DNA of 64,000 bases, taken from NCBI RefSeq assembly GCF_000203915.1, contig NC_008392.1, positions 1,178,001 to 1,242,000 of the forward strand, in the 5' to 3' direction. Positions 1 through 64,000 of the stretch are shown in pieces (the stretch's first letter is position 1; each line of letters starts with the position of its first letter). The notes under the pieces were generated by a model, which was given only the letters and a program-made list of their open reading frames with translations, was not told the origin of the DNA and did not search any database. The translations under genes and the position numbers were made by a program. The DNA is from Burkholderia ambifaria AMMD (GTDB taxonomy: Bacteria > Pseudomonadota > Gammaproteobacteria > Burkholderiales > Burkholderiaceae).

Positions 1-63
1 GCGTCTGCATGCCGGCGCCGACATATCGCCGCATCGTCGTGTGCACTCCAGCGCGAGCAACGC

Positions 64-1236
64 TCAGAATTTGTGTCGTATAGCGAGCCGATAAACCATC
101 TGGTGGTTATTCGATGAATCTCCGGATCCGCCGATGTTGGCGACCGCCGGCGCGCCCGTCGACGATGTGCCGGAAGCGCGTTGCCAGCCGCCCGAGAAGT
201 ACACGTCGGTACGCTTCGACAGCAGATAGTCCAGCGTGAACGCCACCTGACTGTAGTGCTGATTGCCGACGGAATTGCCTTGTGCCGTCGTGACGCTGCG
301 CGCTTTCATGTAGTCATACGCGACGCCGACGAAAAAGGCCGGCGTGACACGGTAGTTCAAACCGATGTCATAGTTGTTGAAGATGGCCGTACCGTTCTGG
401 AACGACGCACCGAGATTGGCGTATTGAACATTCGAATACGACGCGCTGATCGTCGCGTTTCCGATCGTGTAGGCCGCCGCGATGACGGCGTCCTGATAGG
501 CTTGCGCGACCTGATAAGCCGAGTTCAGGGAAGAGGCCAGCAGATTGAAGCCGCTTGCATAGTTGGTGAACCATCCGTTACCTGGTGTCGATGTCGGGTG
601 TTTGAAGTAATCGAACGCCGCGCCGATCTGAAGCGGACCATGTGTGTAGCCGACTCCAAGCGAATAGCCCGACGTCGAAGTGAAGTCGCCGGGCACGCCG
701 CCGAGGCTATATTCGACGCCAAAGGAGAAGCCGTGGAAGTCCGGGCTCATGTAGCGCACCGAGTTGTTGAATCGCACGCTGTTACTGGTGTTGTCGAAAT
801 CTCCCGGATGCGCGCTCGCCAGGTCGCCAACCGCCGCGGCACCGGCAAGAAACTCGGGGAAATACCACACCATGTCGTATTGACGGCCGACGGTGAGAGA
901 ACCGTAAGCGTCGCTGCTCAGTCCGACGAAAGCTTGCCGGCCGAACGCCGTGCCGCCCTGGGCAAGTTGTCCGTTATTCACGTTGATGCCGGACTCGAGC
1001 GTAAAAATCGCCTTGAGACCGCCTCCCAGATCTTCCTTGCCGGTCAGCCCCCAGCGACTGCCGTCGATACCGTTCAGCGAGTCCATGTAGACGGCTTTGC
1101 CGCCGCCTACGTTGGTCTGGTAATGAATACCGTTGTCGATCTCGCCATAGAGCGTGACGCTGCTTTGGCTATGCGCGACGGAACTGGCCAACCCCACGAG
1201 CGAGCCGACAATGATTTCGATTTTTTTGGTTTTCAT
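64..1236 (-). CDS. Outer-membrane porin (OmpC-like, Burkholderia type)
   Basis: A 390-residue general-diffusion porin of the Gram-negative trimeric porin family. Residues 1 to about 23 form a signal peptide (MKTKK start, hydrophobic core, cleavage near AHS-QSS). The mature protein opens with SSVTLYGEID, typical of beta-proteobacterial porins, and ends in an aromatic C-terminus (AIRHKF) that suits BAM recognition. The start at 1236 was chosen over an upstream ATG at 1260 because GGAG lies at proper spacing before it and the signal peptide begins there. It lies directly downstream of an aromatic-acid symporter gene on the same strand, so the two probably form an outer- plus inner-membrane uptake pair for the locus substrate. 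Confidence 0.93.
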   Translation of the reverse strand: MKTKKIEIIVGSLVGLASSVAHSQSSVTLYGEIDNGIHYQTNVGGGKAVYMDSLNGIDGSRWGLTGKEDLGGGLKAIFTLESGINVNNGQLAQGGTAFGRQAFVGLSSDAYGSLTVGRQYDMVWYFPEFLAGAAAVGDLASAHPGDFDNTSNSVRFNNSVRYMSPDFHGFSFGVEYSLGGVPGDFTSTSGYSLGVGYTHGPLQIGAAFDYFKHPTSTPGNGWFTNYASGFNLLASSLNSAYQVAQAYQDAVIAAAYTIGNATISASYSNVQYANLGASFQNGTAIFNNYDIGLNYRVTPAFFVGVAYDYMKARSVTTAQGNSVGNQHYSQVAFTLDYLLSKRTDVYFSGGWQRASGTSSTGAPAVANIGGSGDSSNNHQMVYRLAIRHKF

Positions 1237-1310
1237 GAGATCTCCGCAATTCAAAGGCAATACAAAAAAACAGTTCTCCTGACGTTCATCGATTCAGCGA
1301 GCGGTACGGG

Positions 1311-2660
1311 TCAGGCGGAAAAGGATTTCTTCAGGCCGCTCTTCGTCAGGCCATAGCAAGCGCCCATCAGGGCCACGCAAGCCGCGGCAATGAGTATTGG
1401 CGCTGCTGCGACGCGAAACATCGCGTCGACGGTCCAGTTGTTCGCGTACAGGACACCCGCGAGGTAGGTGCCGCCCGCGGCGCCGAGCCGACCGAATCCA
1501 TAGGCCCATGCGACGCCCGGCGCGCGCAATTCCGGGCTGTAGAAGAGCGTGCACAACGCGATCGCGCAGGTTTGTCCGCCGCTGATGCAAAAGCCGCAAA
1601 AGAAGATCGTCGTGAGTAAAGCGAGATGCGATGAGCCGATTGCTATCGAGATCGCGTACATCGACACGGCGCCGCCGACGTAGACCGCGGACAGGATTCT
1701 GTAGGGGCTCGTGCGATCCATGATGGGTCCCATCAGCAGACTGGCCACCATGCCGCCGATGATCACGGTGATGGTCGCCCAGACCACGAGCGCGGGTGGG
1801 AACGAGATGGACGCGAGAACGGTCGGCAGCCAGCTTTGCAGAAAATAGAAAGCTGCCAGGTTGATCGCGAATACGGCCCACAGCAGGAATGTCCCCACGC
1901 GGAATCGTGCGGAGAACAATCCGAGCACACTTGCGTCCGCCGGCTTCTCCTCGTGAGTAACCAGTTCGCTGTCCGATTGCAGCGTGAAATCGGGAAAGAG
2001 GCGCTTGGTTAAACGAAGCAATTCGGCCGGCTCCGCATTTGCCGACAGGTAGGCCACGGATTCCGGCAGCAGCGGGATAAGCAACACCGTCAAGCCCAGT
2101 GCCGCGAGCCCGCCCAGCCACAGTGGACCTTCCCAGCCAAACCGCGGGATCAACGCGCTACTGCAGAGGCCCGCGAAGATAAACCCCAGCGCATATCCCA
2201 AGTAGACGAGAATGACGAAAGTCGCGCGGGTTCTCTTTGGGCTGAATTCCGAAACGAGGCCCACCGCGCAAGGCGTGGCCGCTCCGAGGCCGATGCCGGT
2301 GAGGAACCTCAAGGCGATCAGTTGCGGCACGCTGGTGGCAAAGACGGTCAGCACGGTGAACAGGCCGAAAGCAGTGGTTGCCACGAAAGCGATCTTCTTC
2401 GTGCCGAAGCGCCGGGTCGCGAACGGAATGCTGAAGTTACCGATTAGTAGCCCGAAGAAAACTGCTGAAAAAATCGCGCCGAATACCGTCTTGGGCAGTT
2501 GCCATTCCTTCGCGAGAACGGGCACGATGAAGCTGATGACCTGGGTGTCGAAGCCATCGAACAGCATGAGCAGCGCACAGAAGGCGACGATGAAATACTG
2601 CCTCCTGCCGATTCTGCGACTGTCGATGAGATCGTAGACATTGATTTTCCGTATTTCCAT
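1311..2660 (-). CDS. MFS transporter, aromatic acid:H+ symporter (AAHS) family
   Basis: A 449-residue, 12-helix major facilitator protein. The N-terminus carries the AAHS signature in helix 1 (LLMLFDGFDTQ, around residues 31-41), in which the DGFD acid residues are needed for transport in PcaK and BenK. The loop 2-3 motif GxxxxPFATRRFGTKK is also present. It should import an aromatic or related carboxylate with protons. The start has a good GGAG six bases upstream. A porin gene follows 74 bp downstream on the same strand. The likely regulator is the AraC gene at 3416 or 14699. The substrate cannot be assigned from sequence. Confidence 0.88.
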   Translation of the reverse strand: MEIRKINVYDLIDSRRIGRRQYFIVAFCALLMLFDGFDTQVISFIVPVLAKEWQLPKTVFGAIFSAVFFGLLIGNFSIPFATRRFGTKKIAFVATTAFGLFTVLTVFATSVPQLIALRFLTGIGLGAATPCAVGLVSEFSPKRTRATFVILVYLGYALGFIFAGLCSSALIPRFGWEGPLWLGGLAALGLTVLLIPLLPESVAYLSANAEPAELLRLTKRLFPDFTLQSDSELVTHEEKPADASVLGLFSARFRVGTFLLWAVFAINLAAFYFLQSWLPTVLASISFPPALVVWATITVIIGGMVASLLMGPIMDRTSPYRILSAVYVGGAVSMYAISIAIGSSHLALLTTIFFCGFCISGGQTCAIALCTLFYSPELRAPGVAWAYGFGRLGAAGGTYLAGVLYANNWTVDAMFRVAAAPILIAAACVALMGACYGLTKSGLKKSFSA

Positions 2661-3415
2661 ATTGTTCTCCTCGCGTTAAAAGGAAGGGTTTGCTTCGGGT
2701 ATGGCATCTTTTCTCGTTTAAAGGCGGTGGTGCGATGGTCGAGCGTTCAGCACCAGTAAAACGGGTTTGAATAATCGATATTTAATATGATTAATATCTG
2801 CTTAATTGCTGAGGAATGTCCGGTTACGCGAATAGACCGGCGCTGCGGATTCAACCCACGACGGCCTTGCCGTACGGGCAAGGCGCCGCACGCTATGGCG
2901 CTGCGCTGTCGTCCGCTCGGTATTGGTATGACAAAAACAATCTGTCTCCATTGATTTATTATTCGTCGCTCCAGATCTCATCGCGTGACGAAATCCGGGT
3001 CGCCTGGATCGTGAAGTCATTTTGATTGCACGGAGAAATATTGCCGCAGTTCAGGCAGCATTTCTTATTCTTGTGTTGCCGGAGTGGCGCTCCGTTCGGC
3101 CGATTGTGCGGTGAAAGCAGTCAATCGAAGCGTAATTCGCGGTCGGTGGCGCGCTGAACTTCGCGGTGCCGTCCACGTCGATCTGCTCGACGCCATCGTG
3201 GCTTTCGTCCGACTCGTGAAGCGTGCACGTGATGTGCCACAGCCCACGCACGAAGCGCAATCGGGTCCCAACCGGACTGCAAGCGCTGATTCCAGGCGTC
3301 CGGGAAGGGGAGGTCTCGCGCAATGAAGTCGTGGCGCCATTCCAGCCGGGTATGACGCGACTATGCCGGCTCCTGCATCGCATCAACTTCGCTACAATTT
3401 CAACATGTCGCTAAA
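2661..3415. other. Long intergenic region between the symporter and an AraC gene
   Basis: About 755 bp separate the divergent symporter and AraC genes. The part near 2760-2810 is AT-rich (alternating AATCGATATTTAATATG-like sequence) and is the likely promoter and regulator region for the symporter-porin pair. The part from about 3050 to 3390 has open frames on the minus strand, but none matches a family I recognise and their composition shifts between frames, so it may hold a decayed gene. A TACAAT hexamer near 3393 could be the -10 element of the AraC gene. Confidence 0.4.
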
Positions 3416-4300
3416 ATGCCGGATATGAACCGTTACGTTAGTCTTCCTGATTTTGCGGATCCCGACGCGATCGATCGGCCGGCGGTAGCGATGCACATGC
3501 GCGTCGACGAGTATGCTGCCGAAATTCCGGTTCACAAGCATCTGAAGGGGCAACTGGTGCTGGCGTTGCACGGCGCCGTAACCTGTCGGGTCGCGGGCGC
3601 GTTCTGGATCGTCCCGCCGCAATGCGGCGTCTGGATTCCCGGCGAGATGCCGCACAGTAACCATGCCACACCCAATGCCCGGCTTTGCTATCTGTTCGCA
3701 GAGCCCGGTATCGTCGACTTGCCGACGGATTGCTGCACGCTGTCCATTTCGCCGATGCTGCGGGAAATGATCCTGCATCTGGCCGGTGCGCCGCTGGACT
3801 ATGAGCAGGGCGGCCATCTCGACCGGCTTGCACGCGTGCTGTTGCATGAGCTGACGTTGATGCCGGTCGAGCGCCTCTATCTGCCGGTTACGGATCATCC
3901 GCGAATCCGGCAGATGGCGGACGCGTTGAACGCCAAGCCCGGCGATCGCAGCACCGTCGCGCAATGGGCCAAGCGTCTCGCCATGAGCGAGCGTTCGCTG
4001 GCAAGACTCGTCGTCAGTGAAACAGGGCTGACCTTTGGCCGCTGGCGGCAGCAGTTGCAACTGCTCGTTGCGGTGCGCGAGCTTGCCGGCGGCGCTTCCG
4101 TGCAACGCGTGTCGGACGAACTCGGCTACGAGTCGGTAACCGCCTTCATCACCATGTTCAAGAAAGCGCTCGGGCATTCGCCGGGCCGCTATTTCGCCGC
4201 GCTGGCTCGCACGCAATCGGAGGTCGTGCTCGCGCCGGCGGCTTCGACCGAGATGGACGACCGAGCGGATGGCCCGGCGGATGCTGTGGCCGATGTGTGA
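3416..4300 (+). CDS. AraC-family transcriptional regulator with N-terminal cupin
   Basis: A 294-residue regulator. Residues about 20-110 form the AraC ligand-binding cupin (HKHLKGQLVLALHG, WIVPPQCGVWIPGEMPH). Residues about 170-265 hold two helix-turn-helix units (AQWAKRLAMSERSLARLV and ASVQRVSDELGYESVTAFITMF). The protein closely resembles the second AraC regulator of this locus at 14699-15547, which shares the same PPxxGVWIPG..PHSNHA layout, so the two look like paralogues. It lies between the symporter-porin pair and the PDH genes and may sense the pathway substrate. An ATG at 3425 is an alternative start. Confidence 0.88.
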   Translation: MPDMNRYVSLPDFADPDAIDRPAVAMHMRVDEYAAEIPVHKHLKGQLVLALHGAVTCRVAGAFWIVPPQCGVWIPGEMPHSNHATPNARLCYLFAEPGIVDLPTDCCTLSISPMLREMILHLAGAPLDYEQGGHLDRLARVLLHELTLMPVERLYLPVTDHPRIRQMADALNAKPGDRSTVAQWAKRLAMSERSLARLVVSETGLTFGRWRQQLQLLVAVRELAGGASVQRVSDELGYESVTAFITMFKKALGHSPGRYFAALARTQSEVVLAPAASTEMDDRADGPADAVADV

Positions 4301-4340
4301 AGCCGCGCGCCTCGGCGCGTCGACGAACGCGTGGCGCGAG

Positions 4341-4360
4341 CGGCCGCAATCATGCGGCCG
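4341..4360. terminator. GC-rich hairpin after the AraC gene
   Basis: A perfect 8-bp stem (CGGCCGCA / TGCGGCCG) closes an ATCA loop and is followed by GTTCCTTCCT. It lies 40 bp after the AraC stop, so it could end that transcript, although the T-run is poor. The rest of the 320-bp gap up to the E1 gene shows only a putative promoter region. Confidence 0.4.
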
Positions 4361-4620
4361 GTTCCTTCCTGGTGCCCGTCGTGATGTAACGCGCTTCGAG
4401 TTTCGACGCGCCTTTCGCCCCAATTTCCCGCCCGTGACGCCGGGTCCTCCACGCTAGGCCACCCACATCGAATAGAAATGCTGTCGATCACGCATTTCGC
4501 AGAAGAGACTGCAGCCGACACCGCGTCGGCGGCCTTTAATACGACCACACATTCTGCGGCATCCCCCGTAATCTTTGCGCACTCGCCACTAAATTCGCAT
4601 TGCTTTTACGGAGTTGCAAG

Positions 4621-7335
4621 ATGACCGACTTATCGACGGCGACACCCTCGATCCTTTCCCTGGGCCAGACGAAAGTCGACGACGACCCGCTCGAAACCGC
4701 CGAATGGCTCGACGCGCTCGATGGCGTGGTTCGGCATGCAGGTGCCGAACGTGCTCAGTACCTGTTCGATCGGCTCGCGGCCCACGCTTCGTCCAACGGT
4801 ATCGCAACGGCGCGCCTCAATATCACGCCCTACGCGAATACGATTGCCGTCGATCAGCAGCCGCCGTATCCGGGCGACTTCGATATCGAAGAAAAGCTTG
4901 CCGCCGCGCTGCGCTGGAATGCGCTGGCCATGGTGGTGCGGGCCAATCGCGCCTACGGTGAGCTCGGCGGGCATATTGCCAGCTATGCGTCGGCGGCCGA
5001 CCTGTTCGAAGTGGGCTTCAATCATTTCTTTCGTGGCCCGAATGATGCCCACGGTGGCGATCTCGTCTATTTTCAACCTCATTCCGCGCCGGGCGTTTAC
5101 GCGCGGGCTTACCTCGAAGGCTTTCTCGACGACGCGCATCTCGAGCATTACCGACAGGAAATCACAGGTGCGGGCCTGTGTTCCTACCCGCATCCGTGGC
5201 TGATGCCGGACTTCTGGCAGTTCCCGACCGGCTCGATGGGCATTGGGCCGATCAACTCGATCTACCAGGCGCGTTTCATGCGTTATCTGCAGAACCGCGG
5301 ACTGCAACGCACGGAAGGCCGCAAGGTATGGGGCTATTTCGGCGATGGCGAGATGGATGAACCCGAGGCGATCGGTGCGCTTTCGCTGGCAGCGCGCGAG
5401 CGACTCGACAATCTCGTGTTCGTGATCAACTGCAATTTGCAGCGGCTCGACGGACCGGTGCGCGGCAATGGCCGCATCATCGACGAACTCGAAGCGCAGT
5501 TCACGGGGGCGGGCTGGAACGTCATCAAGGTGTTGTGGGGTTCGGACTGGGACGCCCTGTTTGCACGTGATCGCACCGGGGCGCTGTTGCGCGCGTTCGC
5601 GCACACCGTGGACGGCCAGTTCCAGACCTTTTCCGCCAACGACGGCGCCTACAATCGTGAACGCTTTTTCGGTCAGAACGCCGAACTGGCCGCGCTCGCC
5701 GCGCATCTGAGCAACGACGATATCGACCGCCTGCGCCGCGGCGGCCACGATGTGCGCAAATTGCACGCTGCGTACGAAAAGGCGTCGAAACACAGCGGGC
5801 AACCTACGGTCATTCTCGCGAAGACGATGAAGGGCTTCGGCATGGGCGCGATCGGCCAGGGGCGCATGACGACACATCAGCAAAAGAAGCTCGACATCGA
5901 CCAGTTGAAGGCGTTTCGCGACCGCTTTCGCCTGCCACTCTCCGACGACGATGTCGAACAACTCAAGTTCTACAAACCGGACGACAGCAGTGCCGTCATG
6001 CAGTATCTGCACGCGCGCCGTGCGGCGCTGGGCGGCTACCTTCCCCGAAGGCGCACATCGGCATCGCACGCGCCGGCCGTGCCCGCGATGTCGTCGTGGG
6101 GACGATTCGCGCTCGACACCAACGACAAGGAAATGTCGACCACGATGGCGTTCGTGCGCATGCTCGGCAACCTGTTGAAGGACGCCGAGCTGGGGCCGCG
6201 TGTGGTGCCCGTCGTCGCCGACGAGGCGCGGACCTTCGGCATGGCGAATCTGTTCCGGCAAGTCGGCATCTATTCTCCGCTCGGTCAACTGTACGAGCCG
6301 GAAGACATGGGTTCGATGCTCTACTACCGTGAAGATACGGGCGGCCAGATTCTGGAAGAGGGCATCTCCGAGGCGGGCGCGGTGTCGTCGTGGATTGCCG
6401 CGGCGACGTCATACAGCGTGCACGATCTGACGATGCTGCCGTTTTATATCTACTACTCGATGTTCGGTTTCCAGCGTATCGGCGACCTGATCTGGGCGGC
6501 TGCCGACCAGCGCGCGCGCGGTTTCCTGATCGGCGCGACGGCCGGCAAGACGACGCTCGGTGGTGAAGGTCTGCAGCATCAAGACGGCACGAGTCACCTT
6601 GCGGCCTCGACGATACCGAACTGCCGTGCGTACGATCCGGCCTTCGCGTACGAAGTGGCGATGATCGTCGACGAAGGCATGCAGGAGATGATCACGCGTC
6701 AGCGCGACGTGTTTTACTACATGACGGTCACCAACGAAAACTACGCGCAACGTTCGTTGACTGAAGCGGATGTCGATCGCGTCCGGCGCGGCGTGCTCAA
6801 GGGGATGTACGTGCTGGAGCCCGCGCAGGTCGAGATCGCGCAGGTGCAGTTGCTCGGCTCGGGCGCGATTCTCGGTGAAGTCCAGGCCGCGGCACGGATG
6901 TTGAAAGACGACTGGAATATCGACGCGGCTGTCTGGAGCGTGACGAGCTTTACCGAATTGCATCGCGACGGCGTGTCCGCGGAGCGCGCGCAGCGGCTGG
7001 TGGAGCGCGGCGAGACTGCGGTGCCCTACGTGACGGCGGCCCTGGGCGCCGCGCGTGGGCCGGTGATCGCCGCGACCGACTATGTGCGCGCCGTGCCCGA
7101 ACTGATCCGCGCGTACGTACCGTCCCGCTATGTCGTGCTCGGCACCGACGGCTTCGGGCGCAGCGATACACGTGCGGCGTTGCGTGCGTTCTTCGAAGTG
7201 GACCGTGCGTCGATCGTGATCGCCGCGCTGAAAGCACTCGTCGACGAAGGCCAGCAGGACCCTGACATCGTGCGTCAGGCGATCGACCGATACGGGCGAA
7301 TCGGAAGCGGGCTGATCGAACCCTGGCTTGTCTAG
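4621..7335 (+). CDS. aceE: Pyruvate dehydrogenase E1 component, homodimeric AceE type
   Basis: A 904-residue thiamine-diphosphate enzyme that decarboxylates pyruvate and reductively acetylates the E2 lipoyl group. The length and architecture match AceE. The ThDP-binding motif GDGEMDEPEA at residues 241-250 is followed by the conserved INCNLQRLDGPVRGNG stretch. The active-site regions PHPWLMPDFWQFPTGSMG and GKTTLGGEGLQHQDG are also intact. The start at ATG 4621 was chosen because GGAG lies 8 bases upstream, whereas the ATG at 4600 has none. E2 and E3 genes follow on the same strand. Its position inside a catabolic cluster suggests a second, specialised PDH copy. Whether it uses pyruvate or a related 2-oxoacid is not shown by sequence. 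Confidence 0.95.
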   Translation: MTDLSTATPSILSLGQTKVDDDPLETAEWLDALDGVVRHAGAERAQYLFDRLAAHASSNGIATARLNITPYANTIAVDQQPPYPGDFDIEEKLAAALRWNALAMVVRANRAYGELGGHIASYASAADLFEVGFNHFFRGPNDAHGGDLVYFQPHSAPGVYARAYLEGFLDDAHLEHYRQEITGAGLCSYPHPWLMPDFWQFPTGSMGIGPINSIYQARFMRYLQNRGLQRTEGRKVWGYFGDGEMDEPEAIGALSLAARERLDNLVFVINCNLQRLDGPVRGNGRIIDELEAQFTGAGWNVIKVLWGSDWDALFARDRTGALLRAFAHTVDGQFQTFSANDGAYNRERFFGQNAELAALAAHLSNDDIDRLRRGGHDVRKLHAAYEKASKHSGQPTVILAKTMKGFGMGAIGQGRMTTHQQKKLDIDQLKAFRDRFRLPLSDDDVEQLKFYKPDDSSAVMQYLHARRAALGGYLPRRRTSASHAPAVPAMSSWGRFALDTNDKEMSTTMAFVRMLGNLLKDAELGPRVVPVVADEARTFGMANLFRQVGIYSPLGQLYEPEDMGSMLYYREDTGGQILEEGISEAGAVSSWIAAATSYSVHDLTMLPFYIYYSMFGFQRIGDLIWAAADQRARGFLIGATAGKTTLGGEGLQHQDGTSHLAASTIPNCRAYDPAFAYEVAMIVDEGMQEMITRQRDVFYYMTVTNENYAQRSLTEADVDRVRRGVLKGMYVLEPAQVEIAQVQLLGSGAILGEVQAAARMLKDDWNIDAAVWSVTSFTELHRDGVSAERAQRLVERGETAVPYVTAALGAARGPVIAATDYVRAVPELIRAYVPSRYVVLGTDGFGRSDTRAALRAFFEVDRASIVIAALKALVDEGQQDPDIVRQAIDRYGRIGSGLIEPWLV

Positions 7336-7497
7336 AACCCGTTGACCGGTGAGCGCCATGAGAGCGGCGCGCGAATCGGCTGCTCGAAGGCCTCGCGCGT
7401 CGATCGGTCCATCGCGGGAAATCCGATCGAATCAAGTGCGTCCGGCCTGATGAAGAGGGGGCGCCGACTGTTGAAACGCTTGCCGTTGGAGACGAAT

Positions 7498-8835
7498 GTG
7501 CGGGTGACACGAATAGAAGTACCGGATATCGGCGATTATAAGAACATCCCCGTGATCGAAGTTCTGGTGGGAGTCGGACAACGCGTCGAACAGGAGCAGT
7601 CGCTCGTCATGCTCGAGTCGGACAAGGCGACGATGGATGTGCCCAGTCCCACCGCTGGCGTGATCAAGGAGATGAAGGTCGCGGTTGGCGAGACGGTGTC
7701 GCAAGGCACGTTGATCGCGCTGCTCGAAAGCGACGACGAGCGGCAGGACGACGCGGTGCCTGTGCCTGCGGGCGCCTCCGCTGCGCGCGGTCTCGCGTGT
7801 CCGCCGGCGAATGTCACGACAGGGCCAGTGCCGGCGCCCGCGCCGGCGCCCGAACTGAAATCCGCATCCGCGCCATTGCATCGCGCCCCGGCGCGCGAAG
7901 GCGAGCCGTATCGCGCAAGCCATGCGTCGCCGTCGGTGCGCAAGCTCGCGCGAGAACTGGGCGTCGAGATATCGCATGTGCAGGGCACCGGTCGGAAGCA
8001 GCGCGTTACATCGGAAGACGTTGCAGCATTCGTCAGGAATGCGATGACGGCATCGTCCGGCACGTCTCCCCTTTCGACGCCTGTCCCGGCGAACGGCGCG
8101 GAGCTGGGTTTATTGCCATGGCCGAAGGTGGATTTCGCGAAATTTGGTCCCGTCGATTCGCAGCCGCTGTCGCGCATCAAGAAGATCTCGGGCGCGAACC
8201 TGCATCGCAACTGGGTGATGATCCCGCACGTCACGAACAACGACGAAGCGGACATCACCGAGCTCGAAGCGCTGCGCGTGCAGCTGAACAAGGAGCACGA
8301 GAAGGCGGGCGTGAAGTTCACGATGCTCGCGTTCGTGATCAAGGCGGTCGTCGCCGGGCTGAAGAAGTTCCCGATCTTCAATGCGAGCCTCGACGGCGAC
8401 AATGTGGTGTTCAAGCAGTACTACCACATCGGGTTTGCCGCCGATACGCCGAACGGTCTCGTCGTGCCCGTGATCCGCGATGCGGACAAGAAGGGGCTCG
8501 TCGACATCGCGAAGGAAACGGCCGAGCTGTCGAAGGCCGCGCGCGACGGCAAGCTGAAGCCGGATCAGATGCAGGGCGGCTGCTTCTCGATCTCGTCGCT
8601 CGGCGGGATCGGTGGGACGCATTTCACGCCGCTTATCAATGCGCCGGAAGTGGCGATTCTCGGGTTGTCGCGCGGGCAGATGAAGCCGGTTTGGGACGGC
8701 AAGCAGTTCGTGCCGCGGTTGATCCTGCCACTCTCGCTGTCGTTCGATCACCGCGCCGTGGATGGCGCGGAAGCCGCGCGGTTCAATGCGTATCTCGGAG
8801 CGTTGCTCTCCGATTTTCGGCGCATCGTTCTTTGA
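7498..8835 (+). CDS. aceF: Dihydrolipoamide acetyltransferase (PDH E2)
   Basis: A 445-residue E2. It has a single N-terminal lipoyl domain with lipoyl-Lys about 42 in ESDKATM, then an Ala/Pro-rich linker (about 85-140). The peripheral subunit-binding domain follows (SPSVRKLARELGV, about 142-178), then the catalytic acyltransferase domain with FDHRAVDGA (His about 418). A GTG start at 7498 fits best: GGAG lies six bases upstream and the protein then begins MRVTRIEVPDIG, like other E2s. In-frame starts further upstream (7342, 7450) would add an unusual tail. Codon choice becomes more uniform after about 8100, which hints that the catalytic half was exchanged with a housekeeping aceF copy. Confidence 0.92.
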   Translation: MRVTRIEVPDIGDYKNIPVIEVLVGVGQRVEQEQSLVMLESDKATMDVPSPTAGVIKEMKVAVGETVSQGTLIALLESDDERQDDAVPVPAGASAARGLACPPANVTTGPVPAPAPAPELKSASAPLHRAPAREGEPYRASHASPSVRKLARELGVEISHVQGTGRKQRVTSEDVAAFVRNAMTASSGTSPLSTPVPANGAELGLLPWPKVDFAKFGPVDSQPLSRIKKISGANLHRNWVMIPHVTNNDEADITELEALRVQLNKEHEKAGVKFTMLAFVIKAVVAGLKKFPIFNASLDGDNVVFKQYYHIGFAADTPNGLVVPVIRDADKKGLVDIAKETAELSKAARDGKLKPDQMQGGCFSISSLGGIGGTHFTPLINAPEVAILGLSRGQMKPVWDGKQFVPRLILPLSLSFDHRAVDGAEAARFNAYLGALLSDFRRIVL

Positions 8836-8957
8836 TGAGTGGAGGGGCTCGCGGGGGCGTGGGGTTTCTGTGGGGTTTCTGTCGGTCATCCACGCCTCGT
8901 CGTTGAACTTGCTTTCATAACGGTCCGCTAGCGTCGCCCCTGCGCGGGGCGGCGGTC

Positions 8958-8984
8958 ACTTTTCTTTGTCTTCCAAAGAAAAGT
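8958..8984. repeat. Perfect 11-bp inverted repeat in the E2-E3 gap
   Basis: The arms ACTTTTCTTTG and CAAAGAAAAGT enclose a 5-base loop. They sit in a stretch (GGCGGTCACTTTTCTTTG through AAGTAACCAAAAGAAAGGCG) that I recall as a dispersed intergenic repeat in Burkholderia and relatives. It lies in the 281-bp gap between the E2 and E3 genes and may act as an mRNA-stabilising or attenuating hairpin. Confidence 0.6.
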
Positions 8985-9116
8985 AACCAAAAGAAAGGCG
9001 CGTCCTTGGGCGGACAGCAAAGGTGGTTCTGCCCAACTCCCCGTTCTCCAGTCAGGCCGTCGTTCAGCGTTCGAGCCTTCTCCCTCTTTCAGCAGCCAAA
9101 CAAGAAGGGGACGTAC

Positions 9117-10895
9117 ATGTGTCTCATCGAAGTCAAGGTTCCGGATATCGGCGATTTCAGCGGCGTCGATGTCATCGAAGTCAACGTCAAGCCAGGCGAC
9201 ATGATCGAAAAAGAACAAACGCTCATCACGCTCGAATCCGATAAAGCCTCCATGGAAGTGCCCAGCGACGTCGCCGGCACAGTCAAGGAAGTCAAGGTCA
9301 AAGCCGGCGAGAAAGTCTCGCAAGGCACCATCATCGCCATCGTCGAAACAGCAGCAAGCGACGCCGCACCCGCGAAAGCACCCGAGGCAGCGAAACCCGG
9401 AGCGGCTGCACCCGCTCCGGCCGCCGCCGCTCCCGCAGCCGCTCCGGCTCCCGCGCCGCAAGCCGGCAGCTACAGCGGTGCCGCCGACATCGAGTGCGAC
9501 ATGCTCGTGCTCGGCGCCGGCCCCGGCGGCTACTCAGCCGCGTTCCGCTCAGCCGACCTCGGCATGAAGACGGTGCTGGTCGAACGCTACTCGACGCTCG
9601 GCGGCGTGTGCCTGAACGTCGGTTGCATCCCGTCGAAGGCGCTGCTGCACACGGCACTCGTCATCGACGAAGCCGCGGCGCTCGCGTCGCACGGCATCAC
9701 GTTCGGCAAGCCGGAAGTCGATCTCGACAAGCTGCGCGACTTCAAGGGCGGCGTGGTCAAGAAACTGACGACGGGCCTCGCCGGCATGGCGAAGGCGCGC
9801 AAGGTCGAAGTGGTTACCGGCGTCGGCACATTCGTCGATCCGTATCACATGGAAGTGCAGGGCGAAAACGGCAAGAAGGTCGTCAAGTTCAAGCAGGCGA
9901 TCATCGCCGCAGGCTCGCAAGCCGTGAAGCTGCCGTTCATGCCGGAAGACCCGCGCGTCGTCGATTCGACGGGCGCACTCGAACTGCGCCAACTGCCGAA
10001 GCGGATGCTCGTGATCGGCGGCGGCATCATCGGCCTCGAAATGGCCACGGTGTACGCGACGCTCGGCGCCGAGATCGACGTGGTCGAAATGATGGACGGC
10101 CTGATGATGGGCGCGGACCGCGATCTCGTGAAGGTCTGGGAAAAGTACAACGCGAAGCGCTTCGGCAACGTGATGCTGAAGACCAAGACGGTCGGCGCGG
10201 AAGCGAAGGAAGACGGCATCTACGTGAAGTTCGAGGGCGAAAAGGCGCCGGCGGAAGCGCAGCGCTACGACCTCGTGCTCGTCGCGGTGGGCCGCAGCCC
10301 GAACGGCAAGACGATCGGCGCCGACAAGGCGGGCGTCGCCGTCACCGACCGCGGCTTCATCGACGTCGACAAGCAGATGCGCACGAACGTCCCGCACATC
10401 TTCGCGATCGGCGACGTCGTCGGCCAGCCGATGCTCGCGCACAAGGCCGTGCATGAAGGCCACGTCGCAGCGGAAGCCGCGCACGGCGAGAAGGCGTACT
10501 TCGACGCGCTGCAGATCCCGTCGGTGGCCTATACCGATCCGGAAGTGGCGTGGGCCGGCAAGACGGAAGACCAGTGCAAGGCCGAAGGCATCAAGTACGG
10601 CAAGGCCGTGTTCCCGTGGGCCGCATCGGGCCGCGCGATCGCGAACGGCCGCGACGAAGGCTTCACGAAGCTGATCTTCGACGAGGAAACCCATCGCGTG
10701 ATCGGCGGCGGCATCGTCGGCCTGAACGCAGGCGACCTGATCAGCGAAGTGTGCCTCGCCGTCGAAATGGGCGCGGACGCGGAAGACATCGGCAAGACGA
10801 TCCATCCGCATCCGACGCTCGGCGAATCGGTCGGCATGGCCGCCGAGCTGTACGAAGGTGTGTGTACGGACCTGCCGCCGCCCAGAAAGGCCTGA
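9117..10895 (+). CDS. lpdA: Dihydrolipoamide dehydrogenase with N-terminal lipoyl domain (PDH E3)
   Basis: A 592-residue FAD/NAD disulfide oxidoreductase that reoxidises dihydrolipoyl E2. Residues 1-80 are a lipoyl domain (Lys about 43 in ESDKASM), followed by an Ala/Pro linker (about 85-120). The FAD-binding motif [11 protein letters not shown] and the redox-active disulfide [14 protein letters not shown] (Cys165/Cys170) come next. The NAD-binding motif [17 protein letters not shown] and the C-terminal catalytic HPHPTLGE complete the enzyme. The ATG at 9117 follows AAGGGG. Lipoylated E3 is common in beta-proteobacterial PDH operons. The gene is very uniform in GC-ending codons, like the 3' half of the E2 gene. 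Confidence 0.95.
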
Positions 10896-11142
10896 TCGCC
10901 ATCTCGGCTTGCGTGTCGCAAGTATGACGAATAGCGGGTTTTCCCGAGCGTGCGCCGAGAATGTCTGTTTTTGGTGATAACTCGACTTTTTATCGGAATT
11001 TTCCGGAGAGCTGCCTCGCATAAACTCGTTCATCAGGTGATGTTGTTCGAATGCATGCTGGAGCGGAAATCGATGTTCTTCCCGAAAGTGAGCGTTCGAA
11101 CCTCAGGGCACCGGAGCCTTGTGCAAAGAGGAGACCCAGGTC

Positions 11143-11652
11143 ATGAACGTTGCGCTGGACAGGATAGACCTTAGCATCCTGAGTGAACTTCAGGAGGACT
11201 CAAGTTTGACGAATCTCGAACTGGCGGCTCGCGTCAACCTGTCGCCCTCTCCCTGTCTCGTCAGAGTCAGAAATCTGGAGCGTCTCGGTGTAATCAGCCG
11301 GCGCGTCGCCGTGCTCAATGCGTCCCTTCTCGGCCTGGGCATCATGGCCATCGTCGAGATCAGTCTGGAGCGGCAGGGCATGCAGGCGCGGGAGAGTTTC
11401 GCCGACACGGTCAGAGGCATCACCGAAGTCATGGACTGCTTCATGATGACCGGGCAAACCGACTATCTGCTGCGCGTGGTGGCGAGGGATCTCGTCGAAC
11501 TCGAACACATCATCACACACAAGCTGACGTCGCTTCCCGGTGTGGCCAGCGTTCGCTCGAACGTCGTCCTGAAACGGCTTGCCAACAAGACGACGCTTCC
11601 TATCGACAAGACACGGCCTATCCAGATTCATGGACTGGCGCAGGCGTCGTGA
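11143..11652 (+). CDS. Lrp/AsnC-family transcriptional regulator
   Basis: A 169-residue regulator. An N-terminal winged helix-turn-helix (DRIDLSILSELQEDSSLTN, LAARVNLSPSPCLVRVRNLE) is followed by the RAM/AsnC ligand domain with the pattern VMDCFMMTGQTDYLLRVVARD. The ATG at 11143 has AGGAG nine bases upstream. The gene lies between lpdA and ribB, with ribB 22 bp downstream, so it is probably co-transcribed with ribB. It could sense an amino acid or 2-oxoacid and tune the neighbouring PDH genes, but that is inference. Confidence 0.9.
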   Translation: MNVALDRIDLSILSELQEDSSLTNLELAARVNLSPSPCLVRVRNLERLGVISRRVAVLNASLLGLGIMAIVEISLERQGMQARESFADTVRGITEVMDCFMMTGQTDYLLRVVARDLVELEHIITHKLTSLPGVASVRSNVVLKRLANKTTLPIDKTRPIQIHGLAQAS

Positions 11653-11674
11653 TCACATCGCGTAAGGTGTTCTC

Positions 11675-12823
11675 ATGAGTAACGCAATGCCCGCCGGCCG
11701 GCCGGCGGATTCGCGCGCCGACATCGCAACGGCGTCGGAGATTATCGAAGAAGCGCGCGCCGGGCGGATGTTCATTCTGGTCGACGACGAGGATCGCGAG
11801 AACGAAGGCGACCTTATCATTCCCGCGCAATTCGCCACGCCCGACGCCGTCAACTTCATGGCGACGCATGCGCGTGGCTTGATCTGCCTCGCGATGACAC
11901 GCTCGCGCTGCGAATCGCTGGGCTTGCATTTGATGAGCCGAATCAACGGCTCGCGGCACGAGACGGCCTTCACGGTGTCGATCGAGGCGCGTGACGGTGT
12001 GAGTACCGGCATCTCGGCGGCCGACCGTTCCCGCACGATTTCGATTGCGATCAATCCGGAAACGGGGCGAGACGAGCTCGTTTCTCCCGGGCACGTCTTT
12101 CCGCTCATGGCGCGCGACGGCGGCACGCTCGTGCGCGCGGGTCACACCGAGGCGGCAGTAGATATCGCCCGGCTGGCCGGGCTCGCACCGGCCGGTGCGA
12201 TCTGCGAAATCATGAACGACGACGGCACCATGGCGAGGCTGCCGGACCTCATCGCCTTTTCACGGCGGCATCAGCTGAAGCTGGGCACGATCGCCGATCT
12301 CATCGCGTATCGCCGACGAACGGAACGGCTCGTGGAGGCCGTTGAACACGGCAGCTTTACCGAGCCGAATGGAAGGCATTGGCGGATCGTGGTCTACCGG
12401 AACCGGATCGATCAGGTCGAGCATATCGCCTTCGTCATGGGCGATCTACGGGGAGCGGACCCTGTTCTCGTGCGCATGCATGCGATGGATACCATGAACG
12501 ACGTCATCGGCGGTCACCACCTCGCGTCCCTACGCGGCGCCGCGCGTTTGCTGGCGGACGAGAATCGCGGCGTCATCGTGGTGATCCGCGAGTCCCGCGT
12601 CACGGCCGTGTCGGAACGTGTGCGTTCCATGATGCATCCCAAGCCTGCCGAGCCGGAACTGCGTGATTACGGAATAGGCGCGCAAATTCTCACCGAACTC
12701 GGCGTGAAGAACATGATCCTGCTCTCCAATCATGAAAGAACGATCGTGGGCCTGGAGGGCTACGGTTTGAATATGGTGGAGCAGAGAAAAATAGAGCGGA
12801 TTCACGACCATCAGGAAGTCTGA
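11675..12823 (+). CDS. ribB: 3,4-dihydroxy-2-butanone-4-phosphate synthase with degenerate GTP cyclohydrolase II domain (RibBX type)
   Basis: A 382-residue protein. Residues about 20-220 are a full RibB domain: the acidic metal/substrate loop DDEDRENEGDL, the RAGHTEAAVDIARLAGL motif, and ICEIMNDDGTMARLPDL. RibB makes the four-carbon precursor of riboflavin from ribulose 5-phosphate. The C-terminal half aligns with RibA, but the zinc-cysteine cluster is absent: the region is VRMHAMDTMNDVIGGHH with no Cys. GTP cyclohydrolase activity is therefore not expected. Such RibBX proteins are known in proteobacteria. No FMN riboswitch fits in the 22-bp gap after the Lrp gene. Its presence near a two-component flavin monooxygenase suggests local flavin supply. 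Confidence 0.9.
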   Translation: MSNAMPAGRPADSRADIATASEIIEEARAGRMFILVDDEDRENEGDLIIPAQFATPDAVNFMATHARGLICLAMTRSRCESLGLHLMSRINGSRHETAFTVSIEARDGVSTGISAADRSRTISIAINPETGRDELVSPGHVFPLMARDGGTLVRAGHTEAAVDIARLAGLAPAGAICEIMNDDGTMARLPDLIAFSRRHQLKLGTIADLIAYRRRTERLVEAVEHGSFTEPNGRHWRIVVYRNRIDQVEHIAFVMGDLRGADPVLVRMHAMDTMNDVIGGHHLASLRGAARLLADENRGVIVVIRESRVTAVSERVRSMMHPKPAEPELRDYGIGAQILTELGVKNMILLSNHERTIVGLEGYGLNMVEQRKIERIHDHQEV

Positions 12824-12955
12824 CGCCATCCGGTCGTGCCGCCGTGCCGATGCAGAAATCGGGGCGTCCCGTTCTGGTTGCGGGGGCACTTTCCGGATGA
12901 AGTCGTGCCGCTCATTGCAGGGCGTTTCGTGACCATAAAAGCAACTGGAGGAGAG

Positions 12956-13027
12956 ATGAGACACGCAGAAAACCCCGGCATCGTCGGCGAGCGCGCGAGT
13001 GCCATGGCCGCGGGGCGGCCCGCATGA
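12956..13027 (+). CDS. Possible 23-residue leader peptide upstream of the acyl-CoA ligase
   Basis: A short frame starts at ATG 12956 behind a near-perfect Shine-Dalgarno (GGAGGAGAG) and ends in TGA overlapping the ATG of the ligase gene at 13024 (ATGA). The peptide MRHAENPGIVGERASAMAAG (plus RPA) matches no family I know. The ligase start itself has no good ribosome site of its own, so the mini-frame may deliver ribosomes by translational coupling. It could also be an alternative leader of no function. Confidence 0.45.
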   Translation: MRHAENPGIVGERASAMAAGRPA

Positions 13028-14661
13028 AAACAACGGCAGACAATCCCTATACGATCGGACTCGAGCGCGACCGGCCGAACTTCATTGCCTTGTCGCCGCT
13101 GACGTTTCTCGAACGCGCCGCGTCTGTCTGGCCGGAGCGCACGGCCATCGTGCACGGCACGATTCGCCGCGACTGGGCCGAAACCTATCGGCGTTGCCGG
13201 CTGCTCGCCGGTGCGCTGCGCGGGCGCGGCATTGGCAACGGCGATACGGTGGCGATGATCGCGGCCAATACACCGGAACTGTTCGAGGCGCATTTCGGTG
13301 TACCGCTTTGCGGCGCCGTACTGAACACCATCAACACACGGCTCGATGCCGACACGATCGCTTTCATTCTCGACCACGGCGACGCGAAGCTGCTGATCAC
13401 CGACCGCGAATTCTCCCCGACAGTGAAGAAAGCCCTGGCACGGCTTGGCCGCGTCATTCAGGTCATCGACATCGACGATCCACAGTGTGGAGAAGGCGAT
13501 CTGCTCGGCGAAAAAGACTACGAAGCGTTGCTGCAGGAGGCCACGCACACGGAATTCTCTGTCGCGATGCCGGAAGACGAATGGCAGGCCATTTCGCTTA
13601 ACTACACATCCGGCACGACGGGCAATCCGAAAGGCGTGGTGTATCACCATCGCGGCGCATATCTGAACGCCGTGTCGAATGCACTATCGTGGCATCTGGA
13701 CGAGGACACGACCTATTTGTGGACCTTGCCGATGTTTCATTGCAATGGTTGGTGCTTTCCCTGGACCATGGCGTTGGTGGCCGGCACCAGTGTCTTTCTG
13801 CGCCATACGCGGGCCGAGCGGATTCTCGCCGCCATCCGCACCGAGGCGGTCACGCATTTTTGTGCCGCGTCCGTGGTGTTGAACATGATCAATAACGCCG
13901 CGCCGGAGCTGAAAGCGGGCATTCGTCACCGAGTCAAGGTCATGACCGGCGGTGCGCCGCCGCCCGCTTCGGTGATCGCCGGCATGGAGTGCATGGGCTG
14001 GGAGGTGACGCACGCGTACGGGTTGACCGAGTCTTATGGGCCGGTCGTGCAATGCGTGTGGCGCGAGTCGTGGAATGCGCTCGAGCTCGATGCGAAAGCG
14101 CGACTCAAGGCCCGCCAGGGTGTGCGCGGCCCTGTTCTCGAGGCAATGATGGTGGCCCGCCCGGATACGCTGGAGCCCGTTCCAAAAGACGGGCAAACGC
14201 TCGGCGAGGTATTTCTGCGCGGCAACAACGTCATGAAGGGCTACCTGAAGAATCCGGACGCCACCGTGGAGGCATTTTCCGGCGGGTGGTTTCACACGGG
14301 CGATCTCGGGGTATGGCATCCCGATGGCTACCTGGAAATCAAGGATCGCTCGAAGGACATCATCATCTCGGGAGGCGAAAACATTTCGTCGATCGAGATC
14401 GAGGACATACTGTATTCCCATCCCGCTGTTCTGGAGGCGGCAATCGTCGCGCGTCCCGACGACAAGTGGGGCGAGACACCTTGTGCTTTCATCACGCTCA
14501 AAGACGATTCGGTCGTGACTGAAGCGGACATCATCGCGTTTTGCCGCGAGCGGCTGGCACATTTCAAGGTGCCCAAGACCATCGTGTTCTCGCCACTGCC
14601 GAAGACTGCGACCGGCAAGATCCAGAAGTTCAACTTGAGGGAACGAGCGCGCCAGCTGTGA
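13024..14661 (+). CDS. Acyl-CoA synthetase (AMP-forming), medium-chain/aryl type
   Basis: A 545-residue ANL-superfamily ligase that activates a carboxylic acid as its CoA thioester through an acyl-AMP. The P-loop is LNYTSGTTGNPKGVVYHH (about 195-212). Later motifs are the adenine-binding THAYGLTESYGP (about 335-346), GWFHTGDLG, and the hinge region IKDRSKDIIISGGENISSIE. The catalytic Lys is in TATGKIQKF near the C-terminus. The start overlaps a mini-frame by ATGA. It is the first of two ligases in the locus; their sequences are quite different, so two separate acids are probably activated. Confidence 0.92.
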   Translation: MKTTADNPYTIGLERDRPNFIALSPLTFLERAASVWPERTAIVHGTIRRDWAETYRRCRLLAGALRGRGIGNGDTVAMIAANTPELFEAHFGVPLCGAVLNTINTRLDADTIAFILDHGDAKLLITDREFSPTVKKALARLGRVIQVIDIDDPQCGEGDLLGEKDYEALLQEATHTEFSVAMPEDEWQAISLNYTSGTTGNPKGVVYHHRGAYLNAVSNALSWHLDEDTTYLWTLPMFHCNGWCFPWTMALVAGTSVFLRHTRAERILAAIRTEAVTHFCAASVVLNMINNAAPELKAGIRHRVKVMTGGAPPPASVIAGMECMGWEVTHAYGLTESYGPVVQCVWRESWNALELDAKARLKARQGVRGPVLEAMMVARPDTLEPVPKDGQTLGEVFLRGNNVMKGYLKNPDATVEAFSGGWFHTGDLGVWHPDGYLEIKDRSKDIIISGGENISSIEIEDILYSHPAVLEAAIVARPDDKWGETPCAFITLKDDSVVTEADIIAFCRERLAHFKVPKTIVFSPLPKTATGKIQKFNLRERARQL

Positions 14662-14698
14662 AAGAGGCGGCGGTGTAGCACCAGCCGCCGCGTTTCGA

Positions 14699-15547
14699 TC
14701 AACGCGAGGAAGCCTCCTTGTTGTCCACTCGAAATTTGCCGGGACTTTGTCCCATGGTCTTCTTGAACATGGTGATGAACGAGTTCGGACCTTCATAGCC
14801 GAGCTCGAGCGCCACTGCGTGAACCGACGCGCCTGCCGACAATCGCTGAAGCGCAATGATGATATGCAGACGCTCGCGCCAGCGCCCGAAGGTCATGCCG
14901 GTTTCGCTGCGTACCAGCCGCGCGAGCGTACGTTCGCTCATCGCATATCGGCGCCCCCATTCCGCGATCGTGCTGCGGTCGGCGGGGTTGTCGAGCAACG
15001 CCGAAGCGATCTGTTGAAGCCGGGGATTGTCGGAGATCGGGAGAAAGACGTCGTCGGGCGCCAGCAGCGCGAGCTGATCCAGCAACACTCTGGCGAGCCG
15101 GCCCACCGGGCCGTCCTTCGGATAGTCGGGCGGAAACCTGGCCAGTGAACGGATCAGCTCGCGGATGAGCGGCGTGATCGTAAAGCTGCGGCAGTCGGTG
15201 GGCAGACCGGCCTCGTCCGGTGGAATGAAGATGACGTACAGCTTGGCGAAATCGGAAGCATGATTGCTGTGAGGAATGCCGCCCGGAATCCACACCGCGC
15301 CGTTGGGCGGGACGATCCACCATCCGCTCGGTGATCGGCACATGACCGACCCGCTCAATGCGACGACCATTTGCCCCTTGCGATGAACGTGCATCGGCAG
15401 CTCATCCTCTTTTCCACTCGTCTCCAGGAGAACGGAAATGACCGGCAAATCGACGGAGTCCGGATCGAACGGTTGATAGTTGATCTTCACCGGGTCTGTC
15501 ATGGCTCGCGAAGCGGACATACGGATTTCAGGATTTTCGGGTTCCAC
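14699..15547 (-). CDS. AraC-family transcriptional regulator (paralogue of the 3416 gene)
   Basis: A 282-residue regulator with an N-terminal cupin (MHVHRKGQMVVALSGSV, WWIVPPNGAVWIPGGIPHS) and a C-terminal double helix-turn-helix (AEWGRRYAMSERTLARLV and ASVHAVALELGYEGPNSF). It is divergent from the enoyl-CoA hydratase gene at 15715 with a 167-bp gap, the natural place for its operator. It converges on the ligase gene with only 37 bp between stops. It probably controls the 15715-22103 gene run. The ligand is unknown. Confidence 0.9.
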   Translation of the reverse strand: MEPENPEIRMSASRAMTDPVKINYQPFDPDSVDLPVISVLLETSGKEDELPMHVHRKGQMVVALSGSVMCRSPSGWWIVPPNGAVWIPGGIPHSNHASDFAKLYVIFIPPDEAGLPTDCRSFTITPLIRELIRSLARFPPDYPKDGPVGRLARVLLDQLALLAPDDVFLPISDNPRLQQIASALLDNPADRSTIAEWGRRYAMSERTLARLVRSETGMTFGRWRERLHIIIALQRLSAGASVHAVALELGYEGPNSFITMFKKTMGQSPGKFRVDNKEASSR

Positions 15548-15714
15548 GGTTCACTCGCTTTCTGCGCCTGCCGGGCCTCGGTGAATTCATGTGTCGTCGC
15601 CCTCGGCGCAACATACGGTGGGCCATCCGACTGACGCGATTTTAATCCGCCGAATCAACGATGGCGCCGGCAAATCAAAATTAAATTTGGGCCTGCTGGA
15701 CCTACACTGACCCG

Positions 15715-16503
15715 ATGAAAATTCACGAGACATCAGGTATGAAAACCGACGAATTGATTCGCACACACATCGACACGGACGTCGTGCGGCTGACGATCAA
15801 CCGGCCACCGGCAAACGCACTGAGCGAACCGCTCATCACCGCATTGATGTCCATCTTCCGCGACCTCGCTCAACAAGACGTGCCACCCGGCATCGTGCTC
15901 ACCGGGGCAGGAGAGAAGTTCTTTTGTGCCGGCGGCGATATCAATGAAGTGGCGGACCACGAGCTCGCCCTGTCGCGCATGGAAGCGTTCCACGCGTTCC
16001 TGGCGCAACTCGAGCAGTATCCGAGCCCGCTCGTGTGCGCGGTCAACGGCTATGCAGTGGGTGCCGGATTCGAAATGGTGCTGCATGCGGATTACGTCGT
16101 CGCGTCCGCTGAAGCCCGGCTGGGATTTCCCGAGATCAATCACGGCTTGTTGCCCGCGGCAAAAGGCATGCGCCACGCGGCGGCCCTGCTGGGTCGACGT
16201 GCCGCGCGTTCGCTGCTTTTTTCAGGCGAACTGATCACTGCCGGAGAAGCGTTGGCGATAGGTGCGGTGGACGCAATATCCGCGCGCGATGAAACGCTGC
16301 GAGACGCGCTGGCCAAATGCCGCGAGCTTTGCACCAAAGATCCCCAACTCTTCGCCGCCATCAAGCGAACGCTGCGCGAGAGTCCACGGATGAACGACGA
16401 AGCGCTGCTGCAGATGACGCTCGATGACCTGCGTGGATATCTCGGTAACGCGCAGACCGCGGACGCAAGATCCAGATTTCTGAACCGCAACAAGAAGGTC
16501 TGA
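15715..16503 (+). CDS. Enoyl-CoA hydratase/isomerase family protein
   Basis: A 262-residue crotonase-fold protein. The oxyanion-hole segment (GAGEKFFCAGGDI) and the central AVNGYAVGAGFEMVLHADYVVAS segment are present. Both catalytic glutamates expected for a hydratase appear: Glu in GAGFEM and Glu in GFPEINHG. It should therefore hydrate an enoyl-CoA. An ATG at 15739 (MKTDELIR) is an alternative start. The creatininase-family gene begins 2 bp after its stop, so the two are co-translated. It differs clearly from the second crotonase at 18739. Confidence 0.9.
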   Translation: MKIHETSGMKTDELIRTHIDTDVVRLTINRPPANALSEPLITALMSIFRDLAQQDVPPGIVLTGAGEKFFCAGGDINEVADHELALSRMEAFHAFLAQLEQYPSPLVCAVNGYAVGAGFEMVLHADYVVASAEARLGFPEINHGLLPAAKGMRHAAALLGRRAARSLLFSGELITAGEALAIGAVDAISARDETLRDALAKCRELCTKDPQLFAAIKRTLRESPRMNDEALLQMTLDDLRGYLGNAQTADARSRFLNRNKKV

Positions 16504-16505
16504 TC

Positions 16506-17285
16506 GTGAGCAATCTCAAACTGCCGGAAACGCTGCATCTTGCGCGCATGACGTATGAGGACGTGGCGGCTGCATTGGCCACGCAGTTCGATCGCGTCAT
16601 CATTCCTTGCGGCGCAATCGAGCAGCACGGCCCCCATCTGCCGCTGAGCATGGATGCCGATCATGCTGACGCGCTCGCCGTGGAAATCGCCACATCGCTG
16701 GGGCGAACCCTGATCGCACCGACGATACAAGCGGGATGCTCGAAGCACCACATGGCCTTCCCGGGCACGATCTCGTTGCAGGAGCATACGTATGCCGCGC
16801 TCTGCCACGATTACTGCGTGAGCCTCGCGACACATGGATTCAAGCGCATCTACCTGTTCTCTGCGCATGTCGGTAACTTCAATGCCCTTCATGCGATGTT
16901 GCCGGGATTGCGACAGGCTGTCGGGCCGGACGTCCAGGTGCTTGCCTATACGAATCATCAGGCGTGGCTGCGTGAATGGCGACTGGCGGTCGAGAAAGCC
17001 GGCGGCGATCCGGCATCCGTGGGCGGACACGCAGACATCGCCGAAACCTCCCTCATGATCCACCTTCATCCCGACAGTGTCCGACTCGCTCAACTCACGG
17101 CAGGCCACGTGGGCGTCATGACGACCGAGCAATTGAACCGGATGTGGAAGGAAGGCGTGGCGTCCATCTCCCGAAACGGCGTGCTGGGCGATGCGCGAGG
17201 ATCGTCACGCGAGATTGGCGAGGCCTGCCTGCGTGCGACGGCGAGACTTCTCGCGTCGGCATTTGCAGCCGAATCGTCGACGTAG
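16506..17285 (+). CDS. Creatininase-family metallohydrolase
   Basis: A 259-residue amidohydrolase-like protein with a GTG start two bases after the preceding gene. Metal-binding motifs of the family are visible: GAIEQHGPHLPLSMDAD (Glu39, His41, Asp50), SAHVGNFNA (about 119-127), and GGHADIAETS with the late Glu. Family members open cyclic amides (creatinine) or remove small acyl groups from amines (FAPy deformylase ArfB). Here it may open a lactam-like or lactone ring. The context of CoA-pathway enzymes supports a catabolic role. The true substrate cannot be stated. Confidence 0.85.
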   Translation: MSNLKLPETLHLARMTYEDVAAALATQFDRVIIPCGAIEQHGPHLPLSMDADHADALAVEIATSLGRTLIAPTIQAGCSKHHMAFPGTISLQEHTYAALCHDYCVSLATHGFKRIYLFSAHVGNFNALHAMLPGLRQAVGPDVQVLAYTNHQAWLREWRLAVEKAGGDPASVGGHADIAETSLMIHLHPDSVRLAQLTAGHVGVMTTEQLNRMWKEGVASISRNGVLGDARGSSREIGEACLRATARLLASAFAAESST

Positions 17286-17575
17286 AAAAGGGCGGAAAGG
17301 CGGCAGCATGATCTGCCGGTATCGGCAAGGTCGCGGCATGAAAAGAATAAAAAATGCTGCGGGATCTGCGGCAATATTTATTCACGGAAACAAAAGTGAC
17401 ATCAAGGCAGAAACGGCATCCATATAGATAAGTACCACTATCTAATAGGGATGAGACGTTTCGAAATAAAGTCAAACGGCGATGTCCATTGGTTAACGGC
17501 GCGACACTGACCGAACCTCGGCAACAGTTCGCGCGCGCCGTGAATTTTCAAATTACGACTGTCAAGGAAAAGAAA
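17286..17575. promoter_or_regulatory. Intergenic gap before the monooxygenase gene
   Basis: This 290-bp gap is AT-richer than its surroundings, especially 17340-17480 (GAAAAGAATAAAAAATG, ATATAGATAAGTACC). It probably holds the promoter of the 17576-22103 gene run. The only Shine-Dalgarno seen is AAGGA just before 17576. Confidence 0.35.
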
Positions 17576-18730
17576 ATGCCATTGAAATTCGGTTTTTGGT
17601 CCGAGCAGGAGACGCAGGTCGGGCATAGCTACTCGAACAGGCTTCGCGAGCTGGTTCGCGAAGCGCTTTTCGCGGAGCAAATGGGTTTCGACTTCGTTGC
17701 TTTGTCGGAGCAGCACTTTGCGCTTGGCGGAGTGTCGAGTTCGGCGCCTGAAGTGGTCTTTGGTTATCTCGCGGCCGTCACCTCGCGCATCAAGCTTCGT
17801 CCTGCCGTGGCGTTGATGCCGAAGGCCATCAATCACGCACTACGTACCGCGGAACGGCTGGCGGCCACCGACATCCTCTCCGACGGTCGGATGGAGATGT
17901 ATTGCGGGCGCGCGAACACGACGATCGCAATGCGCGCGTTCAATGTATCGCCCGAGGAAACCCTTCCGCAGATGGAAGAGGGCATGGCGCTGTTGCGCAA
18001 AGCGATGCGTGAGGACGTTTTCACCTTCGACGGAAAGTACTACCAGGTGCCGCCCCGGTCGCTCGTGCCGAAGCCGTTGCAAAAACCGTATCCCGTGCTC
18101 GGCGTTGCCGCCACCAGCGCGAACAGCCACGCTTGGGCCGGCTCGGAAGGCCTCGCGGTGATGAGCCATGCGATTTATCAGGGATGGGAAAAACAGAAGG
18201 GTCTGCTGGACACCTACTGGAAGAGCTGGAAGCGCGATGAGACCGGACCGTTGCACAAGCCGCGTGCCGGCATGCCGCTCTTCATCGGTATCGGCAAGAC
18301 CGACCAGGAAGCGAAGGACACTTACGCCCGCGCGATCATGAACTACGCGCGCATCTCGACCGACGCCTATCCGCGGCTCGCCAAACTCGCGGACAACTAC
18401 GCGTACATGGCCGAAAGCGTGCCCGCGATGCAACGCGCAGCCGAAGATTGGGACTACCTCCTGAACGAATCCGCCACCACGGTGTGCGGAAGCCCCGATA
18501 CCGTCATCCGTCAGTTGGAGCAATACGAGAAGCTCGGAATCGACGAGGTGCTGCTGCATATCGACTCGGTACCGCACGAGCAGATCATGTCGGCGATCGA
18601 GATGGTGGGTCGCTACGTGATTCCTCATTTCAACGATCGCAACAATATCGTCCGCCCGACCGACGAGTTGCTCGAGAAGATTCGCGCCATGCGCCCGCAG
18701 GCTGCCAACCCGCAGCACACTCAAGGATGA
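17576..18730 (+). CDS. Luciferase-like (LLM class) flavin-dependent monooxygenase
   Basis: A 384-residue bacterial luciferase-family TIM-barrel enzyme. The N-terminal KFGFWSEQ strand, the GFDFVALSEQHF segment, AAVTSRIKLRPAVALMP, and DILSDGRMEMYCGRA are all typical. These enzymes use reduced FMN from a partner reductase to oxygenate a substrate, including Baeyer-Villiger reactions. A flavin reductase gene lies at the end of the same run (21597). The start at 17576 (MPLKFGFW) was chosen because AAGGA precedes it and homologous proteins begin there; the frame is open 29 codons further upstream. The next gene begins 8 bp after its stop. Confidence 0.92.
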   Translation: MPLKFGFWSEQETQVGHSYSNRLRELVREALFAEQMGFDFVALSEQHFALGGVSSSAPEVVFGYLAAVTSRIKLRPAVALMPKAINHALRTAERLAATDILSDGRMEMYCGRANTTIAMRAFNVSPEETLPQMEEGMALLRKAMREDVFTFDGKYYQVPPRSLVPKPLQKPYPVLGVAATSANSHAWAGSEGLAVMSHAIYQGWEKQKGLLDTYWKSWKRDETGPLHKPRAGMPLFIGIGKTDQEAKDTYARAIMNYARISTDAYPRLAKLADNYAYMAESVPAMQRAAEDWDYLLNESATTVCGSPDTVIRQLEQYEKLGIDEVLLHIDSVPHEQIMSAIEMVGRYVIPHFNDRNNIVRPTDELLEKIRAMRPQAANPQHTQG

Positions 18731-18738
18731 ACCTACGT

Positions 18739-19527
18739 ATGAATACGTCCTCGCGCTATCAGTATCTGAATGTCGAACAGCGGTCCTCCGGTGTCGCGAT
18801 TGTCACGATGAATCGCCCGGAAATCCTGAACGCCATCAATTGGGACATGCACAGCGAGCTGGAACGGGTGTTCGTCGATCTGGATCACGACAAATCGGTC
18901 AAGGCGATCGTTTTGACCGGCGCCGGCCGCGGTTTCTGCTCCGGCGGCGATCAGAAGTCGATCGACAATGGCGATATCCCGTCGGCGACGCGCGGCGGCC
19001 GTCACCTCGTGAGAAACATGCTCGAGGTCGAGGTGCCGATCGTGGCGGCGGTCAATGGCGTGGCCGTGGGTCTGGGCGCGACGCTCGCGCTGTTCTGCGA
19101 CATGATTTATGCGAGCCCGACCGCACGGTTCGCCGATACGCACGTCAATGCCGGTGTCGTTGCGGGCGACGGCGGTGCGGTGATCTGGCCGCTTCTTCTC
19201 GGGCCGGTCCGCGCCCGGCACTATCTGATGACGGGAGACTTCGTCAGCGCCGAGGAAGCGCTGACGATGGGGATGATCAACAAGATCGTAGAAAGCGACA
19301 AGCTGCTGGAGGCGGCGATCGATTACGCGGAACTGCTCGCGAGCGGTCCGCGCGACGCGATCGTCTGGACGAAATACTGCGTCAACAAGCTCATCAAGCA
19401 GAATGCTCATCTGCTTCTCGATACGTCGCTCGCTCTGGAGACGATCACGTTCAATTCCCCCGAGCGCCGCGAAGCGGTAGCTTCGTTTACCGAAAGGCGC
19501 AAGCGCTTTGGAGACAACTGGAAATGA
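18739..19527 (+). CDS. Crotonase-family protein with non-canonical active site
   Basis: A 262-residue crotonase-fold protein (NRPEILNAINW, LTGAGRGFCSGGDQ oxyanion loop, AAVNGVAVGLGATLALFCDM). Aligned by eye with rat enoyl-CoA hydratase, the first catalytic Glu position is Thr (GLGATLAL) and the second falls at DTHVNAG rather than PEI. The loop GVVAGDGGAV instead supplies an Asp. Members with ADTHV..GVVAGDGG form a distinct subgroup of actinobacterial and beta-proteobacterial proteins as I recall it. It may catalyse a hydrolase, lyase or isomerase step. ATG 18727 overlaps the previous stop, but ATG 18739 has AAGGA at better spacing. Confidence 0.85.
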   Translation: MNTSSRYQYLNVEQRSSGVAIVTMNRPEILNAINWDMHSELERVFVDLDHDKSVKAIVLTGAGRGFCSGGDQKSIDNGDIPSATRGGRHLVRNMLEVEVPIVAAVNGVAVGLGATLALFCDMIYASPTARFADTHVNAGVVAGDGGAVIWPLLLGPVRARHYLMTGDFVSAEEALTMGMINKIVESDKLLEAAIDYAELLASGPRDAIVWTKYCVNKLIKQNAHLLLDTSLALETITFNSPERREAVASFTERRKRFGDNWK

Positions 19528-21431
19528 ACGCGGCACCGTGGACTTCCGGCAGTCAATTCGCGACCACCACCATTCCGGCCTTGCTGATCGAGCGCGTGAA
19601 GAACGACGCCGACGCAAACGCGTTCTTTCAGAAGCGTGCCGGGGAGTGGGTGCCCACCACCTGGAAAGGCTATGCGAACGCAGTTTGTTCCGTATCCGCC
19701 GCCCTCAGGGCGGCCGGTGTAGCACGAGGCGATCGGATTGCCATCATGGGCGACGTATCCCGGGAGTGGCTCATTGCCGACATGGCGACGATCTGCTCGG
19801 GAGCGGTTACGGTAGGCGTCTATTTCACCGCGTCGGTCGAAGAGGTCCGCTACTACCTGGAGGATTCAGGGGCGAGACTCGCTTTTGCCGGTAGTGCCGA
19901 ACAGCTTCGGATCATGGAAGCCGCCGATACGTCCCGCAGGCTCCTCAAGATCGTGGTGCTCGATCCGGACTGGAAGCGCCCGCCTGGCGAAACCGGCATG
20001 AATGTCGTTTCACTCGCCGAGTTCGCGTCGCATTTTTTTGGCGACGAAGTCGCTTATCTGCGTGAGCAGTCCGAGCTTGCGAGGCCGACGGACCTGGTGA
20101 GCCTGGGTTATACCTCCGGAACCACGGGGCCGCCCAAAGGCGCGATGCTAACGCATGTGTCGATGCTCGCGGGCGCGTTCACGTGGCCGACCTTCTGTCC
20201 GGCGATATTGTCCGAACCGCAGCGCATGGTGGTCCATCTGCCGCTTTCGCACACGGTCGCGCGCATTCAGGCGACGACGCTGCCGTTGATCGCGAAGACG
20301 GTACCTTACTTCGTCGACGTGTCGGCCGATTTCGCGAAGTGCATACAGGAAGTCAGACCGACGTCCTATATGGCGCCGCCGCGCTTCTATCAGAAGTTCG
20401 CGACCCAGATCATCAACCACGTAAACGGCAGCAGCGAAGCCGAGCAGAGAAACTACAAGCTCGCGCTTGGCATCGCGCGGGAAGTGCTGGCCGATCGGCT
20501 GGACGCAGGCACGGGCGACCCATTCAAGGAACAGCTCTACGCCACCTGCCGTGAGCGCGTTTTCAAGCCGTTGCTGGCCAGAATCGGCTTCGACGATTTG
20601 CGCTATCCGTATACGGCATCCGCGCCAGTGCCGCCCGAGGTCGTCACACTGTTTCAGTTGTGGGGCGTCAACCTGAAAGAGAATTACGGGCAAACGGAGA
20701 TGGTCGGCGGAAACCTCGCGCAGGTGACCGACTGGTCGAGGCCTGGCAACTCCGGCGTCCCGCTTGACGACCCCGCCTGGGAAACCCGCGTGTTGCCGGA
20801 CGGCGAAATGATCGTTCGGGGGCCGGGGCTGTTCATCGGCTACTGGAACAAGGAAGCCGAAACGAAGGCCGCGTTGCGGGACGGCTGGCTGTATACCGGC
20901 GACATCGTCAACGTTGGCGCGGACGGTTCGTACAAGCTGATCGATCGAAAGAAGGAGCTTATCAATACGGCCGCCGGCAAATCGATCAGCCCGGTGCAGA
21001 TCGAAAACGAACTTCGCCAGAGCCCGTACATTACCGAGGCACTGGTGATTGGCGAAGGGCGCAAGTATCTGACGGCGTTGATCGAAGTCGACGGCACGCT
21101 CACCATGGATTGGGCCAGGACGCGCGACCCTTCGGTCACGCAGTACGCCGATCTCGCCACCTCGCAGATCGTTATCGACCTGATCCGTGAAGAAGTGGAA
21201 AAGGCGAACGCGAGGTTGGCGCGGGCAGAGCAGATCAAGGCGTTCAGGATATTCCCCGAGGAACTCACACCGGAAAACGGCGTGATGACCGCCACGCGCA
21301 AGAAACGCCGCAAGGCATTGACGGCACGCTACGGGCACATTATTGCCGGCCTTTACGACGATGCCGAAGAACAGTTGATCAAAGAGCAGCTTGCCGGTTC
21401 AGGGCCAGCAGCTTCCGTTCACCAGCAATAG
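19524..21431 (+). CDS. Long-chain-type AMP-forming acyl-CoA synthetase
   Basis: A 635-residue ANL ligase of the FAA1/long-chain subgroup. The P-loop is LGYTSGTTGPPKGAMLTH. NYGQTEMVGG is the adenylate-binding motif, and DGWLYTGDIVNVGADGSYKLIDRKKELI spans the hinge. The start overlaps the previous stop by ATGA and is preceded by GGAG. It differs strongly from the 13024 ligase (long insertions, C-terminal helical extension). It may activate a second intermediate after ring opening, or the primary substrate. It is translationally coupled to the crotonase, so both likely act on the same acyl-CoA. Confidence 0.92.
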   Translation: MNAAPWTSGSQFATTTIPALLIERVKNDADANAFFQKRAGEWVPTTWKGYANAVCSVSAALRAAGVARGDRIAIMGDVSREWLIADMATICSGAVTVGVYFTASVEEVRYYLEDSGARLAFAGSAEQLRIMEAADTSRRLLKIVVLDPDWKRPPGETGMNVVSLAEFASHFFGDEVAYLREQSELARPTDLVSLGYTSGTTGPPKGAMLTHVSMLAGAFTWPTFCPAILSEPQRMVVHLPLSHTVARIQATTLPLIAKTVPYFVDVSADFAKCIQEVRPTSYMAPPRFYQKFATQIINHVNGSSEAEQRNYKLALGIAREVLADRLDAGTGDPFKEQLYATCRERVFKPLLARIGFDDLRYPYTASAPVPPEVVTLFQLWGVNLKENYGQTEMVGGNLAQVTDWSRPGNSGVPLDDPAWETRVLPDGEMIVRGPGLFIGYWNKEAETKAALRDGWLYTGDIVNVGADGSYKLIDRKKELINTAAGKSISPVQIENELRQSPYITEALVIGEGRKYLTALIEVDGTLTMDWARTRDPSVTQYADLATSQIVIDLIREEVEKANARLARAEQIKAFRIFPEELTPENGVMTATRKKRRKALTARYGHIIAGLYDDAEEQLIKEQLAGSGPAASVHQQ

Positions 21432-21499
21432 GAATCGCCGGCAGCGCAACTGGCCACGAGAACCCGTCGACGGTGCGGCGCGGGCGATGAACGGCGCAA

Positions 21500-21546
21500 C
21501 GCCACGGGTACTTCACCACGCATGCTTCATGCAAGTACCTGTGGCG
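21500..21546. repeat. Large imperfect hairpin between ligase and flavin reductase genes
   Basis: The arms CGCCACGGGTACTT (21500-21513) and AAGTACCTGTGGCG (21533-21546) pair at 13 of 14 positions. An inner GCATG/CATGC stem makes the loop compact. It lies within the 165-bp gap before the flavin reductase gene, about 50 bp upstream of its GTG start. It could be an attenuator or an RNA-stability element that sets reductase level relative to the upstream genes. Confidence 0.55.
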
Positions 21547-21596
21547 CTCCGCCATGAAGCCGCACCCCTGTTCCGTCCACCGAGAGAGGTACCGCC

Positions 21597-22103
21597 GTGA
21601 TCGCACTTTCCCCTGACCGCACGACCTTCCGCGAAGCCATGTCCCGTATCGGCGCCGCGGTGAATATCATCACCACCACGACACCTTCCGGCGATGTCGG
21701 CATGACGGTGTCCGCGGTGTGCTCCGTCACCGACGACCCTGCGACGGTGCTCGTTTGCATAGGCCAGTCCAGCCGTCAATATGGCCACTTCAGCAAGGCG
21801 GGCATCATCTGTGTCAACGTTCTTTCCCATGAGCACGAGATGCTTGCACCGATCTTCGCGGGCAAGGGTGATGTCCCGATGAGCGAGCGCTTCACGTACG
21901 GCGAGTGGATCCGGCTCGTCACGGGTGCGCCGGTGCTGGCCACAGCGGCCGCGAGTCTCGACTGCACGGTGGACCGAAGCATCGACATCGGCACACATAC
22001 GGTCTTTTTCTGCGCCGTGCAGGCGGTACATCTCGGTTCCGCGTGTTCGGGCCTCGTCTATCACGGGCGCGCTTATCATCGGCTGCCGCAGCAGCATGCG
22101 TGA
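21597..22103 (+). CDS. Flavin reductase (NADH:FMN oxidoreductase) domain protein
   Basis: A 168-residue split-barrel flavin reductase of the HpaC/RutF type. Residues 8-40 (FREAMSRIGAAVNIITT, GMTVSAVCSVTDDPATVLVCIG) form the flavin-binding strands, and VNVLSHEHEMLAPIFAG is the typical second half. It should supply reduced FMN to the luciferase-like monooxygenase at 17576, making a two-component system. The GTG start at 21597 follows GAGAGG at seven bases. It is the last gene of the catabolic run. Confidence 0.92.
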   Translation: MIALSPDRTTFREAMSRIGAAVNIITTTTPSGDVGMTVSAVCSVTDDPATVLVCIGQSSRQYGHFSKAGIICVNVLSHEHEMLAPIFAGKGDVPMSERFTYGEWIRLVTGAPVLATAAASLDCTVDRSIDIGTHTVFFCAVQAVHLGSACSGLVYHGRAYHRLPQQHA

Positions 22104-22181
22104 GACGGCGCGGATGTTCGCGACGGACCATAAGGCCACGCTGATTGTTGCCGGTCGAATCATGAGAGTGCGACACGGGCA

Positions 22182-22250
22182 ATCTGATTCCCATCAGATG
22201 TGCAATGGGATTGACATCCTCCGCTGCCTGAAGGCAGGGGAGGATGTCAA
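22182..22250. repeat. Two palindromes after the flavin reductase gene, possible IS200/IS605-type end
   Basis: ATCTGAT-TCCC-ATCAGAT (22182-22199) is a perfect 7-bp hairpin. Twelve bases on, TTGACATCCTCC (22211-22222) pairs perfectly with GGAGGATGTCAA (22239-22250) around an inner TGCC/GGCA stem. The TTGACATCCTCC / GGAGGATGTCAA ends are, from memory, common at subterminal hairpins of IS200/IS605-group elements. No transposase gene is present. It may instead be a transcription terminator without a T-run. Confidence 0.45.
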
Positions 22251-22300
22251 GGTCATGCCGTACGCTCCCAACGTTCCTTGCCGATTGGCTAAAGGCGTTC

Positions 22301-23296
22301 TTACCATCCGCGCTGAATGCCGGTCTTTACGAGGTGTGCGTCATAGTCTTCCTCGGAACTGAACTGGGCTCTAAGGGCATTGTAATAGTCAGGAGCTTGA
22401 ACACCATGGATCTGATGCCCGTTACCATTTGACGCCTGATAATATGGGTTCATTCCGGGCCGATCTGGCACGACTACGGCCTGCGGATATACCGACTGAC
22501 GCGCGGCTAATTCCCGATCAACTTGACGAGCGGTGTGCGCATGCGATTGCGGGACGTAAACGCTACGAAACTCTGACGGCGGAATACTGTGACGGGTGTC
22601 TTCGTACGGGGATGCATATGCCGCTGGGGCACTTGCGTGCGCTGTCACCATAAAAGTATTTTGCATCCGATGATAGGCCTGCGATTGCCCCTGCGGTGAC
22701 AAACTTGTTGTTTGTTGATCCTTCGCCATCATCGCGAGAACCTCCTCAGGCTTCATACCGTACTCCACCACCGCGTCATTAAAATCTTTACGTTGTTGGG
22801 GATTCAACGAGCTAAGCACCTCTTCCATTGATGGCGCGTGTGTTTCAGTATGCAGCGGGCCGTATCCATGGCGCTCAAGTGCGACGGAAAGCGCCCCATG
22901 CGCAGGGTTTTCCAGAGCCATGCGCGCGGCGCGCGCCCTCTGTTGAGGATCCGAGCTACCCTGTATCCGGGTAACATCAATATTGTTTCGCTCCACTTGA
23001 CCGTCGTGCGATTGATTAAATGCGATGTTCTGAGCTCGCATCTCGTTTTGAGGAAGGATACCGTGTCGCCTTACGCTGCTATAGGGGGCAGCAAACGCGG
23101 GATCAGTCGTCGTTGGCGCAGAAGATGGACGCCCGTGGAATGCCGGAGGCATCCCATGGATAGGAGGCTGCGTGTTAGAGGCGGGCCCAGTCCCCGACCC
23201 TCCCCCCGAGCCGGGCGCTGGGTACGGTTCATGAAAATCAGTCGTGTAAGCGTTGTTGCCGTACGTAACTCGCGGAAAGCTGTTGCTGCCGTTCAT
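22301..23296 (-). CDS. Orphan Pro/Ser/Gln-rich hypothetical protein
   Basis: A 331-residue soluble protein with no family I recognise. The N-terminal 90 residues are disordered-looking and rich in Gly, Ser, Pro and Asn (PGSGGGSGTGPASNTQPP). The middle (SMEEVLSSLNPQQRKDFNDAV) is helical, and the C-terminus (APDYYNALRAQFSSEEDYDA) is compact and acidic. No signal peptide or membrane segment is seen. The start at 23296 has GGAGA at good spacing. GC content is visibly lower than in flanking genes. The disordered head with helical body resembles secreted effectors of plant- or animal-associated bacteria, but this is only an impression. Confidence 0.7.
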   Translation of the reverse strand: MNGSNSFPRVTYGNNAYTTDFHEPYPAPGSGGGSGTGPASNTQPPIHGMPPAFHGRPSSAPTTTDPAFAAPYSSVRRHGILPQNEMRAQNIAFNQSHDGQVERNNIDVTRIQGSSDPQQRARAARMALENPAHGALSVALERHGYGPLHTETHAPSMEEVLSSLNPQQRKDFNDAVVEYGMKPEEVLAMMAKDQQTTSLSPQGQSQAYHRMQNTFMVTAHASAPAAYASPYEDTRHSIPPSEFRSVYVPQSHAHTARQVDRELAARQSVYPQAVVVPDRPGMNPYYQASNGNGHQIHGVQAPDYYNALRAQFSSEEDYDAHLVKTGIQRGW

Positions 23297-23476
23297 GTGG
23301 GTTTCTCCGGGTAACACAAGGTTTAGTACCGATATTAATGATGTACGCCGACTCGGAAGCCTCACTCACGCGCAATAAAAGCATGAAACGCGAACCAGAG
23401 AACGCTTCAATCTGGAAGCGGCAATTGACCGGGAGTAGTGCAACTCAAGATTGCACCTGTGAAGGAATTCTTCCGC

Positions 23477-23578
23477 ATGCGCGACGAGCTCGGCCGGCGC
23501 GAGCGGAACCTCTGGCAGCAGATGCGGGCGCGGATCGCGAGCGAAGTCGAATCGAAGGTGCGGGCGTCATTTGGCTAG
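23477..23578 (+). pseudogene. Possible remnant of the 3' end of an unknown gene
   Basis: An in-frame stretch encodes MRDELGRRERNLWQQMRARI and thirteen further residues before TAG, and the frame is open upstream (KIAPVKEFFR). It is a charged helical segment, directly followed by an intrinsic terminator. It looks like the tail of a gene whose front has been lost in rearrangement. No family assignment is possible. Confidence 0.3.
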
Positions 23579-23609
23579 CACTTGATCCTTCTCTTCTCAC
23601 TCACTGAAT

Positions 23610-23631
23610 CCGGCTCCGCGCCGGGTTTTTT
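23610..23631 (+). terminator. Rho-independent terminator
   Basis: The stem CCGGC / GCCGG around the loop TCCGC is followed by G and six T residues. It is a classical intrinsic terminator oriented left to right, 30 bp after the small remnant reading frame. Confidence 0.7.
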
Positions 23632-23639
23632 CATTTGTG

Positions 23640-23836
23640 CAGGTTGTTGACGACGGAGAATGCCGACGCTAGCGGATGGGCTCGACGGCGCCACGTTCCA
23701 CGGCAGCAGTTCGTTGATGCGGTTGATTGGATGGTCAGCGATACGCTCGAGCACTAGGAGAGATATGCCTCGGCTGCCGCCAGTCAAAGCCCTCGAGCAG
23801 GAGCGAGAGCGGGGCAGTTGTCAGCGCGACTGTTCC
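23640..23836 (-). mobile_element. IS66-family relic (tnpB tail joined to tnpC tail)
   Basis: Read on the minus strand, 23836-23775 encodes GTVALTTAPLSLLLEGFDWR, which resembles the C-terminus of the IS66 accessory protein TnpB. Directly after it comes EAYLS, a one-base frame slip near 23755, then VLERIADHPINRINELLPWN, the conserved C-terminus of the IS66 transposase TnpC. Almost all of TnpC is missing, so this is an internally deleted, inactive copy. Its left part forms the 5' extension of the alanine racemase reading frame. Confidence 0.7.
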
Positions 23837-23837
23837 A

Positions 23838-24932
23838 GAGTCGGCGTGGGCAGAGATCAATCGCGGCGCGATTGCTGAAAACCTCGCAGTGGCACGTTCG
23901 CTGGTGCGCGACGGCGTGAAGATCTATTTCGTTTGCAAGGGAGACGGCTTCGGCTTTGGCGCAGCCACCGTCGCGCGGCTCGCGGCCGACGCGCGCGTCG
24001 ACGGCTTTTGCGTCGGTAGTCCAGAAGAGGGCGCGGCGATTCGCGCGGCCGGCATCAACCACGAAGTGCTGCTGTTCGCGTCAACGCTGCCGGAGGACGC
24101 CGCGCGCGTCGCGTCACTCGGGTTGACGGTGACGATCCAGAGCATGGAAAGCCTGCACGCGTTCGTGTACGCCGGCATTGCGGTGGACGCGTTCGTCGAG
24201 ATCGATCCGGGGTTCGGGCGATTCGGCTTCCTGCCGTCGCAATGGCAGGAAGCGTTTCGCGCGCTCGCCGCGCAGTCGGTCGTGCGGCTGAAAGGCATCT
24301 ACACACATCTGAGTTCACCCGGCGTCGATACCGTGACCGGCCGCCAGGCCGGCGTTTTCGATGCCGCGCTTGCCGATGCGCGAGCGGCCGGATTCGACGA
24401 CTTGACGACGATGCTTGCCAGTTCGCGCGTGATGATCGCACATCCGGAACTGAGCTATCGCGCGGTCGATCCGGGACGTCTGCTGTACGGAGCGCTCGAT
24501 CGTGAATGGATGGAGCGGGTACCTCTGCAGCCGATGCTGCGAGCGGTGCGCGCCCGCATCATTCATGTGCAACAGCATCCGGCCGGATCCATGCTCGGCA
24601 TCGGCTATGCGGCGCCAATTCGTCTTGAACGAGCGATGCGTGTCGGCGTCGTTCCGATCGGCTTCGGAGATGGACTGAATCATGTGCCGCCGCTCGGCCA
24701 CGTATTGGTCCGCGGCGTGCAGGCACGGGTGCTGGGGCGCCGTTCACTGCAGCATACGGTGATCGATTTGACGGATCTGCCCGATGCCGGTATCGGGAGT
24801 GTCGTCACGCTGGTTGGCGAAGATGGAGGGAAGCGGATAACGATCGATGAACTCGCCGATACCTTGAAGTTGCCGGTCATGGAGTTGCTCCCGCGACTCG
24901 TGCGTAGTCTGCCTCAGATTTGCTTGTCGTAA
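23838..24932 (+). pseudogene. alr: Alanine racemase family gene with 5' end replaced by IS66 relic
   Basis: The protein is a fold-type III PLP enzyme: AWAEINRGAIAENLAVARS opens the barrel and YFVCKGDGFGFGAATVARL holds the PLP lysine. GRFGFLPSQW, THLSSPG, the racemase GIGYAAPIRL segment and the C-terminal beta domain follow. It is nearly complete at about 365 residues. However, no ATG or GTG with a ribosome site lies in frame before AWAEIN. The frame runs upstream into reverse-complement IS66 sequence, where only a TTG at 23727 could start it. The native start and promoter seem lost, so I call it a likely pseudogene, though expression from a rare start cannot be excluded. Confidence 0.65.
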
Positions 24933-24984
24933 AGCGGCATTGAAGCCGTGCTGGTCGACATCAGATTTCCGGTTCTGGTCCGCG

Positions 24985-25300
24985 CCGGCACTCAGCAACG
25001 TCGGCGTTCGGCGTCGCGCTGTCGGCTCAGATGCCGTTCGTGATTGCGTTCGGCCCGCTCGTCACGCTGTCGAGCACGGTGCTCGCGAGCAACGGTACCG
25101 CATACCAGTCGGAACTGTTTCCGACCGCGATCCGCGGGCGCGCGCTCGGCTTCGTGCATTCGATCGGCCGCCTGACCGGGGCCGATAGCAGTTTCATCAT
25201 CGCGCTGCTGCTCGAGCGGGCGGGCGTGTCGGCGGTGTTCGCGCTTATCGGCGGCAGCATACGGACATTGATTTTACATAAGGTAAATTATCAACCGATC
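24985..25300 (+). pseudogene. 3' fragment of an MFS transporter gene
   Basis: In the frame passing ATG 25031, the segment QMPFVIAFGPLVTL and the motif AYQSELFPTAIRGRALGFVH match the last third of MFS metabolite:H+ symporters, where E-FPT-x-R-RG-G is conserved in the loop after helix 10. The front two thirds are missing, and the end runs into the left end of the ISNCY element. It is a dead fragment cut by rearrangement and IS insertion. Confidence 0.7.
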
Positions 25301-25309
25301 AGATTGTAA

Positions 25310-26985
25310 TGGCTAGATTGAAATGTCCGCTTTTGGCTACATAGAAATGTCCGCTTTCGTGCCGCGTAAGCTGAACGGCCGCCGGGTGTCCGGCGCCGGA
25401 GGCTGCGATGGCTGCAACGGAGCGGATCACGATGACGATGCGCGAGCTGGACCGATTCAAGGTCATTCAGGACGTGGCGGACGGCAAGCTCAAGCCATGG
25501 CGTGCGGCAGAACGGCTGGAATTGACGACGCGGCAAGTTCGCCGGCTGGTCGCCCGGCTGCGTGAGCATGGTCCGGCAGGTTTGGTGTCGGGACACCGAT
25601 CGAAGCCCGGCAACCGTCGCCTGGACCCAGGAGCCGCCGACCGGGTGCTCTCGATCATCCGCCACCGCTACGCCGATTTCGGGCCGACGCTGGCCTGCGA
25701 GAAGCTATGGGAATGCCATGGCATTCGGCTGGCCAAGGAGACGGTCAGGAAGCTGATGACGGACGCCGGCTTGTGGATTCCGCGCCGGCAACGACCGCCG
25801 AAGGTCTACCAGCCGCGAGCGCGCCGGGCATGCCTGGGCGAACTGATCCAGATCGACGGCAGCGACCATCGATGGTTCGAGGAGCGTGCGCCGGCGTGTA
25901 CGCTGCTGGTGTATGTGGACGACGCGACGAGCCGGTTGATGATGCTGCACTTCACGCAGACCGAATCGACCTTCAGCTACTTCGAAGCGACGCGAGCGTA
26001 CATCGAGCGGCACGGCAAACCTGGGGCGTTCTATAGCGACAAGGCCAGCGTGTTTCGCAACGTGAAGCCGGGCAAGACCGGCAATCGCGTGACGCCGTTT
26101 GGCCGGGCGATGTACGAGCTGAACATCGACACGTTCTGCGCGAACAGCAGTTCGGCCAAGGGGCGCGTGGAGCGAGCGCACCTGACGTTGCAGGATCGAT
26201 TGGTCAAGGAGATGCGATTGCGCGGGATCAACACGGTGGCCGACGCTAACGCTTACGCGCCCTCCTTCATGGCCGCCTACAACGCACGCTTCGCGAAGCC
26301 GCCGAAGAGCGACTTCGATGCGCATCGGCCGCTGCGGGCCGACGAGAATCTGGACTTGGTGCTGACGTGGCGCGAGCCGCGAAAGGTAACGAAGTCGCTC
26401 ACGGTGCAGTACGACCGGGTGATGTATTTGCTGGATGACACGCCGGCCAACCGGAAGCTGATCGACCGCCAGATCGAGGTATGGGAGTACCCGGATGGGC
26501 GGATCGAAATCCGGGCTGATGGTCGTGTGTTGCCGTACCGGCAATACGATCGCCTGGCTGAAATCGATCAAGGTGCCGTCGTTGAGCACAAGCGTTTGAG
26601 CCATGTGTTGCAGGTCGCGCAAGCCCTTCAGGCGCAACGCGATAACAGTCGAATCGGTAAAGCTCCGTCTCGAACGCATCGAGGCGACTCAACCCGGACC
26701 GACCGAAACGAACCTCATACGGGCAAGAAGAAGCAACGCGAGATCACGCAGACCGACGTCGAGCATGTGATCGTGGATCTGGCGCAACGTAGGCAGACCG
26801 CAAAGCCCTCAGACAAACCTGGCCGCCGGTCTGCAAAAGCTGGAGAAACAAACGTGAGCGCCCTGCCCGTTCAAGCACCGACCTTCGACACTGCGTAACG
26901 GTCAAAACGAGGAAACAGAAGTAGCAAAACCAACCTTAAAACCGGACATTTTTAAATAGCTGGAAGGTGGACATCTGAATCCGGG
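25310..26985 (+). mobile_element. ISNCY-type insertion sequence, apparently intact
   Basis: The element encloses one transposase gene. The left end carries two direct copies of a motif, TGGCTAGATTGAAATGTCCG and TGGCTACATAGAAATGTCCG (about 25309-25358). The right end carries the inverted counterpart (CCGGACATTTTTAAATAGCT and AGGTGGACATCT, about 26941-26975). Such doubled end motifs are likely transposase binding sites. Exact ends and target duplication could not be fixed by eye. It separates the MFS fragment from a second, broken ISNCY copy. Confidence 0.7.
25408..26898 (+). CDS. ISNCY-family transposase (DDE/integrase-core)
   Basis: A 496-residue transposase. Residues 10-75 form a helix-turn-helix (WRAAERLELTTRQVRRLVAR). 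Residues about 140-260 hold the RNase-H-like rve core with Asp150 (LIQIDGSDHRWF), Asp211 (GAFYSDKASVF) and Glu255 (SSAKGRVERAHLTLQDRLVK). The tail after residue 400 is basic and low-complexity. The ATG at 25408 has GGAGG five bases before it. All catalytic residues are present, so it may be active. Two degenerate relatives lie at 27098 and 31163. Confidence 0.92.
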   Translation: MAATERITMTMRELDRFKVIQDVADGKLKPWRAAERLELTTRQVRRLVARLREHGPAGLVSGHRSKPGNRRLDPGAADRVLSIIRHRYADFGPTLACEKLWECHGIRLAKETVRKLMTDAGLWIPRRQRPPKVYQPRARRACLGELIQIDGSDHRWFEERAPACTLLVYVDDATSRLMMLHFTQTESTFSYFEATRAYIERHGKPGAFYSDKASVFRNVKPGKTGNRVTPFGRAMYELNIDTFCANSSSAKGRVERAHLTLQDRLVKEMRLRGINTVADANAYAPSFMAAYNARFAKPPKSDFDAHRPLRADENLDLVLTWREPRKVTKSLTVQYDRVMYLLDDTPANRKLIDRQIEVWEYPDGRIEIRADGRVLPYRQYDRLAEIDQGAVVEHKRLSHVLQVAQALQAQRDNSRIGKAPSRTHRGDSTRTDRNEPHTGKKKQREITQTDVEHVIVDLAQRRQTAKPSDKPGRRSAKAGETNVSALPVQAPTFDTA

Positions 26986-27097
26986 TATGACACAGATTGT
27001 AGTAGCTTTTTAGAAATGTCGTGTTCTAGCCATTTAGAAATGTCGCGTTTGGACCTCGGTAAGCTTGCCGGCTCCCCGTCAGATCATGGAACCGGCG

Positions 27098-27803
27098 ATG
27101 CACCGAACCGCATTGGTGACATTGAACATGCGAGAACTCGACCGTCTGAAGGTAATCCAGGCCGTAGTGGATTTGGGCCTGAAGCCTGGCCGCGCGGCCG
27201 AACGCCTCGGCCTGACGGTCCGGCAGATCGAGCGGCTGGTGATTCGATACCGGGAGTCTGGCGCGGTGGGCCTGACCTCTCGCAAGCGTGGCGGTCCTGG
27301 CAACCGGCGGCTGGATGCGGAGTTGGCCCAGCGGGTCCTGACGATCATCCGGGATCGCTACGCCGATTTCGGGCCGACACTGGCGTGCGAGAAGCTCCGG
27401 GAATGCCACGGCATCCAGCTCGCCAAGGAAACGGTACGGCGGCTGATGACGGAAGCTGGTTTGTGGGTGCCACGCCGGCAACGACCGCCGAAGTTCTATC
27501 AGCCACGAGCGCGCCGGGCGTGCCTGGGTGAACTGATCCAGATCGACGGCAGCGATCATCGATGGTTCGAGGAACGGGCGCCGGCCTGCACGCTGCTGGT
27601 GTACGTGGACGACGCGACGAGCCGGCTGATGCATCTGCACTTTGCGGCAACGGAATCGACCTTCAGCTACTTCGAAGGCCACGCGGGCGTATATCGAACG
27701 CCATGGCAAGCCGGTGGCGTTCTACAGTGACAAGTGCAGTGTGCTTCGCAGCACGAACGCCGGCAAAACCGGCAGCAGCGTGACTCACTTCGGCCGAGCC
27801 ATG
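27098..27803 (+). pseudogene. Frameshifted, truncated ISNCY transposase
   Basis: This is a second copy related to the intact element. The N-terminal helix-turn-helix and the first catalytic Asp (GELIQIDGSDHRWFEERAPA) are present. A one-base insertion near 27677 shifts the frame after TFSYFE; the original frame continues as ATRAYIERHGKPVAFYSDK and stops matching after THFGRAM at 27803. The third catalytic residue is lost. Two direct end motifs (TTTAGAAATGTCG type, at about 27009 and 27040) mark its left end. It borders the type VI secretion remnant. Confidence 0.85.
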
Positions 27804-27820
27804 TTAATGGACGTTACCGA

Positions 27821-28465
27821 TCAAATTGGAGTATTAAGGAACGGAATCTTCGGCGGCGCAAGCTGCCGCAGAATCGTCAGGTGAACATCTAGTTTGACCT
27901 TCTTGAGATGGTCGAGATTCATGTGACCGCCGACAATCAGGGCAGGCTCAAAGCCATACATCTCATCCGGTTCAAGCGGTCCGAGTTTGCCCGCAGCGCG
28001 TTTGAATAGCGGCTGCTTCGCCTCGTCCTTAAAGTCACATTCGCTTGGCGTCTTGGCACCGAAGAACGTCTGCACTCGAAAGTCGGGATTTTTGAGCTGT
28101 CCCTTCAAATCTTTTTCCAGAGCAATAAGAGAATGCGTCGGGCACGAAACCGTCAAGCTCGGCCCTGTTTTCTCGCCCCATGCATACAACTTCCCGAACG
28201 CGGTCCGCGCGATGACGTGGTAGCTATCGACCTCCTCGAAGATCGTGTCCTCAAGCCACATGTCCAAGACGTCTTCGTACTCGTCGGGATTCACGATCGA
28301 GAACAAGCCGTCCGCGTAACTCGCCCACCCTTCTTCAGACCAATATTTCAAGAGCTGAGCAGGCAGCTTCTTGTCGAATTTTTCGAAGCTGGCCTGAGGG
28401 ACCTCGACGCGGCTCGTCGCTTCTCCAAAATTCTCGATAAACAACTCAAAATCTTCGTCTCTCAT
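27821..28465 (-). CDS. T6SS immunity protein, GAD-like plus DUF1851 (Tdi1 type)
   Basis: A 214-residue cytoplasmic protein. The N-terminus MRDEDFELFIENFGEAT and the following PAQLLKYWSEEGWASYADGL are typical of the GAD-like domain, and the C-terminal half (GLLEPDEMYGFEPAL-like region, HLTILRQL) fits DUF1851. This pair of domains is known from Tdi1, the immunity protein against the Tde1 DNase of Agrobacterium. Its start codon overlaps the stop of an Ntox15 fragment by ATGA, the normal effector-immunity arrangement. The ATG at 28465 follows AAGGGA. GC is lower than in surrounding genes. The gene looks intact and may be an orphan immunity. Confidence 0.82.
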   Translation of the reverse strand: MRDEDFELFIENFGEATSRVEVPQASFEKFDKKLPAQLLKYWSEEGWASYADGLFSIVNPDEYEDVLDMWLEDTIFEEVDSYHVIARTAFGKLYAWGEKTGPSLTVSCPTHSLIALEKDLKGQLKNPDFRVQTFFGAKTPSECDFKDEAKQPLFKRAAGKLGPLEPDEMYGFEPALIVGGHMNLDHLKKVKLDVHLTILRQLAPPKIPFLNTPI

Positions 28466-28775
28466 CTCATTCCCTTTCCGCGACAAGGTTCTAGTTTGAC
28501 GTTCATCAAGGCATCTCCCTTGCCGCTCGAAATGGCGTCCTTAGCACCCCCCTCCATCGTCGAGAGGCGATCGCCCTGGTTCCAACTCCCACCAATCGAA
28601 GAGTTGACACCGGTGCTTCCCATGCGGGTCGGATCCGGGTTCGCCCAGCCGCCTGCAACCATATCTGGCTCATGCAGCGCTGCAAGCGTGCTTGCAACCG
28701 TACTCGCACGCTCGGTTGCGGCACTCATGGCTTCCTTTGCGCCCATGCCCGAGGCTGCTCCCGAAAGAATCGTCG
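28462..28775 (-). pseudogene. 3' fragment of a Tde1-like Ntox15 DNase effector
   Basis: Read toward lower coordinates, this encodes MSAATERASTVASTLAALHEPDMVAGG, then PTRMGSTGVNSSIGGSWNQG and a C-terminal MNVKLEPCRGKGMR. The VNSSIG, MNVKLEPCRGKG and HxxD (HEPD) features match the Ntox15 (toxin_43) nuclease domain. The part upstream of about 28775 is not effector sequence: it is the antisense of a tssF fragment. The secretion/PAAR or chaperone-binding front of the effector is therefore gone. Translation could at most start internally, so the toxin is probably not delivered. Confidence 0.65.
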
Positions 28776-28784
28776 AACACGTCG

Positions 28785-29924
28785 GATGCATTCGACACGC
28801 TGATCGAGTCCTTCGCTTTCCCCGAGAAATTCGATTTCGTCGACATCGATCTTGGGCGAATCCGGCGCGCGGCGCGCGCGCCGCAAGCACGACAACTGAC
28901 CTTGCACCTGGCTATTCGCGACGCACCTGCAGAATCACCAGCCGCCCAGGCGCTGAGCGACCTCGACGCCGCATCGTTCAAACTGTTTTGCACGCCCGTC
29001 GTCAATTTGTTCCAGCGAGACGCGACGTCCATCCAGCTCACGTCCACCGACCGGGCCTACCCCGTGACGCCCGAGCCCCTCGAGACCGGCACGCCACTCG
29101 ACGTCTACTCGATCGATGCCGTTCGCCTAGGTGATCGGACGCAGTCCGAACACGAAAAAGGTGCTTCGTCGTCCACCGCTGCGCCACGAACGGCCGTGTT
29201 GCCCTACCGCGCGTTGAGCCATGGCCGGCAACCCGATCCGACCGTCGCTTATTGGACGGCGTTTCGCGATCCGTATGCCGCCGCGGGAAATGCGCGTGCG
29301 CCTATTCTCCTATCGCTCATCGGGCTGGACGGGGGCTCCGCCCAGGTGAGGCATCCCCAAATCGACGTCGACGTCACCGCCACCAACGGTGACCTCCCTT
29401 CGCGGCTGCCGATCGGCGCGCCTGATAGCGACTTGGTTCATGAAGGTGCAGCGCTGGCTTGCCCGATCCGGTTGCTGACGCAGCCGACCCTGCCGTGCTC
29501 GCATGCGCGCGGACACGGTGCGTTGTGGCGGGTGGTGGCGGGTCTTTCGTTGCACCCTTTCGATCTCACCCAGACCGGGCTGAAGGCGTTCAAGGACTTC
29601 TTGCGCTTGCACGCTCCGCGCACGAACATCGTCGCTCAACGCAGCATCGACGCAATCGTCGGACTGGATCACCAACCCGCAATGAAATGGATGTCGCTCG
29701 ACGGCCAGTTTCCGTCGTTCGTGCGTGGTATCGAAATCGTCGTATCGCTCGAGGAGAGCGCGTTGCGCGACGTCACGTTGCATCTGTTCGCTCGGACGCT
29801 CGATCGATTTTTCGCCCCGTATGCACCGACGAACAGCTACGTACAGCTCATCATCCGGTCGTCTCAGGCCGGGCAGGAATTGCATCGCTGCCCGGCCCGA
29901 TCCGGAACCCGGCCGGTAATTTAG
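28785..29924 (+). pseudogene. tssF: 5'-truncated tssF (type VI secretion baseplate subunit)
   Basis: About 380 residues match the C-terminal two thirds of TssF/VasA/ImpG: ESFAFPEKFDFVDIDLGRI, NLFQRDATSIQL, VYSIDAVRLG, then the long beta region (LACPIRLLTQPT, GHGALWRVVAGLSLHPFDLT) and the natural C-terminus CPARSGTRPVI. Full TssF is about 600 residues, so roughly 200 N-terminal residues are lost at the junction with the Ntox15 fragment. No other tss genes are in the window, so this is a rearranged remnant. The protein would act in the baseplate wedge with TssE, TssG and TssK if whole. Confidence 0.8.
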
Positions 29925-30497
29925 TCAATGCAGATAGCCAACCAGGATCCCGGCGCCGGCGCCCGCTTGCAAGCCAACGGTCGTGCCGCCCATCAGCAAG
30001 ATCGCAGGCGCATGCGCAATCGCTATCTCGGCGAGCCACGTCATCGCCGGGTTCGACAATCCGAGGGCAAGCTGCGCTGAATTGATCCCGAGGATCATTG
30101 CGGAACCAGCCTTGCCATAGCCGATGCCGACACCACCATCGAGGTAGACCGTCGCCCCTTGAAAGTCGCTCTTGGTCAGCTCGGTGCCGCTGAACGCGGG
30201 TGCCATATAGATGAGCCCCGCGCTGTCGAATGACTTGGCAGACCCTGCGCCTCCGACCTCGCGGCCGGCGATCTTGGGTATCTTGAGCTCCGGCAAGGAA
30301 AACCGCGGAAGCTTGATCTTCGGGATACGAAAGCCGAAACCGATACCGACGCCTACGCCGCCGTAGTAGAAATCGGTTTCCGTTCCAGCGGGGTCGGCCA
30401 GAACGATCGTTCCGCCCGACGCAACGACGAACTCGATGCTGACGCCGCCTGTCGCTCCCGTCTTGTAGCTCCAGTTGCTTGGTCTCAGAATTGACAC
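29925..30497 (-). CDS. Glycine-rich orphan protein in the T6SS remnant
   Basis: A 190-residue protein with a GTG start behind GAGAGGA. It has repeated small-residue strands (YYGGVGVGIGFGFRIPKIK, VYLDGGVGIGYGKAGSAM) and a hydrophobic, Gly/Ala-rich C-terminus (APAILLMGGTTVGLQAGAGA) that could enter a membrane. No known domain is recognised. Its stop codon directly abuts the tssF stop on the opposite strand. The DUF3592 gene lies 21 bp upstream in the same direction, so they are likely co-transcribed. Its neighbourhood suggests a secretion cargo or accessory role. Confidence 0.7.
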   Translation of the reverse strand: MSILRPSNWSYKTGATGGVSIEFVVASGGTIVLADPAGTETDFYYGGVGVGIGFGFRIPKIKLPRFSLPELKIPKIAGREVGGAGSAKSFDSAGLIYMAPAFSGTELTKSDFQGATVYLDGGVGIGYGKAGSAMILGINSAQLALGLSNPAMTWLAEIAIAHAPAILLMGGTTVGLQAGAGAGILVGYLH

Positions 30498-30518
30498 GGC
30501 CGATCCTCTCAGATGCTG

Positions 30519-30896
30519 TTATTTTTTTGGTGCCAGATTCATCGCCGCGAAGAGGATGAATCCAAGACCGAATATCGTCGCCATCAATGTCCAGTTCCAC
30601 ACGGCGCCAAACCGGTCAATCGTGGCGGTGCGGGCCGGCGCCTCGGGCTGGTAAAGGACGGTGACCTTGTCGCCGACCTTGGTGCCGTAGATCATCCCGC
30701 CTTGCGGATAAGACACGCGCTCGCCCGTTTTTGTAACGAACTCGATCTGTGGGTGGCTCCCGCCGGCATTGAGGCTGACCACCTCGCCGGGAACGGCGAT
30801 CGCAGTCTGCAAAAATCCTCGCGTGGACCACCCGATGAAAGCCGCGATCACGAGAAAAACGACCCCGATCGCAATGCCCGCAATAGCCTTAGACAT
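30519..30896 (-). CDS. DUF3592-domain inner-membrane protein
   Basis: A 125-residue protein with a membrane helix at each end (about 5-25 and 98-118) and a small beta domain between them (EVVSLNAGGSHPQIEFVTKTGERVSYP, VGDKVTVLYQPEAP). That beta domain, with its G-x-V-x-V-L-Y-x-P pattern, is typical of DUF3592. The start at 30896 has GAGAGGG upstream. DUF3592 proteins are often found beside secreted effectors and polymorphic toxins. A role as an accessory or membrane immunity factor for the neighbouring orphan is possible but unproven. Confidence 0.8.
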   Translation of the reverse strand: MSKAIAGIAIGVVFLVIAAFIGWSTRGFLQTAIAVPGEVVSLNAGGSHPQIEFVTKTGERVSYPQGGMIYGTKVGDKVTVLYQPEAPARTATIDRFGAVWNWTLMATIFGLGFILFAAMNLAPKK

Positions 30897-31162
30897 GAGC
30901 CCTCTCGATTTTTGTCGTTCGACACGCGGCAGCACCCTGTCAGTGCGTGTCCGAGCGGGATTTTAGCGCATTGGCACACACTGGCCGGACATCATGTGAT
31001 GCCCGAAAGTATTCGCAGCACGACCGAGCCCGCAGGTCAAGTTTCACTTTCGGGCGGCTTCATGTCGCCGCTTTGGGCGCGTCTCCTCGGTCGTCTTAAT
31101 GCTGAGGAAATAGCAGCGCGGGCACCAATGACCGCGACGGATCGTGTTCGCGAGCGCGTCGC
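30897..31162. other. Non-coding junction
   Basis: No gene is supported between the DUF3592 start and the third ISNCY fragment. The first 60 bp probably hold the promoter of the 30896-29925 gene pair; the rest looks like scrambled sequence. Confidence 0.4.
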
Positions 31163-31391
31163 GCCTGCCTGGGCGAGCTGATTCAGATCGACGGTAGCGA
31201 TCATCGGTGGTTCGAGGAACGGGCGCCGGCCTGCACGCTGCTGGTGTACGTGGACGACGCGACGAGCCGGCTGATGCATCTGCACTTTACTGCAACGGAG
31301 TCGACCGTCAGCTACTTCGAGGCCACGCCAACGTATCTGGAGCGCCATGGCAAGTCGGTGGCGTTCTATAGCGACATGTACAGCGTGTTTC
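31163..31391 (+). pseudogene. Internal fragment of an ISNCY transposase
   Basis: About 76 codons match the core of the two upstream ISNCY copies: GELIQIDGSDHRWFEERAPA, LLVYVDDATSRLMHLHFTAT, and ERHGKSVAFYSDMYSVFH. Both ends are missing and sequence on each side is unrelated. It is closer to the 27098 copy (LMHLHF, PVAFYSD-like) than to the intact one. The 31392-31716 stretch after it contains no gene I can support. Confidence 0.85.
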
Positions 31392-31716
31392 ACAAATTGA
31401 GTCAGCTGCGGAAGCAAGCTGCTCAACCGCACCTTGGTCCTATTCGTGCCTCGCGGGCTTACTACAGGCGCAAGATCCAGCAGTGCACGCGCCGCAATCG
31501 AGCACTTGCGCCGGCACAGCGACGCGATGACGTTCCGTCGCCATGACCCGCCCTGCCGCGCGCCCTCATCGGTTGGGTATAGTTACGCATCCGCCCCACG
31601 TAACGAGATTGCGCCATCCCAAATGCGCTCTATCGCTCTCCCAGGCCGGAAAACAACGGGCGAACCGATTTTGTCGTCTTCCAGAATAACTAAATTCTTC
31701 CGATTATCGAGGGTCT

Positions 31717-32640
31717 ATGGATTTGCTGGCGGCCATGCGAATTTTCGTGCGGGTTGTCGAGCGTGGCAATTTATCGAGGGCCGCGAAAGATCTCGGCCTT
31801 GGCCAACCTACCGTTAGCGATCGCGTCGATCGGCTCGAACGGTTTCTCGGCGTCAAATTGCTGCTCCGAAACACGCGTGCGGTGTCGTGCACCGATGAAG
31901 GCATTCTGTTCTATCAACGAAGCAAGATCGTGCTCGACGCGGCCGACGAGGCGCGGGCCGTCGTCACGCTCGGCAACAACATCGTGCGTGGACGCATTCG
32001 CATTGCCGCGCCACATGGGTTCGGCGAAGTCGTGCTGCCGGAAATCCTCGCGGTCATCCGCGAACATCATCCGCAGCTCCATATCGATCTCGTCCTGAAT
32101 GACGAAATCACCGACCCCGTCACCGAGGGCGTCGATATTTCATTGCGACTCGGCCAGATCGGCGATGGCAATTTCGTCGCGCGTCGATTGGGTTACGTAC
32201 GACGCGTCCTGGTCGCGTCGCCGCGTTATATCGAGAAGCACGGGCTGCCAGAGGAACCGACCGATATCGTCGGGCACCCGTTCATTCGCGTCACGGGGCT
32301 CTTCAACGACGGCCAGCTTTGCCTGATGAGCGCGTCTAAATCGGTGCGGCCGACGCCGATCAACGTCGTCGTCAGCACCAGCCACTGGCGGCCGGTCTAT
32401 GAGCTGTTGCTCAACGGCGCGGGTATCGGCGTCCTTCAGGAACACGTCTGCATCGACGCACTGGAATCCGGCCGGCTCGTCAGGCTGCTGCCGGAATACA
32501 CGGTACCGGGATTCGACCTGCATGCGCTGCTGCCGGTCACGCGGCCCGTCCCTTCGAAGACACAGGTCGTCATGAAGATCATCGAGGAGTATCTGCCAAA
32601 GGTGATGGCGCGGGCTGCGGACGGCGCGCTCGACATGTAG
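31717..32640 (+). CDS. LysR-family transcriptional regulator
   Basis: A 307-residue regulator with an N-terminal winged helix-turn-helix (MRIFVRVVERGNLSRAAKDL, GLGQPTVSDRVDRLERFLGV) and a periplasmic-binding-like effector domain (about 90-300: IRIAAPHGFGEVVLP, VDISLRLGQIGDGNFVARRL). The effector domain resembles the PBP2 group that includes CrgA-type regulators. It converges on the MFS gene at 32758, so its own divergent target is not obvious; its left neighbour is an IS fragment, which suggests that the original partner has been lost. Confidence 0.92.
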   Translation: MDLLAAMRIFVRVVERGNLSRAAKDLGLGQPTVSDRVDRLERFLGVKLLLRNTRAVSCTDEGILFYQRSKIVLDAADEARAVVTLGNNIVRGRIRIAAPHGFGEVVLPEILAVIREHHPQLHIDLVLNDEITDPVTEGVDISLRLGQIGDGNFVARRLGYVRRVLVASPRYIEKHGLPEEPTDIVGHPFIRVTGLFNDGQLCLMSASKSVRPTPINVVVSTSHWRPVYELLLNGAGIGVLQEHVCIDALESGRLVRLLPEYTVPGFDLHALLPVTRPVPSKTQVVMKIIEEYLPKVMARAADGALDM

Positions 32641-32757
32641 CGCGCCGCGCCCGCAAGCAGAAGCGCGGCGCCGATGGCCCGCGCAGGCCCCCGAAACCTG
32701 CGAAGATCGCGCCCGGCCCGCATCGCCGCAGCGATGCGCGCACCGGGAAAACACACA

Positions 32758-34020
32758 TCAGTCGTAGGCGCGCGAGCCGACGGACACGATCGGCACGGAC
32801 CACTTTCGGCCATACGCCAGCATCATCACGAAGCTGAGGACGAAACTCAGGCCGCCGACCATCAGCAGGCCAAGCTCGCCGAGCACGGGCAACAGGTTGG
32901 TGAGGAAGCCCGTCACGACCCAGGCGATCGCCATCACGGAGCCGGCGACGCCGAGCGCCCAGCCCTGCCGGTCCTCGCTCACCGCGTCCGAATACGCGGT
33001 GTACATGGTGGTGTATGCAACCATGTCGAAGCAGCCGACCACCATGCCGAGCACCCAGAGCGTGTTTTCGTGCGGAAACAGCGCCGACAGCACTTGGCCG
33101 ATGCCCGCGATCAGCAGGCCCGTCTTCGCGATGTCGACCACGCTCCAGATTTTCAGCATCAGCCGCACGATCACCATCAGCCCGAACACGAAAGATATTC
33201 CGATCAGGCCGCTGAACAGGCCGAGCTGCGAGCTGGTGTAATGAAATTTCGTCTGCAGCACCAGCATGATTGTCTGCAGATACAGCCCGTAGCCGACCTG
33301 CATCAGGAAGAACACGATCGACAGGAACGCGACGCGGCGGTGCGTGCCGGCCTGGTAGATGATCCGCAGCGGCATCAGCAGGTCCACACGCGTGTTGCCG
33401 GTCGGCGCGACCGCGTTGCGATATGACCAGAACGTCCAGAGCCCGCAGACGACCGACAGCGCGGCGACCAGCAGGAACGGCGTGCCGTAGTTGAAGAACG
33501 GCGCGATCGTGCGGTCCGACGTGACGCCGCCGAGCACGGGGCCGACGATGACGCCCGCGCTGAACGCGATCGACATGATGCTCATGTTGTACGCCTTGGT
33601 TTCCGGCGTGCTCATGTCCGTGATCGCGGCCTGCGCGATCCCCTGGCAACCGGCCATCAGCCCGCTCAGGCCGCGTCCGATCAGCAGCAGCGCGATACTC
33701 GGCAGCAGCGCGCCGACCGCCATCAGGAAGTAGCTGAGCGCCAGGCCGAACACGCACAGCAGCAGGATTTTCCGTCGGCCGTAGCCGTCGGACAGTTCAC
33801 CCATCAGCGAAGAGCCGAAGAACATGCAGAACGGATAAACGCCGTACCCGACCCCGAGGTAGAAATTGCGGAGGTGCGGACTCGTGTCGGCCCCGATGAT
33901 GCCCGATTGGGGGTCGGAGAAAATCGCCGCCATGATCGGGTACACGAGCCCGAATCCCATCGCGTCGATCGCAATGGCAAGCAGGCATGGACCCAGCAGT
34001 TTGATGTTGAGTTTGGACAT
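32758..34020 (-). CDS. MFS exporter, TetA/multidrug-like
   Basis: A 420-residue, 12-helix transporter. Helix 1 reads LLAIAIDAMGFGLVYPIM, loop 2-3 carries the DRxGRR-like motif (LSDGYGRRKILL) and helix 5 has the GPVLGG antiporter signature (GVIVGPVLGG), which suggests proton-driven efflux. The start at 34020 has GAGG six bases upstream; an ATG at 34092 lacks this. Substrate unknown. The 390-bp region upstream (34021-34411) holds its promoter and no further gene that I can support. Confidence 0.88.
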   Translation of the reverse strand: MSKLNIKLLGPCLLAIAIDAMGFGLVYPIMAAIFSDPQSGIIGADTSPHLRNFYLGVGYGVYPFCMFFGSSLMGELSDGYGRRKILLLCVFGLALSYFLMAVGALLPSIALLLIGRGLSGLMAGCQGIAQAAITDMSTPETKAYNMSIMSIAFSAGVIVGPVLGGVTSDRTIAPFFNYGTPFLLVAALSVVCGLWTFWSYRNAVAPTGNTRVDLLMPLRIIYQAGTHRRVAFLSIVFFLMQVGYGLYLQTIMLVLQTKFHYTSSQLGLFSGLIGISFVFGLMVIVRLMLKIWSVVDIAKTGLLIAGIGQVLSALFPHENTLWVLGMVVGCFDMVAYTTMYTAYSDAVSEDRQGWALGVAGSVMAIAWVVTGFLTNLLPVLGELGLLMVGGLSFVLSFVMMLAYGRKWSVPIVSVGSRAYD

Positions 34021-34411
34021 GAATGGCCTCGGTAGTAACGTGACGGCTACAGTAGTCGAAGGCCGGTTTTGCGAGTAGAGACGTATCTGCAATAGAAATT
34101 ATCGTAGTTACCGATAACCCAGGATTTCCTTTCAGAACTGTAGGGAAAGGCTGATGGCAGTGAGTTCGCGCTCTGCCTGGTCAGGGTCCGCGGATGGAAA
34201 ATTAAAAGGTTCATCGCGGATTTTCGGCGGGAGCGCCGGGGGAGGAGCGTCGGCGTTCAGTCAGAAGCGGTCAATCGATTGATCGCATCGAAAGCCGGGT
34301 TTCCGGCGCTGGAACACGACACGACGCTGTCATGCAGACGGCATGCGGTACTTCGACCACATTCGCATGTGGCACAATCGACGCCGCTCTTTCGAAACAG
34401 AAAAACAAGCA

Positions 34412-34777
34412 ATGACAAAACTGATTCGATTCCGGGTTCGGCCCGTCTACCACGGTAGCGATCTTCTGGTCGAGATACTCGAAGACCATCGCGCTGCCGA
34501 CTTTCCAAACGTCGCTGCGATCCTGCGAGATGCTCTGCATTCTGTCCAAGTACCGCATCCAGACGGCCTTGATGGTCCAGGAATCGCCTTATCTCAGGAC
34601 CACTATTTCAGCTACTGGAAATATGCTCGTGGCTACTATGAAATAGACGACGATATCTGGGGACTCTTCGTGACCGCCTCAATCGACAACGCGTCCATAG
34701 TCGCGGACGTCGAAGGGGCCCTCCTGTTGACAGGGAAGTTCGTCAAAGAAGAAGCAGATTTCGGCAAGTTCAAGTGA
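34412..34777 (+). CDS. Small hypothetical protein
   Basis: A 121-residue acidic soluble protein (MTKLIRFRVRPVYHGSDLLV start; ALSQDHYFSYWKYARGYYEI and DDIWGLFVTASIDNASIVAD in the second half). I do not recognise a family. Its composition is poorer in GC than nearby genes. The aromatic, acidic character is like that of small immunity-type proteins, but no toxin partner is visible nearby. The ribosome site is weak. Confidence 0.6.
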   Translation: MTKLIRFRVRPVYHGSDLLVEILEDHRAADFPNVAAILRDALHSVQVPHPDGLDGPGIALSQDHYFSYWKYARGYYEIDDDIWGLFVTASIDNASIVADVEGALLLTGKFVKEEADFGKFK

Positions 34778-35030
34778 GTCAACGGGATCCGGGGACGCTC
34801 ACGCAACAACGGCGAACACCAGCACCGCACCTGATGCATCGAGCGCGCGATGGGCGCCGAGATGAATCGCATCTGCCCTACCCGTCGTGCCAGCCCAAGC
34901 CGCCCGGCTAGCCCAATGAGCGCCACAGCGCCAGCGGCAAATCCCCCCACTTCCTGATTTCGGTCAACCGGCTCTCGCACGTTCGGGCTGTAATCGAATT
35001 ACCGTCCCGTCGACTCCGCTGAGGCGCTCC

Positions 35031-36437
35031 ATGAAACTGACTTTTCTCGGCGCGACCGAAACCGTGACCGGCTCGAAGTATCTGGTCGAGCACGGCAGCC
35101 GGCGCGTGCTGGTCGACTGCGGCCTGTTCCAGGGTACGAAGAACCTGCGGCTGCGCAACTGGCAGCCGCTGCCGCTCGCGCCCGACACGCTGGACGCGGT
35201 CGTGCTCACCCACGCGCATCTCGATCACTCCGGCTATCTTCCGGTGCTGGTGCGCGAAGGCTATCGCGGGCCGGTGTACTGCACGGCGGCCACGGCCGAG
35301 CTCTGCGACATCATGCTGCGCGACAGCGCGCGGCTGCAGGAAGAGGAAGCCGACTTCGCGAACCGGCACGATTATTCGAAGCATCGGCCGGCGCAGCCGC
35401 TTTACACGCTGGACGACGCGCAGCGCGCGCTGCGCCTGCTGAAGCCCGTTGCGTACGACGAATGCACGGCGCTCGGCGGCGGCGGCCTGTCGTTCCGCCT
35501 GCTGCCGGCCGGGCACATCCTTGGCGCGGCGAGCGTCGTGATGCACTGGGATCACAAGGTACTCGCCTTCTCCGGCGATCTCGGCCGGTATCACGATCCG
35601 ATCATGCAGCCGCCGCGGCCGCCCGCGCATGCGGACTACGTCGTCGTCGAATCGACGTACGGCGACCGGCTGCACCCGGCGTCGGATCCGGAGAACGAGC
35701 TGGCTGCCATGTTCGACAAGACCTTCGCGCGCGGCGGGGTCGTCGTGATGCCCTGCTTCACCGTCGGCCGCACGCAGGAAATCCTGCACTACATCGCGCG
35801 GCTGAAGGCGTCCGGCCGCATGGCGCACGTCCCGGTCTTCCTCGACAGCCCGATGGCGACGAACGCGACCGAGATCTATCGCCACCATATCCTCGAACAT
35901 CGCCTGACCGTCTCCGAAGCGAACACGCTCGGCCATGCGGCGACGATGGTCCGCTCGGTCGACCAGTCGAAGGCGATCGCCGAACACCATGGCCCGATGG
36001 TCATCATCGCCGGCAGCGGGATGGCGACCGGCGGACGCGTGCTGCATCACCTGAGCCGCTATGCGCCCGATGCGCGCAACACGATCGCGCTGGTCGGCTA
36101 CCAGGCCACCGGCACGCGCGGCGCGGCGCTGGCCGCGCACGAGCCGACGCTGAAGATTCACGGCGAGTACGTCCGTCTGCGTGCGCAGGTCGAGTCGATC
36201 ACGGCGCTCTCGGCCCATGCCGACTACGAAGAGATCCTCACGTGGCTCGGCACGATGCAGTGCGCCCCCGTCCGGACCTTCATCACGCATGGCGAACCGG
36301 CTGCCGCGGACGCGTTGCGGCGGCGTATTGCGGAGCGCCTGCAGTGGCCGTGCGAGGTGCCGGCTTACGAGCAATGCGTCGATCTGGACGAAGTCGCATC
36401 CGGCGGCGCGCAGGGATCCGCGGTGCTTTCGTCATAA
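35031..36437 (+). CDS. Beta-CASP metallo-beta-lactamase-fold exonuclease (Ysh1/CPSF73-like)
   Basis: A 468-residue protein with the metal motif THAHLDHSGYLP (HxHxDH, about residues 60-71), GHILGAASVVMHW, FSGDLGRY, then the beta-CASP insert (STYGDRLH, MPCFTVGRTQEILHYIARLK, VFLDSPMA). The C-terminal RMMBL region contains ALSAHADYEEIL. This layout fits the RNA-processing MBL proteins of bacteria similar to eukaryotic CPSF73. It probably cleaves RNA. It stands alone on its strand with 253 bp upstream. Its link to neighbours is unclear. Confidence 0.9.
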   Translation: MKLTFLGATETVTGSKYLVEHGSRRVLVDCGLFQGTKNLRLRNWQPLPLAPDTLDAVVLTHAHLDHSGYLPVLVREGYRGPVYCTAATAELCDIMLRDSARLQEEEADFANRHDYSKHRPAQPLYTLDDAQRALRLLKPVAYDECTALGGGGLSFRLLPAGHILGAASVVMHWDHKVLAFSGDLGRYHDPIMQPPRPPAHADYVVVESTYGDRLHPASDPENELAAMFDKTFARGGVVVMPCFTVGRTQEILHYIARLKASGRMAHVPVFLDSPMATNATEIYRHHILEHRLTVSEANTLGHAATMVRSVDQSKAIAEHHGPMVIIAGSGMATGGRVLHHLSRYAPDARNTIALVGYQATGTRGAALAAHEPTLKIHGEYVRLRAQVESITALSAHADYEEILTWLGTMQCAPVRTFITHGEPAAADALRRRIAERLQWPCEVPAYEQCVDLDEVASGGAQGSAVLSS

Positions 36438-36500
36438 CTGACGGCAATGCGGCGCATCGCGGAATGCGCGTGACGGGAAGTAGATGCTCGCACCCCCCAC

Positions 36501-37421
36501 TCACCGCGCATTCGCGAACAACTGAACCACGACGCCGCGCAGCCAGCGATTCCCTGCTTCATGGTGATATCGCGAGTGCCAGTGCTGTCGAACCGCAAAT
36601 CCCTCGACCTCGATCGGACACGCATGCACCGTCAGGTCATTGGCCTGAGCCAGCGTCTCGCCGATATGGCGCGGCAGCGTCGTGATCAGGTCCGTGCTCT
36701 GGATGATCGCGCCCAAACCCAGAAACCCCGGCAGCCCCAGCACGACCTGACGCTCGATGCGCTCCCGCATCAGCGCCTGATCGAGAAGCTGCGCGCCCGT
36801 TCCGGCCATAATGGCCACATGCCCCTCCGACCGATACTGTTTCACGCCGAGGCGACCGCGAATCCTCGGGTGATGGCGATTGGCAAGGCACACCCAGTCC
36901 TGGTCGTACAGTTTCTGCTGGTAGATGCCGCCGCCGAGCCACGGCACATAGCCGATCGCGAGATCGGCTTCGCCCGACTCGAGCGCCCGTTCCGTGTTGC
37001 CGTCGATTCTCGCCGCCTCCAGCCGCACGCCCGGCGCCTGCGCGCGAACGTGTGCGAGAAGCCGCGGCAGCAGCGTGACATGGCTCGCATCGGTCATGCA
37101 GATGCGAAACCGGCGCTGGGCAGTCGCCGGGTCGAACGCGATCTCCCACGCCGCGAAGCGCCGCAACGATTCGAGGATTTCCCGGCACGGGCCGATGAGC
37201 GCGTCGGCCTGCGGCGTCGGCGCCATGCCGCCGGGCGTTCGAATGAACAGCGGATCGTGAAGGTGTTCGCGCAAGCGCCCGAGCCAGATGCTGACGGTCG
37301 GCTGGCTTTGTCCGAGTTGCTCGGCCACGCGGGTGACGCTGCGCGCGTCGTACAGCAGATCGAAAAGCTGCAGCAGCTTCAGGTCGGGAAGATCGGTCGG
37401 AATCATCGCATTATTGTCCAT
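36501..37421 (-). CDS. LysR-family regulator, NahR/NodD-like aromatic group
   Basis: A 306-residue regulator. The helix-turn-helix (DARSVTRVAEQLGQSQPTVS, GRLREHLHDPLFIRTPGGM) and the effector domain (FRICMTDASHVTLLPRLLAH, ADLAIGYVPWLGGGIYQQKLYDQDWVCLA) are typical of the NahR/NagR/DntR branch. It is divergent from the 37517 operon with a 95-bp gap that contains AT-rich dyad-like sequence (ATTATTGTCC, GCAATAACG, TCATTGTAG). It almost certainly controls that operon. Confidence 0.92.
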   Translation of the reverse strand: MDNNAMIPTDLPDLKLLQLFDLLYDARSVTRVAEQLGQSQPTVSIWLGRLREHLHDPLFIRTPGGMAPTPQADALIGPCREILESLRRFAAWEIAFDPATAQRRFRICMTDASHVTLLPRLLAHVRAQAPGVRLEAARIDGNTERALESGEADLAIGYVPWLGGGIYQQKLYDQDWVCLANRHHPRIRGRLGVKQYRSEGHVAIMAGTGAQLLDQALMRERIERQVVLGLPGFLGLGAIIQSTDLITTLPRHIGETLAQANDLTVHACPIEVEGFAVRQHWHSRYHHEAGNRWLRGVVVQLFANAR

Positions 37422-37516
37422 CGCAATAACGTCATTGTAGTCATTGCATTGTCAGCATGACGGGCAACTTCTATCGTGCAGCGATACGTCAACCCTACAT
37501 GACATCGGAGAAACCC

Positions 37517-38467
37517 ATGAAGATTGCAATGCTGGGCGCCGGCGCGCTGGGCTGCGCGATTGGCGCCGCCCTGACCGAAGGCGGCCACGAGACCTGGCTG
37601 ATCGCCCGCTCGCCGTCGCACGTCGGCGCGATGTGCCGCGACGGCCTTCAGGTCGACGACACGAGCGGATCACGGCGCGTCCGCGTCCGCGCGACGACGC
37701 AGGCGGACGACGTCGGCGTGGCGGATCTGGTGATCGTGCTGGTCAAGTCGTTCCACACCGCCGCTGCCATGCGCGGCGCGCAAGGGCTGATCGGGCCCGA
37801 TACGCTCGTGCTGTCGCTGCAGAACGGCCTCGGGCACGAGGACATCCTCGCCGACGTCGTCGGCCGCGAGCGCGTGCTTGCGGGCAAGACCTACGTCGGC
37901 GGCGTGCGGCGCGGCGACGCGCACATCGAATCGGGCGTGGCCGGCAAGCTCACCTTCATCGGCGAACTCGACGGCCGCATCACGCCGCGCGTTCAGGCGA
38001 TCGCCGATGCGTTCAATGCCGCGGGCCTCGCGACGACCGTCAGCGACAACATCGTCGGCACGATGTGGGACAAGCTGCTGGTCAACGTCGCCACGGGCGC
38101 GCTCACCGGCATCACCGGCCTGACCTACGGACAGCTCTACGGCGAGCCGCTGCTGAAGTCCACGTCGCTTGCGGCCGTCGCCGAGGCGATCGGGGTCGCG
38201 CAAGCGGCCGGCGTCAGGTTGTCGATGACGGACCCGGAGCAGGCCTGGACGCTCGCCGCGGAGGGCCTACCAGCCGCGTTCAAGACATCGATGCTGCAAA
38301 GCCTGGAGAGAGGGACGATGACCGAAATCGACTTCATCAACGGATCGGTCGTGCGCTGGGGACAGCGGTACGGCGTGCCCACGCCGGTCAACGCGACGCT
38401 GGTCGCATGCATCAAGGGAATCGAGCGCGCGATGACCGATCGCCAAGCGAAGGAGGTGGTCGCATGA
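37517..38467 (+). CDS. Ketopantoate reductase-family oxidoreductase (PanE/ApbA-like)
   Basis: A 316-residue NADPH-dependent reductase. The Rossmann motif MLGAGALGCAIGAALTEGG opens the protein, ENGLG-type NGLGHEDILA and the Lys-containing KLLVNVATGALTGITG are followed by the all-helical C-terminal domain with ETDFINGSVV-like EIDFINGSVVRWG. The start at 37517 has GGAG six bases upstream. As the first gene of an ATGA-linked operon it probably reduces a 2-oxoacid intermediate rather than ketopantoate. Confidence 0.9.
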   Translation: MKIAMLGAGALGCAIGAALTEGGHETWLIARSPSHVGAMCRDGLQVDDTSGSRRVRVRATTQADDVGVADLVIVLVKSFHTAAAMRGAQGLIGPDTLVLSLQNGLGHEDILADVVGRERVLAGKTYVGGVRRGDAHIESGVAGKLTFIGELDGRITPRVQAIADAFNAAGLATTVSDNIVGTMWDKLLVNVATGALTGITGLTYGQLYGEPLLKSTSLAAVAEAIGVAQAAGVRLSMTDPEQAWTLAAEGLPAAFKTSMLQSLERGTMTEIDFINGSVVRWGQRYGVPTPVNATLVACIKGIERAMTDRQAKEVVA

Positions 38468-38856
38468 GCGCCACGAGAGCTTATCTGGAGCACGTCGCCA
38501 TCTGGGTGAAGGACATCCATTGGCATATCCGCTTCTTCGAGGACGTGCTCGGCATGACGATGCGCGAGGTGGACGGCACGGTCGACGCGCCGCGGCAGTA
38601 CTGGACGCTCGGCGGCCTGCAGTTCATCCATGCGCCGGGCTGGGACGGCCCCGAGGGCCGGCTCGGCCATCTGGGCGTGATGTGCGAGGACCTGGAAGCC
38701 GCGCTGGCCGCGGCGCAAGCGTACGGCGTGACCGACCTGCCGCAGGGGCGGAACTGGCTGCGCTTGCCGGACGGTCTGGTCGTCGAGCTCATTCAGGCAA
38801 CGCCCGCCTCCTGTGTCGCGCAGGCGCTGGCGATCAACCCGCGGACGGAGGCATGA
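38464..38856 (+). CDS. VOC (glyoxalase/bleomycin-resistance) family protein
   Basis: A 130-residue vicinal-oxygen-chelate fold protein of two beta-alpha-beta-beta-beta units (LEHVAIWVKDIHWHIRFFED and GHLGVMCEDLEAALAAA). His in LEHVAIWV and Glu in LVVELIQA are the likely metal ligands. It may be an isomerase, epimerase or ring-cleaving enzyme. Start and stop overlap the neighbouring genes by ATGA on both sides, so expression is tightly coupled. Confidence 0.88.
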   Translation: MSATRAYLEHVAIWVKDIHWHIRFFEDVLGMTMREVDGTVDAPRQYWTLGGLQFIHAPGWDGPEGRLGHLGVMCEDLEAALAAAQAYGVTDLPQGRNWLRLPDGLVVELIQATPASCVAQALAINPRTEA

Positions 38857-39317
38857 CCATGACGATCGTCGAAAAGTACTGGGACGATGCCCGCGAGGGC
38901 GACGCGTGCACGAGTCCGACCTACACGGTCACCCAGGCGCGCATCCTCGCTTACGCCGACCTCACCGGCGACCACACGCCGGTGCACGTCGACGAGGCGT
39001 ATGCGAACGCGAGCCACTTCGGCTGCCTTGTCGCGCACGGGCTGTTCGGGCTGTCGATCGCCGACGGCCTCAAGACGCAGAGCGACTACCGTTTCCTGCC
39101 GGGCATGTCGCTCGGCTGGACCTGGGACTTCCTGCTGCCGATCAAGGTGAACGACGTGCTGCACGTGACGTTCCGCGTCGGCTCGATGCGGGCGAGCAAG
39201 AGCCGCCCGGGCTGGGGCATCGTCGTGCTGCCGTCGGAGCTGATCAACCAGGACGGCCAGGTCGTCCAACGCGGCGAGCATCGGCTGATGGTGCCGCGCC
39301 GGCCGGGAGCGTTCTGA
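38853..39317 (+). CDS. MaoC-family hot-dog dehydratase
   Basis: A 154-residue single hot-dog protein. The hydratase-2 motif is LTGDHTPVHVDEAYA with Asp40 and His45, followed by AHGLFGLSIADGL, as in R-specific enoyl-CoA hydratases and mesaconyl-CoA hydratase-like proteins. It should add or remove water on a CoA thioester, most likely one made by the CoA transferase encoded just downstream. The ATG at 38853 overlaps the VOC stop; ATG 38859 is an alternative. Confidence 0.9.
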   Translation: MTMTIVEKYWDDAREGDACTSPTYTVTQARILAYADLTGDHTPVHVDEAYANASHFGCLVAHGLFGLSIADGLKTQSDYRFLPGMSLGWTWDFLLPIKVNDVLHVTFRVGSMRASKSRPGWGIVVLPSELINQDGQVVQRGEHRLMVPRRPGAF

Positions 39318-40540
39318 TGCAGGCCCGCCCTCTCGAAGGTATTCGCGTCGTCGACTACAGCCATTTCCTGGCCGGCCCGTATGTCGGGCGCTGCCTCGCG
39401 GCGCTCGGCGCCGAAGTGATCAAGGTCGAACGCCCGGGCACCGGCGACGCCGGCCGCCAGCACGCGACGGTCCTCGACGACCAGCAAAGCGGCTATTTCC
39501 TGCAGCTCAACATGGGCAAGCGCGGCGTCAGCGTGAACATGAAGGACGCGCGCGGCAAGGCATTCATGCAGCGGCTGTGCGACTCCGCGGACGTGTTCAT
39601 CGAGAACTACCGCCCAGGCGCGCTGGACAAGCTGGGGCTCGGTTATGCGGAGTTGTCGGCCCGCAATCCGGCGCTCGTCTATTGCTCGATCTCGGCCTAC
39701 GGACATACCGGCCCCGATGCGCATCGCGCGGGTTTCGGGCTGATCGCCGAGGCGAAGAGCGGCATCATGCAGATGGTCGGCACACCGAGCGAGCGGCCGC
39801 CGCTGCTGCGGATATCGCTCGGCGACATGTACACCGGCATTCATGCGGTCGCGGCCATCAACGCCGCGCTGTTGGGACGCGTGAAGAGCGGCCGCGGACA
39901 GCACATCGACATGGCGCTGTACGACACGCTGGTCTCCATGCACGAATACGCGGTCCAGTGCTACACGCTGCAAGGCGTGCTGCCCGAGCAGACCGGGCAC
40001 GACATGCCGACTTCGACGCTCTACGGCGTGTTTCGCGCGGCGGACGGCGATCTCGTGATCGCCGCGCAGGTCGACGATGCCTGGAAACGCTTCGCCATCC
40101 TGATCGAAGCGCATGGCGGGCCAGTCGGCTTCGGCGCCGACACGCGCTTTCACGACAGTGTCGGACGCAACGCGCACCGCGTCGAGATCCTGTCGATCGT
40201 CGAGCCGTGGGTGGCCGCCCGTTCGGTTGCGTCGGTGCTCGACCTGCTCGATCGCATCGACGTGCCGTGCGCGAAGGTACAACGCATCGACGAGGTACTG
40301 GCGGATCCGCAGATCCAGGCGCGCGGCATGATCGTCGAGCAGGAGCACCCGCGCTACGGCACGCTGCGCCTGCCGAATCTGCCGTTCCGGTTCTCGGATT
40401 GCGATACGACGATTCGCGACGTCGCGCCCGATCTCGGCCAGCACAACGCCGACGTCGCCCGTTCGCTCGGGTTCGAGCCCGCTGAAATCGACGCGATGCA
40501 GGCCGATGGTGTTCTCTATTCAAAAGCGAGCCAACGATGA
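39317..40540 (+). CDS. CaiB/BaiF class III CoA transferase
   Basis: A 407-residue family III CoA transferase. The N-terminus LEGIRVVDYSHFLAGPYVGR, the LGAEVIKVERPGTGD segment and Asp170 (RISLGDMYTG), equal to the catalytic Asp169 of formyl-CoA transferase, are all present, and the GRGQHIDMALYD segment follows. It moves CoA between two carboxylic acids. The ATG overlaps the MaoC stop (TGATG). It would activate the operon's acid substrate without ATP. Confidence 0.93.
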   Translation: MQARPLEGIRVVDYSHFLAGPYVGRCLAALGAEVIKVERPGTGDAGRQHATVLDDQQSGYFLQLNMGKRGVSVNMKDARGKAFMQRLCDSADVFIENYRPGALDKLGLGYAELSARNPALVYCSISAYGHTGPDAHRAGFGLIAEAKSGIMQMVGTPSERPPLLRISLGDMYTGIHAVAAINAALLGRVKSGRGQHIDMALYDTLVSMHEYAVQCYTLQGVLPEQTGHDMPTSTLYGVFRAADGDLVIAAQVDDAWKRFAILIEAHGGPVGFGADTRFHDSVGRNAHRVEILSIVEPWVAARSVASVLDLLDRIDVPCAKVQRIDEVLADPQIQARGMIVEQEHPRYGTLRLPNLPFRFSDCDTTIRDVAPDLGQHNADVARSLGFEPAEIDAMQADGVLYSKASQR

Positions 40541-41370
40541 CTGACCAGTACGCGGTGATCGGCAACCCGATCGGACACACGAAATCTCCGCTGATCCACG
40601 GCATCTTTGCGGAAGCGACGCGGCAGGACCTGCACTACTCGGCCATCGAAGGGCCGCTCGAGCCGGAAGGCGCGTTCGTCGACGTGGTGCGGGCATTCGC
40701 CGCGCGCGGCGGCAAAGGCATCAACATCACCGCCCCGTTCAAGCTCCAGGCGTTCGCGATGTCGGACGAACGCAGCGAGCGCGCGTCGCTCGCCGGCGCG
40801 GCCAATGCGCTGAAGTTCGAAGGCGGACGCATCCTCGCCGACAACTTCGACGGGATCGGGCTCGTGCGCGACATCGAAATCAATCTCGGCCTGCCGATGG
40901 CCGGCAAACGCGTGCTGATGCTCGGCGCGGGGGGCGCGGCGCGCGGGGCGCTGCTGCCGTTCCTCGCGGCCGGGCCGGCCGAGATGGTGATCGCGAATCG
41001 CGACGTCGACAAGGCGCGCGCACTGTCCGCGCAGGTCGCCGGACGCGGGCCGCTGGCGGCGTGCGGCTATGCCGATCTGGTCGCGATGGGACGTTTCGAT
41101 CTGGTGGTCAACGCCACGTCGGCGAGCCTCGCCGGCGATCTGCCGCCCGTCCCGCCGGGCGTGTTCAGCCCGACCGGGGCCGCATACGAGCTTGCTTACG
41201 GCAAGCGGCTGACGCCCTTTCTCCGGCTCGCACGCAATGCGGGCGTGCACCGCGTCGCGGACGGCGTCGGCATGCTGGTCGAGCAGGCCGCCGAAGCGTT
41301 CGCGTGGTGGCGCGGCGTGCGCCCGGAGACGGCTACCGTGATCGAACGACTCACGGTCCCGCTCGATTGA
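40537..41370 (+). CDS. aroE: Shikimate dehydrogenase-like oxidoreductase
   Basis: A 277-residue AroE-family enzyme. Residues 8-21 (IGNPIGHTKSPLIH) bind substrate. Lys69 (NITAPFKL) and Asp105 (NFDGIGLVRD; usually NTDGxG) form the catalytic pair, and GAGGAARGAL binds the nicotinamide dinucleotide. It overlaps the CoA transferase stop by ATGA. In this catabolic operon it is more likely a quinate/shikimate-type or related hydroxyacid dehydrogenase than the biosynthetic enzyme. The NFDG variant next to Asp105 supports a shifted substrate. Confidence 0.87.
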   Translation: MTDQYAVIGNPIGHTKSPLIHGIFAEATRQDLHYSAIEGPLEPEGAFVDVVRAFAARGGKGINITAPFKLQAFAMSDERSERASLAGAANALKFEGGRILADNFDGIGLVRDIEINLGLPMAGKRVLMLGAGGAARGALLPFLAAGPAEMVIANRDVDKARALSAQVAGRGPLAACGYADLVAMGRFDLVVNATSASLAGDLPPVPPGVFSPTGAAYELAYGKRLTPFLRLARNAGVHRVADGVGMLVEQAAEAFAWWRGVRPETATVIERLTVPLD

Positions 41371-41417
41371 ATGCGGTGCGCGAGCGCAGCGCGCGCTCGC
41401 GTTCCGATTCGATACGG

Positions 41418-42305
41418 TCAGTGCTGAATACCCCAGCGTCGCACCGTCACACGCTCGAGCGTATCGAACACGAGATGCTCGACCAGCAGCCCGATCACGA
41501 TGACGGCCGCGAGGCCCGCGAACACGCGGTCGGTGTACAGCTCGTTGCGGTTCTGGAAGATGTACCAGCCGAGCCCGCCCTGCCCGGCGCTCGCGCCGAA
41601 CACCAGTTCCGCCGCGATCAGCGTGCGCCACGCGAATGCCCAGCCGACGCGCAGCCCCGACAGGATCGACGGCAGCGCGGCAGGCACCAGAATCAGCGCG
41701 ATCTGCCGCGCGCCGGTGAGGCCGTAGTTGCGCCCGGCCATCTTCAGCGTGGCCGGCACGCCGGCGAAACCCGTGTACATGCTGAGCGCGAGCGGCCACA
41801 ACACCGCGTGCACGAGCACGAACAGCAGGCTGCCGGTGCCGAGCCCGAACCACAGCAGCGCGATTGGCAGCAACGCGATCGACGGCAGCGGATTGAACAT
41901 CGCCGTGAGCATCGTCAGCACGTCACGGCCGATGCGCGTCGATACCGCGAGCGACGTCAGCACGAACGCGAACACCACGCCGAGCGCATAGCCGCGCAGC
42001 AGCACCGACATCGAGACCCCCGTCTTCACGAGCAGTTCGCCCGACGCGATGCCTTGCACGAACGCGGCCTGCGTCGCGCCGACGGTCGGCACGAGCAGAT
42101 CGTTCGCGACGATACGCGCGACGATTTCCCACGCGGCAATCAGCACGAACGCGACGACGACGCGCCGAAACGCGCTCGCCCCGGCGATGCGGCGCACCAG
42201 CGGCGCGGGTGCCGAACGTTCGGCGTCGGGCGGCGTATCGAGCGTGCGCACGTATTCGGCGCGAACGGGCGGCAGCGGCGGCAGAACCGGATCGATCGTG
42301 TTCAT
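41418..42305 (-). CDS. ABC transporter permease (SsuC/TauC type)
   Basis: A 295-residue inner-membrane permease with about six helices after a 55-residue cytoplasmic head. The EAA loop lies near LKMAGRNYGLTGARQIALIL...ALPSILSGLRVGWAFAW, and the C-terminal segment ends in LERVTVRRWGIQH. The ATG overlaps the ATPase stop by ATGA. It pairs with the ATPase at 42302 and the binding protein at 43377 to import a sulfonate-like or other small organic anion. Confidence 0.92.
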   Translation of the reverse strand: MNTIDPVLPPLPPVRAEYVRTLDTPPDAERSAPAPLVRRIAGASAFRRVVVAFVLIAAWEIVARIVANDLLVPTVGATQAAFVQGIASGELLVKTGVSMSVLLRGYALGVVFAFVLTSLAVSTRIGRDVLTMLTAMFNPLPSIALLPIALLWFGLGTGSLLFVLVHAVLWPLALSMYTGFAGVPATLKMAGRNYGLTGARQIALILVPAALPSILSGLRVGWAFAWRTLIAAELVFGASAGQGGLGWYIFQNRNELYTDRVFAGLAAVIVIGLLVEHLVFDTLERVTVRRWGIQH

Positions 42306-43252
42306 GATGCCGTGGCCTCCGTGGTCTCCGTAGTCGATGCGGGATGCGTTCCGCTCGTCACGTCGGTATCGAACAGCAGATGATGAATCCGCGCGACGCT
42401 GTCGCGGAAGTCGCCGCTGCCGATGCTGTCGAGCGAATAATCGTGGCTGTTGAGCTCCGCGCGCACGCGGCCCGGATGCGGCGATAGCAGCAGGATCCGG
42501 TTGCCGACGACGAGCGCCTCGTCGATCGAATGCGTGACGAACAGCAGCGTGAAGCGGAATTCGTCCCACAGGCGCAGCAGCTCTTCCTGCATCTTGCGGC
42601 GCGTAAGCGCGTCGAGCGCGGCGAACGGTTCGTCCATCAGCAGCACGCGCGGCTGCATCGCCAGCGCACGCGCGATCGCGACGCGCTGCTTCATCCCGCC
42701 GGACAGCGTATGCGGATACGCATCGGCGAACGCGCCGAGCCCGACCTTGTCGAGATAGTGCAGCGCACGCTCGCGTGCTTCGGCGCGCGACAGCTTCGCG
42801 GCGGCGCGCAACGGAAACGCGACGTTCTCGACGACCGTCTTCCACGGCGGCAACTGATCGAACTCCTGGAACACGACGATGCGGTCGGGGCCCGGCCCGT
42901 GCACTGGCTGGCCATCGAGCGCGATCGAACCCGACACGGGCTCGATGAAGCCGGCGATCGCCTTCAGCAGCGTGGACTTGCCGCACCCCGACGGGCCCAG
43001 CAGCACGAACCGGTCGCTGCCGTACACGTCGAAGCTGACCTGATGGGTCGCGCGGACGATCCGCGCACCGTTGCGGTATTCGAGGCTCACGCAATCGATC
43101 GCGAGCAGGCGCTCGCTGTGCGCGCCTGCCGGTGCGGCCTGCGGCGCGGGCCGGCGCGCGGCGCGTGCGTCGATGGCGGGATGGGCGGCCGGCGCAGCCG
43201 CGCCGCGCGCCGCATACGGCGGCAACCCGATTCGGGGAGAAGTGGCGTTCAC
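42302..43252 (-). CDS. ABC transporter ATP-binding protein (SsuB/TauB type)
   Basis: A 316-residue ATPase. Walker A is GPSGCGKSTLLKAIAGF, the Q-loop reads VFQEFDQLPPWKTV, the signature is LSGGMKQRVAIARALAMQP, Walker B is VLLMDEPFAALDALTR and the switch His lies in LFVTHSIDEAL. A GTG start at 43252 is preferred because the stretch before it is poorly conserved and overlaps the binding-protein end; the ribosome site is weak, so the start is uncertain. The first 45 residues are an Ala/Pro/Arg-rich extension unusual for the family. Confidence 0.9.
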   Translation of the reverse strand: MNATSPRIGLPPYAARGAAAPAAHPAIDARAARRPAPQAAPAGAHSERLLAIDCVSLEYRNGARIVRATHQVSFDVYGSDRFVLLGPSGCGKSTLLKAIAGFIEPVSGSIALDGQPVHGPGPDRIVVFQEFDQLPPWKTVVENVAFPLRAAAKLSRAEARERALHYLDKVGLGAFADAYPHTLSGGMKQRVAIARALAMQPRVLLMDEPFAALDALTRRKMQEELLRLWDEFRFTLLFVTHSIDEALVVGNRILLLSPHPGRVRAELNSHDYSLDSIGSGDFRDSVARIHHLLFDTDVTSGTHPASTTETTEATAS

Positions 43253-43376
43253 GATCGAAACTCTTGGCGGGAAAGCATCAACATACGGCTGCGCGGCGCG
43301 CGACCCAACCAACGATTGCGCATATCGAAACCGCGTCGACGCATAAGCATCGATCGCGACGTTGCAACGCCATCGC

Positions 43377-44432
43377 TCAACTGCCGCCGGCCCTCGCCGG
43401 ATCGTCGAAGAAGTAGTCGCGCCACGACTTCGGCTCGTTGCGGATCGCACCGGTGCGATACATGAACTGCGCGAGCTTCAGCGTGTTCTGCGGAGCCGTC
43501 TTGAACTGCACCTGCGGATTGCGCAGGATCTTCAGCAGCAATGCGCGATCGATCTTCGACCCGTTCACGCGGATATAGGTGTCGGCCGCGCGCTCGGGAT
43601 CGGCGGCGATCTGGCGAGCCGCGTCGGCGAGCGCGGCGACGAACGCACGGTACGTCTTCGGGTTGTCGTCGCGGAATTTAGCGGTCGCGTACAGCACTGT
43701 CGCGGAACTCGGGCCGCCGAGCACGTCGTAGGAATTCAGCACGATGTGCGCGTTCGGATTGCCCGCGAGTTCCTGCTCCTGGAACGGCGGATTGCCGAAG
43801 TGCCCGGTAATCACGTTGCTGTTCGCGAGGATCGCGGCCGTCGCATCGGGATGCGGGATCGCCTGGGTCAGCGGATCGAGCTTGTCGAACTGCTTGTCGC
43901 CCCACTGCTTCGCGGCCGCGTACTGCAGCACGCGCGACTGCACCGACACGCCGACGGCCGGCACCGCGATGCGGTCCTTCGCGCCCAGGTCGGCGATCGT
44001 CTTCACGTTCGGGTTGCTGCTGACGAGGTAATACGGAAAATTGCCGAGCGACGCGACGCCCTTCACGTTCTGCCGGCCGCGCGTGCGATCCCACACGGTC
44101 AGCAGCGGCCCGACGCCCGCACCGGCGATATCGACCGCGCCCGACAGCAGCGCGTCGTTCACAGCCGCCCCGCCCGACAGCCGCACCCAGTCGACCTTGA
44201 TGTCGATGCCGGCCTTGCGCCCTTCCTTCTCGATCAGTTGCTGGTCGCGCGCGACGTTCAGCATCAGGTAGACCACGCCGAACTGCTCGGCGATGCGGAT
44301 GCGGCCTTCCGCGTGCGCGGCTTGCGGCGTGCCGGCGGCGGCGAACGCCAGCGCGGCGGTGAGCGTGGCGGCCAGCGCGCGGCGCGCGAGCCGGGTCGTG
44401 CGGCGCAGTGCCGGCGAAAGCGGAAACGACAT
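43377..44432 (-). CDS. ABC transporter periplasmic substrate-binding protein (SsuA/TauA type)
   Basis: A 351-residue binding protein with a long Arg-rich signal peptide (residues 1 to about 41, ending AAHA). The mature part begins EGRIRIAEQFGVVYLMLNVA and shows the NitT/TauT fold (VDIAGAGVGPLLTVWDR, IAVPAVGVSVQSRVLQYAA). It captures the transported anion in the periplasm. It lies between the dioxygenase and ATPase genes on the same strand, as in tau and ssu operons. Confidence 0.92.
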   Translation of the reverse strand: MSFPLSPALRRTTRLARRALAATLTAALAFAAAGTPQAAHAEGRIRIAEQFGVVYLMLNVARDQQLIEKEGRKAGIDIKVDWVRLSGGAAVNDALLSGAVDIAGAGVGPLLTVWDRTRGRQNVKGVASLGNFPYYLVSSNPNVKTIADLGAKDRIAVPAVGVSVQSRVLQYAAAKQWGDKQFDKLDPLTQAIPHPDATAAILANSNVITGHFGNPPFQEQELAGNPNAHIVLNSYDVLGGPSSATVLYATAKFRDDNPKTYRAFVAALADAARQIAADPERAADTYIRVNGSKIDRALLLKILRNPQVQFKTAPQNTLKLAQFMYRTGAIRNEPKSWRDYFFDDPARAGGS

Positions 44433-44479
44433 CGGAACTCCAGTCAGGATGGGGGCAGCGGGACGACGACGCGCGACGC

Positions 44480-45406
44480 TCAGAACGGCGCGTCGCCTTC
44501 GATCGTCGTGCGGTACAGCTTGCGGCGCAGATGGTCGGGCGTGCCGGCCGCGAGATGCATCAGCGAGCGGTTGTCCCAGAACACGAGGTCGTGCGCGCGC
44601 CAGTGGTGCCGATACAGATGCTCGGCACGCACGCTGTGCGCGAACAGTTCATCGAGCAGCGCGCGGCTTTCGTCTTCGGGCAGATCGACGATGCGCGTCG
44701 TGAAATGCTCGCTGACGAACAACGCCTTGCGGCCCGTTTCCGGATGCGTGCGCACGACCGGATGCACGACCGCCTCGACTTGCGCGATCTGCTCGGCAGA
44801 CAGATTCGGCCGCCACGGGCTGCGCGCCTGCAGCTCGGCATAGCGGGCCAGATACGTATGCTCGGCACGCCGTCCTTCGACCGCGCGACGCAGGTGCGCG
44901 GGCAGCGTATCCCACGCGAGATGCATGTTCGCGAACAGCGTGTCGCCGCCTTCGGCCGGCAGCTCCTGCGCATGCAGCAGCGAGCCGAGGCTCGGTTTTT
45001 CCTTGTACGACAGGTCGGAGTGCCAGAAATGGCCGGCGTCGCCGAGCCCGATCGGCCGGCCGTTCTCGACGATGTTCGACACGATCAGCACTTCCGGATG
45101 CGCGGCCAGCGCGAACTGGTGCAGCACATGGATCTGCAGCGGGCCGAAGCGGCGGCTGAACGCGACGTGTTCGTCCGGCGTGATGCGCTGGTCGCGAAAC
45201 ACCAGCACGTGGTGGTCGAGATGCGCGCGATGGACGCGCGCGAAATCGGCGGCGCCGAGCGGTTGCGACAGGTCGATGCCAACGACTTCGGCGCCGAGCG
45301 GCGCATCGAACGGGACGATGTCGAATCGCTGCGCGCCGGCTTCCGGCGGCAACGCGGCCCGATGGCCGGCGGACGTCGATGCGGCGCGGATGGCGGAAGT
45401 CGTCAC
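44480..45406 (-). CDS. TauD/TfdA-family 2-oxoglutarate-dependent dioxygenase
   Basis: A 308-residue Fe(II)/2-oxoglutarate enzyme. The facial triad is His129-x-Asp131 (GHFWHSDLSY) and His284 (NRSLMHLAAG), with Arg295 or Arg299 (RRKLYRTTI) for 2-oxoglutarate. TauD enzymes hydroxylate next to a sulfonate, ether or sulfate ester and release sulfite or an acid. The next three genes downstream encode an ABC importer, so the pair probably scavenges sulfur or carbon from an organosulfonate or phenoxy-like compound. Confidence 0.92.
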   Translation of the reverse strand: MTTSAIRAASTSAGHRAALPPEAGAQRFDIVPFDAPLGAEVVGIDLSQPLGAADFARVHRAHLDHHVLVFRDQRITPDEHVAFSRRFGPLQIHVLHQFALAAHPEVLIVSNIVENGRPIGLGDAGHFWHSDLSYKEKPSLGSLLHAQELPAEGGDTLFANMHLAWDTLPAHLRRAVEGRRAEHTYLARYAELQARSPWRPNLSAEQIAQVEAVVHPVVRTHPETGRKALFVSEHFTTRIVDLPEDESRALLDELFAHSVRAEHLYRHHWRAHDLVFWDNRSLMHLAAGTPDHLRRKLYRTTIEGDAPF

Positions 45407-45746
45407 GGTACAGCCCCTGATTCGGTAAAAATGCGAATCTACGAGCGCGTGCCGGATTGCGTCAACGAAGCGATTCCGATACGTTTATCTGCTGCGGCGA
45501 TAAGGATCGGTGCTCGAGCGACGGGCCGTGCCGGCCGGATCGCGCACCCATCTTGCACACCGCGTGTCCAGAATTTACAAACCCGGTGGCGTCCGGCACC
45601 GCCCGCAGGGCGCCGAAGCCCGTGCCGCAAGGCCGCGGGGCCTGCCCCGAGCAGGCGGCACGCAGCTTGCTCACATCGGCCCGGATATGGCGACGGCGAC
45701 AGCAGTGGGACGCCGGCCGCCACCGGCAATCGCCTGGTCGTGAGCT
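45407..45746. promoter_or_regulatory. Divergent intergenic region, dioxygenase and histidine kinase
   Basis: 340 bp between oppositely oriented genes hold the promoters of the dioxygenase-ABC run and of the kinase. A local dyad (CGATACGTTTATCTGC and GCGATAAGGATCGG) lies near 45477-45512. No gene is supported. Confidence 0.35.
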
Positions 45747-47975
45747 ATGACACCTGACTCTCCCCTGCTGGAATCGGCCCTGATGCGGGCCGATCATTTC
45801 GTGCAGTTCTACGAATCCGACGAGCAGCTCGTGTCGGAGGTCGCGTCGTTCGCGGCCGATGCGTTGCGCGACGGCGGCAGCGCGATCGTGATCGCCCGGG
45901 CCGACCGGCTCGCGGCGGTGCACGAACGCCTGGATGCGCTCGGCGCGGCAATCGGCCCGGGAGCCCGCGACCGGATCTTCATGTCAAGCGCGCAGGCGCT
46001 GCTCGACAGCTTCATGGACGGCGACCTGCCCGATCCGGCGCGCTTTCGCCGCTCGATCGGCCCGATCGTCGAAGCCGCGATCCGCGCGGGCCGCCCCGTG
46101 CATGCGTTCGGAGAAATGGTCTCGCTGCTGTGCGCGCAGGACCGGTACGCCGGGGCCCTGCGACTGGAAGCGTTATGGGACGAACTGATCGCGCGGTACC
46201 GCTTCTCGCTCTACTGCGGCTATTCGCATGACGCGTTTCCGAGCGCCGAGCAGTCGGAGATGTTCCGCCACGTGTGCTCGCTGCACCGCCGCATCCTGCC
46301 TGCCGCGTCGCTGCGCAACGACGAGAACGAGCTGCACCTGACACTGGCGCTGTCCCAGCAACGCTCGCGCGCGCTGAGCGACGAGATCCGCCGCCGCGAG
46401 GACGCCGAACAGCAACGCAACGGCGTCCTGATGCATGCGCCGTTGCCGATCGCGCTGCTGTCGGGCCCGGAGCACCGGATCGTGCTCGCGAATCACCGTT
46501 TTTCCGCGCTGTGCGGCCGGACCGACATCGTCGACCAGCCGCTGACGTCGGTGCTGCCCGGCGGCGATACGCCCGCGATCGTGCAGGCGCTTGAAACCGC
46601 CCGCGAGCAAGGCTGCTCGACGACGATCGGCGAGCACCACGACCGGCCCGAACCGGACGGCGCCGCCCGCGTGTACCGGCTGCATTTCAATCCGCAGCCG
46701 CTCGCCGAGGGGCTCGGCGTGATCGTCAGCGCGGTCGAGGTGACCGAGCACGTCGCCGCGCGCGAGAAGCTCGTCGCCGCGAACGCCGAGCGCGACCGGC
46801 TGCTGGGCGAATTGCGCGACGCGAACCAGGCGAAGGACCAGTTTCTCGCGGTGCTCGGCCACGAGCTGCGCAATCCGCTGACGCCGATCTCGCTCGCGCT
46901 CGAGCTGATCCGCAACCGCGACGGCCAGGCGACGCCGAACGAGATCGCGATCATCCAGCGGCAGCTCGATCACATGGTCCGGCTGATCGACGACCTGCTC
47001 GACGTGTCGCGCATCACGCGCGGCAAGATCACGCTGAAGAAAGAATCCTTGCGGCTCGCGGACATCGTCGATCGCGCGGTCGAGGTCGCCAGCCCGCTGC
47101 TCGAGCAGCGCCGCCACCGCCTCCATGTCGACGCCGATCCCGACGCGCGTTGCCACGGCGACCCGGTGCGGCTGTCGCAGGTCGTCGCGAACCTGCTGAC
47201 CAATGCGGCGAAATACACGATGCCGGGCGGCGACATCACCGTGCGCGCGACGCACGGCGTGGACGGCGCCGCGATCATCGAGGTCTGCGACAACGGCGCC
47301 GGCATTCCGCCCGACCGCCTCGACAGCATCTTCGAGCCGTTCTACCGGCTCGACGGCGAAACGAAGCAGGCGCACGGCGGCCTCGGCATCGGCCTCGCGC
47401 TCGTGCGCAGCCTCGTGAACCTGCATGGCGGCACCGTGCGCGCGGACAGCGCCGGCCCCGGCTGCGGCAGCACATTTACGATCGCGCTGCCCGAATACCG
47501 GCCGAAAGCCGTGGCGGTGGTCGCACCGCAGCCGCCGCCGGGCATCCGCGAGTTGGCGCCGGGCAGCACGGGCCGGCGCGTGATGCTGGTCGACGACAAC
47601 GAGGATGCCGCGTCGACGCTCGCGCAATGGCTGCGCGACGCCGGCCACGAAGTCGCCGTCGTGCACGACCCGGTGACCGCGCTGGCCGCCTACCGCGCGT
47701 ACCGCCCCGACGTCGCGATCCTCGATATCGGGCTGCCGGTGATGGACGGCTACGAGCTGCTGCGGCGGCTGAAGGCGATCAACGAAGTGACGACGTGCAT
47801 GTTCCTCGCGCTGACCGGTTATGGCCGCAGCGCGGATCGCGAGCGCTGCCTCGCGACCGGGTTCCTGCAGCATTTCGTGAAGCCGGTCGATCCGGCCGCG
47901 CTGCATCTCGCGATGACGCTGCCCCGGCCGGGCGGCGATGCGCACGACGGCACGGGCGCGGAAGCCGGACGCTGA
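45747..47975 (+). CDS. Hybrid sensor histidine kinase with MEDS, PAS-like and receiver domains
   Basis: A 742-residue soluble kinase without membrane helices. Residues 15-190 form a MEDS (DcmR-type sensory) domain (HFVQFYESDEQLVSEVASF), residues about 225-345 a PAS domain, and 350-590 a kinase core. His372 is the phospho-acceptor (GHELRNPLTP); the N box is QVVANLLTNAAKY and the G boxes are DNGAGIPPDR and GGLGIGLAL. Residues about 610-725 are a receiver with phospho-Asp660 (ILDIGLP) and Lys in VKPVDP. The receiver may transfer phosphate to a separate response regulator encoded elsewhere. Confidence 0.92.
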   Translation: MTPDSPLLESALMRADHFVQFYESDEQLVSEVASFAADALRDGGSAIVIARADRLAAVHERLDALGAAIGPGARDRIFMSSAQALLDSFMDGDLPDPARFRRSIGPIVEAAIRAGRPVHAFGEMVSLLCAQDRYAGALRLEALWDELIARYRFSLYCGYSHDAFPSAEQSEMFRHVCSLHRRILPAASLRNDENELHLTLALSQQRSRALSDEIRRREDAEQQRNGVLMHAPLPIALLSGPEHRIVLANHRFSALCGRTDIVDQPLTSVLPGGDTPAIVQALETAREQGCSTTIGEHHDRPEPDGAARVYRLHFNPQPLAEGLGVIVSAVEVTEHVAAREKLVAANAERDRLLGELRDANQAKDQFLAVLGHELRNPLTPISLALELIRNRDGQATPNEIAIIQRQLDHMVRLIDDLLDVSRITRGKITLKKESLRLADIVDRAVEVASPLLEQRRHRLHVDADPDARCHGDPVRLSQVVANLLTNAAKYTMPGGDITVRATHGVDGAAIIEVCDNGAGIPPDRLDSIFEPFYRLDGETKQAHGGLGIGLALVRSLVNLHGGTVRADSAGPGCGSTFTIALPEYRPKAVAVVAPQPPPGIRELAPGSTGRRVMLVDDNEDAASTLAQWLRDAGHEVAVVHDPVTALAAYRAYRPDVAILDIGLPVMDGYELLRRLKAINEVTTCMFLALTGYGRSADRERCLATGFLQHFVKPVDPAALHLAMTLPRPGGDAHDGTGAEAGR

Positions 47976-48031
47976 ACGCGGCCCGGTACATGCGCGCCGT
48001 AGACGGCGGGCGGCGGACGGCGGCGCGCGGC

Positions 48032-48742
48032 TCAGTTCTCCGATGAACAACGGACCGACGTCAGCCCGGCCGACTCGAGAGTCCGGATCAGTTGCGGCAG
48101 CATCACGTCGGTGTTGGCCTGCTCGCGCCACTGCACGAGCAGTTCCTCCTCGCGCAGCGCACGCGCGACCGATTCGTGAAAGCCGCGCGTGCGGCACGTG
48201 AATCCCGCGGCGTGCAGCCGGGTCGTCAGCCGCTCGCGCGCCGTCGAGCCGAGTTCGTATTCGACCGTGACCCGCGCCGTCCTGACGCCGCGCAGCCTTT
48301 CCTCGACCAACCGCAGCGGCCACACGACGAGCAATGCGAGCACGAGCCCGAGCGCGCCGAGCGACAACTGGCCGCCGCCGATGCACAGTCCGATCACCGT
48401 GACGAACCACAGCGTCGCTGCCGTGGTCACGCCGGAGACGAGGCCGTCGCGATGCAGAATTGCACCCCCGCCGATGAAGCCCATCCCGGTCAGGATGCCG
48501 AGCGGCAGCCGCATCGGGTCGATCACCGCAAACGCGCCCTCCGGCTTGCCGGCCTGCATCAGCAGCGCATTCACCTGCAGCATCGCCAGGCACGCGGCGA
48601 GGCAGACAAGGATCGTCGTGCGCAGCCCGGCCGTCTTGCCGGCTTCACTGCGATCGAGGCCGACCAGCCCGCCCGCCACGAGCGCCAGCGCGATCCTGAA
48701 GAGGGCATCGGTCCAGTGAAGTACGACCGGCATCGGCTCCAT
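48032..48742 (-). CDS. MgtC/SapB-family membrane protein
   Basis: A 236-residue protein. The N-terminal MgtC domain has about five helices (FRIALALVAGGLVGLDRSEA, GLRTTILVCLAACLAM, GILTGMGFIGGGAILH) and a cytoplasmic ACT-like C-terminal domain (ARVTVEYELGSTARERLTTR). The G-L-R-T and GxGFIGGG motifs are conserved in the family. MgtC proteins help with magnesium limitation and modulate F1Fo-ATPase in several pathogens. The start at 48742 follows GGAGG at five bases. It is divergent from hipB. Confidence 0.88.
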   Translation of the reverse strand: MEPMPVVLHWTDALFRIALALVAGGLVGLDRSEAGKTAGLRTTILVCLAACLAMLQVNALLMQAGKPEGAFAVIDPMRLPLGILTGMGFIGGGAILHRDGLVSGVTTAATLWFVTVIGLCIGGGQLSLGALGLVLALLVVWPLRLVEERLRGVRTARVTVEYELGSTARERLTTRLHAAGFTCRTRGFHESVARALREEELLVQWREQANTDVMLPQLIRTLESAGLTSVRCSSEN

Positions 48743-48865
48743 GCGCGCCTCCATGCAAATCGTCATGCGAGATGCGTCGCGGTACGACCGCGAACGACAC
48801 TCCTGGGACGCAAGGTTCGAGCCCGGCCGCGCGTGCAATGCGCGACGCCACATCACGCCCTCGGC

Positions 48866-49034
48866 GTATCCGATCGGATACGGACATAGCCGCACGTGAG
48901 GATTGAACGCCCCGCCGTTTCCGATCGGGTACGAAAGGACGCGCCGGCTTGCCGTGAACGCATATTCGTTCCCGAACGGATACGAACTGATGCCCGGGCC
49001 GGCGCGTTGTGCCATACTGTTCCCGATCAGATAC
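48866..49034 (+). promoter_or_regulatory. Four hip-type operators at 51-bp spacing
   Basis: Four 16-bp sites lie at 48866-48881 (GTATCCGATCGGATAC, a perfect palindrome), 48917-48932 (GTTTCCGATCGGGTAC), 48968-48983 (GTTCCCGAACGGATAC) and 49019-49034 (GTTCCCGATCAGATAC). Each starts exactly 51 bases after the previous one, about five helical turns. They resemble the E. coli HipB operators (TATCC-N8-GGATA, spaced half-sites). The last ends 17 bp before the hipB ATG, so autorepression by the HipAB complex is expected. Confidence 0.8.
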
Positions 49035-49051
49035 GAAGCACGGAGAACGTC

Positions 49052-49336
49052 ATGTCGGAGCCCCAGTCCGTCGACACGATCGGCGCGCTCGCCCACCTCA
49101 TTCGCGCGACGCGGCTCCAGCAGGGGTTCACGCGCGACGAACTCGCGAACGCGACCGGGCTGTCGCCGAAATTCATCAGCCAGGTGGAAGCCGGCAAGCC
49201 GACCGCGCAAATCGGCAAGGTCATGCTGCTGCTCGGCGAACTCGGCGTGCGCCTGTACGCGGAATCGTCGGTCGAGATTTCGGAAGCCACCGCGCTGAAG
49301 GCCGCGCAACGCCGCAGGAGCGGCCATGGCGGCTAG
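49052..49336 (+). CDS. hipB: HipB-like antitoxin (HTH-XRE)
   Basis: A 94-residue XRE-family DNA-binding protein. The helix-turn-helix is LIRATRLQQGFTRDELAN, ATGLSPKFISQVEAGKPTAQ, and the strand VRLYAESSVEI may form the dimer contact. It should bind the four upstream operators and hold HipA inactive. The ATG at 49052 follows GGAG at seven bases. The stop lies 11 bp inside hipA. Confidence 0.92.
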   Translation: MSEPQSVDTIGALAHLIRATRLQQGFTRDELANATGLSPKFISQVEAGKPTAQIGKVMLLLGELGVRLYAESSVEISEATALKAAQRRRSGHGG

Positions 49337-50630
49337 AACGCTGATCGCGTCCGCCAACGGCGTGCGCATGGGCACGCTGACCGACGACAAAGGTATCTGG
49401 TCGTTCGCGTACGATCCGCAGTGGCTCGCGTCCGCGGCCGCGTACCCGCTGTCGCCGGCGTTCGCGCTGCGCGCGGACACCTTCACCGACACGTCGACCG
49501 ATCGCCCTGTGCAGTGGTTCTTCGACAACCTGCTGCCCGAGGAAGGCATGCGCATGTCGCTCGCCCGCGAGGCGAAGGTCGATGCCGCCGACGCATGGGG
49601 CCTGCTCGCATACTTCGGGCGCGAATCGGCCGGCGCGCTGACGCTGCTCGCCGACGGCGAGCGGGAAGCGCCCGGCAGCCTGCAGCCGCTGTCGCTCGAC
49701 GAACTCGAGCGCCGGATCCAGGCGATGCCCGAGCGCGCGCTGACGGCCACCGCGCCCAAGCGCATGTCGGCGGCCGGCGCGCAGCAGAAGCTGCTGCTGG
49801 TGCTGCGCGGCGACGCGCCCGACTACACGCTGTACGAGCCGGTCGGCAGCGAGCCGTCGATGCATCTGCTCAAGCCGGACATGCGCGCGGCCGGCTACCC
49901 GCACTCGGCGATCAACGAATTCTTCTGCATGAAGCTCGCGAGGAAGATGGGGCTCGACGTGCCCGACGTGCACTTCCTGCGCGCGCCGTCCGCGTGCTAC
50001 GTGATCGACCGGTTCGACCGCGACGTCGCGTCGGCGCCGGCCGGGCGCGTGCATACGATCGACGCGATGCAGTTGCTCAACTACGACCGCGGCTTCAAGT
50101 ACCAGCGGGCGAATGCGCAGGAACTTGCCCGCGCGATCGACCGCACCAGCACGCGCGCGCTGGCGCGCCTGTCGGTGTTCCGCTGGACCGTGTTCAACGT
50201 GGTGGTCGGCAATGCCGACGCGCATCTGAAGAACCTGTCGTTCTTCGTCGACGCGCGCGGCTACCGGCTCGCGCCGTTCTACGACATCGTCAGCACGGTC
50301 GTGTATCACACGCCGACGCACCGGCCCGACCATCGCGGCGATCATTGGCCGCACTGCGAACTGACGATGCCGCTCGGCAACGCGACGCGGTTTGCCGATA
50401 TCGATGTGGATGCGTTGATCGCATTCGGCGAGGCGCTCGGGCTCAGAGGCAAGGCGGCGGCCAGCGAACTGCGGCGCTTTCTCGAGCCGCTCGATCGCCA
50501 CGTCGTGCTGACGCTCGACGAAGTGCGGGAGATCGCGCGGCCGGACGCGGGGGAGATGCGGTTGCTGAATTCGATCGTCGCGATGCCGATCGCGGAGATG
50601 GGGCGGGCGCTTCGGTCGATGCGGGAGTGA
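49326..50630 (+). CDS. hipA: HipA-family serine/threonine kinase toxin
   Basis: A 434-residue HipA kinase. The N-lobe (couple_hipA) includes DRPVQWFFDNLLPEEGMR, and the autophosphorylation/P-loop region reads APKRMSAAGAQQKLLLVL. LLKPDMRAAGYPHSAINEFF, SACYVIDRFDR, NVVVGNADAHLKNLSFF (catalytic Asp and metal Asn) and APFYDIVSTVV (DFG-like Asp) complete the kinase fold. E. coli HipA phosphorylates glutamyl-tRNA synthetase and induces persistence. The reading frame overlaps hipB, as usual. All key residues are intact, so it is probably functional. Confidence 0.93.
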   Translation: MAARTLIASANGVRMGTLTDDKGIWSFAYDPQWLASAAAYPLSPAFALRADTFTDTSTDRPVQWFFDNLLPEEGMRMSLAREAKVDAADAWGLLAYFGRESAGALTLLADGEREAPGSLQPLSLDELERRIQAMPERALTATAPKRMSAAGAQQKLLLVLRGDAPDYTLYEPVGSEPSMHLLKPDMRAAGYPHSAINEFFCMKLARKMGLDVPDVHFLRAPSACYVIDRFDRDVASAPAGRVHTIDAMQLLNYDRGFKYQRANAQELARAIDRTSTRALARLSVFRWTVFNVVVGNADAHLKNLSFFVDARGYRLAPFYDIVSTVVYHTPTHRPDHRGDHWPHCELTMPLGNATRFADIDVDALIAFGEALGLRGKAAASELRRFLEPLDRHVVLTLDEVREIARPDAGEMRLLNSIVAMPIAEMGRALRSMRE

Positions 50631-50702
50631 GCCGGGTTGGGTGGAAAACCGCGCCGGCGGGCACTGCGCTTCGCTGCGGGCCTCCCCTGCCGGGACACCC
50701 GC

Positions 50703-50840
50703 TCAGCGGCGCACCGCGAACGCGTCGACTCCCGTCAGCGCAGCGGAGTGCGCCCATAGACGCTCGGCCGCCTCGGGATCGATCGCGTGCGGCCGCACGC
50801 CGGCCTCCTCGTCGCCGCGCGTGACGACCGCGACATCGCA
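50703..50840 (-). pseudogene. Possible C-terminal remnant of a short-chain dehydrogenase
   Basis: On the minus strand about 45 codons read CDVAVVTRGDEEAGVRPHAI, then DPEAAERLWAHSAALTGVDA before a TGA. The VxPxAxDPxxAxRLWxxSxxLTG pattern is common at the C-terminus of SDR oxidoreductases. No upstream domain is present. It lies in the 241-bp gap between hipA and the nitrile-hydratase activator gene and is probably debris. Confidence 0.35.
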
Positions 50841-50871
50841 AATTCATCGCTGACCGGTGGGCCAGGAAGCG

Positions 50872-52116
50872 TCACGGATGTTCGATGGCCACGAGCGCAT
50901 CGAACGCGTCTCCTTGCGGAAACGCCGCCCACGATTCCGGTCCCGCCTCGATTTCTTCCACCGTCAACAGGCACGCATCGAGTTCGCGGCGCAACCGTTC
51001 GTGATCGATCGACTGCCCGATGAACACGATTTCCTGCCGGCAATCGCCGACCGGCTCCGCCCATTTTTCCAGCACGCCGGCGCGGCGATAGTCGTCGCGC
51101 GGCCAGTCCGACTGCGGCACGAATCGCCACCAGCGGCCGACATAGCCCCACTGGAACCGGCCCCCCGTCTGCACGAGCATGCCGATCTCCTCATGGCGGT
51201 GCGCAGCCCATGCATAGCCCTTGCAGCGAAGTAGCCGGCCATTGGTCCACGGCCGCCTCAGCCAGGCGAGCAGGCGCGCCGGATGAAACGGCGCACGTTC
51301 GCGATAGACCCACGATCCGATTCCGTACGTGTCGGATTCCGACGCTCGTTCGTCGACCTGCATGTGGCGCATCCATCCCGGCGATTCGACGAGCGCCGGC
51401 AGGTCAAAGCGCCGGGTTTCGAGCACGTCCGACGGATCGACTTCACCGTCCTGCATCGGCAGAATCCGCGCGGATGGATTCAACGACGCGAGCACCGCGC
51501 GCAGCCTGTCGAAACCCGCATCGCCGATCCGATCGAATCGGCTGACGAGGACGACGTTCGCATACTCGACCTGTTCGATCAGCAGGTCCGACAGCTTGCG
51601 TGGCTGCCCGGTTTCACTTCCGTTCGAGGCCGGTTCGTCCGACGTGATCATGTCCTCGAACGTCTCGCCGTTGACTACCGTGACGAGCGTATCGAGCCGC
51701 GCGAGTTCGCTGAGGCTGAAGCCGTCGCGATCGAGGAACGCGAACGTCTCCGCGACCGGCATGGGCTCCGAGATTCCAGTCGACTCGATCAGCAGGTAAT
51801 CGAAGCGCTGCTGTCGCGCGAGCGTGCTGACCTGATCGAGCAGATCGGCCCGCAGCGTGCAACAGATGCAGCCGTTGCTCATCTCGACCAGCTCGTCCAC
51901 GCCGCGATGCAGCTCCACGTTGCGTCGCACCTCGTCGGCGTCGACGTTCACTTCGCTCATGTCGTTGACGATCACGGCCACCTTCAGGCCGGCGCGATTG
52001 CGCAGGATGTAATTCAGCAGCGTCGTCTTCCCGGCGCCGAGGAATCCGGACAGTACCGTCACCGGAATCCGCGCCGGCGGGCCGGCCGGCACGGGTTGAT
52101 TCGCCAGCGCATTCAT
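50872..52116 (-). CDS. CobW/P47K-family GTPase, nitrile hydratase activator
   Basis: A 414-residue G3E GTPase. The Walker A motif is SGFLGAGKTTLLNYIL, the metal site is NGCICCTLRADL (CxCC), the ESTGISEP and VSRFDRIGD (NKxD-like) motifs follow and a CobW C-terminal domain occupies residues about 250-400. Such proteins insert iron into Fe-type nitrile hydratases. The ATG overlaps the beta-subunit stop by ATGA, so activator and enzyme are co-translated. It also explains why no small Co-type activator is present. Confidence 0.92.
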   Translation of the reverse strand: MNALANQPVPAGPPARIPVTVLSGFLGAGKTTLLNYILRNRAGLKVAVIVNDMSEVNVDADEVRRNVELHRGVDELVEMSNGCICCTLRADLLDQVSTLARQQRFDYLLIESTGISEPMPVAETFAFLDRDGFSLSELARLDTLVTVVNGETFEDMITSDEPASNGSETGQPRKLSDLLIEQVEYANVVLVSRFDRIGDAGFDRLRAVLASLNPSARILPMQDGEVDPSDVLETRRFDLPALVESPGWMRHMQVDERASESDTYGIGSWVYRERAPFHPARLLAWLRRPWTNGRLLRCKGYAWAAHRHEEIGMLVQTGGRFQWGYVGRWWRFVPQSDWPRDDYRRAGVLEKWAEPVGDCRQEIVFIGQSIDHERLRRELDACLLTVEEIEAGPESWAAFPQGDAFDALVAIEHP

Positions 52117-52766
52117 GCGCGCGTCTCCGGCGCGCGATCCAGGTAGCCTTCGAACAAATCGGCCACGACATAACCGTCGTCGGCGGCGTCGCCCCACAGA
52201 TCCCTCACGCGGAATTCGACGTGATAGGTCGGCTGATGCGCGGCGCCGGTGTCGCCGTGGCCGATCGCGTCCGGGAACGGCCACGATTCGGTCGTCCGGT
52301 GCAGCACGACGCCTGTCTTTCCCCGCACGTAGCCCGGTGCCCGGATGTGTCCGCTCACGTATTCGTCGCGCACGACGACGCGATCGCCGACCTCGAACCG
52401 CGTCGCGCCCGCGGGCGCCGCCCGGCCGACGGAATGCGACGGGTTCGCGAGCCGGAAGTGCGAACCGAGCGCGCGGTCGAGCTCGTCCTGCGTCAGCACG
52501 CCGGTTTCGACGAGCAGCGTCGCGGTCGCGATCACGTAGCGCTCGTAGTAGCGCGTGCCGACATGCTGGCGCACGTCGATCCGTTCGACCGCGTGACGCA
52601 CTTCGTCGACGCTGAACTTTTTCAATTGATCGACACCGACGAACATCAAGCTGTATGCGAGATGTTCCCAGTCTTCCTTGAAGACCGGCTTGTAGCCGAG
52701 GCTGTTGATCGTGTGCGGCACCCGGCCGAAGCCCTGGAATCCGCCGAGGTCGTGAAAGCCGTCCAT
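52113..52766 (-). CDS. nthB: Nitrile hydratase beta subunit
   Basis: A 217-residue beta subunit. The N-terminus MDGFHDLGGFQGFGRV is diagnostic, and the SH3-like C-terminal domain holds FEVGDRVVVRDEYVSGH, then RAPGYVRGKTGVV and YHVEFRVRDLWGD. It lacks catalytic metal but contributes the Arg residues that stabilise the modified cysteines of the alpha subunit. It lies 44 bp after the alpha gene. The start at 52766 is set by the MDGFHD sequence. Confidence 0.96.
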   Translation of the reverse strand: MDGFHDLGGFQGFGRVPHTINSLGYKPVFKEDWEHLAYSLMFVGVDQLKKFSVDEVRHAVERIDVRQHVGTRYYERYVIATATLLVETGVLTQDELDRALGSHFRLANPSHSVGRAAPAGATRFEVGDRVVVRDEYVSGHIRAPGYVRGKTGVVLHRTTESWPFPDAIGHGDTGAAHQPTYHVEFRVRDLWGDAADDGYVVADLFEGYLDRAPETRA

Positions 52767-52810
52767 CTGTGATCTCCGAAATGAAGGTCGATAAGGGAAT
52801 GCGGCGCGGA

Positions 52811-53410
52811 TCAGCTCGCGCGCGGTAGCGCGACGCCGATCAGCACGTCCTTCGTGACAAGCGTTCGCAGTTGTTCCTCGGTCATGTGCCCGGTGCCGGC
52901 GGGACGCACGGGCAGCACCAGGTAGCGGCTTTCGGCCGTCGTGTCCCACACCTTCACGACGACGTCGTCGGGCAAGTCGGTACCGAGTTCGCGCAGCACC
53001 GTGCGCCCCTCGCGGACGAGCCGCGCGCGGTATTCGAACCCCTTGTACCACTCGGGCGGCAGCCCAAGCACCGGCCAGTTCGTGCACGAGCACAGGCTGC
53101 AGACGATCACGTTCTTCAGCGTCGGCGTATCTTCGAGCGCGACGATGTATTCACCCTGCGGGCCGGTGTAGCCGAACTGCGCGCACGCGGCGGTACCGTC
53201 CTTCAATAGCAGCTCGCGAAACCCCGGATCGACCCACGCACGCGCGACGATCCGCGCGCCGTTGGCCGGGTCCCAGGTCGTCGACATCAGTTCCGTCAGG
53301 CCTTCTATATAGCCGTCCGGGATCAGGTTTTTCTCTTTCATCACGCGAAACAGCGCCCAGGCGCGTTCGCCGGGTGTCGATGCTGTTTCTGCAGAGTGGT
53401 TCGCGCTCAT
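52811..53410 (-). CDS. nthA: Nitrile hydratase alpha subunit, iron type
   Basis: A 199-residue alpha subunit that binds the metal and hydrates nitriles to amides. The metal claw is VCSLCSC with Cys104, Cys107, Ser108 and Cys109; the Ser after the first Cys marks the Fe-type (Co-type has Thr). The downstream region CTNWPVLGLPPEWYKGFEYR closely follows well-known Pseudomonas Fe-type enzymes. The start (MSANHSAET) is set by the ATG at 53410 with GAGGAG-like sequence upstream. It is divergent from the channel and aldoxime dehydratase genes. Confidence 0.96.
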   Translation of the reverse strand: MSANHSAETASTPGERAWALFRVMKEKNLIPDGYIEGLTELMSTTWDPANGARIVARAWVDPGFRELLLKDGTAACAQFGYTGPQGEYIVALEDTPTLKNVIVCSLCSCTNWPVLGLPPEWYKGFEYRARLVREGRTVLRELGTDLPDDVVVKVWDTTAESRYLVLPVRPAGTGHMTEEQLRTLVTKDVLIGVALPRAS

Positions 53411-53831
53411 CGTGGGGCTCCTCGTGGGGGTTCGGGTCGACCGCCGCCACGCCGCTGCTTCCCTGGCGGGGCGGGACACGTCGTATCGGTCACGCTCGAC
53501 GAGTAGGTTAAGAAGAGAAAAAGCGCGGTTCTTTGCCGGCACGGATCGGAAACTGTGCTGAGACGGATCCGACACCTGCCTTTATTGCGACTGCATGGCA
53601 TCGACGGCAGAGGCCCGCCACAGCCAATTTCTTGTTCCGCCGGAAAACAGAATCGCGGATTTTGCCTCCCTATTCTCATCCTCAAGCGACGGCCGTTCGG
53701 TGTCGCGAATCGTCGGCGCACCCGATGCGCCGATGGATAACAGCGTGCAGCACACCACGACTCCGGCGTCCGGGCGCGCGTGCGTCGCACATCGGACGCG
53801 ATGGTTTCTGCGCATCCAGGCAAGGGGCATG
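53411..53831. promoter_or_regulatory. Divergent promoter region of the aldoxime-nitrile cluster
   Basis: 421 bp separate nthA from the channel gene. AT-richer parts near 53500-53530 (GTTAAGAAGAGAAAAAGC) and 53640-53690 may carry the two promoters and the site for the AraC regulator encoded at 57592. No coding region is supported here. Confidence 0.4.
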
Positions 53832-54725
53832 ATGGACAACGTCAACAGAATGAAACTGAAGCGAATCGCGCACTGGATCGGCGCATCGCTGCTAGTCGTC
53901 GCGTCGCATTACGCGGGCGCGGTCGAGGTCGATCCCGGCGACTACGAGCAGTACCCGGTCGGCGCGACGATCGGCGTGCTGTATTACAACTATTCGGCGA
54001 CGAACGCGTACTACGCGAACGGCAGCAAGACATCGAATTTCGACCTGCAGTCGAACATCGGCATCGCGCGGCTGCTGCACGTATTCCAGCTGACCGACCG
54101 GCTGACGATCGATCCGCAGGTGCTGCTGCCGTTCGGCCACGTGAGCGGCTTCGGCAATGCGAGCGCGCTCGGCAGCACGACCGGCGTCGGCGACGTGATT
54201 CTGACCGCGCCGCTGAAATTCCGCCTGAACGAAGCGAAGGACGTGATCGCCGCAACCGTCTACCTGTATGCGCCGACCGGAAGCTACGACCAGAACCGCG
54301 GCCTGAATCTCGGCGCGAACCGCTGGTCGCTCGACTTCCAGGCCGCGTACGTGAAGCATTTCTCGGCGAAGTGGGCGCTCGACCTCGTCGGCGACGCGAT
54401 CTGGTACGGCAACAACACGTCGTACGGCGCAAGCGGTGCGACGCTGCATCAGCGGATGAGCTACAGCGCGCAGGCGATGGTTCGCTACATGCCTGATCCA
54501 GGCACATCGCTCGGCTTAGGGATCACGCAATTCTGGGGCGGCGAAACGCGCGTCGACGGTGTCGACGGCCATGACGCGCTGCGCACGACGCGGATGCGGC
54601 TGACCGCGTCGAAGTTCGTGACGAAGGCCGACCAGGTACAGGTCCAGCTCGGCACCGACCTGAGCGTGCGCAACGGGCCGAAGAACAGCCTGCTCGTCGG
54701 CCTGCGTTACGCGCACATCTTCTGA
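53832..54725 (+). CDS. Outer-membrane channel-like protein (phenol MetA-pathway/transporter family)
   Basis: A 297-residue protein with a signal peptide (MKLKRIAHWIGASLLVVASH ... YAGA, cleaved before VEVDPGDY) and alternating amphipathic strands that end in YAHIF. The EVDPGDY, LTDRLTIDPQVLLPFGHVSG, TGVGDVILTAPLKF segments are typical of the Phenol_MetA_deg outer-membrane family linked to aromatic uptake. It probably admits the aldoxime or nitrile. The start is uncertain between 53829, 53832 and 53850; AAGGGG lies just upstream. The aldoxime dehydratase gene follows 98 bp downstream. Confidence 0.87.
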   Translation: MDNVNRMKLKRIAHWIGASLLVVASHYAGAVEVDPGDYEQYPVGATIGVLYYNYSATNAYYANGSKTSNFDLQSNIGIARLLHVFQLTDRLTIDPQVLLPFGHVSGFGNASALGSTTGVGDVILTAPLKFRLNEAKDVIAATVYLYAPTGSYDQNRGLNLGANRWSLDFQAAYVKHFSAKWALDLVGDAIWYGNNTSYGASGATLHQRMSYSAQAMVRYMPDPGTSLGLGITQFWGGETRVDGVDGHDALRTTRMRLTASKFVTKADQVQVQLGTDLSVRNGPKNSLLVGLRYAHIF

Positions 54726-54823
54726 CGATGAGCCGGCGCCGGGTTCTGCTTCCGGCGCATATCGATTCGTTTTACCGACAGTTGATTCGTCGACACCCGA
54801 CTCCCTTTCCAATGAGGCCATGC

Positions 54824-55876
54824 ATGGAATCCGCAATCGATAAACACCTGGTCTGCCCGCGCACGCTGTCACGCCGTGTCGCCGACGACTACCAGCCGCC
54901 GTTCCCGATGTACGTCGCCCGTGCGGCGGAAGACCTGAGCCAGGTCGTGATGGGCTATTTCGGCGTGCAGTATCGCGGCGCCGACCAGCGCTCCGTCGCA
55001 CTGGCCGCGCTGCGCCGGATCGTCGCCGATTTCGATGCGCCGGACGGCCCGGGCAATCATGATCTGACGCAGCACACCGACAACCAGGGCTACGACAATC
55101 TGATCGCCGTCGGCTATTGGCGCGACCCTGACGCATACGCGCGCTGGATCGCGTCGCCGGCGGTCGCCGAATGGTGGGCATCCGACGCGCGGCTCGCGGA
55201 CGGCATCGGCTATTTCCGCGAGATCGTCGCGCCGCGCGCGGAGCAGTTCGAGACGCTGTACGCGTTCACGAACGATTTTCCCGGTGTCGGCTCGATCATG
55301 GACGGCGTCAGTGGCGAGATCGAGGAACACGGTTACTGGGGGTCGATGCGCGACCGGTTCCCGATTTCGCAAACCGACTGGATGCATGCGGACGGCGAAT
55401 TGCGGATCGTCGCGGGTGACCCGGCGCGCGGCGGCCGCGTGGTCGTGCTGGCGCACGACAACATCGCGCTGATCCGTTCCGGGCAGGACTGGCGTGCGGC
55501 CGAAGACGACGAACGACGGCTGTATCTCGACGAGATCGAGCCGACGCTTCGCAGCGGGATGGACTTCCTGCGCGACAACGGTGTCGACGTCGGCTGCTAT
55601 AGCAACCGCTACGTGCGGTCGATCGATCTCGACGGCAATCTGCTCGACGAGAGTTACAACATCGGCCACTGGCGCTCGCTCGACCGCCTCGAGCGATGGG
55701 CGGAGTCGCATCCGACTCATCTTCGGATCTTCGTCACGTTCTTTCGCGTCGTCACCGGGCTTTCGAAGCTGCGGCTGTATCACGAGGTGTCCGTATTCGA
55801 CGCGAAACATCAGGTCTACGAATACGTGAACTGCCATCCGACAACCGGGATGATGCGCGACGCCGTCGCCCGCTGA
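54824..55876 (+). CDS. oxd: Aldoxime dehydratase (heme-containing, Oxd family)
   Basis: A 350-residue heme enzyme that dehydrates aldoximes to nitriles without using a redox partner. With the start at ATG 54824 (GAGG seven bases upstream) the residues known from OxdA and OxdRE fall at exactly the published positions: Arg178 (RDRFP), Ser219 (LIRSGQ), proximal heme ligand His299 (HPTHLRIF) and distal His320 (LYHEV). This agreement supports both function and start. It is followed by an amidase and the AraC regulator, and is divergent from the nitrile hydratase genes. Confidence 0.97.
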   Translation: MESAIDKHLVCPRTLSRRVADDYQPPFPMYVARAAEDLSQVVMGYFGVQYRGADQRSVALAALRRIVADFDAPDGPGNHDLTQHTDNQGYDNLIAVGYWRDPDAYARWIASPAVAEWWASDARLADGIGYFREIVAPRAEQFETLYAFTNDFPGVGSIMDGVSGEIEEHGYWGSMRDRFPISQTDWMHADGELRIVAGDPARGGRVVVLAHDNIALIRSGQDWRAAEDDERRLYLDEIEPTLRSGMDFLRDNGVDVGCYSNRYVRSIDLDGNLLDESYNIGHWRSLDRLERWAESHPTHLRIFVTFFRVVTGLSKLRLYHEVSVFDAKHQVYEYVNCHPTTGMMRDAVAR

Positions 55877-55933
55877 ATCGTGCCGGCGCCGCGCAGTGCG
55901 GGCGGCGCCTCCTTACCGAACTGGAGAACGTCG

Positions 55934-57460
55934 ATGGCCATCAAACGCCCGACCCGCGAACAACTTTCCGACATCGCAGCCGGCTTCGGCTTTCATGTCG
56001 ATGCCCGGCAGCTCGCCGATTACGACGACGCGCTGCAGGCGAATTTCGACGCGTACGACGCGATCGACGCGCTGCCCGACTATCTGCCGACCATCGCGTA
56101 TCCGCGCACGCCCGGCTACCGCCCGGAAGGCGACGAAAACCGTTATGGCGCGTGGGCGCGCAAGAGCACGATCCACGGCGCCGCCGACGGCAAGCTGCGC
56201 GGCAAGACCGTGGCCGTGAAAGACAACATCTGCGTCGGCGGCGTGCCGATGCGCAACGGCGCGAGCACGTTCGAGGGTTACGTGCCCGACGTCGACGCGA
56301 CTGTCGTCACGCGGATGCTCGACGCCGGTGCGACGATCGCGGGCAAGTCGACCTGCGAGTACTACTGCTTTTCCGGCGGCTCGCATACGAGCGCGTCCGG
56401 GCCCGTGCTCAATCCGCGCAAGGCCGGACATTCGGCCGGCGGTTCGTCGTCCGGCAGCGGTGCGCTGATCGCGAGCGGCGAAGTCGACATGGCGCTCGGC
56501 AGCGATCAGGGCGGCTCGGTGCGGATTCCGTCCGCGTATTGCGGTGTCTACGGAATGAAGCCGACGCACGGCCTGGTCCCGTATACCGGCGCCATGCCAA
56601 TCGAGGCGACCGTCGACCACCTCGGGCCGATGACGGGCAACGTGCTCGACAACGCGCTCTTGCTCGACGTGATCGCCGGTGACGACGGGCTCGACCCGCG
56701 CCAGCGGGCGCTGCCGCCGCGCGCCGACTATCTCGGTGCGATCCGGGACGGCATCGCCGGCCTGCGGATCGGCATCCTGCGCGAAGGGTTTGGACTCGCG
56801 AATTCGGAGGCGGTCGTCGACGAGGCCGTGCTCGTCGCCGCGCACCGGTTGCGCCAGCTTGGCGCGAAGGTCGACGAGGTATCGGTGCCGTTGCATGCGG
56901 CCGGAACGGCGATCTGGCTGCCGATTGCCGCCGAAGGCGCGACTCAGCAGATGATGAAGGGCAACAGCCACGGCTTCAACTGGGGCGGCCTGTACGTGAC
57001 CGGCATGATCGATCATCACGCGGGCTGGCGCGAGCGTGCCGACGAGCTGCCGGATACCGTCAAGGTGACGATGCTGCTCGGAGAGTATTTCACGAGCCGG
57101 TATCGCGGCCGCTATTACGCGAAGTGCCAGAACCTCGCACGGCGGCTGCGGGCGGATTACGACACGGCCCTGCAATCGTATGATCTTTTGTTGATGCCGA
57201 CCGTGCCGATACGCGCGTCGAAACTGCCGGAGCCCGGTTGCGCGATGTCCGAATCGCTGACGCGCGCGTTCGAGATGCTCGCGAATACGGCACCGTTCGA
57301 CGTATCCGGACATCCGGCAATGTCGCTTCCCTGCGGGATCGCGGAAGATCTACCGATCGGGCTGCAACTGGTCGGGCGTCGCTTCGACGAGGCGACGATC
57401 TATCGGTGCGCCTATGCGTATGAACAGTCGTCCGACTGGCGCCAGACGACGTTCGCATGA
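55934..57460 (+). CDS. Amidase (amidase-signature family)
   Basis: A 508-residue Ser-cisSer-Lys hydrolase that cleaves the amide made by the nitrile hydratase to acid and ammonia. The triad is visible: Lys96 (VAVKDNIC), the cis-Ser of GGSSSGSG (171-173) and nucleophile Ser195 (SDQGGSVRIP). The segment SAYCGVYGMKPTHGLVPYTG is typical of amidases clustered with nitrile hydratases. The start follows GGAG. The gene begins 57 bp after oxd. Confidence 0.94.
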   Translation: MAIKRPTREQLSDIAAGFGFHVDARQLADYDDALQANFDAYDAIDALPDYLPTIAYPRTPGYRPEGDENRYGAWARKSTIHGAADGKLRGKTVAVKDNICVGGVPMRNGASTFEGYVPDVDATVVTRMLDAGATIAGKSTCEYYCFSGGSHTSASGPVLNPRKAGHSAGGSSSGSGALIASGEVDMALGSDQGGSVRIPSAYCGVYGMKPTHGLVPYTGAMPIEATVDHLGPMTGNVLDNALLLDVIAGDDGLDPRQRALPPRADYLGAIRDGIAGLRIGILREGFGLANSEAVVDEAVLVAAHRLRQLGAKVDEVSVPLHAAGTAIWLPIAAEGATQQMMKGNSHGFNWGGLYVTGMIDHHAGWRERADELPDTVKVTMLLGEYFTSRYRGRYYAKCQNLARRLRADYDTALQSYDLLLMPTVPIRASKLPEPGCAMSESLTRAFEMLANTAPFDVSGHPAMSLPCGIAEDLPIGLQLVGRRFDEATIYRCAYAYEQSSDWRQTTFA

Positions 57461-57591
57461 TGAGCCGGGCCCGCCGGCGCACCCTTTCGCGTCGGCGGCC
57501 AATGCGGCGCGGGTTTCGACCGGGTTGGACAACGCGTTTTTGAACGGGCACGCTACTCGCTGCCGTTTGCTTATCCATGTGGGGCACGATC

Positions 57592-58635
57592 ATGACAACA
57601 CCTTCGATCCCTCCCTTCCCTGGTTGCGACGACTTCGCCCTCGCGTCAGGCGGTGCGCCGTTCGAATGGACGCGTTCGTCGATCGAGGTCGCGACCGACG
57701 GCTCTGTCAGCCAGCGCATCGAATTCTGGCGCGAGATGATCCTGCGCCTGTTTGCGGATGTGCAGATCGCGGCCGTCCAGAAAGACGATTTCTTTGGCCG
57801 GGTGCGGCAGCGCAAGTGCGACAAGCTGCGGATCTCGGATATCCACGCGAGCGAGCAGGCGGTGACCCGGCGCTTTCGTCAGGCGCGTAGCGAGTACGAG
57901 GACAAGTATTTCGCGGTACTGATGCTCGAGGGTAGCCAGTCGGTCGAACAGGACGGCAAGATCGTCACACTGCGTCCCGGTGATTTCGCGGTGTATGACG
58001 CGACCAGGCCGCATCACCTGCAGTTCGGCCAGTCGTGGCGCGAAATCGTCGTCAGCATTCCGCGCACGACGCTCAACCAGCTCGTCGTCGGGATGGAGCA
58101 CCGTACCGCTTGCCCGATGCCGACCGGGCAAGGCGTCGGCTACGTGATGCGCGGGTTTCTCGAACAGATGTCGTCGCAGATCCGCCACGTGTCCGAGGAA
58201 GAGATGCTGCAGTTGTCGGATACCGCGATCTCGCTGATCGCGATGACAATCGGGAGCCTGCAGCGCAACGACGTCGCGCAGTCGCGGATGAAGGCGCTGA
58301 CGCTCACGCGCGTGAAACGGCATCTGCTCGAACATCTGCGCGACCCGGACTTGAACCCCACGATGGTCGAGCAGGCGACCGGGATATCGTCGCGGTACAT
58401 CAACAAGCTGTTCGAGGCGGAGAACACCTCGCTGATGCGCTACATATGGAACCTGCGGCTCGAACGGTGCGCGGAAGATCTCGCGAATCCGCAATGCGGG
58501 GTGCTGCGTGTGTCCGACATCGCGTTGCGCTGGGGATTCAACGACATGTCGCATTTCAGCCGGGCGTTCCGCGAACGGTTCGCGGTGGCGCCGCGCGCGT
58601 GGCGCCGGCAAGGTGGTGCGGAGGCGGCGAGTTGA
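57592..58635 (+). CDS. AraC-family regulator of the aldoxime-nitrile cluster
   Basis: A 347-residue regulator. The N-terminal AraC_binding_2 domain (about 35-210: DFFGRVRQRKCDKLRISDIH, LRPGDFAVYDATRPHHLQFG) matches the FeaR/NphR/OxdR type. The C-terminal helix-turn-helix units lie at NPTMVEQATGISSRYINKLF and VLRVSDIALRWGFNDMSHFS. The ATG at 57592 has GGGG upstream; ATG 57577 is an alternative. OxdR-type proteins activate aldoxime dehydratase clusters, so it should sense an aldoxime or nitrile. Confidence 0.92.
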   Translation: MTTPSIPPFPGCDDFALASGGAPFEWTRSSIEVATDGSVSQRIEFWREMILRLFADVQIAAVQKDDFFGRVRQRKCDKLRISDIHASEQAVTRRFRQARSEYEDKYFAVLMLEGSQSVEQDGKIVTLRPGDFAVYDATRPHHLQFGQSWREIVVSIPRTTLNQLVVGMEHRTACPMPTGQGVGYVMRGFLEQMSSQIRHVSEEEMLQLSDTAISLIAMTIGSLQRNDVAQSRMKALTLTRVKRHLLEHLRDPDLNPTMVEQATGISSRYINKLFEAENTSLMRYIWNLRLERCAEDLANPQCGVLRVSDIALRWGFNDMSHFSRAFRERFAVAPRAWRRQGGAEAAS

Positions 58636-58838
58636 CGGTGTGGCGGTGTGCCGGTTCCCCGCCGATCCGATTGTCGGTATTCGCTATGGAGAGCGCTCCG
58701 CGCCTGAGGCACCTTTCATCGATGCCGAGGCGTTTTTGTTTCGATGTATCAGGATAAGTATTCTTATCACAACACCTCGATCACCGAGCAAAACTCGAGC
58801 GCACCGAACCACGTCAGATGTGGCCGGCACGCACGAAC

Positions 58839-59051
58839 TCACCTGCCGATCGGCAGCCCCGTCGGCTCGATCCACCCGAGCCGGTACGCGATCAGCAGCG
58901 ACAGGAACAGCGTGATCGACAATCCGACGCGCGCCGCGAGCGACCACGCCATCCGCTTGCTTCTGCCGCGGTCGTGATTCATGAAATACAGCGCGAAAAT
59001 CAGGCTTCCGATAATCAGCGCGAACGCCACCGAAACCAGCGCAATCTTCAT
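58839..59051 (-). CDS. DUF2909 twin-transmembrane protein
   Basis: A 70-residue inner-membrane protein with two helices (ALVSVAFALIIGSLIFALYF and VGLSITLFLSLLIAYRLGWI) joined by a basic loop (NHDRGRSKRMAW). The layout matches DUF2909, often encoded near cytochrome oxidase assembly genes in proteobacteria. Its ATG overlaps the stop of the preceding gene by ATGA. Function is unknown. Confidence 0.85.
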   Translation of the reverse strand: MKIALVSVAFALIIGSLIFALYFMNHDRGRSKRMAWSLAARVGLSITLFLSLLIAYRLGWIEPTGLPIGR

Positions 59052-59398
59052 CGTTGATGCTCCTCCAGGCCCGAATCGGCCTTCAGCAGTTCAGTCAGTC
59101 TTTGCCGCTCGGCAGCGACGTCGGCCACACCCGACGCCGGCCAGTCGAGCGCCACGCCATTGCCCAGCGAATCGCGCACGAGCGTCTGGTAACGCCGGTC
59201 GCTGATTCGCCCGTCGTCCATCGCCTCCGAGATCTCATGTCGAAACGGTAGCGGAAAGCTCGCGTATGCGCGCGACAGCGCCGCATATTGCCGCGCGTCG
59301 ATCTCCTTCGACGACGGCACGACGGCCCACACGACGACGGCCACGATGGCTGCGAAAGGAATCGCCGTGTAGCGGAGAACGAACTTGATCGGGGTCAT
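59048..59398 (-). CDS. Small membrane-anchored hypothetical protein
   Basis: A 116-residue protein with one N-terminal helix (FVLRYTAIPFAAIVAVVVWA) and a soluble charged rest (YASFPLPFRHEISEAMDDGR, LTELLKADSGLEE). The start at 59398 opens MTPIKFVLRY. It is coupled to the DUF2909 gene. No known domain is recognised. Confidence 0.7.
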   Translation of the reverse strand: MTPIKFVLRYTAIPFAAIVAVVVWAVVPSSKEIDARQYAALSRAYASFPLPFRHEISEAMDDGRISDRRYQTLVRDSLGNGVALDWPASGVADVAAERQRLTELLKADSGLEEHQR

Positions 59399-59572
59399 GA
59401 GGCGGATATCGAAGTAACGACGACGTAGCGGGGAAAATAGCGGCGAAGTCACGCCGCACGGACGGCGCACCTGGGCCGCGTGGAACCGGATGCCGCCCGC
59501 GCAAGCCACGGCCGGCAGCGGCCTGCCGACATGGCAGACATTGTACTTAAAGCCCCATTGGGCTAACAGAGT

Positions 59573-59591
59573 ATGATAATGTCATTATCAT
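59573..59591. promoter_or_regulatory. 19-bp palindrome upstream of the YoaK gene
   Basis: ATGATAATG-T-CATTATCAT is a perfect dyad around one central base. It overlaps a TATGAT that could be a -10 element and resembles metal-responsive operators (Fur/Zur-like, ATAAT/ATTAT halves), though its spacing is not the classical one. It lies between the 59398 and 59713 genes and may serve either. Confidence 0.5.
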
Positions 59592-59712
59592 GTCTCACAG
59601 ATGATTCGAGCAACCCGGCCCCCTTTGCCGGTGGCCCGCGCGGGCGCCTGACACCTGACACCGGTGTCGGTCGTCCTGTCCGTGCCCGCCATCCGGGCGA
59701 TTGAGTATCCCT

Positions 59713-60471
59713 ATGCCAGCGCAGTACTTTCGAAGCCTCACCGGAAAACACCGCAGCGCGACCGCGAACCGTCAGCTCGGCTTTTCGCTGGCCTTCGTCG
59801 CGGGCGCGGCCAACGCCGGCGGCTACCTGGCGGTCAAGCAATACACGTCGCACATGAGCGGCATCGTGTCGGCGATCGCCGACCAGACGGCGCTCGGCGA
59901 CATCCAGCTCGCGCTGGCCGGCATCAGTTCGCTGGGGTCGTTCCTGATCGGCGCCAGCTGCTCGGCGATCCTCGTCAACTGGGGGCGGCGCCGCGGCCTG
60001 CAGAGCCAGTTCGTGCTGCCGCTGCTGGTCGAAGCCGTGCTGCTGCTCCTGTTCGGGCTGCTCGGCAGCCATCTCGCGCTGTGGGAAACGTTCTTCGTGC
60101 CGGTCACGGTCACGCTGCTGTGCTTCATCATGGGTCTGCAGAACGCGACGATCACGAAGCTGTCGGGCGCGGAAATCCGCACGACACACGTGACCGGCAT
60201 CGTGACCGACCTCGGCATCGAGCTCGGCAAGCTGTTCTACTGGAATCGCTCGGCCGTCGACGTGGACGCGCACGCGGTGATCGCCAACCGTTCCAAACTG
60301 AGGATTCACGCGACGATGCTCGCGTCGTTCTTCGTCGGCGGGCTCGCCGGCGCGATCGGCTTCAAGCATGTCGGCTACGTGGTGACCGTGCCGCTCGCCT
60401 GCCTGCTCGTGATGCTCGCGGCGATGCCGCTGATCGACGACCTGCTTGCGTGGCTCGAACGCCGGCGTTGA
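59713..60471 (+). CDS. DUF1275 (YoaK-family) membrane protein
   Basis: A 252-residue inner-membrane protein with about six helices. The opening QLGFSLAFVAGAANAGGYLA, the AVKQYTSHMSGIVSAIADQT segment and FIMGLQNATITKLSGAEIRT-THVTG are conserved DUF1275 features. Function is unknown; some members are linked to metal or stress conditions. The start is uncertain (TTG 59701 is an alternative). A perfect palindrome 120 bp upstream may control it. Confidence 0.88.
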   Translation: MPAQYFRSLTGKHRSATANRQLGFSLAFVAGAANAGGYLAVKQYTSHMSGIVSAIADQTALGDIQLALAGISSLGSFLIGASCSAILVNWGRRRGLQSQFVLPLLVEAVLLLLFGLLGSHLALWETFFVPVTVTLLCFIMGLQNATITKLSGAEIRTTHVTGIVTDLGIELGKLFYWNRSAVDVDAHAVIANRSKLRIHATMLASFFVGGLAGAIGFKHVGYVVTVPLACLLVMLAAMPLIDDLLAWLERRR

Positions 60472-60494
60472 GCCGGCGCACACGCTGCAACGGC

Positions 60495-60532
60495 GCATTC
60501 GGCGCTGGCGCCGAATGCGGATGCATTATAAT
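60495..60532 (+). promoter_or_regulatory. Promoter with overlapping palindromic operator for the RHH gene
   Basis: GCATTCGGCGC-TG-GCGCCGAATGC (60495-60518) is a perfect 11-bp inverted repeat. Nine bases on lies TATAAT (60527-60532), a consensus -10 element. The palindrome covers the expected -35 position, so a bound repressor would block polymerase. The ribbon-helix-helix gene 32 bp downstream may encode that repressor. The same repeat could also fold as a hairpin at the end of the YoaK transcript. Confidence 0.6.
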
Positions 60533-60563
60533 TTGATTAACATATCGACCACCCTGCCGCACG

Positions 60564-60749
60564 ATGGAAACGAAAACCGCCCGCCTGACCGTCCTGATCG
60601 ATCCCGCCAAGAAAGAAGCGTTCGAAATGCTCTGCGCGGAGCAGGATCTCACGCCGTCGCAAGTCGTGCGTCAGTTGATCCGCGAGTATCTCGACAAGCA
60701 CGGCGTCACGTACAAGACGAAGAGCGTGCTCGGCAAGCGGATGAAGTAA
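60564..60749 (+). CDS. Ribbon-helix-helix (CopG-like) DNA-binding protein
   Basis: A 61-residue protein. The strand TARLTVLIDPAKKEAFEMLC pairs with a helix and then LTPSQVVRQLIREYLDKHGV forms the second helix, as in CopG/Arc-type repressors. The basic tail KTKSVLGKRMK may add DNA contact. No toxin gene follows on the same strand. It probably represses its own promoter at the palindrome upstream. Confidence 0.85.
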   Translation: METKTARLTVLIDPAKKEAFEMLCAEQDLTPSQVVRQLIREYLDKHGVTYKTKSVLGKRMK

Positions 60750-60782
60750 CGCGGCAGAACCCGCACCGCGATCAGGTGCAGC

Positions 60783-61619
60783 TCAGGTGCAGATTTCCCA
60801 TCGCGGGTGTTCACGCGCGCGCCACACGAGCCGCTCGGGAGCGATGCCCTCCCCTTCCTTCATGCGCCGGGCGGTGGGCGACAGCTTGAGCTCGCCGGCC
60901 GACGCGAACCCCAGCGCGCGTTCGAGCAGGATGCGCAGCGACGGCAGCGGGTTGCCGTTCTTCCACGCGAACGCGATGAAGTTGTTGTCGTCGCCGCACG
61001 GCAGCAGCGCATACGAAGCGTCGAACACCTCGCGCAATTGCGCGAGATGCCGCGGCAACGCCGGATCGTCGTCCATGAAATTGATCGCGAGCACGCCCGT
61101 TTCGCTCAGCCGCGCACGGCACGCGTCGAAAAAGGCGGCGCCCGTGCAGCGGCCCGGCATGCCGTCGGCGACGAACGCGTCGTGCAGGATCACGTCGGCC
61201 TTGACCTCCGGCCGGCCGACGTAGTCCGCGCCATCCGCGCAGATCACGGCGAAGCGCGCGTCGTCTTGCGGAATCCTGAACACGTCGCGCAGCGCGATTA
61301 CGTCCGGGTTGATCTCGACCGCGTCGATCGCCGTATCGGGCAGGTGCCGATAGCAGTACTTCGCCAGCGACCCGCCGCCGAGCCCGATCATGCAGATGCG
61401 CGCGGGCGCCGGCTGCAGCAGCAGGAAACCCATCATCACGCGCGTATAGCCGAGTTCGAGCCGGACCGGATCCTTCAGCGACATGAAGCTCTGCGTGCCG
61501 AAGTGGTCGAAGTGCAGCGAGACCGTGTGCTTGGTCTCGAGCACGAACGGGCGGCCGTCGTTCAATGGCATTGCCAGAAACCGCACGAATGCGTCATAGG
61601 AAATTCGATCCTCGCTCAT
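60783..61619 (-). CDS. Spermidine synthase-like protein (SAM-binding Rossmann fold)
   Basis: A 278-residue protein with the nucleotide-binding motif MIGLGGGSLAKYCYRHLPD, the acidic strand end AIDAVEINPDVI and the segment DVILHDAFVADGMPG. These match the speE/class I methyltransferase fold used by polyamine synthases and related orphan enzymes. The usual polyamine-binding aromatic/acidic set is only partly visible, so true polyamine activity is doubtful. The start at 61619 opens MSEDRISYDAF. Confidence 0.85.
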   Translation of the reverse strand: MSEDRISYDAFVRFLAMPLNDGRPFVLETKHTVSLHFDHFGTQSFMSLKDPVRLELGYTRVMMGFLLLQPAPARICMIGLGGGSLAKYCYRHLPDTAIDAVEINPDVIALRDVFRIPQDDARFAVICADGADYVGRPEVKADVILHDAFVADGMPGRCTGAAFFDACRARLSETGVLAINFMDDDPALPRHLAQLREVFDASYALLPCGDDNNFIAFAWKNGNPLPSLRILLERALGFASAGELKLSPTARRMKEGEGIAPERLVWRAREHPRWEICT

Positions 61620-61663
61620 GGTCGGCAGCCCGGTAGTCGGAGAGTCGGTCGAACCGCGCGCGG

Positions 61664-62008
61664 TCAGACCTTCTTCAGGTAGCACGCCTTCAGCATGAAG
61701 CCGCCCATGTCGGTCTTGCAATCGACTTCGTGATCGCCGCCGACGAGCCGGATGCTCTTGACCTTGGTGCCCATCTTCAACGTGATCGACGAGCCCTTCA
61801 CGCGCAAGTCCTTGATCAGCACGACCGAATCGCCGTCCGACAGCACGTTGCCGTTCGCGTCCTTGACGACGTCGCCGGCCGGTTCGTCGCCGGCGTCCGC
61901 GCCGGCACCGGCCGACCATTCATATCCGCAGTCCGCGCACACGGTCAGCGTGCCGTCCGGGTAGGTGTTTTCCATCGCGCATTGCGGGCAGGCGGGGGCG
62001 GCGTTCAT
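61664..62008 (-). CDS. yjdM: YjdM/PhnA-family zinc-ribbon protein
   Basis: A 114-residue protein with an N-terminal zinc ribbon (CPQCAMENTYPDGTLTVCADC) and a C-terminal PhnA beta domain (VVKDANGNVLSDGDSVVLIK, DLRVKGSSITLKMGTKVKSI, CKTDMGGFMLKACYLKKV). It was formerly linked with phosphonate uptake by name only. The start at 62008 was chosen by the MNAAPACPQC match; ATG 62020 is an alternative. Confidence 0.92.
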   Translation of the reverse strand: MNAAPACPQCAMENTYPDGTLTVCADCGYEWSAGAGADAGDEPAGDVVKDANGNVLSDGDSVVLIKDLRVKGSSITLKMGTKVKSIRLVGGDHEVDCKTDMGGFMLKACYLKKV

Positions 62009-62132
62009 TGCAGCTTCCATTCGGTGGGAGTTCGGGTCAATCGAAAAAAATGCCGGGCACGCAAGCGCGTGGCCCGGATCGCGCATCGCGGCGGCCCGTC
62101 GACAGGGCGACGGGGCGGCCTTCATGCACACG

Positions 62133-62175
62133 GCATTATAATGCAATACACATAATCCAGCTGTCGTATTATAAT
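62133..62175. promoter_or_regulatory. Paired palindromic ATTATAAT elements, likely bidirectional promoter
   Basis: GCATTATAATGC (62133-62144) is a perfect 12-bp palindrome. A second ATTATAAT lies at 62168-62175, 33 bp (about three turns) on. Each can serve as a -10 hexamer on either strand, for the minus-strand yjdM gene and the plus-strand HPr-like gene. Confidence 0.45.
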
Positions 62176-62361
62176 CGTCCACTTTCGATCATTCGCCGGA
62201 CTTGATGGCGGTTTCGCTGAGGATGTCGACATGTTCGAGATGAATGAAGCACCGGTGTCGGGCGCGCAAGGCCCGGCGCCCCGTCGGGAAGCCGTGTGTC
62301 GGGCCTGCGGGCCGGCCGTGGCACGCCGTTCCGACGAATTTCCCCGAGGCTGATCCGCATC

Positions 62362-62625
62362 GTGGCAACCGTCGTCTACGTTGAAATCGGCTCCGCATGG
62401 AACCGCGACCGCGCGCTTGCGTCCCGCGACGCGATCGTCGCGGCGGCACACCGCTTCAAAAGCGACATCCTGCTGCTCGCCAACGGGCTCAGCGGCAGCG
62501 CGAAGGACGCGACGGCCATCGCCGCGCTGCAGATGCATGGCGGCACGTCCGCGCAGGTGCTCGCCACCGGGCCCGACGAGGAAGCCGCGCTCCACGCGCT
62601 GCTGCCTTTGCTGCAGGCGGGTTGA
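62362..62625 (+). CDS. HPr-like protein lacking the phospho-histidine motif
   Basis: An 87-residue protein with the length and secondary structure of PTS HPr (VYVEIGSAWNRDRALASRDA, VAAAHRFKSDILLLANGLSG, SAKDATAIAALQMHGGTSAQ, EEAALHALLPLLQAG). In HPr the first helix begins GLHARPA with His15; here the aligned stretch WNRDRALASRD has no His. The Ser46 region (SGSAKDATAIA) keeps the SIMG-like position. It cannot be phosphorylated like HPr and may be a regulatory relative. The GTG start at 62362 was chosen from the domain edge. Confidence 0.7.
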   Translation: MATVVYVEIGSAWNRDRALASRDAIVAAAHRFKSDILLLANGLSGSAKDATAIAALQMHGGTSAQVLATGPDEEAALHALLPLLQAG

Positions 62626-62690
62626 CTCCGCGTCGCCCGACCCCACGGCCTTGTGCCGTTCACCCTGAATCACCACTCTCCGAGGAAGCG

Positions 62691-62912
62691 ATGAACGACA
62701 ACGTCATGTCCAACACCCCCAACCTGTCGGCCTCCGCACTCTGGGCGCTCGAGCGCCTCGCCGATGTGCGCTACGGCCGCGATGCGCCCGCGCTCGGCTG
62801 GTCGGTCGAACAGGAACTCGTCGGCGCGGGCTTCGTCAGCCATGCGTCGAACAGCCGCTCCGGCGCGTCGATCACGGCGCATGGCCGCAGCTTCTTGAAG
62901 AGCCGCAAGTAG
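62691..62912 (+). CDS. Small hypothetical protein
   Basis: A 73-residue protein (MNDNVMSNTPNLSASALWAL start; GWSVEQELVGAGFVSHASNS and SGASITAHGRSFLKSRK). The ATG at 62691 has GAGGAA at good spacing. The pattern of a helix followed by a small winged-like end (ITAHGRSFL) may be a mini winged-helix, but no family is certain. Confidence 0.65.
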   Translation: MNDNVMSNTPNLSASALWALERLADVRYGRDAPALGWSVEQELVGAGFVSHASNSRSGASITAHGRSFLKSRK

Positions 62913-63263
62913 GAGCGGCCGGCGCGGGCGCGATGCCGCTTCGTGCGAAACATGCGGGCGTATCGATGTCCGCCGTGACGCGTCCGCGCACAAACCGCCG
63001 CTGCTGAGTTTCGCAACGCGCCGCCGGCAATCGACTCGCATTCGTCGAGCGCCCTTCGCTACGGTCAGGCCGCGATGTCGTCGTGCGACCTTGACCGTGC
63101 CGCCACCACCGGCGGACGTCGGCGACGGCCATTCGCTCGATGCGTTTGCATTCCTCGAAGCAGGCAGGGATTGGCAGCGGCGCGCCGATTTCCGCGGTAT
63201 CGTACTGGGCCCTGGCGCGGCGCACGGCCTCGCCTTCCCTGCCCCTTTCACATGGAACGCCGA
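62913..63263. other. Gap between small gene and acetyltransferase gene
   Basis: About 350 bp without a supported gene. Overlapping frames here change composition and have no family match. The promoter of the acetyltransferase gene must lie in this stretch. Confidence 0.4.
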
Positions 63264-63818
63264 ATGACATTCAGCGCGCTGCCGCCCGTCATGTCCCCGC
63301 CGGTTCTCGACACCCCCCGCCTGATACTCGAAGGCCACCCGCTCGGCGACTTCGACGCGCTCGCCGCGATGTGGGCCGAGCCGACCGTCGTCGCGCACAT
63401 CTTCAACGGCCAGCCGTCCGCGCCGCGCGACTCGTGGATGCGACTGCTCGCCTATCGCGGGCTGTGGCCGCTGCTCGGCTACGGCTACTGGGCGATTCGC
63501 GAGAAGGCGTCGGGCCGCTACGTCGGCGATCTCGGCTTCGCGGACTTCCACCGCGCGGTCGAGCCGTCGATTCGCGGCGTGCCGGAAGCCGGGTGGGCGC
63601 TCGCGAGCTGGGCGCACGGCAAAGGCTACGCAAGCGAAGCGCTGTCGCACGCGCTCGACTGGCTCGATGCGCAGAACCGGTTCGAACGCAGCGTATGCCT
63701 GATCGCGCCGACCAACGTCGCGTCGATCCGCGTCGCGGAGAAGGCCGGGTACGTCGATCCGCTACGGATCCGCTTCAACGACGCCGATTCGCTGCTGTTT
63801 TCGCGCGCGCGCAGGTAA
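63264..63818 (+). CDS. GNAT-family N-acetyltransferase (RimJ/RimL-like)
   Basis: A 184-residue acetyltransferase. Residues 12-30 (VLDTPRLILEGHPLGDFDAL) open the fold, WAIREKASGRYVGDLGFADF forms the central strands, the acetyl-CoA pyrophosphate loop is AHGKGYASEALSHALDW, and the C-terminus holds NVASIRVAEKAGYVD. It probably acetylates an amine, peptide N-terminus or antibiotic. ATG 63252 is an alternative start. Confidence 0.9.
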   Translation: MTFSALPPVMSPPVLDTPRLILEGHPLGDFDALAAMWAEPTVVAHIFNGQPSAPRDSWMRLLAYRGLWPLLGYGYWAIREKASGRYVGDLGFADFHRAVEPSIRGVPEAGWALASWAHGKGYASEALSHALDWLDAQNRFERSVCLIAPTNVASIRVAEKAGYVDPLRIRFNDADSLLFSRARR

Positions 63819-63845
63819 TCGGGATGCCGCGGGCCGGCCGCCGCA

Positions 63846-63908
63846 GTGTTGCCGGTGTTGCCGGTGTTGCCGGTGTTGCCGGTGTGGCCGGTGTCACCGG
63901 TGTCGCCG
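63846..63908 (+). repeat. 7 x 9-bp tandem repeat
   Basis: Seven 9-bp units run without gap: four exact GTGTTGCCG units, then GTGTGGCCG, GTGTCACCG and GTGTCGCCG. The decay toward the right side suggests slippage growth from the left. It lies 28 bp after the acetyltransferase stop. No gene containing it is supported; the remaining 90 bp to the window end hold nothing I can name. Confidence 0.9.
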
Positions 63909-64000
63909 ATGCAGCCGACGCGACCGCGGCAGCTATTGCGCCCGCGTCATATCGGCTCGCGATGGCGCCACCGCGCCGACCGTAGCCGCATCCGCCGCCG

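Follow-up and report, generated by a model that had tools for sequence, protein, structure and literature searches.

How can a catabolic pathway whose genes lie in two arms pointing away from each other be switched on as a single unit? The question is raised by the window, a 64,000-nucleotide stretch of the Burkholderia ambifaria AMMD genome, in which, as a preliminary description had stated, a full gene set for the conversion of an aldoxime, through nitrile and amide, to an acid is split between two divergent arms and accompanied by a regulator of the AraC family. The seven genes that it had placed at 50872–58635 were all found there, intact. The genes for the CobW protein and for nitrile hydratase (NHase) beta and alpha run leftward, the latter nearest the centre, whereas those for the channel, dehydratase (oxd), amidase, and AraC protein run rightward, and two mirrored modules lie between the arms (Table 1). 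The pathway itself is ordinary and its enzymes are already known; the mirror-image promoter modules, apparently confined to this cassette, are the new detail. Considering the gene content, catalytic residues, layout, modules, restriction of the modules to the cassette, their tie to the regulator, and an empty site in relatives, all of which were read from the sequence, we regard it as probable (roughly 0.75) that this is an inducible aldoxime–nitrile catabolic cassette, in which one FeaR-like regulator switches both arms via the two modules.

Table 1. Genes, putative regulatory modules, and colinear segment in the window (positions are those of the window)
Feature	Position	Strand	Remarks
Segment colinear with Burkholderia catarinensis (96.4%)	50850..58736	.	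Between hipA-like gene and DUF1275-side flank
CobW/COG0523-family GTPase, probable Fe-type NHase activator (414 aa)	50872..52116	-	PF02492 + PF07683
Nitrile hydratase beta subunit (217 aa)	52113..52766	-	TIGR03888 above cut-off
Fe-type nitrile hydratase alpha subunit (199 aa), motif CSLCSCT	52811..53410	-	TIGR01323 above cut-off
Putative promoter/operator module N (78 bp), faces NHase arm	53492..53569	-	3' end 82 bases from NHase-alpha ATG
Putative promoter/operator module C (78 bp), mirror copy of N, faces channel–oxd arm	53612..53689	+	3' end 143 bases from channel ATG
Outer-membrane beta-barrel channel (297 aa), Phenol_MetA_deg family	53832..54725	+	PF13557
Haem aldoxime dehydratase, OxdA type (350 aa)	54824..55876	+	PF13816; NF050090
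Amidase-signature amidase (508 aa)	55934..57460	+	PF01425; NF005565 851.7 bits, cut-off 545
AraC-family regulator (352 aa), FeaR-like, last gene of channel–oxd arm	57577..58635	+	PF14525 + PF12833

The dehydratase could be aligned end to end with OxdA (3W08) and OxdRE (3A15). When its start is set at 54824, Arg178, Ser219, His299, and His320, which we take, as the preliminary description did, to be the catalytic positions, stand at exactly those numbers and are thus conserved. The protein also scored above the cut-off of the NCBIfam aliphatic aldoxime dehydratase model (OxdA, NF050090; 686.5 bits against 600). In NHase alpha subunits, the claw reads CSLCSC-T in the Fe type and CTLCSC-Y in the Co type; a residue check and motif census of the alpha subunit encoded here gave VCSLCSCTN, that is, the Fe-type claw followed by T. 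Its best solved matches were 2QDY and 2AHJ (Rhodococcus, Fe-type), with the best Co-type chain approximately 83 bits behind, and that of the beta subunit was the Fe-type Rhodococcus NHase 2AHJ_B. The genes for the beta subunit and a CobW-type activator are adjacent, and the metal is predicted to be iron. The cobW ATG, with its start computed, overlaps the NHase-beta stop by 4 bases. The closest NCBIfam model of the CobW protein, the ZigA-like NF038288, gave 499 bits, below its cut-off of 600, and this was counted against the preferred reading. Amidase-signature enzymes use a Ser-cisSer-Lys triad, and the amidase here keeps K95, S170, and S194 (numbered without the initial Met), presumably that triad, and matches the Rhodococcus amidase 3A1K with 481 bits. 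Residues 32–297 of the channel match the solved structure 4RL8 (368 bits), and its N-terminus, judged by eye, resembles a signal peptide. No second Oxd or second NHase alpha was found elsewhere in the genome at E ≤ 0.001. Contig C2 carries five CN_hydrolase-family matches.

The divergent split is real, but it is not the distinctive feature for which it had been taken, being normal for its clade: of the 12 Burkholderia genomes carrying a close oxd, 11 showed the layout, as did one Paraburkholderia. Divergence together with two mirrored modules occurred in the window and in 11 of 14 other genomes (oxd identity of at least 77%, fetched with flanks), the exceptions (G141, G251, and G055) having NHase on the oxd strand. 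The aldoxime–nitrile clusters of Pseudomonas contain the same enzymes (oxd 68–76% identical; NHase alpha 76–85% in the Fe-type ones) in the order oxd–channel–amidase–NHase alpha–beta, with CobW in the Fe-type ones. Their enzyme genes run in one direction, as had been expected, in all 29 loci fetched, whereas the window has two divergent arms, a FeaR-like regulator at the end of one of them, and two mirrored modules. The idea that the channel had been added to the Burkholderia set did not survive the comparison, since clusters of this kind usually include one: a homologue (tblastn E ≤ 1e-5, covering 35% or more of the query) was present in 55 of 80 related loci, and 28 of the 29 Pseudomonas loci have it between oxd and amidase. 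In Pandoraea terrae LMG 30175 (L050), the channel, oxd, amidase, Fe-type NHase, CobW, and AraC are all homologous to those of the window (73–86%), but the genes run in one direction and a single module lies upstream of the channel gene. The clusters of Rhodococcus (OxdRE 3A15, NHase 2AHJ, amidase 3A1K) share the three enzymes, including an Fe-type NHase, whereas the two loci compared (L071 and L120) gave no match for a channel and encode an AraC protein of another type (25–26%). Within the genus, PMC6829993 reports a Burkholderia cluster that contains both nitrile hydratase (Bcen_4082-85) and phenylacetaldoxime dehydratase (Bcen_4078-81).

The modules were located by aligning the intergenic region of 12 genomes. 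In all 12, the plus-side block was an inverted copy of the minus-side block, with local alignment scores of 30–61 that were reached by none of the 300 letter shuffles per genome. In the window, modules N and C are 57.7% identical over 78 ungapped bases, and the maximum identity in shuffled sequences was 46.2% at the same offset (5000 shuffles) and 51.3% when every offset was allowed (200 shuffles). In a set of 100 loci, a profile built from block N alone found block C in all 11 companion loci (E 0.0011–0.32), together with one unrelated site at E 0.72; the reciprocal profile from block C found block N in 10 of 11 (E 0.0004–0.74), missing L031, and gave an unrelated site at E 0.59. Single matches to these one-block profiles have weak E-values, a point against the preferred reading. 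Over 24 module copies, 25 columns were invariant. All 28 aligned modules have TA..CT at columns 60–65, a plausible candidate for the −10 element, and columns 36–41, at approximately the −35 location, read A.AGAA rather than TTGACA, which fits an activated promoter; both assignments are predictions. A consensus scan of the divergent promoter region gave no consensus sigma-70-like site, which also counts against the preferred reading, and inspection of the module by eye gave no sigma-54-type spacing. The conserved columns may include leader sequence in addition to the operator.

The regulator had been described as OxdR-like, which did not hold: its identity to the AraC proteins encoded near the Pseudomonas clusters is only 24–30%, with the exception of L072, and an orthologous relationship to those regulators was ruled out on these values. 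The L072 protein is 53% identical to the regulator in the window and of the same type. An AraC-family gene lies near the cluster in 28 of the 29 Pseudomonas loci, the short contig L060 showing none, and these proteins (L072 left out) are 56–100% identical to that of L054. In P. chlororaphis B23, the cluster is reportedly under positive control by NhpR. Against the FeaR model NF007243, the regulator in the window scored 186.8 bits, short of the equivalog cut-off of 199, and it is therefore FeaR-like but not assigned as FeaR itself.

The distribution of the modules was examined with a pattern of 16 bases drawn from them, with the reversed pattern as a control. In its own 7.53-Mb genome, with up to two mismatches, the pattern matched exactly twice, at its source sites and in opposite orientations, and the control did not match; a regulon extending beyond the cassette was therefore ruled out at this threshold. 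Across 65 Burkholderia genomes, with no more than one mismatch, two matches occurred in each of the 11 genomes with the divergent cassette, one in the co-directional G141, one stray in G205, and none in the other 52, and the control matched once, in G353. Among 80 named loci, the module (E ≤ 0.001) was detected in all 12 with an AraC protein at least 64% identical and in none of the 68 others, although the profile was built from genomes including eight of the 12 positive loci, so that only the four co-directional ones were out of sample (weakest match: L052, E 4.6e-5). The module was present in two copies in the eight divergent loci and in one copy in the four co-directional loci. Loci with a more distant AraC protein of the same type (51–55%; L072, L075, and L107) had no module at E ≤ 0.001. 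By their titles, the 12 module-bearing loci are all Burkholderiaceae, and the tie between module and regulator may instead reflect the common descent of the cassette. In L046 (B. seminalis), araC is split over two frames and both modules are kept, so that, barring a sequencing error, this locus has retained the module although its regulator gene is not plainly intact.

These observations bear on whether the modules are AraC operators. They might be plain promoter elements, or sites of a general regulator (for nitrogen or stress control), as their −10-like element and the retention of both copies in L046 would allow, but a general regulator should have more sites. The confinement of the pattern to the cassette in its own genome, its occurrence in the genus only with the cassette apart from one stray match, and the correspondence of module presence with AraC type make this reading improbable. 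A less remote alternative, although still one that we doubt, concerns the origin of the likeness, which may have arisen by independent selection for the same regulator rather than by promoter duplication when the NHase arm turned. Modules N and C within one genome are on average 58% identical, whereas module C and the single modules of relatives are 71% identical, in agreement with separate selection; however, the similarity is ungapped over 78 bases and extends beyond the stretch upstream of the −10-like element, which speaks against it.

The preliminary description had also suggested an auxin as the product. The set from oxime to acid is complete, indole-3-acetaldoxime is accepted by OxdRG of Rhodococcus and OxdB of Bacillus (PMC8955678), and the same proposal is already in print for a Burkholderia oxd/nthAB cluster (PMC6829993). 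However, the Oxd here passes the aliphatic model, the Pseudomonas enzyme OxdK shows very little activity toward indole-3-acetaldoxime (PMC8955678), and no sequence feature pointing to indole substrates was found. The NHase of P. chlororaphis, moreover, accepts n-alkyl nitriles, whereas phenylacetonitrile and isovaleronitrile are not substrates (PMC8955678). The conversion of an indole aldoxime into auxin is thus not favoured, and we consider it quite unlikely; because isovaleronitrile is among the nitriles not used, "aliphatic" is itself a guess.

Under the preferred reading, that of a catabolic cassette with both arms under one FeaR-like regulator, an aldoxime, more likely aliphatic than indolic, would cross the outer membrane through the PF13557 channel and be dehydrated to the nitrile by the haem enzyme OxdA. 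The CobW-type GTPase would load the Fe-type NHase, which would hydrate the nitrile to the amide, and the amidase would free the acid and ammonia for use as carbon and nitrogen. In this scheme, the substrates, metabolic direction, metal, and induction are all predictions. The two promoters are probably weak and are probably turned on simultaneously when the FeaR-like AraC protein, aided by a pathway-derived inducer, binds both mirrored modules, each of which would overlap the −35 region of the promoter facing one arm; this binding is predicted from co-occurrence. Because the oxd arm ends with araC, the regulator would also amplify itself.

The segment shared with B. catarinensis (Table 1) was probably inserted as one unit. 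The empty site, lacking the cassette, is present in relatives, and, judged by the flanks, the cassette occupies at least nine sites in 12 genomes, suggesting that it moves as a unit. A search for a target-site duplication at the insertion gave only 8-base matches, at chance level. We lean slightly toward a broader scenario, in which the cassette moves between sites and carries a dedicated switch, formed by its FeaR-like activator and the two mirrored modules, with unlike AraC regulators serving elsewhere and with Fe- and Co-type NHases swapped in an otherwise constant cassette. The module would have been copied in mirror image when the NHase genes came to face oxd, so that one regulator would still fire both halves. 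The useful part of the findings is a sharp, testable account of regulation, in which two 78-bp boxes are tied to one type of regulator. If true, this account would provide an inducible system for Oxd and NHase that is self-contained and has two arms, and it would illustrate simply how an operon may be split while its co-regulation is kept.

The seven genes of the cassette are all intact and lie where the preliminary description had placed them, on contig C4 (1,281,472 bases) of a 7.53-Mb genome in four contigs. The nitrile hydratase (NHase) arm is probably one transcript, because the cobW start overlaps the NHase beta stop by 4 bases. The haem aldoxime dehydratase (Oxd), whose nearest named relative is in Burkholderia catarinensis (97%), aligned end to end with OxdA (3W08) and OxdRE (3A15), scored 686.5 bits against the model for aliphatic aldoxime dehydratase, above its cut-off of 600, and contained R178, S219, H299, and H320 at exactly those positions. 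The NHase alpha subunit carried the motif CSLCSCT, and its best solved matches were Rhodococcus Fe-type enzymes, with the best Co-type chain approximately 83 bits behind; the beta subunit aligned with 2AHJ_B over 212 residues. The amidase was nearest to the Rhodococcus amidase 3A1K and retained Lys95, Ser170, and Ser194 (numbered without the initial Met), and residues 32–297 of the channel protein could be aligned to 4RL8, a barrel of solved structure. No second Oxd or second NHase alpha was detected in the genome at E ≤ 0.001. The cluster had been observed correctly and is of a known kind; auxin, which had been suggested as a product, is not favoured.

Features of the cassette and of the left half of the window (window positions)
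Feature	Position	Strand	Remark
cobW	52116–50872	minus	
NHase beta	52766–52113	minus	
NHase alpha	53410–52811	minus	
Module N	53492–53569	minus	78 bases, ungapped alignment with C
Module C	53612–53689	plus	78 bases, ungapped alignment with N
Channel gene	53832–54725	plus	
oxd	54824–55876	plus	
Amidase gene	55934–57460	plus	
araC	57577–58635	plus	
Transposase-like HTH domain proteins	25408–26898, 27065–27730		
GAD-like/Tdi1-type immunity protein	27821–28486	minus	
TssF	28692–29924		matches only model positions 241–608 of 608

Gene layouts were compared with tblastn in 80 named loci encoding an Oxd relative, the best 80 of 88 found; distant Oxds are under-sampled in this set because the search used exact words of the window's own Oxd. 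A channel homologue was located inside the fetched locus in 55 of the 80, on the same strand as oxd in 54, and between oxd and the amidase gene in 28 of 29 Pseudomonas loci (the exception being L063). The channel gene is therefore a normal member of the cluster, not the addition it had been taken for. NHase alpha was encoded on the oxd strand in 64 loci, on the opposite strand in 11, and was absent from five. Eight of the 11 opposite-strand loci had the window layout, seven of them in Burkholderia and one in Paraburkholderia sp. BL25I1N1; the remaining three, two from Gordonia and one from Sphingobium, showed no channel gene. Among 65 Burkholderia genomes, 13 had an Oxd match at E ≤ 1e-30; in 12 of these, the window counted, the identity to the query was at least 86%, and 11 of the 12 had the divergent layout (all except G141). 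The divergence noted earlier is thus real, but it is normal for its clade. In trees of a chosen subset (33–35 of 81 rows), the nine divergent clusters included grouped together for Oxd (95/89), amidase (99/100), and NHase alpha (88/94), the last falling below the star threshold of the tree tool.

In the cluster of Pandoraea terrae (L050), whose NHase is of the Fe type, every gene points the same way, and Burkholderia sp. BCC0506 (L049), Paraburkholderia lacunae (L051), and P. heleia (L052) encode NHases on the oxd strand with a Co-type motif (CTLCSC-Y). The channel, oxd, amidase, and regulator of L049, L050, and L051 are 73–87% like those of the window, and the metal type of the NHase differs between these close relatives (Co-type in L049 and L051, Fe-type in L050). 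Five loci with Oxd relatives (L059, L064, L101, L112, and L122) contained no NHase alpha within the fetched locus; a different enzyme may act on their nitriles.

The alignment of the gap between the NHase alpha and channel genes in 12 genomes (the window and companion loci L023–L033) revealed a pair of conserved blocks with a spacer between them that varies in length, and the NHase-side block in reverse complement resembled the channel-side block. Local alignment of each genome's own two blocks scored 30–61, a score reached by none of 300 letter shuffles per genome. In the window, modules N and C were 57.7% identical; the shuffle maximum was 46.2% at the same offset (5000 shuffles) and 51.3% over all offsets (200 shuffles). 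A profile built from N only found C in all 11 companion loci (E 0.0011–0.32), with one unrelated site at 0.72, and a C-only profile recovered N from all of these but L031 (10 of 11; E 0.0004–0.74), with unrelated sites beginning at E 0.59. Twenty-five columns were invariant over 24 modules, and 21 over 28 when the single modules of four co-directional relatives were added. All modules had TA..CT at columns 60–65, a plausible −10 element, and columns 36–41, about where a −35 element would lie, read A.AGAA, as would be expected in an activated promoter; a consensus promoter scan of the region found nothing. The mean identity was 0.895 among N modules, 0.889 among C modules, and 0.583 between N and C within a genome. 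Because C was closer to the single modules than N was (0.706 versus 0.578), C seems to be orthologous to the lone promoter found in the co-directional relatives, and N may be a copy that is older or has changed faster, or else a site of independent origin.

The pattern GNTCCG-N7-ANAGAA-N7-TTTT-N7-TA, which was derived from the modules, matched only its two source sites in the genome of the window with up to two mismatches (reversed control, 0). With up to one mismatch in the 65 Burkholderia genomes, it matched a pair of oppositely oriented sites in every one of the 11 divergent-cassette genomes, one site in G141, one stray in G205, and none in 52; the reversed pattern matched once, in G353. 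The distance between paired sites (window 53548–53633 and counterparts in 10 genomes) was 86–87 bases in three genomes, 169–171 in six, 189 in one, and 222 in one; the difference between 86 and 170 corresponds to roughly eight turns of the helix, perhaps by chance.

A two-block profile was positive at E ≤ 0.001 in 12 of the 80 named loci and in none of the other 68, with two copies in all eight loci with the window layout and one in each of four co-directional loci. The training set took in the eight divergent loci, and the co-directional loci, which lay outside it, scored E 1.1e-15 to 4.6e-5. The 12 positive loci were exactly those with an AraC protein at least 64% identical to that of the window, an association that could also reflect shared descent of the whole cassette.

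The window's AraC protein was 64–95% identical to those of the 12 named Burkholderiaceae loci, 51–55% to those of three loci (L072, L075, and L107), and 23–30% to the remaining 56 found; none was shown in nine of the 80 loci. It had been called OxdR-like, which did not hold: it is FeaR-like, although not filed as FeaR because it scored 186.8 bits against a cut-off of 199, and is 24–30% identical to the AraC proteins of Pseudomonas clusters (excluding L072 and L060), which are themselves 56–100% identical to that of L054. The same enzyme set therefore runs under different AraC types. NhpR is the regulator of the P. chlororaphis B23 cluster. In B. seminalis LMG 24067 (L026 and L046), the tblastn match to araC was divided between two frames, with an overlap of the pieces, indicating either a broken gene or a sequencing error, and both modules were still present.

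The window and B. catarinensis (L023) had 50850–58736 in common at 96.4%, and nothing else within window 47001–62000. In six genomes (L144–L149), picked from flank matches for the nearness of the two flanks, matches to the hipA-like gene and the DUF1275-side flank were 153–243 bases apart; five lacked an Oxd match, and the sixth (G234) had the cassette elsewhere on the same contig. The flanks were approximately 19 kb apart in others such as G193 (C23, 69936–89009), which has no Oxd match, so the site is variable and the hipA–DUF1275 interval may be an insertion hotspot. When 3-kb flanks were compared (matches of at least 200 bases), four of the 12 divergent-cassette genomes (L026, L027, L028, and L030) shared flanks and the other eight shared none with any other, giving at least nine cassette sites by this test. 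No target duplication was seen at the insertion and no recombinase gene within the cassette itself; in place of transfer, rearrangement and the loss of a copy present in the ancestor may explain these sites.

Elsewhere in the window, G+C per 2 kb was 0.58–0.65 in 1–36000 versus 0.64–0.70 in 36001–64000, and the left half could represent a genomic island of its own. The region 25408–29924 may be what is left of a type VI secretion locus. A pyruvate dehydrogenase E1, E2, and E3 set with a lipoyl domain on E3 (4600–10895) is adjoined by AraC and Lrp/AsnC regulators, and a TauD-type dioxygenase, an NMT1-type binding protein, and an ABC ATPase in a row (42302–45406) are likely a set for the uptake and use of sulfonate or related compounds.

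In print, aldoxime–nitrile clusters and their proposed plant roles are reviewed (PMC8955678); a Burkholderia NHase (Bcen_4082-85) and phenylacetaldoxime dehydratase (Bcen_4078-81) are placed in the same genomic cluster, with auxin formation proposed (PMC6829993); aldoxime dehydratase clusters are picked up by a rhizosphere predictor (PMC12462448); and a term search of PMC11568032 did not return the word Burkholderia. A search of titles and abstract openings, with subscription journals mostly outside it, found nothing on how the Burkholderia cluster is laid out or on its operators. What merits testing in the cluster is its mirrored promoter pair, which is tied to this cassette.
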